Source: Eunapius fragilis (taxonomy: Eukaryota > Porifera > Demospongiae > Spongillida > Spongillidae). From it: 64,000 nt of DNA. The stretch is taken from contig OY811973.1 of NCBI GenBank assembly GCA_963681505.1, positions 9,415,419 to 9,479,418 on the forward strand. Direction: 5' to 3'. The notes under the pieces are model-generated. The model saw only the letters and a program-made list of their open reading frames with translations. It was not told the DNA's origin and did no database searches. Positions within the stretch are counted from its first letter, which is position 1; every line of letters starts with the position of its first letter. The position numbers and the translations under genes were made by a program. Of this stretch, positions 1-64,000 are shown piece after piece.

Positions 1-343
1 CTGTTGGTGGTATTTGTAAAGAAAATGCATTTGAAACTGTTTCTGTACCTCTGCCTTTTCGTTTGGCTGATTTTGTAAAGAATCGATATATGTTAAACCG
101 CTAATTAGACTACGCCCACACGCGGATGTACTTCATATTGCATGCTGTTTGATGTACATGTACAGAAAATATGATAGGGCATGGGGATGCATATGCATGT
201 AATAGCAATGGTTGTTAGAACTTAAGTCAATGTAGGCCCACCCCCCCCCCCCCCCCCGCCCAACTTTCATATCAAGCTGTAGCATTCCATTACATGCATG
301 CAGTCCAAGCCAGCCAGTGCCATGCCACATACCACACTGGTGC
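1..343. other. Intergenic, no gene seen
   Basis: No coding or RNA gene is recognisable here. The only distinctive feature is a run of about 17 C at 241-257, which also generates spurious glycine-rich frames on the minus strand. Confidence 0.5.
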
Positions 344-600
344 CTATAAGCAGGGTGGAGTGAGACAAGTTGGCATATAAGGGCATAACGACCATAGCTG
401 TACGATATTCAACAAACAATCAAGTTCAACCCATTCATACAACGTATTGTAAGCTAATGTCTCTGAGGATAGAGTTAAAAGCCTCTTCATTAGTCCTCCC
501 ATACCTCTCTCGCCACATAAACTCATCGAGATAACTGGCAAGTTGATGGCTGTGCACACCCTTCATTGTCATTGTCTTGCACCCGCAATTGAAAGGATTC
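344..600 (-). pseudogene. C-terminal fragment of an ISXO2/IS1595-like transposase
   Basis: The minus-strand frame reads GVHSHQLASYLDEFMWRERY followed by AFNSILRDI. The SYLDEFMWR block matches the C-terminal signature of ISXO2-like (IS1595-type) DDE transposase domains found in eukaryotic transposons. Only the last 60-80 residues are present and no catalytic DDE region is visible, so this is a remnant. It lies just downstream of a retrotransposon scrap and a broken beta-helix gene, in a transposon graveyard. The family call rests on one motif recognised by eye. Confidence 0.45.
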
Positions 601-784
601 ACCCGTTCACCCGCACAGAATGCAATCACCCGCAATCGTAGAAAAGCCCAAGCCTGGAATATTACATATTTAGCCCGCTCCAACCCTAACCGGGATCTTA
701 AGTTACTAACGTAGATTTTTTCGTAGGTTGGAAGGTCTGCTTCACCACCACGAGGGCGATCCAAAGCAGGGTCTTGCCCGACAA

Positions 785-1216
785 CTACGCTTCGTCCCTC
801 GGCGGAGCTATATTTATATCGATAACCGGTACACCCGAAGGAAGGACTGAAACCCATGAAGTGGCCAAGGAAGCAGAGACAGAGAGGAGGCAAGCTTTGT
901 TTTCTGGAGAAGCTGAGTCGTACAAACTACTGTAAGTCGAGCTATCCAGTTTATGGGAGAGAGATCTCTGCGAGGGAGGAGACTCAATGGCAGACTCTGG
1001 AGAGATGGCATCTGAGGTAAAGACTAAGCTATTGAAGGTATTAACCGCATGAATCAGATGATGGTTATTTGCAGTGGCAAAACCAGATGAATAAAAGGAT
1101 GCATTGAAGGCAGCACTCGAGTGGTGAGAGAGTGAGCGAAGGCCGAAACCTCCAAACCTTAGGCTCAGTTGAGATTGGTACCAGGCGGCCTCGGCATGAG
1201 ATCTAAAGATAAGCAC
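785..1216 (-). pseudogene. Non-LTR retrotransposon reverse-transcriptase C-terminal fragment
   Basis: The minus-strand frame contains QLSLRFGGFGLRSLSHHSSA and, further on, a SVSASLATSWVSVLPS stretch. The L-x-x-GG-(L/F)-GLRS block after a tryptophan/glutamine-rich lead is typical of the region behind the RT domain in LINE-type ORF2 proteins. No YADD motif, endonuclease or 3' end is visible, so this is a truncated remnant. It runs into the 3' side of the broken beta-helix gene at 1,254-2,449 in the same orientation and may have contributed to its truncation. Confidence 0.5.
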
Positions 1217-1253
1217 TTAGAGAAGCAACTCCTTAAATCCAAGTCAAGTATCT

Positions 1254-2449
1254 TCAGAGAATCAGCAGCCACGCTGGTGAACAGCACCTGTCCACAGAGT
1301 TGTTCAAGAAGGTACAGTCCGTGATGTTCACGAGGGGGTTGTAGCCGAGGGGTCTGGCGAGGCTGAAGGCCACGGAGAGACCCGCGGAATGGCTTCTGTA
1401 GATCTCTGGTTTGCCGGATGACCAAGGCAGGTCCGTTGCTTAGGAAGTTGAAGTTGCAGTTTGTGATGGTCGGGTAGACACAGTTGTAGATGTCCACTGC
1501 TTCTTCGGTGCGCAAAGAAGCCATACAACATAATGTCGGGGTTATAGTGCATACTGCGCATGCGTGTATGTATGCGCGCAGATATCGTAGGAGAATGAGA
1601 GTACACTAGTACTTTGCACTGACGCGTACCACTGCATGTCATATGATTTTTTACGCGATCACATTTAGACGGTTGATCGGTCTTGCCATAAAAGTGCTTA
1701 CAATTGCGAAGTCTTTACTTCGTCTATTCCACATATTTTTTAAGCATGCTTTCCTGTATGTAGTGCATTGCAACATGCCAGCACTATATCATGCTAACAA
1801 AAATATGCAGAATATAGAGGAAGTAAAAGACTTCGCAAATGTAAAAACACTAGCTTTTATGGTACTATATTCTGGTGTGGAACATAGAGGAAGTAAATTA
1901 TTAACATATTAATTACAAATCTCTGACGCCGGGCTGCAGCTGCAACTGGATGACCAATCAGTGATACATGCAATATCAATATGTAATATAGGCTTCCTGT
2001 CTGCGTCAGTACTGACCTGAAGGTGCAGTTGGTAATACGCACTTCGGTGACGTTCTCAAAGGCAATTATTCCGGTGCTGCTGGCGAAGCGTATGTTCCTG
2101 AGTGACGCGAAGAAGGTATCTCGGACCGGCAACACGTAAAAAGGATCACTGGCCTTATATCCGGCTGGTCTGGTAGCGTTGAAGGCAACAGTCACATCTC
2201 CACCCACACCCCGCAAGGCCACGTATTTAGTATCTGCGAAATCACGTAGCTCCCGGGAGATATGTTGACCTGGACGCAGGTATTGGCGCGCGGCGTCTGT
2301 GTAAGGCTGATATTAACCAACACGTCCTGCAGGCTTCCCGAGGCCTCAATCTGTGTGCAGTTCGCTTCTTGGTAGGATGCCAAGACACTGACAGCAGATC
2401 CGTAGAGAGCCAAGCTGCAGACATACAGAACAGCTATGGCAACCTTCAT
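1254..2449 (-). pseudogene. Broken beta-helix / multi-span family gene, two 5' exons only
   Basis: Exon 1 (2,449 to about 2,017) starts with a signal peptide (MKVAIAVLYVCSLALYGSAV) and the family block NCTQIEASGSLQDVLVNISL. It ends at a GTCAGT donor, after the FENVTEVRITNCTFR block shared with genes A and B. Inside exon 1, about ten bases are missing after SYVISQILN compared with the paralogs, which shifts the frame. The rest, beginning ALRGVGGDV, is in another frame. Exon 2 (1,525 to 1,254) begins EEAVDIYNCVYPTITNC, changes frame again, continues as YRSHSAGLSVAFS, and stops early. Membrane-span exons are absent. This is a decayed paralog of the genes further right in the window. Confidence 0.8.
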
Positions 2450-3388
2450 AGCGCAATAACTCGGTCACATTGAGTAGCCGCGCCCACAAGAGAGTTTAAT
2501 AGTAAACATTGTTTGAGTGATTTTGATACCTTATGCATTCATTACCAGCATGTGAGCAACGCATACGTGAATACGTGTTATGCAATGGTGAGCAGATCAA
2601 ATAGTGTATATTGTATTCCTTTAAAGCAATAGATCTTTAAAGTTTAGTTCCACAAGGAAAAAACGCGTCGAATCAATTCTTCATTCCCTATTGATTTTTC
2701 GGTACGGCATATGTGTTACTAAATGTCGTGACAATTCAATAATTGATTTGACGCATTTTTTCCCTGTGGTCATGTGACCATCATATAATCTGCATGCCAT
2801 ATGTAGCACTATACAGTTTAAAAATGCCAATCTATGCCAGTGCACGTGCAAAGCTTTACAGGAATATTCGAGAAAAAGGTAATTATAATGTATATCATTA
2901 TGCGTGACATTGGTCCATTTCATAGATTCCCTTTTTGATAGTTTCAGAAGCCATACGTAATCCAATCAACTGTTAACTATGAGGCCAGCAGTGTGCTTTT
3001 TATAGAAAAGCCATGCATGTGCCCTGATGTGTGAAACCTAAAACCTGCAGCTTGAATTTGCTCTGACAAATTAAATCATCCGAGGCAGCACCCACGTACA
3101 CAGCCGATTAAACATGACAAACTGCACGATGGCTGCTGATTGTAAACATCTTGAACCTGGTGTAATGTGCTTTGATTCGTTCTGTCATTTGTGAATCCTT
3201 GGTTATACTATTGAAATTTCTTCACGTTACAAAATATGAATATTATAGCTGTATGCACATATAACCTGGTGCAAACACAGAAGTGTGAAGGCGCGTACTG
3301 AATAGTAACTGTACTAGAAACAAGCATGCGTGCAAATATGTATCGAGTTATGGCAACATCCTTCCAAAACTATTTATTTTGTATGTCT
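2450..3388. other. Intergenic, 3' flank of the Roc-COR gene, duplicated at 17 kb
   Basis: No gene seen. From about 2,940 to the CARD exon the sequence is recognisably similar to 17,010-17,690, for example the shared stretch GATGTGTGAAACCTAAAACC. The duplicated block therefore includes 3' flank as well as exon. Confidence 0.55.
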
Positions 3389-3748
3389 TCAGCAACTTAT
3401 TTGATATTTCTTGTCTTTCAAAATACGGAGGAAGACTTTGAATTTGTCATGGTCGTCAGAACTGAAAGTTCGTTCAACACCACTCATAAGAATCGTGGCT
3501 CCTTCCTTCTTCGTTCCTGCACTCAATGCGTGATCTCTTTCTGAATCTGAAATGATGCCTTCTGAGAACAGCTCAGCGGCTATGTCTTCAGGATTTATTT
3601 GATCAACCAGAGTAGCGTAATGCTTTCTGATGGTTTCTGTAAGAACATACGTAAAAAGTAATTGTACTCGATGATCATTAGAAACAATACATTCAAAAAC
3701 TAATGGTAATGATATTGCATGCTTAGACTCGCTCCCAGACCCAACATA

Positions 3749-3995
3749 CAGGGCCGACGCCGCCGTTCAAGCAGGTGCGGCCATGGCCGCACCACTTTTT
3801 GAAACTTCGATTAAAAAAAAAATTATACTTTATAGTTAATTGCGTACTCTGCTGCATGATGCAAGTGCTATTCATTTAATACTCATCTCACTTGTGGCTC
3901 CTTTTTGCTCATCAATCCTTTGTTTCATTTCATACAAGCGCCCGGCCTGCGCGCGGTTTGGCCGCACCACTTTTTAAATGCCGGCGTCGGCTCTG
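3749..3995. mobile_element. 247-bp MITE with CAG(G/A)GCCGACGCCG ends
   Basis: The ends are CAGGGCCGACGCCG on the left and, as reverse complement, CAGAGCCGACGCCG on the right. A 5-bp duplication ACATA (3,744-3,748 and 3,996-4,000) flanks them. The paralogous block near 18,035-18,060 lacks the insert and reads straight through CAACATACAACTGCTG, which gives an empty site. The CAG termini suggest a hAT-type non-autonomous element (inference). It sits in the intron between the CARD and death-fold exons. Confidence 0.75.
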
Positions 3996-4660
3996 ACATA
4001 CGCAGCTGCTGATTGATTACATCATTGCTGTATCAGGTTGGGGACGAGACTATTGACAATTATTGATGCGTTCATATTGAATTCGATTTGCGAGTTGCCA
4101 CTAACCTTTTAAGGGTTCACGTTGGTATTCTCGCAAAGGCTTGGCTTCAATCTTTTTTACAGCTTTAGTCATTTCCAGTCGTCTCAAATGATACAAAAGA
4201 TGTCTGCGAGCATCACTACCCATCATCTGTCTCCAAATCTTAAGATTCTCAAGTGTGTCTTCCTTGGCATCCGTCTCTTCCATCTTCATTTCAAGAGAAT
4301 GGCACAGTTTCCTCCAGCTCTCAAGATTCATGGCTTCAACCACTTCACAAACATCTTCATCAGATAAGCTGCCACCATTTTCGAAGTTCTTAGGCAGCTT
4401 TAACCACCATTTCTCTTCAGCGGATAAACCATATTCAAGACTTTTGCACAGGAGCTTCTCTCCGTGATATTTTGTTTCAGGAGTGAAGGAAACAAAATGA
4501 GGGTGTGGTTCTGCTGGTTCATGTAATAATTGCTTGCAGAGAAAAGAAGGATTATGGGAACGCCGGGGCACTGTGTAGAAAGGGTTAACTGTTATAATTA
4601 TATACAATAACTAATATAAAATTATATAGCAGCGTTAATAACTACGTTTAATTATTATTC

Positions 4661-4927
4661 ATGTATTACAAAAAAGTGTCACTGAAGATCGTTGGGTTGG
4701 AATGCGTTCCCATTGCCATGGAGACATATGGCAGTTGGGGTCAAGTGGCAAAGCAGCCACTCTCGGCATCTCGTCTGGCTACTGACTCCTCACAACCAAA
4801 GTCAAAAGTTATTGCTGATCTCTATGGATGCTTGAATCTAACCCTGGAAAGTGCTGTTGCCAGGGCCATTCTAGCCAGAGCTTTCTGGCCAATAGAACTG
4901 TTTACTGAAGTACATAGAATTATTTAA
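4661..4927 (+). pseudogene. Retrotransposon ORF2 C-terminal scrap
   Basis: The plus-strand frame reads CVPIAMETYGSWGQVAKQ, then KSKVIADLYGCLNLTLESAV and ARAILARA. The ETYG-x-WG and LYG-x-LN-x-(T/S)L-x-x-A-x-ARAILAR blocks recur at the C-terminus of LINE-like reverse-transcriptase proteins in sponges and corals (from memory). It lies antisense inside the intron between the COR and death-fold exons. Only the tail is present. Confidence 0.4.
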
Positions 4928-6411
4928 TGGTGTTGGTATAGTATAGTTTATATGTTTTATTGTAGATCTCTAACTTACAGAAATAGACAATGTAACATAA
5001 TAACTATCTAAGAATATATACCCGGGATACCCCATTACGTTCTGACACTGCATGTGTTATGAACATACCTCCTTTATTCTCATCCTGACTTTTCTCGTCG
5101 TAGGTTCCTTCGATAAAATTGAACCATTCTTTCAATACACTGCTTAGTGTTTTGTCTACTGCGGCGAGAACATTTCTGCATGTCGATCCGAAGTTAGAAG
5201 TTTTGTAGTCGGTGCAGTAGTTTTGCCGTCCAATGCGAATGCTAATATACGACTGAGTGCTAGAAAGAGTCACGTGACTCACTTCATCACTCCCTATTTT
5301 GTAAAAGAACGATACTTGGTCACGAAGTATTGGAGCATTGAAGTTGATGTCAAAGCCAGTGCCTGGCTGTGCCAGATTCACCACCAACCTAACAAAACAT
5401 CCTGGGGGAACGTATTTTGACGCAAAGATGAAATACAGCGGAGCAGCTGAAAGCTTCATAAGCACACCTGTGATTGGTGAAACTTCATTGGCTATTTCAG
5501 TCGTACTGGCTGCCGGAAGTACGGAGGGCACAAAATACTTCGAACCATCTAGGTCAGTGATCGTGCATGGAACCTCCACTGCCAAGTGAAAGTTTTCAAG
5601 TAAATTCAACATTGCATCATCCAGCGATACGTTTAGATCAGTAAGTTCCTGAGATTTCGGCCATAGTTTTGTACTACACATGGATTTGACCAGTATACCA
5701 TATTTCTTTAAAAGTTCCCATTCAGGCTCATGAGTATCTTGAGGGAACTTACTTGGATCCAAATATTGTAGCTGTTCGATCAACCATTGTGGGTTAGAGA
5801 TAACAATCTCCTTCATGTGCTCTACATCATTGAAGTGCAGCAATGCTCCGTGTTCGTGATAAAAACGGAGCACGTCAGATAACTCACCGTTGCCTTTATG
5901 ATTGATGCCGCAAACTATTGCCAAAGCTGCAGCCTCTTGTAACGTTAGAAAAGGCCTCTCAAGTTTAGCAGTTGCCTGGGAAAATGCTTTTCGGAATAGC
6001 TCCCAACTTAATGCCACCCGAAACGTACATTTGTCAATAAATTTGTTTGCGGCTTGAACGATGTCTTTGCACTCATTAGCGCTCAGGTTTACAAACTTCA
6101 ATTCAAGCATGTCACGAACTGTATCCTGAAATCGAGATTCAACGTCATAGAATATTTTTTTACGAATTTCAGACTTTTTTTCTTCAATCAAGCTGTTATC
6201 GTGAGTCCCAACAATGAGTATCCTAGGACGAAATAGTTCCTTAATGTTTCGCTGTTTTTTATCAAGCGTGTGGTATAAACGATTCGTTATATTAATGCTG
6301 TCATTGATGTAGGCAATCCATTTACATATTTGCTCAGTATTATACTTAGATGCTTCGAATACAAGCACGAATAACGACCTCGCAGTGATGAATGCTGGTA
6401 GAATGTCTCCT

Positions 6412-6592
6412 CACTGTTAAAAAAAAGGTGTTACCGCAACACACTTAGGGGTGTTCGTATGGATATTTAAAAATGACACCCCCTGGGGTGTAGTGGTAAC
6501 CGCTCATGAGTGTTATGGCCAACACCCCTGAAGTGTAGCCAGTACACTCTATTGGGTGTTGACAGAGGTAACAATATCACGTATATTTACCG
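6412..6592. repeat. Left terminal and subterminal repeats of the 8.5-kb element
   Basis: Begins CACTGTTAAAAAAAAGG. Within about 180 bp come GGTGTTACC, GGGGTGTTCG, GGGGTGTAG, GAGTGTTATGG, the reverse CAACACCCC and GGGTGTTGAC. These are degenerate copies of one GGGTGTT motif in both orientations. Confidence 0.75.
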
Positions 6593-7129
6593 TAAATTGA
6601 TGGTCCCAACATAAATTAATATTAATAACTATACAACAACACGTTCAATTGATTTTAATAAAATGGTGATAAATAAATACAACCCATAAAAATAACACAT
6701 AAAGAAAAGTAGATGTCTTTACACGCTATAACGATCGAACAGGTTGTTTCTCTGTTCAGACACTAGAAAATCAAGAAAACTAATAAAGGACAGGTTACAG
6801 TACGAGAGATATCTTACCTTAAATCTTGGGTGCATGCAGCCGTCACGTTCGGGAAGCAAAGGAGACCATTCTGTAACAATAACAATGTCAGCCGTACTAA
6901 TCGCGAAGCTTACCTCGAAAGCTTGGTAGGGCATGTCCATTTAGTCTTGTCAACTCCGGGGCGGGGCGTATTAGTAACTTACATGTTTCCTTACGCAGTG
7001 TCCCATATAGTGCGGTAGCGTACGCTGTAGTAGTCGGGCAGCACGGTAGTAAAAATTTTCTTTGCGTATATTTGGCAGTCTACAGAGAAGTGGAGTTATA
7101 CAGGCATTCCGAACTGCTGCACTAGTATA

Positions 7130-8203
7130 CTCACCACGAAAATATCGCCACACTCTCTCCAAAGCGCTCAACTTTTTTTTTACTCGAACGAGGCATCGCT
7201 AGACGTGGTAAGAAAACAACGTATAAACCAAGCTAAAAAAATACAATGCAAACATACCTTTCACAAACAGCGCCATTAAAAGGGTCACGAACGTACACGA
7301 CCAAAAGTTTAAAACCGTTCCAAACCTGTTACCTGATTTGAATCAGACTGTTATCAAATACTATAAAGGTTGGGAAAAATATCCGTTTCAGATCTGGTGG
7401 AGTAATTTCCGATTCTTACCTGTACTACCACGATAATGCAAAACTGGTAACAGCCTGAATCGTGGGTGGTACCAGCGCCAAGTCAAATATTGTTCCGGTG
7501 ATACACGGGGGGAATGCGTGGTTTTGTCTCGTGATCGCTAATGTTAAATAAACGGATGAATGATTAATACATTCCATAATCACACGCAATACAAATTTAA
7601 ACAACAAAGCATATTCGTCCAGTCATGGGTATACACCAAAGCCTTCTCTCCTGATGCTTCTCTCTCTATCCTAGAGCTGGACCCTCAATCAAAAGTACAA
7701 CTGTCACTGCATTCATGGACTATAGAAACGGCTTGCTTGATCTGGCTGCAGTCTGCTGAGAATATTCTTTTCGTTATGCCAAGTAGTGGGCACTCATACT
7801 CGTCCAGCACTGGTTCACTATTCACAACAAAATCATCACATCCCTGAAGTACGCAGAATGATTCACCCGTTTCCAACTGACAGGAAGTCAAAAACAGGGC
7901 ATTCTTTGTCTACAAAAGATAAACTACTTGAAGTTACTGAGGTGACAAAACATACTATTTTACCTCTGAACAGAGCAGTTCAACAAAGTCTCCAGCATGA
8001 ACCAATCCACCATCTGCTGCAATAACCCCTTTGAACACTGCAACAAGGCTGTCCTCCATACAGTGGAAGAGTTCTATTCTAGTTGAGCTATCATGACGAT
8101 GCAGATCCTCAATGGTAGCACAGGAAAGGCCAATAGTATTGAGAACAACATGTTTGCAATACGTGTAGGGATTTTGAAAGGCGCTATAGCATAGAATGTG
8201 CAC
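7130..8203 (-). other. Unidentified minus-strand coding remnants inside the element
   Basis: Two stretches have protein-like composition: about 8,200-7,955 (ending GGLVHAGDFVELLCSEV) and 7,891-7,685 (CQLETGESFCVLQGCDDFVV to IVHECSDSCTF). They could be the C-terminal exons of a degraded transposase or of another captured gene. A short open stretch beginning MPRSSKKKVERFGESVAIF at about 7,187 stops at a GTGAGT donor. I cannot assign a function to any of them. Confidence 0.3.
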
Positions 8204-8959
8204 ATAAAAAAAACACTGACTAGTTTAACTGCAACTCACTTTCCTCAGTGCTCCAGGCTGATATATGCTCCTGTCGCCATTGAGTTCTATCATCGTAACA
8301 TTGTTGAAGAAATGTCATAGGAGTTGAATAAAATGTCTTTAAGCCACCACCACACCTAAATCAACATCAATGATAAGTGTTCATTAAACTGAGTAACACT
8401 TACTGGATGTTATCATCTCCATCACAAGCACACGTATAACGTAGATGCTGCTGCACAGCAAAATGACCCGAGAGGGAGCAAGGCGATTACTAAAAATATT
8501 CTGTGCTCTAACAGTAGCATTGAAGGATTCACACCTACAGAATGAGGAACATATTAATAACTACTTAGGAAAGAATAAAAGAAACGTACACACCTCTCTG
8601 CGGAAAATGCCGAACAAGGTCCCAAGTTAACCATACAATCCACTAGATGGAGTATTAGGTGGGCCTTCGGTTTATTCAGGCATTGTTTGTGTGCTTGACA
8701 TTGATGACAAAGTTCTCACAAATAGATTTCCACTCATGGTAGAGATGTGGAGAGAAATAGCTGCAATATGCTATTCGAAACACCTATAATAAAAAACATC
8801 ATAAATCAATCGTCATGGAGTTAAAATTTGTGCTTACCTTTGAAAAACTCAATAACACCTTTCTATCATCACTGCTCAAGTAAGGACTTAAGATAAAAAC
8901 AGACATTTGAGACCATCCTTTAAAGTCCCGTCCCACAAAGGAATATCTTGGTGGGGTTC

Positions 8960-9240
8960 ATCAGGGAAGCAGAATAACATGAAGGAGTGTGGAAGAGAGG
9001 GAGGATGTGTGAGAGGGAGTGTGAGTGGGAAAGGAGAGGGATGTGTGAGTGAGTAGGAAAGGGGAGGATGTGTGAGAGAAGAGTAAATTTGAGAGCAGGT
9101 GGAAGATGGGGTGTGGAGGAGTAGGTGAGACTGTCGAGGGTTGGTGGGAAGTTGAAGAAACAGCAGTGGATGGATGGTGGGAGAGGGAGGTGTGGGGTGT
9201 GGGAGGTAGCAAGAGCAAAGGTTAGAGATGGAGGGATACA
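8960..9240. repeat. Purine-rich low-complexity tract
   Basis: About 280 bp of degenerate GGGAGAGGGAGTGTG-type sequence next to the VPS35 fragment. Serine/proline/threonine-rich frames on the minus strand here are composition artefacts. Confidence 0.6.
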
Positions 9241-9258
9241 GAGTTCATAAACCCTTAC

Positions 9259-9489
9259 AGCTAAGCAAGGACGTTCTCAGCTCGTTCAGCATATTGGAGG
9301 CGTACTGAAGCGCATCCATCAGCTTATTGTTGTCCTGTAGCAGAAGACGTACTTTCAACACAAAAGAACATGACGACGCTCCTGAATCTCACCAAACATG
9401 TCTTCATCTCGAACGCATTCTTCTTCACTTGGTTTAGAGCTTCCGTAAGAAGCTTATCCTGGTCGTCCATTGCCATGACGTTTTGTTGG
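9259..9489 (-). pseudogene. VPS35: VPS35 N-terminal exon pair captured inside the transposon
   Basis: Two minus-strand exons, 9,489-9,393 (97 nt) and 9,334-9,259 (76 nt), join through a GTGAGA...CTACAG intron and end at a GTAAGG donor. The product reads QQNVMAMDDQDKLLTEAL, then KNAFEMKTCL, DNNKLMDALQYASNMLNELR and TSLLS. This aligns with the start of retromer subunit VPS35 (human DEQEKLL, FQMKRCLD, NKLMDALKHASNMLGELR, TSMLS). VPS35 is the large helical scaffold of the endosomal retromer complex and is about 800 residues long; only about 58 codons are here. No downstream exons follow: a low-complexity tract does. Both exons and the intron have intact splice signals, so capture was at the DNA level, not through mRNA. 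Confidence 0.85.
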
Positions 9490-9642
9490 CTGCAGATCTG
9501 ATCATGCATCATAAAATGTAACCTGAGCACACATTTTATAAGTGAACAGTATTACCGTAAGCCAAAATACAGCTGCCAGTAGCTGAAACACTAAAGGGGT
9601 TGGCAGACACAATAAAAACAGCGGCTCTCAAAACAAAACTGC

Positions 9643-10509
9643 CATTTTCCATAGATATTATACGGAAGGGATTGGAAACGGATCACGTGATGCAATACAA
9701 TGCATAGGCTGGCCTACGGCCTGTCACTGTAGGATCAATTAACAAGTTTTGCCACTGCGATTCAGATACTTTTTCGTAGAAAACCGGTCGTTGTGTTTAG
9801 TTTGAGGCTTTTTCCTATATTCTGTCACTTGCTTAAGAGGTATGGATATTATTAGATATGTTTTTATGACTGTAAATGATTTTAGACCCGAGTTTTTTTA
9901 AAGACCCGCGTTCCGTGTCTTTGCGAAGCCTTTGTGGGCGTGTAGGAAACGTTAGCGTTGTCATATTGGCTAGTTTATTGTAGAATCGAGTGGAGCTTCG
10001 TGAGACAAATCGAACTGGCTAGGTATTATCTCAAAAGCGCTTGGTGCACTTTATACGCCCACAACCAGTCTCATATCAAAATCTTTATTACCAACTTTTG
10101 TACGAGTGTACAACACGCATTTGAGATAATACCTAGCCAGTTCGATTTGTCTCACGAAGCTCCACTCGATTCTACAATAAAGTAGCCAATATGACAACGC
10201 TAACGTTTTCTACACGCCCACAAAGGCTTCGCAAAGACACGGAACGCGGGTCTTTAAAAAAACTCGGGTCTAAAATCATTTACAGTCATAAAAACATATC
10301 CATACCTCTTAAGCAAGTGACAGAATAAAGGAAAAGGCCTCAAACTGTACACAACGACCGGTTTTCTTCGAAAAAGTATCTGAAACCATAGATATTATAC
10401 AGAACTTGAATCCGCCATTTTATTTTATTTTTCCTGCATGGATGGAACCTGTTGATTGGTGTTAAAGACTTCCGTTTCCAATCCCTTCCGTATAAAATCT
10501 ATGCATTTT
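9643..10509. mobile_element. Nested long inverted-repeat element
   Basis: Left arm about 9,760-10,034 and right arm about 10,111-10,386 are near-perfect reverse complements; both contain the 20-mer GAATCGAGTGGAGCTTCGTG or its complement. They are separated by about 75 bp. An outer, shorter pair lies at 9,648-9,680 and 10,475-10,509 (CCGTTTCCAATCCCTTCCGT on the right). The arrangement is a hairpin element nested in another inverted-repeat element, or one element with a diverged subterminal part. No coding capacity is seen. Confidence 0.75.
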
Positions 10510-10571
10510 CCCTGTGCTAGTATCACGTGAGGGTGCACGGCTCAGTCGCCCAGGGCAACAGTGAAAACAAA

Positions 10572-10609
10572 ATGGCCGAAGGTGGCGTGCCGGTCGTTTT
10601 CCCATTTAC
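10572..10609 (+). other. Possible captured first exon
   Basis: ATG in good context (ACAAAATGG) opens a 38-nt frame, MAEGGVPVVFPF, followed at once by a GTAAGTG donor. It looks like a short 5' coding exon and lies next to the VPS35 fragment in the same transposon, facing the other way. I do not recognise the protein and no partner exon was found. Confidence 0.25.
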
Positions 10610-10679
10610 GTAAGTGGGAACGGAAACCATTGTGCTGCGTCAAAAAACAGCAGTCTTGCAATACTTCTACTGTATGTGT

Positions 10680-10798
10680 TGCATGTGTGTGTCTGTGTGG
10701 CGCGCGCGCGAATGCACATCTTCAGTGTGCTCTGGACATGTGTGTGTCTGTGTGGCACGCGCGCGAACGCACATCTTACAGTGTGCTCTGGACAACTC
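10680..10798. repeat. Two-copy 59-bp tandem repeat with TG/CG-rich core
   Basis: Two adjacent units each contain GTGTGTCTGTGTGGC, a GCGCGCGCG or CGCGCGCG core, and CAGTGTGCTCTGGACA. The alternating purine-pyrimidine core is Z-DNA-prone in principle. Confidence 0.7.
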
Positions 10799-11267
10799 TT
10801 GTCGAGGATTGATAATCGAGGTGAATTGATATCAAAATATAGACCCACAGATACAAACCTTGCACAACGGCCAGTCCGAGCGAGATACTGAACCTTGACT
10901 GACACCAATGCTGGTTCGTATTGTATTTCAGGTTTGAAACGAACTGGTATCATGCAATATTCTCAGCCTGAACCAGGGTTGTGATACCAGTTAACAACCA
11001 GACTGTTGATTTAAACACCCATGATTCAGACTGTATTTCATTCCCACACCAGACTGTATTTCACCACCAGGTTTGATTCAGACTGGTTACTTTTGGCTGT
11101 GTACGCGTGCTATTAAGGGTCACGCATGCGCAATGAAATAGACCCAGCTCAATGTTTTTTATCATTTAAAAAAAAAAGCCTAACCCACAACATGGATTCA
11201 AATAAAAAGTTGATCCAATTATCACATCATGCTGGTGCCAAGCTCTTGGAGGGGGATGGGCTACGCT

Positions 11268-13868
11268 GCATGAAGGGGGCATCCCCGTGAGATGGGGAGG
11301 AGGAAGAAGTCACTCAACCACGCCCATACAGTCACTTAACCAGTTCACCTACACAACCACACCCAGCCTCCTAGCCCACACATACTTACCAGTGATGCCC
11401 ACACATACTAACCAGCATGCCCACACATACGAACAAGTTGACCCACACTACTACCCTAACCAGTACACGTGTCCAGTGGACTCAGTGATTGGTTCCTCCC
11501 TCTTTCATGGGAAGTGAAGTAGAGGAGGAGGAGGGGGAGTCCTCACGACACCCTGGGAGGTGGTCATAGTTGTCATTGTCTAGACTGTGAGATCTTGGTC
11601 GCATGAAGAAAGCCGCGCCCCCAGATGAACTTCATGAAGAAAGGCTCTCAGAGGGGGGCATGGTCAAGTGGTGACAGTGGAGGGGGTATGCTCAGGTATG
11701 AGGAGTGATTGTTGGTGGAATCCTCTTCCGAACAGGCTCCGCTTGCTTTTCAGAGGTGGAGGTGAAGGGTGCACGGTTGTCCACGTGGGTCGTGATGTTA
11801 CAGGAGGTTCCTAGACTTTGCTGGTACACCTGGACCATAGGGCATTGCAAGGCAGCTGACTTGGAACTTATGAGCCTGAGGTTAGGAGGTGGTCAACACC
11901 TGTTCTCCTTGAGGGTGGAGGTGACGGCAACATGAGGTTTATCAGGTCGTGTATCTCGCTCACATGTGCTAAAGATGATTTAACTCCATCCACACCAACT
12001 CCCTCCATATGCAATTGGGGGTAGGGATCCTTGGTCTGACCTCCGCAGCATGAATCTCTGTGGAGGGAGCATTGAGACACTCAACCACACCTATACAGTC
12101 TCCTAATCAGTTCAACAACACAAATACACCCACAGTCTCCTAACCAATATACCCACACAACCACATGATCTCCATGGAGACCATACACATCCAAGTCACA
12201 TGATCCCCTCATGGCTACCTTTAGTGATGAATAGGGTGACAGTCTTCTGTACACGTGAAATGAGAACCTACCCAGCTATTGACTCACCTTTCAATGAGAT
12301 CACACCCATCACATGATCTCCATGGAGACCCACACATCCAAATCACATGATTCCCCCATGGCAACCTTCAGCATTGCCATGACAACATTTTTTAACCCTG
12401 GACAAGAGTCATAAAAAAATGTGTCCAAACTCTGTCACTGGTAGCCTACCCTTAAAGCAGGTGGGTAGATTCAATTTCATCCAGCATATTTCATGACCTC
12501 TGCTGCATGAAGGGGGCATCCCCGTGAGATGGGGAGGAGGAAGAAGTGTTGAGACACTCAACCACGCCCATACAGTCACTTAACCAGTTCACCTACACAA
12601 CCACACCCACAGTCTCCTAACCAGTATGCCCACACATACTAACCAGCATTCCGACAGATACTAACAAGTCGACCCACACTACCACCTTAACCAGTACACA
12701 CTCATGAATTGTACCTCAAGCTGCAGTACTAATGAATTAATTAGAAACATTTTTTTACTTACAGTTTAGTGGCACCAGCCCCAACCTTCCCTGTGGTACA
12801 GTCCCTGCACTCTCCTACAGCATACAATCCCACCCTTAAGATGTTGGTGGGTGTGGCCTTACATGTTTCCAGTGGACTCAATGATTGGTTCCTCCCTCTG
12901 TCGTAAGAGGTGAAGTGGAGGAGGAGGAGGGGGAGTCCTCATGACACCTGGGAGGTGGTCATAGTTGTCATTGTCTAGACTGTGAGATCTTGGACGCATG
13001 AAGAAAGCCGCGCCCCCAGATGCCCTTCATGAAGAAAAGCTCTCAGAGGGGGGCATGGTCAAGTGGTGACAGTGGAGGGGGTATGCTCAGGTATGAGGAG
13101 GGATTGTTGGTGGAATCCTCTTCCGAACAGGCTCCGCTTGCTTTTCAGAGGTGGAGGTGAGGGGTGCACGGTTGTCCACGTGGGTCGTGATGTTACAGGA
13201 GGTTCCTAGACTTTGCTGGTACACCTGGACCATAGGGCATTGCAAGGCAGCTGACTTGGAACTTATGAGCCTGAGGTTAGGAGGTGGCCAACACATGTTC
13301 TCCTTGAGTGAGGGAGGGGGTGGAGGTGGTGGTGACATGAGGTTTATTAGGTCGTGTATCTTGCTCACATGTGCCAAATATGATATCCACACCAACTCCC
13401 TCCATATGCAATTGGGGGTAGGGATCCTTGGTCTGACCTCCGCTGCATGAATCTCTGTGGAAGGAGCATTGAGACACTCAACCACACCTATGCAGTCTCC
13501 TAATCAGTTCAACAACACAAACACACACACAGTCCCCTAACCAATATGTCCACACAACCACATGATCTCCATAGAGACCATACACATCCAAGTCACATGA
13601 TCCCCTCCATGGCTACCTTTAGTGATGAATAGGGTGACAGTCTTCTGTACACGTGAAATGAGAACCTACCCAGCTATTGACTCACCTTTCAATGAGATCA
13701 CACCCATCACATGATCTCCATGGAGACCCACACATCCAAATCACATGATTCCCCCATGACAACCTTCAGCATCGCCATGACAACATTTTTTAACCCTGTA
13801 CAAGAGTCACTAAAAAATGTGTCCAAACTCTGTCACTGGTAGCCTACCCTTAAAGCAGGTGGGTAGCA
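11268..13868. repeat. Tandem duplication of a 1.2-1.4 kb unit inside the element
   Basis: Unit 1 (11,268 to about 12,480) and unit 2 (about 12,503-13,868) share long near-identical stretches, starting CTGCATGAAGGGGGCATCCC. The offset is about 1,235 bp at the start and about 1,397 bp from 11,690 on, because unit 2 has about 160 extra bases around 12,660-12,870 (or unit 1 lost them). Both contain repeated TCACATGATCTCCATGGAGA segments. Minus-strand open frames in both copies (around 11,868-12,080 and 13,087-13,485) show no recognisable domain, and I treat the unit as non-coding. Confidence 0.75.
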
Positions 13869-13964
13869 TTCGATTTCATGTTTGTCTTAAGTAGACATAT
13901 GTAGCTGCATAACTGTTAGCATATACCCATGTCAAGCTGACTAGTAAAATAATTTGAGGCCTAC

Positions 13965-14139
13965 CTTGAGCTACATGTGATAACATATGCATATGCGTCT
14001 TCAACATGAGTGGAGTCCAACACCTCTGTTTCGAGTCGACAATCCCATAGTCTTGCCTCAGTTCCAGTACATCCTACATCGTCTAACATAATGGGCTCTG
14101 TTCCTTGTCCAAAGGTTGCTACTGAGAAGCTAGTTCCTC
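13965..14139 (-). pseudogene. SRCR-domain exon fragment captured inside the transposon
   Basis: One 175-nt exon is bounded by a TTTGTAG acceptor and a GTAGGC donor. It encodes [20 protein letters not shown], then EARLWDC and [11 protein letters not shown]. The (I/W)-LDDV-x-C-x-G-x-E-x-x-L-x-x-C pattern is the C-terminal half of a scavenger receptor cysteine-rich domain, an extracellular ligand-binding module that is abundant in sponges. No other SRCR exon is nearby. It lies on the same strand as the VPS35 fragment and about 800 bp from the right end of the 8.5-kb element, so it is best read as a second captured host exon. Confidence 0.8.
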
Positions 14140-14639
14140 CTACAAACATTCAAGCATTGGCATATAAAAATACTTGTATCTGACAATGTATTAAGTATAT
14201 GTTCCCATGTCATTTTACTAGAGTGTGGTCTAAATAGAATCCAGATGGATTTAAATAACACCTTTACTGTCCAAGCCGTACTACTTAACATATACTCTCA
14301 ACACTACGCGGCATGCAGGATAATAAACAAGCTTGCATGCTGCTTGCATATTAACGCAAGTACCGGTCACCTTTGAATAAACACCGCGCGCGGCACATAC
14401 ATGAACACTGCAGGCAAGACTTCATAAACACAGCGAGGCTTTATATTTCACGTTAACAAAGCGAAGTTAAACATGCATGTATACAAACGCATTAGCATCA
14501 CGACATAGTCTACAAATCCATACCGACGAACGCCCGCGTGCCAAAGCAAGCGTACGTTAGACGTTTAGTACTCGTAAGTTGTGTGCGTGTATACCGTTAA
14601 GATAACGTTCGGCTTGCCTTTATAAGTCCAGATCGGCTG

Positions 14640-14943
14640 CCATATGTCATCTCGTAAACAACGCCCTCAATCCGTCAAAAGGTAATTATAAAAAAGGCTG
14701 GGAACCCCATATACACTCCATATATGTATATACTGGGGTGTAATGCGGTAAATCAGTGTTATGATAGCACACCTTTATTATGCCTTAACACCCCATTATT
14801 GGTGCCGTACGTTGCTAACACCCTACCATACTTTGCCTACACTCATAGATGTAAGCAGAACACCCTTGTGTGTTACCAAAACACCCCCTGGGCTGTAACA
14901 CTCCTGAGCTGTAACACCCCTCGGGCCTTTTTTTTTAACAGTG
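14640..14943. repeat. Right terminal and subterminal repeats of the 8.5-kb element
   Basis: On the minus strand this end reads CACTGTTAAAAAAAAAGG, followed by GAGGGGTGTTACAGC, GGAGTGTTACAGC, GGGGGTGTTTTGG, AAGGGTGTTCTGC, TAGGGTGTTAGC and GGGGTGTTAAGG. The motif matches the left end. Confidence 0.75.
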
Positions 14944-15821
14944 CTGCGAAGCCTTGCCACGAATCGTCGGACACATGAACCAGAGCATTCATAATGTTTG
15001 TGGGGTTGAAATGGGATCTTTCGAGTTTTTTTGTAGACTTCACTGTGAACAGTTTTAACAATTTCCTCTAGGCAGCCTAGCGTTTTTTTAATTTTACACC
15101 CAGTTCTACCACTGGTAGAAAGTACTAATTTGACTTTTGATGATAAATCTTTCAGCACACTACTTCCGCCATGGCTCTCGCTGTTTATAGTTACCCTCAG
15201 TGTCATTAACGCAAGCGTCTGGATTTCCTGATCTTTAGTCATTATCGTGAACGATCCATCTTCGTGTTCGCACAATGGGTAATGGCCCTTAGCTTTGACG
15301 CTATCACTCGAGAGTATTTCTTTCAATAAAGTAGACCTACCCGTTTCCTCTTCTCCAATCATCATGATTCGTCCGCACATCATGTCTGCAGTACCATATG
15401 TGATTGCGGCATTATAACTATACCTTTTGCTTCTTCTTTTAGACTTTGATTCTTCGGCGATGTCAGCACCATGCTGTCGCGGAGCGGGATAGTGGCTAAT
15501 ATCATCTTCATCTTTCCCGGCGGGATCGTGACCAGTATCAGGGTTTGTATGTGTGAAGGATTCTACTGCGGCTTTCGCCATGTTTAAGATCTTCGCCTCC
15601 TCAATTACACTCCCCCATACTTGTGGATCGATTTCCTGCTCTGCAACAGGAGTAACTATGTTGGAGGTTTTCGCCATGTCTAAGATCTTTGCCTCCTCAA
15701 TTACACTCTCACATACTTTAGGATCGATTTCCGGCTCTGCAATAGGTATGTTGGAATCGATTTCTTGAAGCTCTGAACTAGGAGTAACTTTATTGGTACC
15801 GGTGTAACAACAAACTCCCAT
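14944..15821 (-). pseudogene. Roc-COR protein, 5' exon with P-loop (interrupted gene)
   Basis: The likely start at 15,821 gives MGVCCYTGTNK, a possible N-myristoylation/palmitoylation signal (Gly2, Cys4, Cys5). Residues about 20-85 hold two copies of a 35-40 residue acidic repeat sharing EIDPxVxxSVIEEAKILxMAK. Then comes a Roc-type P-loop, IMMIGEEETGRST, in which the usual GK(S/T) lysine is arginine. Near 14,990 the reading changes frame: before it the frame reads KIPFQPHKHY, after it another frame reads NALVHVSDDSWQGFA. The latter fits the ALVHVSDxGGQP block of related Roc domains but with SW for GG. The exon is cut at 14,943 by the transposon, and its sequence resumes at 6,411. Frameshift plus insertion argue for a pseudogene. 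Confidence 0.65.
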
Positions 15822-16341
15822 ATCTGCAGCTGTATATAGGCTAGTCAATTGCAGGTTTATATGAATTATGTAATGCACAGCCTCATGACTACGAGATGCT
15901 GACGAGACACGACTGTATTCATGCATGCGCATGACATTAATGAGTGGAGGGATCAATTCAGCAATCTAAAGGTTCCTTGTATACACGTTGCAGCGGATGG
16001 TCCAAAATGAACTGCAGACTGATGCAGAATGTTTGAGCAGATAATCTCTTGTTTAAGGAATGAGGACTTTATAGGTATTTATTAGGTATATTGTAACTTC
16101 AAATATGGAATTATATGGAATGCAGACCACACATTGAATAAGGATATACATATAGCTACAATTGTAGTTGACTTGATTAGTCTTATAAATAGTGCGCAAT
16201 GCGCGGGGATTCAATGGATATAAATGAGCTAGGCGGAGTATTTCCGTACAATATAGATCAACGCATGGACAAAACAGCAAATGCATGGTTTAATAATTAT
16301 GATCCAGACTGGTAAAAGGTAAAAAAGACCCAACCTATTGC
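15822..16341. other. Intergenic, 5' flank of the Roc-COR gene
   Basis: No gene or clear core promoter identified. The reading frame stays open somewhat upstream of the chosen ATG. A TGCAG lies directly before it, so a further 5' exon cannot be excluded. Confidence 0.4.
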
Positions 16342-16635
16342 TCAAAGTCTTTAATAGGGTCCCAGCATTCAAATGGATCCCATATCATTCAAACAAACCC
16401 CAAGATTCAAACAGACAGCAACTCACCTAGGCAATGTCACCGCCAAGAAATCTGCAAACAGGTTCATCCTGGGGACACTTACTTCTTCCATAGACCTGTT
16501 ATACTGCTCCAGTATGTGCTATATTGTCACAGTGGAAGAAGGGAGTGTCCCCAGGATAAACCAAGTTTGCCAAGTGAGTTACTCTCTGTTTGAATACACA
16601 TGGTCCATTTGAATGCTGGGACCCTTAAAGACTTG
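16342..16635. mobile_element. About 290-bp inverted-repeat MITE
   Basis: The left end AAAGTCTTTAATAGGGTCCC plus AGCATTCAAATGGA is matched by the reverse complement at 16,603-16,635 (TCCATTTGAATGCTGGGACC, then CTTAAAGACTT). Internal parts are also partly complementary: CATCCTGGGGACACT pairs with AGTGTCCCCAGGATA. Non-coding, hairpin-forming. Confidence 0.7.
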
Positions 16636-17009
16636 TTAGTACTGTTTTGTTTGATAAGTTTATCTGGACTTTAACCTTGAAGAAGGTTGTATTGGCCGTT
16701 TTTGATTTCGGACACTGTCACCCCCACCCCCCCTCCCAAATAAGGGCAAAATCAATAATAATCGGTCAAATTGCCCGTCCAACCCCGGCACGTGTGTTTG
16801 GCATCTGTACAGTGAAAGCTCAATTCAACTTTCTCACCCATCCAAAAAATCTAGCTATTCATGACCATGATCTTGTGCATCATGCATGGCCAAGATTCAA
16901 GATTCTTGGCCATTGTACACAAGGTCTTGTCCAAAATTATTTAATGTACTTACGGATTTTCACTACAATGGGGCGAAACACTATGCAATGGTTGCCATGC
17001 ATAATCCAA

Positions 17010-18130
17010 TTAGCTGTTACATATTTATAAGGTCAGCAGTGTGCAATTAGATAGATTAAAGCCATGCATGTGACCTGATGTGTGAAACCTAAAACCTGCA
17101 GTTCGAACTGGCTCCTGAGGCAGCACTCCCTTAGAACTTGCTCACATGTACAGCCGATTAAAGATGACGCACTGTAAAAACAGTCAATCCAAAACAAATA
17201 AGATTTCAATCGATGGCTGCTGATTGTAACATCATATTGCAGGGGACATTGTTCATCCAGCGGAACAACCTGATGTACTTCCAATCTGAAGTTGCCCCTT
17301 CTTATTATCCATGGCAGCAAAGACATCATCAGATTACTACTTGAGGATCACTACGTTCCTAACAATAGGGGGATCAAGCTGTGTAGCACAGGCCACACAG
17401 CTATGCATATATAACTTAAACCCGGTGTAATGTACTTTGATTGTTTCTGTCATTTGCAAATTCTTGGTTGTTCCAGTTGAAAAATTTATCAAGTCAGCCA
17501 ACGTTATATAATTACAAAATATGAATATTAGCTGCATGCACGGGCCATCGTACATATAAACCTGGTGTAAACACAGAAGTGTGAAGGCGCGTATACTGAA
17601 TAGTAAATGTACTAGAAACAAGCATGCGTGCAAATATGCATCGGGTTCTGGCAACAATTCAGTGCATCCTTTCAAACTATTATTTTTGCATGACTTCAGG
17701 AACTTGATACTTCTTGTCTTTCAAAATATGGAGGAAGACTTCGAATTTGGCACGTCGTCAGAACTGAAGGTTCGTTCAACACCACTCATAAGAATCATGG
17801 CTCCTTCCTTCTTCGTTCCTGCACTCAATGCGCGATCTCTCTCTGAATCTGAAATGATACCTTCTGAGAACAGTCCACTGGCTATGTCTTTAGGATTTAT
17901 TTGATCAACCAGAGTAGCGTAATGCTTTCTGATGGTTTCTGTAAGAACATACGTAAAAAGTAATTGTACTCGATGATCATTAGAAACAATACATTCAAAA
18001 ACTAATGGATAATGATATTGCATGGTTAGACTCGCTCCCAGACTCAACATACAACTGCTGATTGATTACATCATTGCTGTATCAGGCTGGGGACAAGTCT
18101 ATTGACAATTATTGATGCGATTCATATCTT
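17010..18130. repeat. Segmental duplication of 2.94-4.08 kb
   Basis: This block repeats the CARD exon, part of the intron behind it and the 3' flank of the Roc-COR gene. Both copies share ACTAGAAACAAGCATGCGTG and the whole CARD coding stretch. It lies about 1.2-2.3 kb upstream of the start of that gene in the same orientation, as expected for the 3' remnant of a tandem paralog. Confidence 0.8.
17721..17938 (-). pseudogene. Duplicate CARD exon with a 1-nt deletion
   Basis: The acceptor TTACAG is intact. The exon reads TIRKHYATLVDQINPKDIAS and onward as in the 3.4-3.6 kb copy, down to VERTFSSDD. One base is then missing relative to that copy (GACGACGTGCCAAATTC against GACGACCATGACAAATTC), so the frame runs VPNSKSSSIF and stops. 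The last 20 or so residues of the CARD helical bundle are lost. The upstream exons of this paralog are not found; beyond 18.13 kb the similarity ends. Confidence 0.75.
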
Positions 18131-18564
18131 ATAACATTAACTACCAGTACTCTTGATTGCCAAGGCCGGGGGGCGGCCCACAAAATTTTGGCCTACCATA
18201 TATTATTATATGCACATCACTGTTAGGATGTTCTAATAAATCGTGATCGCGCATCATAAATGGGCATAAAAACAAATTAGAGCGCAAACATGAAATCAGC
18301 ATTTGAAGTACGTCACAAAGCAGTCAAAAGGTCACAATTCGGAATTTCTATTAAAGATCCGAAATGATAACCATGAAATGTTAGAAGTCCTTGATTTTGA
18401 GTGTCTAGCCTATAGCCGTCACTGAGATGTCATTTCTGCATGCACTGCAACCATCGTATGAATTTCATAGCCACTTTTTAGCCAGATTGGTGGTGTGAAA
18501 TTAAAAAGTATCATCCAATCTTTGCAACAACTCAATTCAGCTCAACGTCAGCTATACACAGAGC

Positions 18565-18768
18565 TTAAACTTCATTCTTGTAATTCCAGCAACAAATGCA
18601 GTGAGCAAACGAACATTTAGTGTGCTTGGACATTTGAAGACATGCCTGAGGAGTACCACGATCGCTAAACTGGTCTATGATTTTACATGTACACAAATTC
18701 GACACGATAAGCTAGATTTTCAGGAGTTCATTAGCCATAATTCAAGCCGTCATACTATATTTGTTTAG
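18565..18768 (+). pseudogene. hAT transposase C-terminal (dimerisation) fragment
   Basis: The frame encodes ILVIPATNAVSKRTFSVLGH, then LKTCLRST and DKLDFQEFI, to a stop. The PATNAxSxRxFSxLxxLKTxLRST block is the conserved hAT-family C-terminal dimerisation region. Only about 67 residues are present. The catalytic part is missing upstream, where 18,170-18,560 shows no open frame. Confidence 0.75.
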
Positions 18769-18811
18769 TGCATAAGGGGGTGTCTCCAAACTATTTTGGA
18801 AAAGTTAACGT

Positions 18812-20632
18812 CATGATCATGTAGAGAAGTGTCCCATCTACCACATGATCATGATCATGTAGAGAAGTGCCCCATCTACCACATGAACATGATCATGTAG
18901 AGAAGTGCCCCATCTACCACATGAACTTGATCATGTGGAGAAGTGTCCCATCTACCACATGAACATGATCATGTAGAGAAGTGCCCCATCTACCACATGA
19001 ACATGATCATGTAGAGAAGTGTCCCATCTACCACATGAACATGATCATGTAGAGAAGTGCCCCATCTACCACATGAACATGATCATGTAGAGAAGTGTCC
19101 CATCTACCACATGAACATGGTCATGAAGAGAAGTGCCCCATCTACCACATGAACATGATCATGTAGAGAAGTGTCCCATCTACCACATGAACATGATCAT
19201 GTAGAGAAGTGCCCCATCTACCACATGAACATGATCATGTAGAGAAGTGCACCATCTACCACATGAACATGATAATGTAGAGAAGTGCACCATCTACCAC
19301 ATGAACATGATCATGTAGAGAAGTGCCCCATCTACCACATGAACATGATCATGTGGAGAAGTGTCCCATCTACCACATGATCATGATCATGTGGAGAAGT
19401 GTCCCATCTACCCCATGAACATGATCATGTAGAGAAGTGTCCCATCTACCACATGAACATGATCATGTGGAGAAGTGTCCCATCTACCACATGAACATGA
19501 TCATGTGGAGAAGTGTCCCATCTACCACATGAACATGATCATGTAGAGAAGTGCCCCATCTACCACATGAACATGATCATGTGGAGAAGTGTCCCATCTA
19601 CCACATGATCATGATCATGTGGAGAAGTGTCCCATCTACCCCATGAACATGATCATGTAGAGAAGTGTCCCATCTACCACATGAACATGATCATGTGGAG
19701 AAGTGTCCCATCTACCACATGAACATGATAATGTGGAGAAGTGCCCCATCTACCACATGAACATGATCATGTAGAGAAGTGTCCCATCTACCACATGAAC
19801 ATGATCATGTAGAGAAGTGTCCCATCTACCACATGAACATGATCATGTGGAGAAGTGTCCCATCTACCACATGAACATGATCATGTGGAGAAGTGTCCCA
19901 TCTACCCCATGAACATGATCATGTAGAGAAGTGCCCCATCTACCACATGAACATGATCATGTGGAGAAGTGCCCCATCTACCACATGAACATGATCATGT
20001 AGAGAAGTGTCCCATCTACCACATGAACATGATGATGTGGAGAAGTGTCCCATCTACCACATGAACATGATCATGTAGAGAAGTGCCCCATCTACCACAT
20101 GAACATGATCATGTAGAGAAGTGTCCCATCTACCACATGAACATGATGATGTGGAGAAGTGTCCCATCTACCACATGAACATGATCATGTAGAGAAGTGC
20201 CCCATCTACCACATGAACATGATCATGTAGAGAAGTGTCCCATCTACCACATGAACATGATGATGTGGAGAAGTGTCCCATCTACCACATGAACATGATC
20301 ATGTAGAGAAGTGCCCCATCTACCACATGAACATGATCATGTAGAGAAGTGCCCCATCTACCACATGAACATGATCATGTAGAGAAGTGTCCCATCTACC
20401 ACATGAACATGATCATGAAGAGAAGTGCCCCATCTACCACATGAACATGATCATGTAGAGAAGTGCCCCATCTACCACATGAACATGATCATGTAGAGAA
20501 GTGTCCCATCTACCACATGAACATGATCATGTGGAGAAGTGCCCCATCTACCACATGAACATGATCATGTAGAGAAGTGTCCCATCTACCACATGAACAT
20601 GATTATGTAGAGAAGCGCCCCATCTACCACAA
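18812..20632. repeat. 38-bp minisatellite, about 48 units
   Basis: The unit is CATGATCATGTAGAGAAGTG followed by YCCCATCTACCACATGAA. Variants (TAG/TGG, TCCC/CCCC/CACC, ATC/ATG) recur in blocks. A distinctive pair of units with a doubled ATGATC, followed by CTACCCCATG, occurs near 19,375 and again near 19,605, about 228 bp (six units) apart, indicating higher-order duplication. Each unit carries the palindrome CATGATCATG. The array ends about 110 bp from the stop codon of gene A. Confidence 0.95.
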
Positions 20633-20742
20633 GCAGCATGCTCCATAATCCAATTGTCTTCAAATGAGTTTAAATTAGTCCATTGGAGTATTGATTCACA
20701 CATCATTGTTTTTCAATATTTTCCATGGTCGGTACCAGTTAA

Positions 20743-23700
20743 TCAGAGCCCTGAGACCTCATCGGCACAGTGCTCCATTGATATCACAGTCATGCTTATT
20801 TGAGTCCAATCTGAAGTGTCTGGATTCTTGAAAGTACTGATTTCTGCTTTTGGTGGTTCCTCTTTGTTGGTTTTCAGCCTTCTGTACAAATGAGTACTAT
20901 GTATGGAAAATAGATGGCAATGAAGTAGTGGCAGTCATTTGCTTCACTCAGTGTAAGTGGAAATTGCATTTTGCCCTTTTTAGGTGTATAAAACGTGTGC
21001 TATGACATCACACAATGTATGCAGATGTATGCACAACTTATTTATGCCGCACATCAAATTATTATTTTACCTGATCCAGATACCTGCCCCCAAGAGAGTA
21101 GTGACCAGAGGTATATAATAAAATGGTGTCAATAATTTCACCAGGGAGGTAGGCCCCAATGTGTCTTCATTGTCAGTACAAGAGTTGGTGTCATTGACGC
21201 CTTGTGCTTGAGTGATATTTAGATATCCTGGAAGAACCTGAAGATATGCAAACTGATCGGTGTTCTTCACAAGAAGCATGATAATGACATCACCAGCCAG
21301 CACTATCTCCAACACATTAGACACTGTCTGCTTGTAAGGTTTAATGTAGCCATATATGGACAAAATGATGGCTGCTAAAAATATGAATGGATGCTGTGGG
21401 GAAAGCTGTAAAATGTGACAGAAATGGGATGCATAACTCTATGGATTACCTCATTGAAGGGAAATGCCACAATGAGGAGCACTGCAATCATCCTCCTCCC
21501 CAGATCCAGTGCTCCAAACCACTCCACCTCCTCCCTATAGTTCTCCCTCAGTGCGGGGTCAAGGTTGCAGAGATATTTGTGAACACATTTGGGCACCTAG
21601 GAGAAATTAAATATGTCCAAACCAATATCATATTGGTATAAATGTGTCTGACCATTTTCCCTCCAGCTGCTACAGGTATGGCAGCAACACATAGAATGAG
21701 GACCAGTATAGCCAAAATGGCTAGTGGTATATGCCCACCAGTGAAACACTCAAGGTTTCCATTAACATACCAGACCTGAGGATAATTATGTGAATGTACA
21801 CAGATTACGGATGGAAGGAAATCTAACGTTGGCAGTGTTTCCATCTCTTCCAGGAAGTCTGGGACAGTTGAGGATGGACATGGAGGTGTGCACTAAATGG
21901 GTATAAATAAGGACTACTATCCACCACAGGCCATGCCATGGGGCATGTGGAGCTGTCCTCCGCCTGTGGAGGTCATGAAAGAGGTAATTGCTTATTTGAG
22001 TAGCTCAGTGATTACAATTTAATCCTTTCTAAAGATGCCTATCAATCATTGTATACATAAATTATGTATGTTCATTAGGTGACTAACCTAATAGCCAGAA
22101 TGATTGGGGTGACGATGACTGCTGTGAAGAGGGGAAGGTATCTGATGAAGTAGGAGACCAGAGGACTCATGGTGGAGTAGAGACAAAAGTCATAGACAAA
22201 GTAGAAGCTGAGACCACTGGACACATAGTAGAGCTGATAGGGAATAGTATAATAGTGACCTATATTAGTGTGCAAGGTTTACATGTACACACACCATACA
22301 TAAAATAATCTATAAAACATTGTAATGCTCGGGCAGATACCTATCAGGAAAAGGGGATGCTATCATGCAGGGTTTCTAGTGCAAGGTCGGACAGAACAAG
22401 ACTTGTGCTGCACCTAGCATTATTAACTTAAGAACCTAACCTAACCATAATGTAAGCACTATGATGGAGCGTGGGGTTTCTGCACAGCCACATGCAGTAA
22501 TGGACTCATGAATGTGAAACACTTACATAGTGATGCACAATGTTGAAGGTGACTGGGAAATGCTCGGTCGTGTATGGAAAGAGCTGTGGACACAAATGAA
22601 AATTGCTATGTTGCCTTGTCTAATCATAAATGTGGGTCACACAAAGTTAATTAAATTTAATTCAGTACAATACTTAATCTGTAATTTCAGAACTTCCAAA
22701 TTTCCTACTGAAGGTATGCATAAATTGTTACTTCAATTCAAATTTAAACCTTCAACCTCAACAAGAGATCATGCATAACTATTAGAATTATGAAAATAAT
22801 GAATGATGAATGTGCCGATATTTTAAACATTTAGGCCAGTGAAAGTAGTTGTCTGGCAATGATGCTAATTTTAAACTTACTTGAAGATAGAATATACAAG
22901 GGTGAAGCCATGAAGGTACACTGATCCCAATCATGACAAGTAAGGTTATAGCAATGACATCACCAATAACTATGAGACGAAACATGAATGGAGTGGGGAG
23001 TTGCAAAGTTATGCGCCTACTTAGTACAGGAATGAGCAGTCCTGATGCATCATTGCAAGTGACACACCGATTCAGCAGTGCGCTCACCCCCAGTCCTTCA
23101 GTACAACCACCGCACAGAACCCCTGCTCAAACATGAAAACGTTTGTGCATCACTACAAGTTTAAAGCAGGGTATGTATAAAGCACAACCAACCTGTTCTC
23201 TGGCAGTCACACTGACTATTCACACTGGTACTGTCCACAGAAAACAGGCACATTGTACCCGCCGCTTGCTCAGAAATGCTGCAGTGGCAGTAACCCATGG
23301 GGCAGGGATATGCCTCCATTGTATCCCCGTACTGGTTTATGTAATTACTTGAATTAGCCCACAGACCACCGCTGTCAACCTCAAATCAAAGATGATGGGA
23401 GCATGTGATGATCATATCTACTTGTACCTTGGACAACGTACTGTAAATTGCACGGTGGTACCTGAACAGTTTCCAATGGCAGGATTGAGTAGATTACACT
23501 GGCAACGTCCGTACCCCGAGCTCTGTGGAGACAGCACAAATCCAAAGGGACATGGTTGCTGGGATATTCGAAATGTGCTTTGGTATTGTGTCTACAGGTG
23601 TGGGAGCCATGTGAAAGACTGTGCAGATCTGGGTTTTACTTTTACATATGTCTGAATCGTTGTTATTTGGATATCGCGCTCGTCTGAGGTTTTATACATA

Positions 23701-26700
23701 GCCTGAAATTCGGTCTCAAAGGCTTGCTCAGATAGGTCACTGTATAGAACAAGACTCCTTTGAAATATGTAGGTATTATTAGGGGTGCCCCTAGCCTATA
23801 TGGAAGAACAGAAAGATATGATGTCATTGTTGAGGTCTGAATCAAACATACTTGAGCATCTGATAGGCGAAGCACAGCAGACACTGGGTTGCCAAGCTCA
23901 CCAACAACTGAGACGTATATCTTCACCTTTCCCCCAGCATATGTATCGACTCTAAGCTGGACAATAAATGATAATTCCATTTTTCAAAGTGAGAAATTAT
24001 TTACATGACTTACTGATTTGTTTTGAACATGCATAGAGGCAGGGGGTGTTTGAACATTCCACTGTGGATTGTATACATCTCCTTTGTGATCAAAATTTAT
24101 ATTTCCCCTTTATTATTGGACAATTTTAATATAACGGATGATTCAATTCACATGATGGTACTGCAATACCCACCGATATTCTGCAAAGTTCAATCCAAAT
24201 ATTTGAGCAGTGTCATCATAGCCACTAGATGAAGAACATGATCCAACATTGCTCATGTACACCGAAGAACCAACAGAGGCTTTATTGTTATGGAATAAGA
24301 ATGAAACCTATGGATGAGGAAGTGTTGGGAACCATGGTGGAGCATAATAGAAGGCATACGTTACGTGATGACCAGGTGGAGGGGTGGGCCTCAGTATGCC
24401 GAACAAAGCACAGGCTGTTGTTGGCTGTGTGCTGTAATGCACTGGGCACATGTCCATCAGTAACAATGGATGCTCCAAAGCTTAAGTAGAATGGATATTG
24501 GCGCATATGTGGATTGACGCATACATGTATTGCCAGACTTATTTGATTGGTGCTTACCTTCCACTGTTCCCTTCAAATACTACTTGAACATTGTCACTTA
24601 GGATAACTTGACCAAGAGATGACAGGTATAGAGCTCCACCCACTTGACCTATATTACTGTTATTGATAAATTGCAGGGATCCACCCAAAGCAATTCTCAT
24701 TTTTGAACCTGCTACCTGTTGAGCAATAGTTTATTTTGACACATGTACATGCATGTATCAAAATGCGGGTCAACTAACTGAAATTGATGACCCAATATTT
24801 TCTGAGAAAACATTTGCTCCAAAAAAATTGACAGCGAAGTAAGCTATACCAAGGACTCCACCCACACTGTTCCCTATTCTGTTGCCACTGAAAACGCTGT
24901 GCAGAAAAATACAGAAGAAATGTGTGGAAGAAATATATGTGCCTCTTATTGCTAGTTGAGTAGGTAATGAATATTTGCACACCTACCAGTCTTGTATGTC
25001 CAAAGGTTTTATGTTCTCTCTGTCACCCAAAACAATTACTGATGATGTTGCAAGGGCTCCTCCAAACAGTATTGCTTCATTATTTTGAAATGTGCAGTTC
25101 CTGAAGTATGCATAATTTCCTATTTCTCCGTTTCGTGACGGAGTACCTGAAATATGTACAGTCATTCGATTTTGCCGATGCAAATAAAACAGTAACAATA
25201 ATGGACTTAACAAAACAGTAACAATAATGGACTTAATAAAACAGTAACAATAATGGACTTAATAAAACAGTAACAATAATGGACTTAATAAAACAGTAAC
25301 AATAATGGACTTAATAAAACAGTAACAATAATGGACTTAATAAAACAGTAACAATAATGGACTTACCTGTAACACTGAAATATATAGCACCCCCAATGGA
25401 GCCTGTGTTCTTGGTAAACTCAGAATTATAAATCAGGATGGTATGGAGCCGTGTCAGTGCTCCAATATCACGGAATCCTAAATGGAGAGCACCAGAACCA
25501 CCACCGGCTCTGTTCTGAATAAAAACTGTTCTGTTCACCACAAATGTGTTGTTGGATGGTCCATCTGGAAACAGATAGAGCCCACCTCCAAATGAAGTGG
25601 CACTGTTGTCAACAAAGATGCAGTCTTCCACAGAAACACTGGCCGGGTCAGTCGTATTCACTAGGATTACCGCTCCACCTCCCCGGCCCGTGAAAATTAG
25701 TCTTTGTAGAGCATTTGATGACGTCTGAACCAGATTTGACCCCACAATAGCACTGTTGCTAATAAATCTGCAGTTGGATAGTTGTACCTGAGGAGTGAAC
25801 CCAAGGGAGTGGCTGAGGCTCAGCCCTATGGAGAGGCCACCCGAGTGACCTCTGTATGGCTGCTGCTTGATGACAGAGGCAGGACCATTGTGTTGAAATA
25901 AGCAGTTTGTGATGGTCGGGTAGCCACAGTTATAGATGTCCACTGCTCCTTCGGTGAAGTAGCTGTGTAATGAATTAGAATTAAATTCCTCGTGCTGAAC
26001 ATATGTGTGAGGGTTATTAAGACACAACATGCCATCTGCGCATTCCTATGAGATGAAACTGAGACTGCAGATGGTGTGAGCAGGTAGTCAGTGTTGGTCT
26101 TCCATGCATTGACAATGCTGGAATTTATTAAGCATAGCAATTGTGCGGTTATGTACAGTACTTTTTTCTGAACACAAAGATCTAAACATGATGAATAGCA
26201 GTATTGGTGGTTGCCTCCTGATGAATACTAGCAATGTCTTTCTGTATAATATAGCGAATGAGTTCTGTAAATGTACTCTCTGCATGAGAAGTAATTGCAT
26301 GTGCAGCTAAGCCAAAGGCATATTTTTGGTTGTGTACTTATATGTTTTGCAGTGCAAAACAAGCCTGAAACAACACTATTAAGTAATTGTGTACTTGGAC
26401 TATTTATCAACATCAACCACAAGCCTGAAACAACACTATTAAGTAATTGTGTACTTAGACTAATTATCAACATCAACCACAAGCCTGAAACAACACTATT
26501 ACCGTAAAGTACCACGAATAAGCTCCCCCCCCTCCGCCCCCACCGAAAAAAATTGTCTCGCGTTTAAACGAGCGTATCTTCGTAATCATGAACGCAGCTG
26601 CGTGCCGTTCTTTAAAATCCTGTTGGAGTACCATTCCTTTCCTGAAATGTGGAAACAGGTACGCGGAAGCGTTAACCATTACGAAGATACGCTCGTTTAA

Positions 26701-27776
26701 ACACGAGCCATTTTTTTTCGGTGGGGGCGGAGGGGGGGGGGGGGAGCTTATTCGTGGTACTTTACGGTAAGTAATTGTGTACTTAGACTATTTATCAACA
26801 TCAACCACAAGCCTGAAACAACACTATTAAGTAATTGTGTACTTAGACTATTTATCAACATTGTGCTGTGGTTTGCTTAGACATAACGTTTCTAAATCAT
26901 GGCTGCGCAGAAGTAAAAATAGAAGCATGCACGTCATTATTTAGCCAACATTATATGGTATTATTTCTATCACGATCAATTAATCAAAAGTTCCTTTCAT
27001 GCCAAAAATCACCCGGGCTAATACTTATTACAATGCTGGCGGATCCACATTCATAGCCATGCATGGCTGTAGATGTATAAGGATCTTTAATCACATTCAT
27101 AAACGTATGGCCTTACATGTATTTAACTGCTGGTGGATGTAAGGGGTGTGTTAACTACAGCCCTGCTGCATACACACTACACCTCGCAATGGAATGGTAT
27201 GCTCTCTATAACCAAACCAGAGATAATATTATCTCTGACCAAACACAATGCACCGAAGTGTTACTCATGGCCATGGTGTGTACACATATGACCGCGTGTA
27301 GTGAACACCCATGAAGACAAGCGCAGTTACCTGAATGAGCAGTTGTTGATCAGTACTTCGGTCACGTTTTCGAAGCCGATGATTCCAGAGCTGTTGACGA
27401 AGTCTATGTTATCCAAAGCGGCAAAGTCGGTATTTCCGAACTGCATCACGTACAGGGGTCGGTCTGTTCTGTACGCAGTCACATAAAAACTAATGACCAC
27501 GCCATTCCCAATACCCCGCAAGACCACGTCTTGGGATAGGTTTAGCGTTCGAGAAATAACGTAGCTTCCGGGAGATATGTTGACCTGGACGCAAGCATCG
27601 GACGGCTGAGCAAGGCTGATGTTGATCAGCACGTCCTGCAGGTTTCCCTGTGCTGCGATCTGTGTGCAGTTGAAGCTTTTGATGCGCTGATCAACATCCG
27701 GAAAGCAGCCTCCGGCGACTAAACGCCAAAAGAATAGTGCTCCTACGTAAACGACACGGACTCTAGCAACGTCCAT
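20743..27776 (-). CDS. Gene A: secreted beta-helix / Cys-rich / multi-span membrane protein
   Basis: Twenty-one exons on the minus strand join with consistent phase into 1,225 residues: 27776-27331, 25962-25367, 25146-24987, 24887-24779, 24715-24558, 24480-24360, 24307-24174, 24107-24014, 23956-23852, 23795-23646, 23591-23428, 23371-23193, 23122-23021, 22969-22881, 22583-22527, 22233-22088, 21963-21828, 21775-21653, 21596-21450, 21393-21071, 20881-20743. Order: signal peptide; NCTQIAAQGNLQDVL domain; Pmp-like beta-helix with FxxN and GGA(I/L) turns (FVDNSATSFGGGLY, FTKNTGSIGGAIY); mid region; Cys-rich block (GVLCGGC, NRCVTC); eight or nine membrane spans with KPYKQTVSNVLEI; acidic cytoplasmic tail. 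The exon 18 donor (GTCAGA) is weak but keeps phase. Pmp-like repeats mediate adhesion in bacteria; a surface receptor or channel role here is inference. Confidence 0.85.
25190..25366. repeat. 26-bp tandem repeat overlapping a splice donor
   Basis: Seven units of CAGTAACAATAATGGACTTA plus ATAAAA lie in intron 2 of gene A. The copy nearest the exon differs at its end (ACTTACCTG), which on the coding strand is the real donor CAG/GTAAGTCC. The other copies read TTAAGTCC there, without a GT. Confidence 0.9.
26361..26867. repeat. 60-bp tandem repeat in intron 1 of gene A, split by a MITE
   Basis: The unit starts AAGCCTGAAACAACACTATT. Units begin at 26,361, 26,421 and 26,481; the third is interrupted after ACACTATTA. 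The rest of it (TAAGTAATTGTG) resumes at 26,768, followed by about one more unit. Confidence 0.9.
26502..26767. mobile_element. 266-bp mariner-like MITE with TA target duplication
   Basis: The ends are CCGTAAAGTACCACGAATAA and its exact reverse complement. They are followed inward by complementary C-rich/G-rich tracts and by GTTTAAACGAGCGTATCTTC with its reverse complement. Neighbouring units of the 60-bp repeat give the empty site ACACTAT-TA-AGTAATTG, so the TA was duplicated. TA duplication and non-coding hairpin structure fit a Tc1/mariner-type MITE. Confidence 0.9.
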
Positions 27777-28544
27777 AGTGACGATATATACGGGTCGTTC
27801 CCAGACCAGAATCTGCTACGTTAATAATCGGAAGTTTCGCTAGAAAGGATTTGACCCCGACTATGAATTCCATTAAAACACACGACCCGTCTCTAACAAG
27901 ATTCCAGACGATCGGATTGTTAATCTTTTATAGCAATCGAACTAGAAGTCAAAAATGAGCAGTTTCGTCTTTGTTTTATGTCACAGAACCGCACGGTTGT
28001 AGAGAACAAAAGTGTACTGCCTGTCATCGTACTAGTACCCAGTCCCGGAACATGGTCTACTCCTTATTCTTCTTCTTCTTGGCAACGCATGACTCGGGAT
28101 AGGAACACTTTTAAACAATGAAAATTTCACCAATAGCTTCAGAATAGGCTGGAAGAGCCGCTTTCATATAAAATACCCGATATTATACTTTGGTAAACAA
28201 TCGACTATACGGTATATGTTAGACGCATAATTAGATAACATTTCATTAAAAAGTAAAAAAGGCGGCGTCAAGGAGACCCAAGAAGAAAGTTAAACGGTCC
28301 GCTAAAAGGCAACGTTATTGGTACAGTCCTGAATCTGCTCGCTTAGCGAAACGGGAAGGCTAACCGTATATCCTGCAAAACCAAACGAGGCCATCGAAAG
28401 AGTAAACCGATAAAGTTATACAAAGGTATGTAAATGTAGCTACCTACTTTTACTAAGCTTGGTTTATAATATGACATTGGTGGCTGAACATTACGGATCA
28501 GTGTGCACGAACAAAGAAAAAATGAATGAAACACGTAAATAAAA
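27777..28544. other. Intergenic, 5' flank of gene A
   Basis: No gene identified. Open frames here show no similarity I recognise. No convincing TATA or initiator could be assigned. Confidence 0.4.
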
Positions 28545-28800
28545 AACCTCTATGAGAAAGTTGGTGGGATATAGGATTTGAAGGCAATGGTGGTGTAAAA
28601 AGCAAGGAAACAAGGGTCTGTAATAGTAAGGGAAAATGTCATAGTCCTATATTTAGCACACGGACATAGCATATGCTACAAACGGGCTAAATATAGGACT
28701 ATGACATTTTCTCTTACTATTACAGACCCTTGTTTCCTTGCTTTTTACACTACCATTGCCTTCAAATCTTATATCCCACCAACTTTCTCATAGAGAAGTT
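28545..28800. mobile_element. 256-bp hairpin MITE
   Basis: Arms of about 113 bp (28,545-28,657 and 28,686-28,800) are almost perfect reverse complements around a loop of about 28 bp. The outer ends read AACCTCTATGAGAAAGTTGG and its complement. It has no coding capacity, and the high arm identity suggests a young insertion. Confidence 0.85.
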
Positions 28801-30282
28801 TTTTTTTTGACTTGTTAAATATGTAGACCCCACTCAAGTTCTCGATATAAATAGTACCACCATGCATATCTTTAATTTCACAATATGCGACATGAATCTT
28901 AATACACTACTGATTGCATATGTTTATGCCCGCATCTATGTCAGTCCCAATGCAGACAAACGACAAACACAGGCCAAGTAATTACTCAACCGTGAAATGC
29001 AAACTTACATCAAACCCATGTCAACGGTAAGGAATTAAAATGGTCTCCTGGATTTAATGACACATCTATACAAAGCGGCTTTTCTGAAGAAGAATTTTAA
29101 AGATGTAACTTGAATTCTTCATTCCTGATGGTTGAGCATCAGTTGTAAGTGCTCCATGTCACACCAATGTAGGAAATGGATGGCTGCATGCACGGAATGA
29201 ACTTTCCTCACATTCCTTGCATGAAACCATTTGTGCGCAGCTTGAAACTTAATAGCTACACACTGCATGCATGCAGCACTCAACTATGCACTACACTCTG
29301 AAAAACGCTACACACTACAACAAAGTTTGTGGCCTTGTCATGTTAAAAAAATGTGTGATTTGTATACACTTGTATAGCTGAAATAAAATATATAAAGGAA
29401 CAAGATCTGAAGGTCAGAGAACCTTACAGGCCTTCTACTCCATAACTCCATTTGTCGATAAAGCAAGAGGGACACAAACAGGTTCAAAGCATTCTGAACA
29501 TTTTTCTCATGTTATTTGTACACCACACTGGCATCCCCTCCTACATCAGATATAATTGGTAGGGAGAAGTCATTGGCTGTGGCCATTAACCCCCCCCCCC
29601 CCCCCCCCCCCACCACCACCCATGTAGTTACCATGATGTCGGCTGGATGTGTGTTCTGATTTCATCAGTACTGCCCTAACTGCTAACAATGTTAAGGGAG
29701 ACAGGTTGTGAGAAACAGGATGACATACACTATTTTGGCATATATCGTCTTTTCCGGGCACAAAAACACATGATGTGGGCTAAATATCCAACATGAAAAG
29801 AGGAGTTGTTCCAAACCACCATTAATATATGTAACTCCCTATAGCTGACAGTGACAGTAACCATATATTGCATAAGGGGGAGAGAATGCATATGTCTTGC
29901 CTGTGAGCACATGAAAAGGAATCAAACAGATTGTTGAGAGCGTATACGTAAGTAGATTATGGAAATCGCTTCAGAGGGCATCACTCAGAGATTGTCCAAC
30001 TCGATTGCTGACGTGAGCTGTAATGTTGTCTCATGGCGCACAATCAGGCTTGCAATGGGAGGCAACATGAGCAGCAGAAGAGTAGTGGGATAGCAAAGTT
30101 TTGACCTCTTACTGGGGGTTTGTGGTGCTTGGAATGAGCACTCCATAAACACTGAGCTTATGATTCTACGTAACCAATAATTTGAAAATGTAATTATGAC
30201 CCCTGTAATTATCAGATCTGAAGCAATGGCTTCATGGTGAAAAATAGTGCAAATGGGACACACAACGAGATGCATCATAACT
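28801..30282. other. Intergenic, 3' flank of gene B
   Basis: No gene seen. A run of about 20 C followed by CACCACCACC lies near 29,588-29,620. The part next to 30,282 is presumably 3' untranslated sequence of gene B. Confidence 0.4.
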
Positions 30283-33200
30283 TTACAGATTGTTGGGATA
30301 AACATAAGGTGTAATGAAGACATCACCAGATTGGCTGTCTTGGGGCAGTGCATATCTGAACGTATTCAGTTCAATGTGACTAGTGTCGGGGACATCGTCA
30401 GGATCATCTGCTGCTTCATAGTATTCCAGCAGATTGAAGATTATTCCCTTTCCTTTGGAAGGTTTATGAAGTTTTTTGTGCTTCACGATCAAACGCCTGA
30501 ATGTGAGAGAAATACAATACTTTGCTGTGTCGAATAATATCCGAGAGTCCAACAGCATGCGACCTACCGTAGTTTATTAACTGCCCACATAACTCCTCCT
30601 AATAATAGAATGAGCACTGGCAAATAGTACAGTGCAATGAACAATTTCACCAGTGGAGACAATCCTTCGATGTTGTCATTGTCAGTACACGTCAAGGTAT
30701 TGTTTGCACTTTCTTGGTTGGGAATGACTCCAAGCGTGTCTCGTATCTGGTTGGTGTTCTTCATGAGGAGTAAAATAAGAACGTCTGCTGCAATGGCAAT
30801 CTCCAGAACATTTGAAAGGATGAACTTGTACGGTTGCACATAACCATAAAAGGTTATAATGATGATGATAAGAAATATCGAAGAATACTGACATGAAGGG
30901 AAAGGGGAATAGAAAGTAGACTCATGAGTACAGCATTGCCATCTCAGACACAATGTGTCATTATGTGGCTCACACGTTCAAACTAACCTCATTTCCTGGC
31001 AGAGCCACTATGAAGAGGATGGTGATCAAACGTCTGAACAGCTCCACACAGCCAAACCACTTTACGTCTTCTTTATATCCAGCGGCCAGTGCGGGAATGA
31101 GGCAGCGAACACTGTTGAGTGTCCACCTTGGAAGTACCTAGAGTATAACACACTTGCATGAACATATATTTGCAGTCAGTATCATGGGACTTACAAGCAT
31201 GTTATAATAAGTATCAAATCACCCATAAGCATCTATAGCCAAATAGTTTTGAACTGGATTTGCTGTGGTAATTATTTGTAACATATGGCTTACAAACCAC
31301 GTATGTTGAATTGCTGATGTCAAACTGTGCTTTTATAAGCAATGTTACATGTATTTTGATTTTCTAATTTTCAGATTTCATAGTAAACTAAAACACAGTA
31401 AACCACATGCCTGTGACCTTTGCATGCATTCACTAACATTGCTTTTTCTTGCGACCAGCCACATCAAAGGAATGCAGGCAATGCACAGAATGAGAACCAG
31501 GATTGCTAGGAGGGCTAGTGGTATATGCCAGCCTGTGAAACACTCAATGTTACCATTGATGTACCAGACCTGTGTGGATTATTTGGTGAAGTTAAAAAAT
31601 TGCAGAGGGAACTGTGGGAGTAACTCACATTGGCGGAGTTTCCATCTCTTCCAGGAAGTCTGGGACAGTTGAGGATGGACATGGAGGTGTGCACTAAATG
31701 GGTATACATGAGGACCACTATCCACCAGAGGCCATGCCACTTTTTGTGAGGTGACCACCAATTCCTGTAAATAATTCAAGTTAACCTGTATTCTTTTTAA
31801 AAAGATTATATACTAACATTATGGCCAATGTGATAGGGCAGACGATGACTGCTGTGAAGAGAGGAAGGTATCTGATGAAGTAGGAGACCAGAGGACTCAT
31901 GGTGGAGTAGAGACAAAAGTCATAGACAAAGTAGAAGCTGAGACCACTGGACACATAGTAGAGCTGGAGAAAAGGTGCGTTATAATTGCATTTGATGTAA
32001 GATCTCGAACACTTACATAAGGTCGTATTGCTTCAAATGTGACAGGATAGTGCTCGGTAACAAATGGAAGTAGCTACAAAAGGATGAAGCATTCCAAGTA
32101 AGGTGGATATGCCCTTACATTGGTTACTGGTCAATTATAGCTCCTACCTGAATGTAGAATGAGCATGGAAGTAGCCAACTTGGAAAATTTATTGACAGTA
32201 GCATCAAGCCAAGGAATACTAGCACAACTGAAACAACTTTGGAAGCAATGAATGAAATAAAAATAAAACTTGAGTGACTGTCGTCATGGCAGTAAAAGGC
32301 TTACCAAGGAGGGCTATAAGCACCCCAGAACCATCACTGCAGGTGACACATCTATTGAGCAGGGCACTCACACCATAACCTTGGTCACAATCCCCACAAA
32401 GAACACCTATTTAAAAAAAGATTACAATGAAGCATAAAAGAGTACTTCAGAAACTATATACCTGATCTCAGGCAGCTGCACTGCTCTCTGGATGTCTCAA
32501 AATCAGAGGAAAACTCACAGGAGCCAGAATTCACTGTACAGCGACAATACCCAGCAGGGCAAATGTATGCTTGAATTGTGCCTCCATCAGAATTGATACT
32601 GCTGCTTGTGGATGCCCAGTATCCATTCTAGAATAAATTGAAACATTACTATGTCCAATTGGGATGATGTAATGACAGTGCCAGTGCCTTGAAGGCTATT
32701 GCTATTGCCATTCAGAAGTAACTAACCTGTAATATTATTTTGGAGCCCCTGCAGTCTGTGACGAATGGATCTCTGATGTTGCACTGGCATGTGTAGAATG
32801 ATGTAGCTAGCTTCATCAGCACAGTCCCAGGTGGGCAGGGTAAAATAGATATTTTGAACATTGATGAATATTGGAACTAAAAGAAAAAAAAATCTTTGGT
32901 TGACCATTGTACTCTAGTTACACTCACAGTAGTAAAAAGTGTCACAACTTCAAAATCTTCCTCCAATAATGTATCATTTATTGTAGTGAATGAGGTTTGA
33001 AACGCAACTGAAGATAAATCATGGATTACTGTTGCAGACTGGGAAAATCTCACAGATGAATTTCCCTAGGGGAATGGGTATCAGATAGGATTGTATGGAA
33101 CACTGTAAAAAAACTCTATATTATGTTCATTACTTGTCTGGAATCAACAATTTCGACCACTGATACTGTTGGAAAATTGAATTCATCATTAGCAGCCACT

Positions 33201-36200
33201 TGTAGTGTAAAATCCTCCCCAGGGTATGCTTCAATCTACAAAACTTACTATAAAATAAAAATTAAATTCATATAAACCTTACAGTTTGATTTATATTTTG
33301 GACATTCAGAGTGATGGGTTTGGTCTGCACATTCCATTCTGTTTCATAATCCTGAGGTAAATGGGCAACGTTTCTGTTGTTCCTGGATATACGGATTCCA
33401 TATTTATCATAAATTCATTGACAAGCATACTATACCTGTATTTTAGTGCTGGAATTCGGTAGAATTCAGTTGTGTTGAAAAATGGCTCCCTCAGCCTAAG
33501 CCATGAGCACAAAGCTGCATTGCTGGTATAGATGGCTGCCCCAACAAATGCCAAGTTACTATCAAACACAATCGATATCTGTTCATTGGAAAATGGAATG
33601 CATGTATGGTGAGAATATAAAATGGTTGCCCTTATGCATTTAACGTAGTTAGTTTTTTCATCATGAGGTACAGTGAACGATGAGAAAGTAAGTAATGTAG
33701 TGAAACATAACACAATGAGTGGCCATGCACAATGAAGTACTGGTAATAATAATACATACATTTTCATATCCCCAGTCAAGTGGAGATTCTTGAATATGGC
33801 TAGGACGGAATGGACAAATTGGATTGTATATGAGTTCCTGATAGCCCATTGGAGGGGGCCTCAAACTTTCAATAGCAATTGATGCACCTAGGCTGCATGG
33901 AAAACACAGCATTAATATTTGTATGGCAATTTCTCTGCAATCCATACATGTTTCAGTATGAATATTTAATAGATGCATTAGTGTGTTCATAGTTTTAGGG
34001 GGAAAAATGCGTATGCTCCAGTAGGGAATAGAGGTATGCAGTTACATAAATGTTGCATATGGAATCTTGTGTAAGAATCATCCCTATTCATACCTTCCAA
34101 CATTATCTTGGAGGTGAATGTTGGAGTTTGTGTACAGGACTACCTGTCCCAAGGACTCAAAAGACATAGCACTGCCATCCACAGCATTTGTGGTGTTGAA
34201 GATTTTTAAGACACTGTTCTCACTGAGGTGGACGACTGAGCCTACTATCTGTGGAGGAAGAGTCACCTGAATAAATTACCCTTGAGGTATGAAGGGCTTG
34301 CTTGTACCATCAGTGCTGAACCATTGTTAGACATGAATTCGTTTAGTCCAGATAGTACCACAGAAAAGTATGCCATACTAAGAATGCCAGCATTTTTCAG
34401 GGCAACATTGCGTCTAAATGTGCTGAGGAAATTGTGTGCAAGAGAGTGGGTTGTCGGTACACTGTATTCAAATGAATTTGGCACCTACATCAGTTTATGT
34501 AACTAATATATAACCAAAAGCAATATCAGATTAAAATTTAGCGAAACCGGTAAACCAAAAGAAATTTGGTGAGATGTATAATTGCACCGCAATGGTTACA
34601 CTATATGGAAAAGGAATATCATGCATTAAAGATAGTGCTATCTATAGAGGGTATTACTTTCTCTATAAAAGTGTCCAGCCCTTCTGGATAGTTTTTCAAG
34701 TTTTCAAATTTTTTGATTTTATGTCAACTCCAAAGAACTTTTATCAAATGCACTATCAATCATAAAGTTATTAGGCACTGAGTTTATAATTAGCCATACA
34801 TTTCAATGCGAGCGTTACTTTTCTTTTGCTTGTCCTCGAAGATTTGAAAAAGTATCATAAGGGTGATTTTGATGGACACTGTTTCAAACAACAATTTAAA
34901 ATTTGTCATTACATTGTGGGACAAAGATATAGTCATCTGCAAAAAGACTATTATTATCATCTGGCCGTTACCATCTTGTATCTCTTTGAGGTAGATTCCT
35001 TGTATAACTTATTTGTTATAATGACGGTATACGTCAAAGCTAATAATACGCAGTAACAAATATAAAAACATATCTGCATATATTATTCCTTTAATTATTT
35101 TCATGCTGCATGGCTGATCATGGATCTATAATATCAATTCAATCCAAACATAAGGTAGCATGCATAACCACAGCAAGATGGTTTTGAAAGGGGAGGTACC
35201 CAATGAATGACTAATTTTATCCACACACGCATATACTTGCAATGCCTAGAGTGGTAACTTACCAATTAATAATTTCTGTAGGTTTGAATGACTCTCTGTT
35301 GTTAAAAACCAGATCTGATGAAACTGCTATGGCTGCACCAAAACTTGTAGCCGAATTGTCTTGGAATGTGCAGTTTCTGAAATATCCATAATCACCTATT
35401 TCATGACTGGTTTGGGCTATAACTGAGATAAGGTGTATGTAACGGCAGGCAATATATAATACTAAAACCCTCAACCTCACTCTCACTCTCAAGGTACGGA
35501 CACACCACGCTCAGATTCGTAGGGTGACCAAATGCAAGGGAAAAGGCACTAATTCACACTTAGATAGTTATACATCAATTCATGAAACATTAGCTTGACT
35601 CCAAAGAAAAACTATGCTAAGTGATTCTTTTCAAAGCTGGCTGGTATTGAGTACTCCACATTGAAATTATGCCCGATGATTCTTTCTATGAGACTTTGTT
35701 GTTTAGAACAACTATGATAATTACATTGTGCATGATTATGGCATATATTAAACCAGTATATGGGACCTAGCGCATATTTTTTCAAGTTTTCATATTCGAT
35801 GAGATATACTTATGCCGTCTACATCGTCTTTCTTACGCACTGGAAATTAGTCTTTCCATCATGGAGTTACAGCTAATGACCCGAATTTTGAATTACGCGT
35901 ACATTTTAAATGCATGCGCAACTTTTTCCTGAAAATTTAATTTTTATAACATGCGCAAGGTCCTGCCACGACCGCATATATACCTTCGTACTATAAACCT
36001 TCTTCAGCAACGTACCATTTATGAGTAAAAAGACTGCTCCACCAATAGGTGCCAAGTTCCCTGCAAAAGTTGCGTCCTGTACAGCAATAGAATATAGCCT
36101 CGTTAGACTCCCCGGGTTAGAAAACCCAACAAAAATGGCTCCTGCTGACAGGTGACCTTCATTTCTTATGTAGGTCGTTGTGCGTATTGAAATGCTGTGG

Positions 36201-36627
36201 TTGGACGTCCCGGCGAGGGTGATGAACAGCCCACCTCCTTGTGCGGCAGCAGCATTCCCCACAAAGGTGCAGTCTGTAATAGTTATCAGCACGGGGTCGA
36301 GGGCGTAGATGGGTAGAGCTACCCCGCCCCCTCGAACGTAGAATATGCTCCTCTGAAGGGCGTTTGCTATGCTTTGGGTGGCGGTTGTATCCGCAACGGC
36401 ACTGTTGTTGAAGAACTGACACCTGGCGATGGATACTTGAGGGTTATAACCGATTGAGACAAGGTAATAAAATGCTATGGACAGGCCACCCGAATGGCCT
36501 CTGTACGGCTGTCTTTTAATGACCGCGGCAGGTCCGTTGTGTTGGAACGTGCAATCTGTGATGGTTGGATAACCGCAGTTGTATATGTCCACTGCTCCTT
36601 CAGTGAAAAAGCTACAAGTGTGTGTGT

Positions 36628-36658
<31 letters not shown>

Positions 36659-37706
36659 GGGTGATTATTTTATTGTATTCCATGCAGATATAAAACATCT
36701 ATGCAATCAATATGACGATATGTTACAATGCCAGAAATGATTTAAAGAATGCTGTTTTTTCTGTGAAGGATTTTAAAAAAAGTTGATTTAATTTGAATTA
36801 TAATATTAATTAAAATAAGAAATTTATTGCTGGCTACTAAATGTGGTAATATCGTGCTAAATACATAGATATATTTAAAACATTAAACCGGCCGTCCCCT
36901 TTCGCGTAAATATAACTATTTTGAACTTATAATGGCACGAAAAAAAAAGTAAACCGGATATCATTTATCGCGCGTGCGTAAGAAACCAAATTTTGAACTC
37001 TTGCAACTAATTATTATTATTATTATTTTACATACAACCAGGCGCTGTATATATACAATTATAACTCTATGTGCAAAAATTAATGCGATGCATGCATATA
37101 TGACGTGACCGTGCACCCCTTGGGCTATTAGGGTAAATTATTCATGAACAGCTGCAATTGAGCGTCTCCGTTGAATAACCTCTACACAGAGGCATAGATA
37201 TAAGAGCTATCCCAATATTGGACTGATACGCATACTACAGTATTACTGCCAGCGTCGAACATAGAACATTCTTACCTGAAAGAGCAATCAGCGATGCGCA
37301 CTTCGGTGACGTTTTCAAAAGCAATGATTCCGCTGCTGCTGGTGAAACGGATGTTGCTGAGCGATGCGAAGGGCGTGTTTAGGAACTGAATTACATAAAA
37401 CGGTTGGCTAGCTTCGTATCTGGCTGGTTTGGTAGCGATAATGGCAACATTCACTTCACCGTTTACACCCTGTAAGGCAACGTTTTGGAAGAACGATAGT
37501 GCTTGAGATATAACGTAGCTCCCGGGAGATATGTTGACCTGGACGCAGGCATCGGACGGCTGCGTAAGGCTGATACTGATCAGCACGTCCTGCAGGTTTC
37601 CTTGTGCAGAGATCTGTGTGCAGTTGGCCTTCTGATAGTTTGCAGAAACATTTTCAACCAATGCAGCGAGAAGCAAGCTACAAACAGACACTACTGCTGG
37701 CCGCAT
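30283..37706 (-). CDS. Gene B: secreted beta-helix / Cys-rich / multi-span membrane protein
   Basis: Twenty-one exons join in phase to 1,247 residues: 37706-37276, 36611-36016, 35422-35263, 34422-34308, 34266-34094, 33892-33760, 33578-33436, 33382-33283, 33235-33134, 33065-32928, 32876-32727, 32627-32462, 32406-32305, 32227-32148, 32073-32017, 31963-31818, 31764-31629, 31569-31438, 31137-30988, 30887-30568, 30496-30283. Exon order and nearly all phases match gene A. Features: signal peptide (MRPAVVSVCSLLLAALVENV), beta-helix with FVGNAAAAQGGGLF and FAGNLAPIGGAVF turns, Cys-rich GVLCGDCDQGYG and NRCVTCSDGSG, spans in exons 14 and 16-20, QPYKFILSNVLEI, and a tail rich in Asp/Glu. Exons 12-20 and their introns are nearly identical to gene D, while the beta-helix exons differ strongly. 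A surface role is inferred from the signal peptide and spans. Confidence 0.85.
34670..34882. mobile_element. Decayed small element of the GTGTCCAGC terminal-repeat family
   Basis: Begins GTGTCCAGCCCTTCTGGATA and ends GGGTGATTTTGATGGACACT. The interior, including CAAGTTTTCAAATTTTTTGA and ATTAGCCATACATTTCAATG, is the reverse complement of the element at 48,164-48,413. It lies in intron 3 of gene B. Confidence 0.8.
36614..36661. repeat. (TG)n plus G18 tract in intron 1 of gene B
   Basis: Alternating GT for about 28 bases followed by about 19 G, directly behind the exon 2 acceptor. Confidence 0.9.
36840..37275. other. Rest of intron 1 of gene B
   Basis: AT-rich, no coding or repeat signal recognised beyond a short ATT repeat near 37,010-37,026. 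Confidence 0.4.
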
Positions 37707-38908
37707 CTGATGGTACTACATGTATGAATGCTGTGAGATTACCTATACGTTTATAATTGACATCCGGCTTAATTGGATCCGTGTACTTATACCGTATGTG
37801 TGATGCAAGTGACGCTACTCGGGGTTACAATGTCAAGCGGTCATCGCTTTCTTGGACATGTAATTGTTATTCGAGAGTAACTGCAAAAGATTAATTAAAT
37901 AGAAGAGGTTGACGACTGAGTGATTGTACCAACAAAGTAGCAGACCAAGCATCCCAACAAGTGGCATGTGATTACTATGCATGACTGTATGCTTTTATCC
38001 CTTGCGATTTTGTTCAGAGAGTTCCAGACCGAGAGAAACATTCTAATCTTTGCTACGTGTGAACATGCGGACAACAGTTATTTAATTATAGGAATGTAGT
38101 TACTGATCGATGATGAAAAGTTCTATTTAAGTTGCATGCAGGAGTTTAAACTGCGCATGGTTCGAATTATACATAACAGTAAATGATTATAACGGTAATT
38201 ATCGCGATAGTAATTAAATGTTTGTCTTGATTTAGTTTACCTGACTTGATTTTATAGTTCCATTTCGATCATTTAGAATTCAATTTGAGTACGGGCGATA
38301 TTGTCATATGGTTTTGGGTCCGTGTCCCATGCATTTGCTGTCACTGCATCACACCTTAATCATTAGAAGAAAGGATATCTATACTTAATAGGTGGTGTTT
38401 CAGCGTGGAAACGTACGGGCCGTGTGCATGATAACACGAGGACGAAATACAATGAACAAATGTAGACAAAGTGCACGCGCTGCCACATTAATAAAGTTAT
38501 TGAATTGAAAGTTAATCAATTTGTCTCAATGAAAGGTTCGCAAAGTAATTTCGTGATACCTAATTACGTATTTGATGATGCACGGCCGCCAAAGCGGTAT
38601 TGTACCAGATTGTGCATAGTTTCGGCTATTGCTTGTAACTCAGATATGTCCACTTGCTGCTGAGGTCTGTGCCCAATAATAAGTGGGATGGGCATGAAAG
38701 AGTAAAATGGAAGTAACTTATTGAGAATAAAAAATATATACATATAGAAGGGAAAACACTTACTGAGTAAAGGTGATAGGCAGCGACAGGATGGGTTTTA
38801 GACTGACCGATATGAGCAGTGACCGAAAGTGTAGAATGAAGGCCCTACTCGACGTATGCAAGCATATGGACGTTTATATATATATATATATTATATATAT
38901 ATATAATT
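37707..38908. other. Intergenic, 5' flank of gene B
   Basis: No gene seen. An AT dinucleotide tract (about 38,875-38,905) marks the insertion point of the foldback element. Confidence 0.4.
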
Positions 38909-39695
38909 GGGACGGTGTCCAGCAAAATCACCCTTCTGGAGTTTTAATTTTATCACTATAAAATTTGTACGTTACACAAAGCAACATATCTTCACAACGG
39001 TTTTATATTTTCTTTTCAAATTTCGTACACTTGTTCACACATCAGTTCTCTCTGTGCAAACCGATTTTGGTGCTCTAGATAATTTCCATGCCATGGTTAT
39101 AAAGGTCTCTAACCCAATGGGTTAAGATTCCTCATTTCTCCAGATACGAGTGACGATAACATGTCAAATTTGGAGTGTACATAGAAGAGTCCTGTAGCTA
39201 TTGATTTCTGCAGATCGTTACGTTTTTTCTTATCCGTTACGGAGATATGGATTTTCAAAGTAATTCGACATTTCGCGCCACTCACCCTATTCCAATATGC
39301 CATTATGTAATGGTCACGCCCTTTAAATTTGAAGTTAGGTAATTAACTCCGCTTTGATCGTTCTACGTGGTATATAAGCGATCGTACCTCGTACGCTACG
39401 TTTCAACATAAAACAGTATCGTACGTTCACATATATCGCTTATGATGGATGCTGTGAATGTTCATGGTAGTTTATATCGTGCACCCTTTTTCTATATCTG
39501 CTCAGTTTGTGGCATGTACATGTAAGCATGCACGTACCATGCCTTCTAATCATGGGGCCCCTTCTTCACCCTCTACACTAGTCTGGGGACCAGATGACTT
39601 GCTTGCGGCAGTCAGTTATCTGGTACACAAACTGCAGTACTTTACTTAGTATGGCATATCTCTCTAGACCATTCATATTCACTGCCCTTCTTTCT
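38909..39695. repeat. Left unique arm of the foldback element
   Basis: Matches 47,360-48,151 as reverse complement, for example TCTAACCCAATGGGTTAAGA at 39,106. The apparent 64-residue open frame present in both arms is one sequence read twice and shows no domain. Confidence 0.85.
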
Positions 39696-39701
39696 TTCTT
39701 A

Positions 39702-41740
39702 CCTCCTCCTCCTCCTCCTCCTCCTCCTCCTCCTCCTCCTCCTCCTCCTCCTCCTCCTCCTCCTCCTCCTCCTCCTCCTCTCCCTCCACCTCTTCCTATC
39801 TTCCTTCATCCACCCATCCTCCTCCTCCTCCTCCTCTCCTCCTCCTCTCCTCCTCCTTCTTTTACTCCCTCTCATTTTCCCTCCTACCTTCCCTCCTATT
39901 ACACATAACACCCCTCCTCCTTTCTTTTGATTGCATCCACCCCTCCCCCTCCTCCTCCTCATCCTCCTACTTCTACGTTCCTACCTGTTGCACCTGTCCT
40001 ACCTGTTGCATCCTCCCCTCCTCCTTTCTTTTTCCCGTTGCATCCACCCCCAACTCTCTCCTCCCCCTCCTCTACGTCCTCCCCCTCGTCCTCCTCCCTC
40101 CTCCTCCTCCTACTCCCCCTCCTCTCCTCCCATCCTCCTCCTCTTACTCCCTCTCATTTTTCCTCCTACCTTCCTTCCTATTACACCTACCTCTCCCCCT
40201 CCTCCTTTCTTTTGATTGTATCCACACCTCCCCCTCCTCCTCCCCCTCCTACTTCTACCTTTCTACCTGTTGCATCCTCCCCTCCTCCCCCTCCATCCAC
40301 CCATCCTCCTCCTCCTCTCCTCCCCCTCCTCCCCTCCCTCCTCCTCCCCTCCTCCTCCTCCCTTCCCCCTACTCCTCTTACTCCCTCTCATTTTCCCTCC
40401 CACCTTCCTTCCAATTACACCTACCCTCCCCTCCTCCTTTTTTTGATTGCATGCACACCTCCCCTTCCTCCTCCTCATCCTCCTACTTCTACCTTCCTAC
40501 CTGTTGCATCCTCTCCTCCCCTCCTCCTCCTTCCATTCTTCCCGTTGCGTCCACCCCCACAACCTCCTCCCCACCTCTACTTCCTTCTCCTCCTTTCCCA
40601 CCACCTCCTCCTATCTTCCTTTATCCACCCATCCTCCTCCTCCCCCTCCTCTTCCTTCCATTCTTCCCGTTGCATCCACCCCCACCTTCTCCCCCCCTCC
40701 TCTACCTCCTTCTCCTTCTCCCCCTCCTCCTCTTCCTATCTTCCTTCATCCACCCATCCTTCTCCTCCTCTCCTCCCCTCCTCCTCCCCTCTCCTCCCCT
40801 CCTCCTCCTCCCCCTCCTCCTCCTCTTACTCCCTCTCATTTTCCCTCCTACCTTCCTTCCTATTACACCTACCCCTCCCCCTCCTCCTTTCTTTTGATTG
40901 CATCCACACCTCCCCTCCTCCTCCTCATCGACCTACTTCTACCTTCCTACCTGTTGCATCCTCCCCTCCTCCCCCTCCATCCACCCATCCTCCTCCTCCT
41001 CTCCTCCCTCTCCTCCCTCCCCTCCCCTCCTCCTCCTCCTATCTTCATCCACCATTCTCCTCCCCTCCTCCTCCTCTCCGTCTCCCCTCCTCTACCCTCC
41101 CCCTCCTCTCCTCCTCCCCTTCCCATCCCCTCCTCCGCCTCTTACTCCCTCTCATTTTCCCTCCTACCCTCCTTCCTATTAACCTAACCCCCTACTCCTC
41201 CTTTTGTTTTGATTGCATTCACACATCCCCTCCTCCTCCTCATCCTCCCGCTACTTCTACCTTCCTAACTGTTGCATCCTCCCTCTCCTCCCCCTCCTCT
41301 TCCTTCCATTCTTCCCGTTGCATCCACACCCACCTTCTCTCCTCCTCTACCTCCTCTTCCTATCTTCCTTCATCCTCCCCTCCCCTCCCCCTCCTCCTCC
41401 TCTCCCTCCTTTTCTTCCTATCTTCCTTCATCCACCCATCCTCCTCCTCCTCCTCCCCCTCCTCCTCCTCCCCTCCTCCTCCTCCTCCTCTCTCCTCCCC
41501 TCCTCTCCTCCTTTCTTTTAATTGCATCCATACCTCCTCCTCATCCTCCTACTTTTACCTTCCTACCTGTTGCATCCTCCCTCTCCTCCCCCTCCTTCCA
41601 TTCTTCCCGTTGCATCCACCCCCACCTTCTCCTCCCCTTCCTCTACCTCCTTCTCCTCCTCCTCCTCCTACCCTCCTCCTCCTCCTTCTACCTTTCTTCC
41701 CATTGCATCCACCCTCCTCCTTCTCCTCCTTTCCATTGTA
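39702..41740. repeat. Polypyrimidine satellite, left arm
   Basis: About 2.0 kb of CTCCTCCTC-rich sequence with a higher-order unit of a few hundred bp. The unit is marked by recurring anchors: CCCTCTCATTTTCCCTCCTA, CCTTCCTATTACACCTACC, TTGATTGCATCCACACCTCC and CTACCTGTTGCATCCTCC. The long proline/serine/leucine frames here are artefacts of this composition. Confidence 0.9.
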
Positions 41741-42430
41741 TAAATAAATGATAAGAGACATGTGTCGGAAGATACAATTCCTTATTTATCCAGCTTTAAA
41801 ACTATTGGTATTGTAAGTCAATGTGTTGTAAATTTGCAAGCACCCGGAATCATTTTGGCACTTCAGCATATATAATGTTCTAGCAATATAACCTTTCATG
41901 GGTTATTAAAAAGGTGACGATGCAACAACCTAGTAGGCACTGCCAACAATTAGGCAGATACATCAGATGTCCCCCCCCCCCCCCCTCCTCTTTTTCCCCC
42001 CTCTCCTTATTTATAGTATACTTTGTTTTTGGAAAGACCTTAGTGCTATGACATGCACGCATGTAGTTCAAAACTACTTGTTCTAACTTCCATGTAGAGC
42101 ATGTACAATGTACAAGGAACTTTGGATTCTACCATGTACCATTCTACCATGCTTGCTTGTCTAAGTAAACCACTGGCCACCCACAATCTGTACTGATAAG
42201 GGATAATAATATTCATAAAGGCTTATACCAACATACATTCCCTTGTGTAGAGCTCTAGAGTTTAGTTCTTGCACAGGCTTTGTATATAATCTCTTATAAT
42301 AGCCTTTTTCTAGTTGCATGTAGTTTGCACATCCCAAAAAATACATTCCACTGACTCCTAGGTGAAAACATATATATCGAGATGAACACTTCCTTTGAAA
42401 CAAAGTGGTTAATAATAAATACACTCCCTA
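41741..42430. other. Central spacer of the foldback element
   Basis: About 690 bp of ordinary base composition with no recognisable gene. A C tract followed by TCCTCTTTTTCC lies near 41,972-42,000. The spacer would form the loop if the arms paired. Confidence 0.6.
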
Positions 42431-45400
42431 CCCAAGAAGGTGGAAGGGGAGGAGGAGAATGAGGAGGAGGTAGAGGAGGGGGAGGAGGTAGAGGAGGGGG
42501 GAGGAGGTAGAGGAGGGGGGGGAGGAGGTAGAGGAGGGGGGAGAAGGTAGAGGAGGGGGAGGAGGTAGAGGAGGGGGAGGAGGTAGAGGAGGGGGAGGAG
42601 GTAGAGGAGAGGGAGGAGGAGGTAGAGGAGGGGGAGAAGGAGGAGGTAGAGGATGGGGAGGAGGAACAGGAGGAGGTAAAGGAGGGAGAGGGATGGGTGC
42701 AACTGGAAGAATGGAAGGAGGAAGAGAGGGAGGAGGGGAGGATGCAACCAGTAAGAAGGTAGAAGTAGGAGGATGAGGAGGAGGAGGGGGAGGTGTGGAT
42801 GCAAGGAGGAGGGGGAGGGGGAGGTGTAATAGGAAGGAAGTAAGAAGGGAAAATGAGAGGGAGTAAGAGGTGGAGGAGGAGGGGGAGGAGAGGAGGAGGA
42901 GAGGAGGAGGAGGGGAGGAGGAGGGAGGAGGATGGGTGGATGAAGGAAGATAGGAGGAGGAGGGGGAGGGGAGGGGAGGAGGAGGAGAGGAGGAGGAGGA
43001 TGGGTGGATGCAAGAAGATAGGAAGAGGAGGTAGATGAGGAAAAGGAGGTAGAGGAAGAGGAGGAGAAGGTGGGGGTGGATGCAACGGGAAGAATGGAAG
43101 GAGGAGGGGAGGATGCAACAGGTAGGAAGGTAGACGTAGGAGAATGAGGAGGAGGAGGGGAGGTGTAGATGAAATTAAAAGAAAGGTGGAGGGCTAGGTG
43201 TAATGGGAAGGAAGGTAGGAGGTAAAATGAGAGGGAGTAAGAGGAGGAGGAGGGGGAGAGAGGAGGAAGAGTTGAAGAGGGGAGGAGGAGGGGAGGAGGA
43301 TGGGTGGATGAAGGAAGATAGGAAGAGGAGGGAGAAGAGGGGGAGGAGAAGGTGGGAGTGGATGCAGTGGGAAGAATGGAAGGAGGAAGAGGGGGAGGAT
43401 GCAACGGGTAGGAAGGTAGAAGTAGGAGATGAGGAGGATGAGGAGGAAGAGGAGGGGGAGGTGTGGATGCAATGAAACGAAAGGAGGAGGGGGTAGGTGT
43501 AATAGGAAGGAAGGTAGGAGGGAAAATGAGACGGAGTAAGAGGAGGAGGAGGGGAGGAGGAGGTGGGGAGAATGGGGAGGAGGATGGGTGGATGAAGGAA
43601 GATAGGAGGAGGGAGAAGAGGAGGAGGTAGAGGAGGGGGAGGAGAAGGTGGGGGTGGATGCAACGGGTAGGATGGAAGGAGGAGGAGGGGAGGAGGGGAG
43701 GATGCAATGGGTAGGATGGTAGAAGTAGGAGGATGAGGAGGGGGAGGGGAGGAGGAGGGGAGGAGGAGGAGGAGGGACAAGGAGGAGGGAAGGAGGAGGA
43801 TGGGAGGAGGATGGGTGGATGAAGGAAGATAGGAAGAGGAGGGAGAAGAGGAGAGGGAGGTAGAGGAGGGGAAGGAGAAGGTGGGGGGTGATGCAACGGA
43901 AGAATGGAAGGAGGAGGGGAGGATGCAACAGGTAGGAAGGTAGAAGTAGGAGGATGAGGAGGAGGGGAGGATGCAACGGGTAGGAAGGTAGAAGTAGGGG
44001 AGGGGAGGAGGGAGGAGAAGGTGGGGTGGATGCAACGGGAAGAATGGAAGGAAGAGGAGGGGAGGAGGGGAGGATGCAACGGGTAGGAAGATAGAAGTAG
44101 GAGGATGAGGAGGAGGAGGGGAGGTGTGGATGCAATCAAAAGAAAGGAGGGGGTAGGTGTAATAGGAGAAAAGGTAGGAGGGAAAATGAGAGGACTAAGA
44201 GGAGGGGAGGAGGGGAGGAGGAGGAGGGGAGGAGGGAGTAGGGGAGGAGGAGGGGAGGAGGAGGATGGGTGGAGAAAAGAAGATAGGAAGAGGAGGAGGG
44301 AGAGGAGGAGAAGAAGGTAGAGGAGGGGGAGGAGAAGGTGGGGTGGATGCAACGGGAAAAATGAAAGGAGGGAAGGATGCAACAGGTAGAAAGGTAGAAT
44401 TAGAATGAGGAGGAGGAGGAGGGGGAGGTGTGGATGGAATGAAACGAAAGGAGGAGGGGTAGGTGTAATAGGAAGAAAGGTAGGAGGGAAAATGAGACGG
44501 AGTAAGAGGAGGAGGAGGGGAAGGAGAGGAGGAGGAAGGGAGGAGGAGGGGAGAATGGGGAGGAGGATGGGTGGATGAAGGAAGATAGGAGGAGGAGGGG
44601 GAGGAGAGGAGGAGGATGGGTGGATGGAGGGGGAGGATGCAACGGGTAGGAAGGTAAAAGTAGGAGGATGAGGAGGAGGGGAGGTGTGGATGCAATCAAA
44701 AGAAAGGAGGAGGGTGAGGGGTAGGTTTAATAGGAAGGAAGGTAGGAGGGAAATGAGAGGGCGTAAGAGGAGGAGGAGGAGAAGAGGATGGGAGGAGGAG
44801 GGGAGGAGGAGGAGGGGAGGAGGAGGAGGGGAGGAGGAGGAGGGGAGGAGGAGGAGGGGAGGAGGATGGGTGGATGAAGATAGGAAGAGGAGGAGGGGGA
44901 GAGGAGGAGGGGAGGAGAGGAGGAGACAGGAGGAGAGAGGAGGAGGGGAGGAGGAGGATGGGTGGATGAAGGAAGATAGGAAGAGAAGGAGAAGGAGGTA
45001 GAGGAGAGGGAGGAGAAGGTGGGGAGTGGATGCAATGAGAAGAATGGAAGGAGGAAGAGGGGGAGGATGCAACGGGTAGGAAGGTAGAAGTAGGAGATGA
45101 GGAGGATGAGGAGGAAGAGGAGGGGGAGGTGTGGATGCAATGAAACGAAAGGAGGAGGGGGTAGGTGTAATAGGAAGGAAGGTAGGAGGGAAAATGAGAC
45201 GGAGTAAGAGGAGGAGGAGGGGAGGAGGAGGAAGGGAGGAGGTGGGGAGAATGGGGAGGAGGATGGGTGGATGAAGGAAGATAGGAGGAGGGAGAAGAGG
45301 AGGAGGTAGAGGAGGGGGAGGAGAAGGTGGGGGTGGATGCAACGGGTAGGATGGAAGGAGGAGGAGGGGAGGAGGGGAGGATGCAATGGGTAGGAAGGTA

Positions 45401-47352
45401 GAAGTAGGAGGATGAGGAGGGGGAGGGGAGGAGGAGGGGAGGAGGAGGAGGAGGGACGAGGAGGAGGGAAGGAGGAGGATGGGAGGAGGATGGGTGGATG
45501 AAGGAAGATAGGAAGAGGAGGGAGAAGAGGAGAGGGAGGTAGAGGAGGGGAAGGAGAAGGTGGGGGGTGATGCAACGGAAGAATGGAAGGAGGAGGGGAG
45601 GATGCAACAGGTAGGAAGGTAGAAGTAGGAGGATGAGGAGGAGGGGAGGATGCAACGGGTAGGAAGGTAGAAGTAGGGGAGGGGAGGAGGGAGGAGAAGG
45701 TGGGGTGGATGCAACGGGAAGAATGGAAGGAAGAGGAGGGGAAGAGGGGAGGATGCAACGGGTAGGAAGATAGAAGTAGGAGGATGAGGAGGAGGAGGGG
45801 AGGTGTGGATGCAATCAAAAGAAAGGAGGGGGTAGGTGTAATAGGATAGAAGGTAGGAGGGAAAATGAGAGGACTAAGAGGAGGGGAGGAGGGGAGGAGG
45901 AGGAGGAGGGGAGGAGGAGGGAGTAGGGGAGGAGGAGGGGAGGAGGAGGATGGGTGGAGAAAAGAAGATAGGAAGAGGAGGAGGGAGAGGAGGAGAAGAA
46001 GGTAGAGGAGGGGGAGGAGAAGGTGGGGTGGATGCAACGGGAAAAATGAAAGGAGGGAAGGATGCAACAGGTAGAAAGGTAGAATTAGAATGAGGAGGAG
46101 GAGGAGGGGGAGGTGTGGATGGAATGAAACGAAAGGAGGAGGGGTAGGTGTAATAGGAAGAAAGGTAGGAGGGAAAATGAGACGGAGTAAGAGGAGGAGG
46201 AGGGGAAGGAGAGGAGGAGGAAGGGAGGAGGAGGGGAGAATGGGGAGGAGGATGGGTGGATGAAGGAAGATAGGAGGAGGAGGGGGAGGAGAGGAGGAGG
46301 ATGGGTGGATGGAGGGGGAGGATGCAACGGGTAGGAAGGTAAAAGTAGGAGGATGAGGAGGAGGGGAGGTGTGGATGCAATCAAAAGAAAGGAGGAGGGT
46401 GAGGGGTAGGTTTAATAGGAAGGAAGGTAGGAGGGAAATGAGAGGGCGTAAGAGGAGGAGGAGGAGAAGAGGATGGGAGGAGGAGGGGAGGAGGAGGAGG
46501 GGAGGAGGAGGAGGGGAGGAGGAGGAGGGAGGAGGAGGAGGGGAGGAGGATGGGTGGATGAAGATAGGAAGAGGAGGAGGGGGAGAGGAGGAGGGGAGGA
46601 GAGGAGGAGACAGGAGGAGAGAGGAGGAGGGGAGGAGGAGGATGGGTGGATGAAGGAAGATAGGAAGAGAAGGAGAAGGAGGTAGAGGAGAGGGAGGAGA
46701 AGGTGGGGAGTGGATGCAATGAGAAGAATGGAAGGAAGAGGAGGGGGAGGAGAGGGAGGAGGGAGGGATGCAACGGGTAGGAAGGTAGAAGTAGGAGGAT
46801 GAGGAGGAGGAGGGGAGGTTTGGATGCAATCAAAAAAAGGAGGGGAGGGGTAGGTGTAATAAAAAGGAAGGTAGGAGGGAAAATGAGAGGGAGTAAGAGG
46901 AGGAGAAGGGGAGGTGAGGAGGAGATGGAGGAGGGAGGAGGAGGGGAGGAGGATGATGGGTGGATGAAGGAAGATAGGAAGAGGAGGAGGGGGAGGAGGA
47001 AAAGGAGGTAGAGGAAGGGGAGGAGAAGTTGGGGGTGGATGCAACGGGAAAAAGAAAGGAGGAGGGGAGGATGCAACAGGTAGGAACGTAGAAGTAGGAG
47101 GATGAGGAGGAGGAGGGGGAGGTGTGGATGCAATCAAAAGAAAGGAGGAGGAGGGGTGTTAGGTGTAATAGGAAGGTAGGAGGGAAAATGAGAGGGAGTA
47201 AAAGGAGGAAGAGGAGGGGAGGAGGAGGAGGGAGGAGGAGGAGGGGAGGAGGAGAGGAGGGGGAGGGAAGGGGAGGGGAGGAGGAGGATGGGTGGTTGAA
47301 AGGAAGATAGGAAGAGGTGGAGTGAGAGGAGGAGAAGGAGGAGGAGGTAAGA
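42431..47352. repeat. Polypurine satellite, right arm
   Basis: About 4.9 kb of GGAGGAGGA-rich sequence with the complementary anchors (GGTGTGGATGCAATCAAAAG, GGTGTAATAGGAAGGAAGG). A block of about 1.67 kb starting near 43,430 is repeated almost exactly starting near 45,105, which explains much of the excess over the left arm. Purine/pyrimidine mirror-type tracts of this length can adopt triplex (H-DNA) structure. Confidence 0.9.
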
Positions 47353-48151
47353 AAGAAAGAAGGGCAGTGAATATGAATGGTCTAGAGAGATATGCCATAC
47401 TAAGTAAAGGTACTGCAGTTTGTGTACCAGATAACTGACTGTCGCAAGCATGTCATCTGGTCCTCAGACTAGTGTAGAGGGTGTAGAGGGTGAAGAAGGT
47501 GGCCCCATGATTAGAAGGCATGGTACGTGCATGCTTACATGTACATGCCACAAACTGAGCAGATATAGAAAAAGGGTGCACGATATAAACTACCATGAAC
47601 ATTCACTGCATCCAGCATAAGCGATACATGTGAACGTACGATACTGTTTAATGTTGAAACGTAGCGTACGAGGTACGATCGCTTATATACCACGTAGAAC
47701 GATCAAAGCGGAGTTAATTACCTAACTTCAAATTTAAAGGGCGTGACCATTACATAATGGCATATTGGAATAGGGTGAGTGGCGCGAAATGTCGAATTAC
47801 TTTGAAAATCCATATCTCCGTAACGGATAAGAAAAAACGTAACGATCTGCAGAAATCAATAGCTACAGGACTCTTCTATGTACACTCCAAATTTGACATG
47901 TTATCGTCACTCGTATCTGGAGAAATGAGGAATCTTAACCCATTGGGTTAGAGACCTTTATAACCATGGCATGGAAATTATCTAGAACACCAAAATCGGT
48001 TTGCACAGAGAGAACTGATGTGTGAACAAGTGTACGAAATTTGAAAAGAAAATATAAAACCGTTGTGAAGATATGTTGCTTTGTGTAACGTACAAATTTT
48101 ATAGTGATAAAATTAAAACTCCAGAAGGGTGATTTTGCTGGACACTGTCCC
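47353..48151. repeat. Right unique arm of the foldback element
   Basis: Reverse complement of the left arm with scattered differences, ending CTGGACACTGTCCC. Confidence 0.85.
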
Positions 48152-48163
48152 AATTATATATAT

Positions 48164-48413
48164 GGGACAGTGTCCAGCTAAATCACCCTTATGGTACTTT
48201 TTCAAAATTTCCAGAACAAGCAAAAGAAAAGTAACGCTCGCATTGAAATGTATGGCTAATTATAAATTCAGTGCCTAATAACTTTGTGATGGATAGTCCG
48301 ATTTAGGATGCGTAAGGACCATTTGACAGAAGCTCATGGGTGTTCAAGGAAAATCAAAAAATTTGAAAACTTGAAAAACTAGCCAGAAGGGTGATTCTGC
48401 TGGACACTGTCCC
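48164..48413. mobile_element. 250-bp MITE sharing the foldback element's termini
   Basis: Begins GGGACAGTGTCCAGCTAAAT and ends with the complement of GGGACAGTGTCCAGCAGAAT, in AT-repeat flanks only 12 bp from the foldback element. The termini match the large element; the interior is unrelated to it but matches 34,670-34,882. Confidence 0.85.
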
Positions 48414-48689
48414 ATATATATATAAATGAATGCTTTTTGTCAAAGCAGCTGTCACTCCAGGTGAGTATTCATAAAACTGGAGCACTGGTCTGACACGTTC
48501 GTTTCGTTTGCAGTGTTGGCCCTGAATATTACATACAACCTACCGCGTACATGTTCATATTATATAGCACCTACGCGTATATTGGATAGGTTATAAATCT
48601 ACCACTGGGGCCCCACAAACAAAATTATTGATAACGTTCACGGAATTAATTGATACAGTGCAACACTGGGACACACAACGTGACACACA

Positions 48690-51600
48690 TCACTTGTTGG
48701 AATAAATATAAAAAGGCTCTTGCTGAATGTAAGGCGTAGTAAATGTTAACGACTGGCCTTCTTGAGGTAGTACATAGTCGTATGCGTTCAGTTCAATGGA
48801 ATTTAAATTCGCAGGATCCTCCGGTGCTTCCTCGTAATACAGTAGGTTGTAGATTACACCTTTTCCTTTGGACGGTTTATGAATATTTTTGCTTTTCGTG
48901 ATCAGAAGGCTGAAAATGAAAAATAATTGTTATTATTTTGCAATGCCCATGCGCAGGCATGTGACCTACCTTAGTTTATTAACCGCCCAAACACCTCCTC
49001 TCAATAATAGAATGAGCACGGGCAAATAGTACAGTGCAATGAACAGTTTCACCAGTGGAGACAATCCTTCGATGTTGTCATTGTCAGTACACGTCAAGGT
49101 ATTGTTTGCACTTTCTTGGTTGGGAATGACTCCAAGCGTGTCTCGTATCTGGTTGGTGTTCTTCATGAGGAGTAAAACGAGAACGTCCGCTGCAATGGCA
49201 ATCTCCAGAACATTTGAAAGGATGAACTTGTACGGTTGCACGTAACCATAAATGGTTATAATGATGATGATAAGAAATATCGAAGAATACTGACATGAAG
49301 GAAAAGTGAAATAGAAAGTATACAGCAAGGTCATCTCACACACTGTTTCACATTATGCTGTGCACGCGTTCACACTAACCTCATTTCCTGGTAGAGCCAC
49401 TATGAAAAGGACGGTGATCAAGCGTCTGAACAGCTCCACACAGCCAAACCACTTTACGTCTTCTTTATATCCAGCGGCCAGTGCGGGAATGAGGCAGCGA
49501 ACACTGTTGAGTGTCCACCTTGGAAGTACCTAGAGTATAACACACTTGCATGAACGTATTAGCAGTCGGTATTATGTGACATATAAACGTCAAGACTTGT
49601 ATTTAACGTATTAATTCATAACACATGTAAATGCATAGTAACGGTGGTTGCTTTGCACATCAGAGTTATGTTTTATCACAAATTCAATTTGAAACTAAGC
49701 TTTAGGTATATGCTTTAAAATAGAAATTATCATAGCAATCCACATGCTTGTGACCTCTGAATGCATTCACTAACATTGCTTTTTCTTGCGACCAGCCATA
49801 TCAAAGGAATGCAGGCAATGCACAGAATGAGAACCAGGATTGCTAGGAGGGCTAGTGGTATATGCCAGCCTGTGAAACACTCAATGTTACCATTGATGTA
49901 CCAGACCTGTGTGGATTATTTGGTGAAGTTATAAAATTGCAGAGGGAACTGTGGGGGTAACTCACATTGGCGGAGTTTCCATCTATTCTGGGACAGTTGA
50001 GGATGGACATGGAGGTGTGCACTAAATGAGTGTACATGAGAACCACTATCCACCAGAGGCCATGCCACTTTTTGTGAGGTGACCACCAATTCCTGTAAAT
50101 AATTCAAGTTAACCTGTATTCTTTTTAAAAGGATTATATACTAACATTATGGCCAATGTGATAGGGCAGACGATGACTGCTGTGAAGAGAGGAAGGTATC
50201 TGATGAAGTAGGAGACCAGAGGACTCATGGTGGAGTAGAGGCAAAAGTCATAGACAAAGTAGAAGCTGAGACCACTGGACACATAGTAGAGCTGGAGAAA
50301 AGGTGCATTATAATTGCATTTGATATAAAATCTCAAACACTTACATAAGGTCGTATTATTTCAAATGTGACAGGATAGTGCTCGGTAACAAATGGAAGTA
50401 GCTACGGAAGGATGAAGTGCTCCAAGTAAGGTGGATATGCCCTTACATTGGTTACTGGTCAATTATAGCTCCTACCTGAATGTAGAATGAGCATGGAAGT
50501 AGCCAACTTGGAAAATTTATTGACAGTAGCATCAAGCCAAGGAATACTAGCGCAACTGAAACAACTTTGGAAGCAATGAATGAAATAAAAATAGTTATAG
50601 TAATGAACTTGAGTGACTGTCGTCATGGCAGTAAAAGGCTTACCAAGGAGGGCTATGAGCACACCAGAGCCATCACTGCAGGTGACACATCTATTGAGCA
50701 GGGCACTCACACCATAACCTAGATCGCAATCCCCACAAAGAACACCTATTCAAAAATGAAATGACCCATCCGTGAAACATTAAGAAGTGTTTCAGAAACT
50801 ATATACCTGATCTCAGACAGCTGCACTGCTCTCTGGATGTTTCAAAATCAGTGGAAAACTCACAGGAGCCAGAATTCACTGTACAGCGACAATACCCAGC
50901 AGGGCAAATGTATGCTTGAATTGTGCCTCCATCATAATTGGTACTGCTGCTTGTGGATGCCCAGTATCCATTCTAGAAAAAAAATGCATATATATGTAAA
51001 AGTATACATTGCTACTGCATGATGATGGTTTAGTTAATCAGGATGAGATTTGATTGGGTGGACCAGTGACAAGGAGGGTATTTATAAAACTATGTCTCAT
51101 TGCTCTGACCCCTCAAACCTGTAATATTATTTTGGAGCCCCTGCACTCTGTGATGTATGGATCTCTGACGTTACACTGGCATGTGTAGAACGATGTAGCT
51201 AGCTTCACCAGCACAGTCCCAGGTGGGCATGGCAAACTAGATATTGTGAACGTCGAAGAATACTGGAACTAACCACAAAAATTTGTTTAGTTTAATTAAA
51301 TTGGACACTTGATGCACTCACTGTAGTAAAAAGAGTCACAACTTCAAAATCCTCCTCCAGTTGAACATTGCTAAGTGTTGCGAAAGAGGTCTGAAAGGCT
51401 GCTGAAGATAAATTGTCAATTACTGTCGCTGACTGGGAAAAAGAGAATTTGCTTGTTGATGATGTTTCCTAGAATGGAATGGAATCATAATCACATGCGA
51501 ATATATAGCAAATCGAGGAAGTTTTCTACTTCATCTGAATTCCATTACCTTAATGGAGTCAATAAGTTTGACTACTGATACAGTAGAAAAGTTGAATTCA

Positions 51601-54600
51601 TCATTCGCAGCCACTTTTAGTGTAAATTTCTCCCCAGGGTACGCTTCAATCTACAAAGCATGAAATGACGAAAGGAATTTGTGTGTTTATATAAATAATA
51701 AACTTACAGATTGATTAATGTTTTGGACACTCAGAGCAACAGGTTTGGTCTGTACGTCCCATTTGGTGGCATAATCTTGAGGAGCATGGGCAATATTTCT
51801 GTTGTTTCTGGATATATAATGTTTATATTTATCATAAATACTTCAAAATGTTGATGAAAAAAAGTACCTGTATTTTAGTGCAGGAGTTCTGTAGAATTCA
51901 GTTGTGTTGAAGAATGGCTCACTCAGCCTAAGCCATGAGCACACAGCTGCATTGCTGGTATAGATGGCTGCCCCAACGGTGGCTGAATTACTGTCAAACA
52001 CAATCGATATCTGTTCATGCATGGGGAAATATTGTATTGTTAATGTGTATGGCATGGAAGAAAATGATGCCCACATAGGGGTTTGATGTAAATATCAACG
52101 CACATAGTTCTTGAAAAGAAAAATTTATGTTTGTAGCATACTTCAAGTATAAAAACTGATGCTCATGTTTTAACTCATATAATGTGGCATCGCAACTACG
52201 ACGGTTCTTATTGTTATTGTTGTTCGAAAGTCTTAAGAATCACCCACATGTACTAATCAAATGTTATTATGTCCGTTCATATTAAAGACAAACAACAGTG
52301 CCATTAGAAAGTAATATGAAATTAAAACTGGTTTCAAAAATACATTATATGTAATGTTTATCGTTATAATGATATGCATTGCCAATAAAATTACATACGT
52401 TTTCGTATCCCCAGCGAAGTGGAGATTCTTGAAAGTGGTTATGACGGAATAAACAAATTGGATTGTAAAGGACTTGCTGAAAGCCGATTGGAAGGTACCT
52501 CAAGTTCTCAACAGCAACAGATGCACCAAGGCTGTAGGAAAAACCAGAACTAGTAGCATTGCAGCGCGTGATATGCGTGGTTACTAATAGGATAGGAAAA
52601 AATTGTACGTTTGATGCACAATGCATTGCAAATGCCATATGTGTACTGAAATGTGAAAAACAAAATGTGTTGCAGATAAGTAAAATGGTTATACTATAAT
52701 GGGAAAGTGTGAGTGTAGTATACCATATCCATACCTTCCAACGTTATTTAAGAAGTAAATGTTGGAGTTTGTGTACAGGACTACCTGTCCCAAGGAGACA
52801 AAAGACATGGCACTGCCATCCACAGAATTTGTGGTGTTCAAGATTTGTAAAACACTGTTCTCACTGAGGTGGACGACTGAGCCTACTATCTGTGGTGGAA
52901 AATTCACACTGAATAAAACAACCATGAGGTGTATGGAGTGGATTATTACCGTCAGCGCTGAACCAGCATTGGATATGAATTGATTTACTCCAGAGAGCGC
53001 TACGGCAAAGTACGCTGTGCTAAGAATACCAGCTTTGTTCAGCCCAAAGTTACTTCTAAACGTGCTGAGAATCAATGATTAACAATCTATGTTGTGGTAT
53101 CAGTGTTCATTGGGATATAATGAAATTGGCATGCCATACTCCTCAATATGTATTCCAAATTTTATGCAGGCGGATATTATCCAATAATGATTTATGAGAG
53201 CGGCAATATAGATCAAATATGATCAAACCATTTACTTGCAAAAAAACTAATTAAAGCTACATATCTTAAGACTATTCCAATGCACTCAAAGGTATACTAT
53301 TCCTTACCAGTTGACGACATCCATCGCGCTGATCCTCTCCCTGTTCCCAAACACAAGACCAGAACTCACAGCAATGGCTGCACCAAACCGTGAAGCCACA
53401 TTGCCTTGAAAGAAGCAGTTCTCGAAGTGTGCGTAGTTCCCCACCTCCCCAACGATCGGAACATACCCTGCAAGAGAACACGACCCTTTTTATCACGTGA
53501 TACTGTAAAAGCTGTGTACCAACACGACTAATTTATGACAGATTACGCGGAGTGGTTACATGACACATTGTATGAAAAAGATGTATTCAGTGGGTCTAGA
53601 ATGTAAATGAATTGAAACGACTGTACCGTATTCTGACAAATCTCCTCACCAGTAAGGAACACATAGATTGCTCCACCGATAGTCGCGGTGTTTCCGATGA
53701 ACTCGCAGTTGTACGCCATTACGGATAGCAGCCTGCTGAGGGAGCCAGGATCAATATAGACCAGCTGCAAGCCCCCGCCCCCCCCAAAGCTGTGGTTTTT
53801 GACAAACTTCGTCCTGTTGACGATAACGTTGTGTCCTGTTAAGGGCCCGTCTGGGATGGTGTAAAGCCCTCCTCCGAGGGTGAGGGCGCTATTTTCCGCA
53901 AAGTAACAGTCTTCCACCAGGGCCCTCACGCTGTCAGCCGCGTTGATGATGATCGAAGCACCCCCACCGCGGCCGGCGAATATTCTGTTCTGAAGCACCT
54001 GTGTCGCCGCGGTGAGGCGAGTCATTACACTGTTGTTGATGAAACTGCTGTTGGCAACCAGGACCTGGGGGTTGTAGCCGACGACGGCGTCTAGGTTGTA
54101 TCCGATCGACAGGCCCCCGGAGTGACCCCGGTAGCGCTGCCGCTTGATAATGTACGTGGGACCGTTGTGAGCGAACGTGCAGTTTGTGACCGTCGGGTAT
54201 CCACAGTTATAGATGTCCACCGCTCCTTGAAGGAAATAGCTGGGAATGCGAGGGAGAGATAGCTGATGTCTATCATATATCCATACACTGAGAAACTCTC
54301 ATATAAATATACAGCATTGTGCAGTAGCGACTGAGGCCAGTCACATGGCCCCTAAATAATCCTAATGTCTTCAGCCTCCTCAAAAAAAAAAAAAAAAAAT
54401 TAACATCGCGCCTACCTGAACGAACTCCCCGTAATTGTTACTGTGGTCACGTTTTCAAATCCGAAAAGCCCTTGGCTACGAGTGAAGTTTATGTCGTTCA
54501 GAGAGACAGAGTTGGAGCTCTGGAAGACTAGGACGTAGAAGGGAGTGTCCGGGTTGTCGGCCGTGATGTTGAAGGAAACCACCACCCCGGGCCCTGTTCC

Positions 54601-54891
54601 GCTTAGCCTCAGATTCTGCTGGATGACCAGAGCTGTCTCCACGACGTAGGTGCCAGGGAAAATGTCAACTTGGATGCAGCTTGAGAGCTCTGTGGCGAGG
54701 CCGAGGGACGCGACGTATTGCAAAACCGGCTGCAAGTCGTTGCACTCCGATAGGTTGGCGGACGTAATAGGAGAGGTCCATTCTGCCTGCGAACAGTTGG
54801 TGCCGCTGGAGAGAGCGACTGTGATTTTCGTGGAACACGTGTCCCCAGCCACTAGGGTCCACATCAACGCGGCCAACACCATCGCCTTCAT
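48690..54891 (-). CDS. Gene D: secreted beta-helix / Cys-rich / multi-span membrane protein
   Basis: Twenty exons join in phase to 1,276 residues: 54891-54416, 54239-53650, 53467-53308, 53064-52735, 52531-52399, 52010-51868, 51807-51708, 51650-51549, 51468-51322, 51268-51119, 50972-50807, 50745-50644, 50555-50476, 50401-50345, 50291-50146, 50092-49966, 49906-49775, 49529-49380, 49289-48970, 48909-48690. I start at MKAMVLAALMWTLVAGDTCS because it gives a signal peptide; a frame open further upstream begins 105 nt earlier. Exon 4 equals exons 4 plus 5 of gene B with the intron kept as coding sequence: the old acceptor is shifted by one base and splicing there would break the frame. Architecture is otherwise as in gene B, with QPYKFILSNVLEI and a tail ending YIYSNK. 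The loop NCPRLPGRDGN of B is shortened to NCPRIDGN. Confidence 0.85.
54382..54400. repeat. A-tract in intron 1 of gene D
   Basis: About 18 A between CTC and TTAACATCG, near the exon 1 donor. Confidence 0.8.
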
Positions 54892-54999
54892 CGTCTCTGG
54901 TGGTATACCATGTATAGGTCGGGCTCGGGCCCTGAAAGAGGAACGCCCACTTCCTCGCTCAGCACTGAATGTAGTTGACAAAAATGCAATAGCCACGTC

Positions 55000-55871
55000 C
55001 GCAGCGCCTCGATGATTCTTGTAGTATAAAAATTATATCAGTTATACATGTATAGTAGCTGGTAGAACGGAATGCATGAATCGCCAACTAAAACTTGACA
55101 CGCCACGCACAGTGAAATTTCATTTAGAAATCATTATGTGATTGAACAGAAATCAGCGCAAAAATCACCATCTTTATTGATTTTTTTGTGATTTTTCTGT
55201 TCAATCACGTCGAAATGATTCGATGCTTTTATTTTTACCTGTGAGGCTGTGAGGATCGCAAATTAAGTTTCCGCAAGGTGGCATTTCTGTTGACCATTGG
55301 GAACAACTGTTAGGGAGTAATACAGGGCTAGACAACTGATTAACTTAGCCTCATATAAGCTATTATATACTGTAATAGATATATTTTAATAGAGCGGTTC
55401 CCCAGTATTTGTTAATTGCATCGCCAATTGCAGTCACACGCTTTCGTTAGCCCGATATTCTCAGCGACGAGAGCGATTTATTAAGCACAGAAAATACATT
55501 TTAGCGAACCTTTTGCGTCATTCAAAGACGCACGTTCTGCTATGATTAAGTGTGTGAGTATTTATGTATGTGGAACGTTCTATGAGACAATGGGACTGCA
55601 GGAATGGGCATACCGTTAATCACATTAAGACCACAAATAAAATTCATCGTTTTGTGCATAAGGGGTCTGGGCATTGATATTGGAAGAATGTATGCATGCG
55701 CGGATTATAGTAATAGGAGCTAGCTACAACTTCAAACTGGGGCATTATAAACATCTGAGGCGGGCCTCCTCGTGTTGGACAATCTCCACCCCCAAGTTAA
55801 TTACAATCGATGTTAAATAACCGCCATTGCCGCAGCTTGATGGAGTGTATTGTTAATACTTCGATCATCCA

Positions 55872-55920
<49 letters not shown>

Positions 55921-55987
55921 CTGCAGCCAGTAGAACGGTACGCGCACACAAATTAAAAAAATTCCATAACGCCCTTCTGTTTCAGTT
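55000..55987. other. Intergenic between genes D and E
   Basis: No gene seen. A small inverted repeat at 55,128-55,207 pairs GTGATTGAACAGAAA with TTTCTGTTCAATCAC. An A18-(CA)n microsatellite lies at about 55,872-55,917. Confidence 0.6.
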
Positions 55988-58900
55988 TCACATGAGGAGT
56001 GGTTCTCTCAATTCAACAAACTTGTCCGTGTTTTTCACAGAGATGTCTGTCACGCTAGTGCTCTCACGATCGATATCTGACATGAATTTTAAATAGTGAT
56101 TATATGACACACAGTACCCATATCATCATACCAATGTTTCCATTTTTCTTGACATCTTCAACGGGCTCGCTGTTCGCAACCATTGCTGCTTTTCTGTATC
56201 TAAGCCTCAAGTACTTGCTTTTCATACTATCGTAATAGATCTCAACTGGTGTGTTCAAATCCCATTGTTTGTTCAATGTCTTCCTGCGTAGGAGGGGAAT
56301 GCACACGGGAATGAGTTTTACAGCCATGGCAACCTATGAGGACGGAAAGTACACTGCATGGGTATGAAATGAACAACAACAGCAAAAATGAAGATGGCGC
56401 CGACCAGCAGGTGAGCGTAGAGCGGTGTCAACACATGGGTTGTCCCAGAGTGTGTCAGAGAGAGAGAGAGAGAGGACTGCAGGAGGTCCTGGCAGTGCAT
56501 GGTGATAGGAAATACATATAGGCCCAACATAAGGTTATTTGGGGCACAGTTACATGTATGAATCGGGGGACTTAATTGGCAGGGGTTATATATTTAAAGC
56601 CACATGTTGGTGCACGAGAGTGCAGCAAATGCTCTCGTGCCAACTGTATACGCGTTCTATTCTGATTACTTCAAAGAGTGTAGTTGGTGACTGCCTGCAT
56701 GGGCTGAAACGTGAGTACTTACCAGGCATAGGTTAGCAACAAGAAGATCAAGTACAGACCGGCAAAGCAAAACGGCGCGCATGTGAAAATGATGCCAATT
56801 GTACTAATGCCGTTGACGTAGATGTCTTCGTCGTCCAACAGAGCAATGGTAGCGCCAAACAGGCACAGCAGGGTGAGCGCCTCTATCACGTTGATGTACG
56901 TCTTCTTGTATGGCTGCACGATGCACGTGACCAGCAGACAAAGGAGCGCGATCAAGCAGTGGATGAACTGCGGGGCAGAACACGTTGCACAAGTTAGCAT
57001 CAGGAGGTAGAGCATTGCTACTGTGAATATAACTCATTGAATGTGTAACAGATGCAGTGTAAACATCGATATGGTCATGCAATACATTTGACAAATTTTG
57101 CTTTTATGTACGCTGCACGATATGGGCCTAAATTTTACGATCGACACACTCGCGTTCACAGGGAAGCAAACACGCCATGACAGTGAAAAATTGTATGCTA
57201 ACATTATCCTAATGAACATATAGGCACAATATCTCCAGCTGGCAGCTGGCAGCTGGTATATATTATATGTAACTCTGCATTGCACAGGATGGAAATGACA
57301 AGAATGAATTTTTACCAGTATTACTGATTGCGATGTTATAGCCACCAATAGGCTTGTAGCTACAAATAGAAGCCTTCTCCAGATGCTCCACACACCATAC
57401 CAGATGTATCGACGGTTCTCCTTAAGCCCATTAGTGACTGCATTGTACACTTGCAGATGTCCCTATATAAGAGTGGCAGAAAGGGTCAGGAAGAGGAAAT
57501 GAGAGGGTTTGTAAGTGAGTCATAATGGATGTTCACCGAGGATGCTAGAAAGAAAAAGAGAAATGGTCAATGTCACATAAATCGGTACCCACCGTTTGCC
57601 TATAAAGAAGATAAAGAAAGTATAATGGCAGAAGAACTCCAAATATCAATGCTCCAACCAGACCAAGAACAAATAGGCCCACAAATGGAGGCTTGAGGCA
57701 TTCTATATTTCCATTGTAGGTGAAGACCTTTTGAAAAAAAAAAAGACAAATGAAACAAAATCTATTAGGGATGTCAGATGTATATGATGCAGCAAGAGCA
57801 CTAGCAGCATGCGCAGGTTAATCCATATGCATATATCGACTTCTGTACAGAATAACAAGCCTGCTTGAAAAATTACAGGATGCATATTCGTAATTGGTGT
57901 TAACAAGTTAATAGAGAAAAGGTATAGGAACTGGCTGCATAGACGTATAAAATATTTTGGGTCATACAGTCACATGGCTATTACATCTCAAAGCAATGCC
58001 CCAACTTCAGCAAACCCCACCAAATGATATGGAAAACAACCACACACACATGCACACACACGTTGCCTCCTTCACATAGCACCCCTAACCGTTGATCCAG
58101 TTGCCTCCAGTTTCTGACAGCTGATAAATACAAAGCTGACATCAAGGTAGTACTTGTATGCAAAGAGGTAGAGAAAGTAAAAACCATGGAAGCCATAGCT
58201 CTTACTGTGCTGAAGTATCCTTCCTTGATGTGCACTGGATAAGATGAAACAACAGATATTCAAACCATTGGGCTGCTAAAATATGCAATACACCATGCAG
58301 CAAATCTAACTTTCAGTAGAATCGAGATGCTCACTTTCACATGCTACCATTCCCTACAAGTGAGGCCTTGCATCAGATTAATCTACTGTAAAAATGCATA
58401 CTTTCACACAACACAGATTGGAGGTAAAATACTGGTATAATTCTTTAATATAACTTGGCTTGTTTGTTAATTTTTATACCAATAGCCATAAGTGAAAGCC
58501 ACAATTGTAGCTAAGATGCTCGGAATGATGCCAAGGCCAGAGACCAGGAGGACAGAGGAGTCCTGCCACAGGCACACAGGGAAAGGAAGGGCGTAACCGA
58601 GCATGTTGACCATGAAACTGAAAACTCTGTTCTAGTGAGGGAAAATGTATCTCATTTGGTGCACTCGTTTTACATGCTTTATCATACCTGACCAATCTGA
58701 AAATGTAGATATGACGAATTTCTGTATATAACACCAATCACCTATGAAGTAAAGAAATGATGGAATGCAGGAACTAGATGACTACCCAGAGTAGGCCTAA
58801 ATGCTGATTGGCTGACTATGTATGTCACAGACTGGGTCTAACCTGGGCATAAAAGATAAAACCTTTGAGCTCATCTGGAAACCTTATATCCCAGTGTAGA

Positions 58901-59731
58901 ACAAACACAGAGAAGATGACCACAAAACAGCCTGGAGACAGAAGGGCAGATGGTAAATTGGTTTAATCACGTTATCAAATAATCATATCCCAAGTATGGA
59001 AACTGGAACCATCACTTCTAGGCACTCACACACAACGATGTACAATACTATTCCGCTTCCATCACAGGTATTATCACAAAACTGTAGATCAAAAGTTGGT
59101 CCATAACCATCAGTGCATTGGCCACAGAGAGTTCCTAAAATGGATCAAGTGTGCAGTGAGTACATATAAATTCATATACACTCACCAAGGCCAATGGTTA
59201 TAGCAACTTGTACTTTTCAATTTGTTTTTTGCAATTATAAGCTAACCTTAATGTCTAATCTACCAGCGTGTTGTTCTGTATATAGGACAGACATTGTCCA
59301 AAATATAGGACAACACAATGGATGACTAATCATTGAAATTCTTAATGATTTGCACTTATAATCTTGTTCTTTGACTTCAGATAGCATGCAGATTCATAAA
59401 ATTCTAGTTTTACATGGCCTAGCTTAAACTACTTATCTCTGTGAAGATTGGAAAGATGATGTGTTTGTGATCTCACTCTCACACAAAGGAAATTAACTAT
59501 GCAAGACTTACACAAATTATACTTGTGAAAAACGTCCTGTATACAGGACAATTGTCCTATATACAGGACGAAGGTAACTAAACACAGTGGTGAAAACGTC
59601 AGAAGATATTGCTGACAAGAGATGGTTAGTAAATGGACCAGAATTTTTTCCCTGATACTTATCTTTCTGTCCCCCCCCCCCCCCCGCCCCGCCCCCGCCC
59701 CCATTTGTTGTGCGTATGTGTAAAAATGAAT

Positions 59732-59771
<40 letters not shown>

Positions 59772-62700
59772 TGATGCTGCTAAGTATATTTGTTTTACTT
59801 AGTATCTTATGTCAAATATGTATCCTAATTTTTCACAGGAATGCAACCGTATACTCTTTGAGAAAAGGCCAATTGTGATTGTAACACAATTGTTGCATAC
59901 CTCTCCTTCCACTTGCACACTGAGCATCTGCAGCATCGTACTTAAAGAGGCAGCCTTGCAGCAGTCCTTGGGATGCGCAGTTCAGGAAACCAGGAATGGT
60001 TTTTCCAAAGTAAACAGTATTATTTGTTGTCACACCAACCCAGTACCCCTGAAATGAGAGTGAGAGTACTCATCCTAGCATAGTGCAAAAAATTTTTTTT
60101 TCTCCTTTTTTGGGGGGGGGGGGCAGAAATAAGTTTCATATGCAGTACACACAATGTCAACTGCTTGCTCCTCACCAAAGAATAGAAGTAGCGATTGGTG
60201 TCATCACACCTGGCAATAATGCCCATTAGGTTGGATTTACACACACACTGATGTGTTACATCATCTAGCTCATAGCCGGGATGACACCCTTTCACAAAGA
60301 GGTTCACTGTTAAAGCGGATGTCTGAGTAGTGGATTTAAATAATAATTTTTGATGGATATGGTTGGGGAAAATGAAATTGGATGTAAATGATTTGATAGA
60401 GTTAATTCTGGATAGCAAATTACCTCATTATTAATTAGAGTGATCAGGATTGAAACATTAGCAGCGTTGTCGACCACTCCAAACAGTGAATTGGCAGATG
60501 GAACGTCATAAGTAATCACACCTCCAGTGGAAGAGAGCGATCCCAGTTTCTATTGGTTATATGAGGGTATGTAACACTTGTGGTATTGTGAGATTGAAAA
60601 ATGCACCATATCAATATAAATTAAAAGAAACAGATATATCTGTGCACAGTGGTGAAATGATGGTGTGGGCATGTGTAAGTTTACACTAATTAATGGTCTG
60701 AGAGCATACTGATCAGTTCATGTACAGTGGTACTGATTTTACTCCTTTGAGAGGGTTAAAATTTTGTAAATGCATTGGAGTATTATGTGTTAATGCATAA
60801 TGTTCGTGATGCTACTTTTATTTTTCATATAATATTGTATACTGTTATTGTTTGTGTTTTCTATTCTCTTATTATCTAAATCAGTAGTGCAGATAATATG
60901 CAACAACTTTTCACATATCAGAATCTCGGGGGGAAGGTATTAAAGTAATAGGGATAGCCATGTCGGTTTGATGGTTTCTGGTTTATCACAAATATACATT
61001 CATTAACATAGCAAATTGCATGTAACATTAGGTAGCTGGGAGTCTTGCACTTTGCTTTAGTACATACACCTTGTAGTGTAGCAAGAGTCTTGCATTTCAC
61101 ATTAGGATATTCACTCTTGCAAGTTATTTTGTGTAAGTAAAATGGAGACTCACATTGGAAGATACCATATGACATTGGATGTAAACTAATGCACATAAGC
61201 CTACAATTTGAACATACCAACGTACCGTATTCACAGCCTTTTTTTCAGAGTTCGGTTTTGTGATGAAATGGTGTTTATTCATTTAAAAAAAGACAGAAAA
61301 TTGTTATAAAGAGTGTTTAAATGTATGTCGTATATTGATTATATATTGTATTACTATTATTCCAAGTTACTAATAATTTAAAAATTGTTAATTATTGGTT
61401 TAAGTTGATTCTGTACTTGGGTAAATTGTATCATGATGCCTGACCTGGGCAGCAGGGGGGAAGATGACAGAATACACAGATTCCCTTGAGTTGTTCAGCT
61501 GGTCTCTGCTCTGAAGTTGTATATTCACCTTCTCGCCAAAGGAGACATCCTGCTTCACAGAATCCATCTGTTGTACATCAGTATTGCATTTGGTGTTAAC
61601 TGCCCATAGGAATGCTAAACCTTAATGGTACTTAATATGAGCAAGCACACATTGTGACATGTTCACTGAACTACATATTTCATCAAATGTTTCGATTTTG
61701 CAACATGCCCACCAAACATACTTTTCCATGGATCGAAATGCAGGTACTGAACTATGCATTTACAACCGATGCAGCGAGCAATCATAGTAGCTACATCATA
61801 GCAACTTACAAGAATCAGTACAGAAGGTGCACTGGCTAGAGACACTTCGCTCACAGCACCCTGCGCATATCCAGTAAGTAGTTTGTTTCCACTATTTAGG
61901 AGAAGATCATTTAAATGCATTTAGGGAATAAAAGTAATTCACTCCTGAAACAGTCTGATAACATGCAGAGTGTTGCACTGAATCATAACCACTAGTTGTG
62001 GCAATTTCTTCACACCTGTGCATTATGTTAAAACCGTGCTACATTCATAGATGCAACTTACAAACATGCTATACCTCATTTTGAATGGCGAATTGGTGTA
62101 GTTTGGCTGGTTTAGAAATATGTAAGTATTGCCATCATATTTGATGTCTCCAAACCACGTGCATTGACTGAAGTCAGTGGAAAAGATGGCTGCCCCTCCA
62201 CGTCCGGCTGTGTTGTTGATAAATTCAATCGTTGCATTCTGTAGCATGAGACACACAATCACAAGGGATTGATTAAACTGCAGCAATATTAAACATTTCC
62301 TTGAGCTCACATTTAAAATAAATGATAAGGGACATTGATAAATTGATAGAGTGCTATTTGCATACCTTTCAAGCCCAAGTGGGTTTTTAAAGGAATCAAA
62401 AACGTTGCTGCCTAAGGTATTAATTCAAGTAAAACTTCTAGATCAACAGTGTGGTTGTCACTTGTTGCTTGCCATTGCTTTTCCCTACAGCATACATTGG
62501 GGGAACAACTTTGTAATGCTACATTTGACCAAGCACCTGTGTCTTTGGCTCAACGGCCTGAAATCATCTCCTTTGCCCTTGGACCACCAAAAGTGAGAAT
62601 TCCAGAGATGGGTTATTAGTACATGCCAGAATATAATACAATTCCAATGTGGTGGCACAGTGTCAGCAGTTATACCAGCTTAGCCACAAGAACACATATT

Positions 62701-63631
62701 TGCCAACAGTGTAGCTTAATATGCCCTCCTTTGCATGCATGCCTCTAGAATACCTGCGAATGAGTATAGCATCCGTTTATAAAATGAACTTCAACATTAG
62801 CTATTTCTACCTGGACACAGTGCTTTTAATCGGATGGCGAAATCGTTAGGGCATATGAGCTGTAATTAATTCCATAGTCATGCATTTGCACCATAGCCCG
62901 GTGCATTTGACTAGCTAGGTACAGGGTATAATTATGCAATAGTCCCGCATGCTTATTATAAGGTCCAATGTCTGGGCCTATGGCACTGGAAATGAGTTTT
63001 TTTTTTTTTTTAATGAAGAGCCAAGAGCAGACTTACCCATAGGTTGGGCGCTATATCAGACACGTTCGAATAGTACTGAAGGAAGCAGTTCTTGTTGAGT
63101 ATCGTTAGGAAGTAGGCATTGGACGTGTATTCAACGTAGAGACCACCCCCTTCCTGTAAAGCTGTGTTGTTCACGAAGCTGAGATAACTATCGCTGTACA
63201 TTACGATCTGACAAGGAAAGGAAGTGTGAAATGGCTATTGGGAGCTCCCCACATGCAGCAGGTAAGTTTACCAAACTGCGACCTGACATAACCAGGCCTC
63301 CTCCATATACGGCAGAATTTTCGAAGAGCTCAACCCGCCCTTGGATGGCCATCTGGGAATCCAGAAGGGTCATTCCACCTCCAGTGTTACCATATATCAT
63401 GGTGTTGCCTTTGAAGATGATCAGAGTGTGGTATATATTGACAGCACCCGAGTCTTGCCCAATTGTTGGTGAATTTCTAGCAAAGATACTGCCAGCAATG
63501 GAGTGTTAAGCGTTTATTATTATTGATGAGAATGTATGCACATTGCCATGCAATATGTGTATATGTGCGTATACACAATGTGAAGTGTATGCGTGTGTGT
63601 GTATGCATGTGTGTATGTGCATGTGTGTATG

Positions 63632-63721
<90 letters not shown>

Positions 63722-64000
63722 TATATCTCCGCTTACCAGTCCTGGACCTGAACACTCAAGCTTATCTCATCAACACGCACGAGTGAGTAAATTCCTAACG
63801 CAGTTCCGTCGTAGTAAGCTCTGTTGCCTATAAAGGTGCAGTTGCATAGCACAACCGTGTCGTTCTGGTAGCCTGCTATGTTATCCGTCGTTGAAATCGA
63901 AACAGCCCCGCCTGTGCTCGCTCTGTTAGTAATGAAAGAGCTGCCGGTAATTTCGACCCTGTTATAGAGGGTAGAATCCTTGATGTCGATGTCGACGGCC
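55988..64000 (-). CDS. Gene E: divergent beta-helix / multi-span protein, 5' end outside window
   Basis: The gene enters from the right edge. Exons: 64000-63737 (FITNRASTGGAVSIS, ends VQDW like exon 3 of the paralogs), 63488-63272, 63207-63037, 62239-62075 (FINNTAGRGGAAIF), then approximate exons near 62.0, 61.86-61.81, 61.57-61.45, 60.55-60.42, 60.31-60.17 and 60.05-59.90 kb, 59134-59030 (GTLCGQCTDGYG), 58931-58843, about 58.74-58.69, 58.62-58.47, 57.73-57.59, 57.47-57.32, 56.97-56.72 and 56.33-56.14 kb, and 56076-55988. It has the same layout as genes A, B and D: beta-helix turns, Cys-rich block, several spans with QPYKKTYINVIEA, and a tail ending ELREPLLM. Sequence identity is low, so it represents a separate subfamily. 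The stretch 62.3-62.9 kb, where a SLGAS-type exon is expected, is unresolved: it has stops in the frames tried. The gene may be damaged there or use other exons. Confidence 0.65.
59530..59568. repeat. Palindrome of the motif TCCTGTATACAGGA
   Basis: CGTCCTGTATACAGGACAAT is followed by its near-perfect complement TGTCCTATATACAGGACG. A related CTGTATATAGGACAG lies at 59,277-59,292, so the two may be the ends of a small element of about 300 bp inside an intron of gene E. Confidence 0.55.
59672..59772. repeat. C-tract and (TG)n microsatellite
   Basis: About 14 C plus CCGCCCC repeats at 59,672-59,702, then (TG)n at about 59,732-59,769, both inside an intron of gene E. Confidence 0.9.
60560..61440. 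other. Large intron of gene E
   Basis: No exon-like or repeat signal recognised. An open frame on the minus strand at 60,918-61,220 has no family features and no plausible splice context. Confidence 0.35.
63590..63720. repeat. (TG)n microsatellite ending in (GC)n
   Basis: About 110 bp of GTGTGT with a few interruptions, then GCGCGCGCGC and ATATAT, in the intron after the first visible exon of gene E. Confidence 0.95.

Follow-up and report, generated by a model that had tools for sequence, protein, structure and literature searches.

The window, that is, the whole stretch of 64,000 nucleotides of Eunapius fragilis DNA analysed here, contains an outer element (6412-14943; CACTGTTAAAAAAAAGG...CCTTTTTTTTTAACAGTG) with CACTG...CAGTG ends, flanked by the target-site duplication CT at 6410-6411 and 14944-14945. 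The outer element interrupts a host gene of the Roc-COR/Death type, parts of which lie on both sides. One flank carries a COR-A open frame (5004-6368, minus strand; PF16095, E 1.3e-11). The open frame on the other flank (14823-15956, minus strand) has a P-loop-like MIGEEETGRSTLL, judged by eye, gave no match over the cut-off in the Pfam scan, and is probably part of the interrupted gene. Element B (7294-11103; TA, CACGACCAAAAGT...ACTTTTGGCTGTG, TA, both TA counted) is nested in the outer element. A third element, a foldback element with long inverted repeats (9650-10503), was inserted into B between 7-bp target duplications CATTTTC (9643-9649 and 10504-10510), and the B copies L042, L047, L049, and L054 have no foldback insert at the corresponding site. 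Two tandem repeats of about 1.4 kb each (11256-13866) also lie within the outer element.

Element B carries a piece of the VPS35 gene. The first-pass annotation had described 58 codons of VPS35 in two exons with their intron. The identity and the lengths were correct: the VPS35 N-terminus is encoded on the minus strand by 9393-9489 and 9259-9334 (97 and 76 nt), with a 58-nt intron (9335-9392) between them. The fragment matched Pfam PF03635 (E 1.3e-13; 50.8 bits against a cut-off of 35) and VPS35 chains in the PDB (best E 7.5e-16). The captured locus is larger than these codons and amounts to approximately 866 bp. Its first part (8945-9649, minus strand) aligns without a break to the parental gene in L055, and its boundary was set by comparison with the VPS35-free copy L069. 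This part comprises 2 nt of exon 3, intron 2 (8947-9239), exon 2 in its parental extent (9240-9334), intron 1 (9335-9392), the coding part of exon 1 (9393-9476; MAMDDQDKLLTEALNQVKKNAFEMKTCL), and then the upstream region. The second part (10511-10671, plus strand) completes the upstream region and reaches into a divergent neighbour gene, of which it contains the first codons (ATG at 10572). The best Pfam match of this neighbour was AAA_33 at E 0.075, and a further piece of it gave none; a more distant stretch of L055 may resemble NDUFS6.

The parental VPS35 gene was found on contig 14 (C14:875174-879257, minus strand) and is 96% identical to the captured piece. As had been proposed, the other VPS35 exons are absent from the element. 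All matches to the rest of VPS35 (8 of 19 in the genome) fall within the contig 14 gene, and the remaining 11 are short, cover profile positions 21-59, and are located at element copies. Contrary to the first-pass annotation, not all splice sites are intact. Introns 1 and 2 are kept, intron 1 is parental, and the parental exon 2 donor GTATCC survives in the window, where exon 2 extends to 9240. The donor called at 9258/9259 is not parental, since the parent continues there as coding sequence (LLSPKGYYEL); it arose by a CC>TG change near a 2-bp deletion. This deletion in exon 2 is derived, causes a frameshift, and is common to 15/15 element copies. The exon of the neighbour gene has a derived 8-bp deletion in all 14 copies aligned (L045 was left out).

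The outer element carries the second piece. The 175-nt exon called at 13965-14139 did match SRCR (PF00530, E 1.2e-6; 29.1 bits against a cut-off of 26.1), and its acceptor is parental and survives in the window. Only 13995-14139 (145 nt) is SRCR sequence. The last 30 nt of the called exon and the donor are transposon sequence, which is also found in an SRCR-free relative up to the donor; this ruled out a complete parental exon. The captured piece is thus 166 bp (13995-14160, minus strand), with 21 nt of intron including the acceptor and 145 nt of exon. In the window it is out of frame over nine codons, and one cysteine is lost. The parental candidates form a cluster of SRCR genes on contig 5. 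Two exons of these similar genes, L071 and L072, were compared and showed 91% and 88% DNA identity over the aligned parts, so the parent is known as the cluster, with the exact gene not fixed. The SRCR-free outer relative L073 has the empty site ATATG and is likely the pre-capture state.

The terminal motif of the outer element was searched for in the whole genome. There were 75 forward and 76 reverse matches, and 0 and 0 for the reversed-pattern control. The SRCR piece is present at 39 genomic places besides the window. A 2-bp target duplication was found in 11/12 copies examined, and the duplicated sequences differ between copies; the remaining copy, L062, has no perfect 2-bp duplication. 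Relatives spanning 8-10 kb between their ends also occur, among them C9:3934247-3943524 and C10:4619215-4629479. CACTA/EnSpm ends follow the CACTR rule, and the outer element has CACTG...CAGTG in its terminal inverted repeats together with a target duplication within the 2-3 bp of that superfamily. No transposase was seen in the window's copy, so its CACTA kinship is read from the ends and the target duplication only. Plant-like CACTACAAGAAAAA ends were also tried and gave nothing (5 scattered matches versus 14 in the control). In the animal CACTA element SmTRC1, 7 of 14 copies have direct repeats of 2 bp (PMC1636069); the outer element resembles it in having 2-bp repeats, though no transposase was found for the outer element.

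Element B differs from the outer element in its ends, target-site duplications, and set of copies. The VPS35 stretch was found in 16 places, namely the window, 14 other element copies, and the parental gene. The 14 other copies share the sequence of 7294-11103 that flanks the VPS35 piece on either side, and the parental gene shares with B just the captured stretch. The B copies have different flanks with TA at their ends, and in the outer copies L020 and L023 a single TA marks the empty site. At 7609-8536 (minus strand), B retains degenerate, exon-like remnants of a protein encoded by the transposon, recognised as DNA matches with exon-like spacing; these remnants gave at least 172 genome matches when 150 of 334 candidates were scored, and no Pfam match. 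The transposase of B, partly read, matched PF02992 (tnp2) in one of three pieces scanned, at E 8.3e-4 and 19.1 bits, which is under the cut-off of 28.6. The tnp2-like stretch contains RYCRVC, judged by eye. The CAC...GTG ends and TA target agree with the CA..TG ends and 2-5 bp target duplications of the CMCT clade. In this clade, ESTA, Plavaka, and EnSpm have CA..TG ends and a C(2)C motif, with TA target duplications in ESTA (PMC12730594). Element B is like them in its ends, its TA targets, and RYCRVC; the elements of that report are fungal.

A VPS35-free copy of B on contig 2 matches both sides of B and has transposase-like exons in between. The VPS35 stretch of about 866 bp replaces 5.4 kb of interior found in another copy, which shows an exchange of the interior. 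We infer that the contig 2 copy is pre-capture rather than a later derivative. In the copy tree, most nodes are weak. The contig 2 copy and the window's B each sit at the same TA position within an outer copy. For the window's B, a fresh insertion therefore looks no different from gene conversion that acted on an older composite.

The first-pass annotation had placed both fragments in one transposon, and both are indeed enclosed by a single pair of CACTG ends. A single CACTA element that captured VPS35 and SRCR exons together is nevertheless very improbable. At 14 further places the VPS35 piece is flanked by B sequence on either side, and the empty sites in the outer copies without B (L020 and L023) contradict it. 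Moreover, outer copies that carry SRCR, for example C6:648264-652984 and C1:7016124-7020854, measure 4.7 kb end to end, the length that remains when B is taken out of the window's copy. From the window by itself, the fragments could also have been read as remnants of local host genes or pseudogenes that were hit by transposons. The probability of this is negligible, and the reading was dropped: the fragments are dispersed across the genome in many copies, they adjoin the same element sequence at 14 and 39 other places, and the outside flanks differ where they were read. There are two elements, each with one captured piece, and they were brought together by nesting. We are confident that DNA transposons are nested here in three layers and that two of these elements, different from each other, are independent Pack-TIRs. 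Reading one such locus by itself, one can mistake two nested captures for a single event.

Capture of gene fragments at the DNA level by terminal-inverted-repeat elements, as originally suggested, is supported by the parental loci, retained introns, empty sites, and probable pre-capture copy. In both B and the outer element, host non-transposon sequence lies between the ends of the element, a parental copy is present elsewhere (VPS35 on contig 14, the SRCR cluster on contig 5), and intron sequence was copied (VPS35 introns 1 and 2; 21 nt of SRCR intron). Transposition after capture is indicated by the differing 2-bp duplications in 11/12 outer copies and, for B, by different flanks, TA ends, and an empty site. 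We propose that a CACTG-ended element acquired the 166-bp SRCR intron/exon piece at an ATATG sequence of its own and later multiplied to at least 40 places. Separately, an element that targets TA and has a transposase weakly similar to tnp2 would have gained approximately 866 bp of the VPS35 5' end, a stretch that takes in exons 1-2 with introns, the region upstream of them, and the beginning of the neighbouring divergent gene. The VPS35-bearing B would then have spread to 15 copies, one of them inside the window's outer element. The copying step was probably template switching during gap repair or replication, followed by transposition as a Pack-TIR, with transposase presumably supplied in trans. 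At the VPS35 junctions, 2 bp are shared on one side and at most one to four on the other, with little microhomology at the right junction. The SRCR junction has the ATATG repeat.

Could the captured pieces be under selection, VPS35 as a mobile bidirectional promoter or SRCR as an exon offered to host genes? The stretch between two divergent start codons was captured, albeit with small deletions; the window still has intron 1, the donor of exon 2, and the acceptor of SRCR; and the SRCR frame is stop-free in 22/24 full-length matches of at least 93% identity. However, the copies are similar and hence probably young, so open frames carry little weight. The frameshift common to all VPS35 copies, the 8-bp deletion in the neighbour-gene exon, and the lost SRCR cysteine speak against selection, which we consider unlikely. 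The pieces are probably passengers, because the VPS35 frameshift is in 15/15 copies and the window's SRCR is out of frame and lacks a cysteine. It is equally doubtful that B, in taking the region between VPS35 and its neighbour with both first exons, captured a bidirectional promoter, which would give 15 mobile promoters with a usable splice donor. If true, this would explain why the VPS35-bearing B multiplied, and host promoters carried on transposons would be actively giving rise to new transcripts in an animal lineage that branched early.

Gene-fragment capture is well known in plants, and multicopy animal cases are seldom reported. The first-pass remark on novelty, made for sponge CACTA elements, has to be corrected where animals as a whole are concerned. 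Animal Pack-TIRs were described in 2021 by Tan et al. (PMC8277862), who scanned 81 vertebrates and 19 invertebrates and reported 370 cases in reference genomes, 87.2% of them hAT and Tc/mariner. The main text of that paper is without the words "sponge" and "Amphimedon". Four of the reference-genome cases are multicopy, as is Ssk-FB4 in fly populations. The captured DNA is a piece of 5' UTR in the CAPSL case, and the upstream region with most of the gene in Ssk-FB4. As in these animal Pack-TIRs, host DNA here lies between sequences of a TIR element with the parental copy identified, and different target sites show transposition after capture. Breakpoint microhomology is short in both (median 2 bp in theirs; 2 bp at one VPS35 junction here). 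Unlike them, the carriers here are CACTG-ended and TA-target tnp2-like elements (the tnp2 match being below the cut-off), and a single genome has two multicopy cases, one at 15 places and the other at 40 or more. The two captures belong to the described Pack-TIR type, and their copy number is unusual. The locus is also like plant Pack-CACTA and Pack-MULE in that gene pieces are mobilised inside elements with usable ends. In the plant Pack-CACTA model, two neighbouring elements with complementary terminal deletions are joined around chromosomal DNA (PMC13317346). In contrast, VPS35 here lies in an interior stretch, and the SRCR piece is a short insert in a 5-bp site.

Most animal Pack-TIRs in reference genomes are single-copy, so that their origin has to be inferred (PMC8277862, section 7). 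For the two captures described here, the parent, piece-free relatives, empty sites, and many piece-bearing copies coexist in one assembly, so that the junctions can be read directly and models of capture become testable.

The VPS35 and SRCR homologies proposed in the first-pass annotation were borne out. Two minus-strand exon stretches, at 9393-9489 and 9259-9334 and split by a 58-nt intron at 9335-9392, encode the N-terminus of VPS35. They matched residues 9-59 of the solved protein in PDB VPS35 chains, with a best E of 7.5e-16, and also Pfam PF03635 (E 1.3e-13). The stretch 13965-14139 matched PF00530 (SRCR; E 1.2e-6), covering the second half of the domain. Both homologies are thus genuine and well beyond chance.

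The same annotation had placed both fragments in a single element, and this did not hold. The genome (an assembly of 24 contigs, 219 Mb, in which the window is C3:9415419-9479418) was searched with 9240-9540, and 16 places were found, including the window. The 15 outside places were compared with the window as 9.9-kb loci. In 14 of them the match extended past the VPS35 piece in both directions, inside 7294-9650 and 10504-11103, although some were shortened or rearranged (e.g., L043, L045, L048, L051), whereas the parental VPS35 locus, L055, had only 8950-9650 and 10520-10675 in common with the window. Hence 7294-11103 is a separate element (element B), and the VPS35 piece is flanked by B sequence in the 14 other loci. 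Element B begins with TACACGACCAAAAGT... and ends with ...ACTTTTGGCTGTGTA. At the left end, where the window was aligned with 13 loci, 13 of the 14 rows started from the first base; at the right end, 12 of 14 rows reached the last base. The flanks differed at both ends. A left-end row was lacking for L051, a right-end row for L048, and both for L055. Two copies of the outer element, L020 and L023, are continuous across the B site with a single TA there, so TA was the target at which B entered the outer element. A B copy on contig C2 (C2:5185380; L074, L070, L075) occupies the same outer-element TA as that of the window (7294). This shared TA, though empty in L020 and L023, would reflect either a hot spot or gene conversion. 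The third layer, at 9650-10503, is a foldback element whose inverted repeats are long; CATTTTC borders it on either side. L042, L047, L049, and L054 lack it at that site, and L042 is altered differently slightly further on.

The outer element extends from 6412 (first base of CACTG) to 14943 (last base of CAGTG). The terminal pattern CACTGTTAAAAAAAN{0,4}GG gave 75 forward and 76 reverse matches in the genome, and the reversed-pattern control gave 0 and 0. Both flanks were read for the window and 11 fetched copies, and 11 of these 12 carry direct repeats of 2 bp that vary in sequence; the exception, L062, has CA versus CG. Among the matches listed (the first places of the genome), neighbouring opposite ends were mostly spaced by about 4.1-5.0 kb or 5.3 kb, and less commonly by 3.1 kb, 8-10 kb, or over 15 kb. 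The copy in the window measures 8.5 kb because B (3.8 kb) sits inside it. Much of the outer element's interior is taken up by two 1.4-kb repeats in tandem (11256-13866), whose individual pieces are 88-98% alike. With its CACTG ends and 2-bp duplications, the outer element resembles animal CACTA elements such as SmTRC1, for which 2-bp repeats are reported in 7 of 14 copies (PMC1636069), but no transposase was seen in the outer element. For element B, the CAC...GTG ends, the TA target, a weak tnp2 match, and a C(2)C motif read by eye would fit the CMCT clade, in which PMC12730594 describes ESTA as EnSpm-like elements with TA duplications.

On one side of the outer element is an open frame (14823-15956, minus strand, no Pfam match over the cut-off) that includes a P-loop-like stretch. 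On the other is a COR-A stretch (5004-6368, minus strand, PF16095, E 1.3e-11), beyond which lies a Death domain (4101-4607, minus strand, E 1.7e-6). When the flanks were joined with one 2-bp repeat kept, the COR-A-side frame ran through the site and stayed open for some 40 codons past it, so the insertion is probably within an exon of a host gene. The picture is complicated by the P-loop-like open frame, which is in a different frame from the COR-A side; therefore, an intron or frame change must separate them. Two stretches that look alike by eye, 3000-3660 and 17000-18050, may each be the end of one of two related genes, and one adjoins the interrupted Roc-COR gene. Elsewhere in the window are a long tandem array (18810-20630), whose unit, judged by eye, measures about 38 bases, and a long low-complexity stretch (39927-47137) with Pro/Ser/Leu-repeat open frames on both strands, the longest of 1101 codons.

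Across the genome, PF03635 matched 19 times. Eight lie at C14:875174-879257 on the minus strand and together make up most of the protein, and most of this gene is contained in L055. The remaining 11 are short (profile 21-59, the exon 2 stretch), lie at element copies, and each has a stop. The alignment of the window with L055 extends for about 900 bp and, foldback aside, is interrupted by small indels only. Within the captured stretch, identity to the parent is 96.4% for the window (836 positions) and ranges from 94.6 to 96.9% for the 14 other copies. The piece contains exon 1 from the ATG, intron 1, exon 2, intron 2 up to the exon 3 border, and an upstream stretch with small deletions, and its opposite strand carries the beginning of a divergent gene (MAEGGVPVVFPF...). 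Compared with the parent, all 15 element copies have lost 2 bp of exon 2 by deletion. In the neighbour-gene exon, an 8-bp deletion was found in all 14 aligned copies, including the window (in L053 it falls within a longer gap); L045 was omitted because it is split in that stretch. The splice donor annotated at 9259 was created by a change of CC to TG, present in 13 of 15 copies (L051 and L052 being different), within sequence that is coding in the parent. The common deletions, changes, and junctions point to a single capture of VPS35. In a FastTree tree of the captured stretch, in which most nodes were weak, the parent was placed next to L051 (support 0.87), which retains more of the right-hand sequence of the C2 copy.

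The C2 copy is not one of the 16 VPS35 places. It aligned with the window's B up to 8944 and again from about 10738. Of the 5.4 kb between, about 3.3 kb was read (L069, L070, L076), and it contained minus-strand stretches like VPLILFSDDTSGNKSKKW...RYCRVCE, a C2H2-like stretch seen by eye, and, in one of three pieces scanned, a weak tnp2 match below the cut-off (PF02992, E 8.3e-4). The VPS35 piece thus occupies the place that in this B copy is taken by transposase-like sequence. In a second VPS35-free B copy, on C9 (L068), the alignment runs to 8753 and resumes after 17 bases at 10782. We infer that both are pre-capture forms. At the left junction (element GGAAT|ATCTTGG, C2 copy GGAATTATAG, parent CTCATATCTTGG), 2 bp (AT) are in common. 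On our reading, the left breakpoint (8945; minus strand) is at most 2 nt from the parental intron 2/exon 3 border, where the next PF03635 match begins. At the right junction (parent TACTTCTACT|CTATTGAAGC, element TACTTCTACT|GTATGTGTTGC, C2 copy ...GTGTGTATGTGTTGC), 1-4 common bases are possible, depending on the reading of one mismatch, and microhomology is therefore little.

For the SRCR piece, the best 40 of 103 candidates in a DNA search with 13870-14260 were the window and 39 others, all covering the captured piece. In a protein search of the genome (best 150 of 391 candidates scored), the closest host genes among the matches scored were in a cluster at C5:10.16-10.42 Mb, with a best protein identity of 78%. 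Two exons of this cluster, L071 and L072, showed 91% and 88% DNA identity to the piece where they aligned with it. All three have in common the 21 nt of intron that precede the exon, with one base different in L072. L073, a 5.3-kb outer relative with the same ends and a TG duplication, lacks the SRCR piece; its left and right ends are 80.8% and 69.2% identical, respectively, and its interior is otherwise mostly different. That interior holds a 104-codon open stretch. At the capture site, L073 reads TTTTTC ATATG TTATCACATGTAGCTCAAGG and the window reads TTTTT ATATG [CCAATGC...GAAGACGC] ATATGC ATATG TTATCACATGTAGCTCAAGG, which places the captured piece, by this comparison, at 13995-14160. The last 30 nt of the annotated SRCR exon (13965-14139), together with its donor, are thus transposon sequence. 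Relative to L072, a 5-bp insertion and an 8-bp deletion put nine codons out of frame and remove one cysteine (in GAC TGT of L072), which we take to be a conserved SRCR cysteine. The frame was stop-free in 22 of 24 full-length matches of at least 93% identity among the matches scored; as the copies are similar, this is weak evidence of use.

Host sequence was copied at the DNA level into transposons and spread by transposition. The copying step was probably template switching during gap repair or replication. Judging by titles and abstract openings, none of the papers listed by searches of open-access literature dealt with gene-fragment capture by transposons in sponges. The plant Pack-CACTA model of complementary terminal deletions, as outlined in PMC13317346, suits these captures less well because one of them exchanged interior sequence and the other added a small insertion. 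Tan et al. (PMC8277862) reported 370 Pack-TIRs from 55 of 100 animal species, 87.2% of them belonging to hAT and Tc/mariner. Four cases in reference genomes are multicopy, as is the fly Ssk-FB4 family, and 67.6% show microhomology at one or more breakpoints, with a median of 2 bp. The VPS35 and SRCR captures in E. fragilis agree with the Pack-TIR frame.
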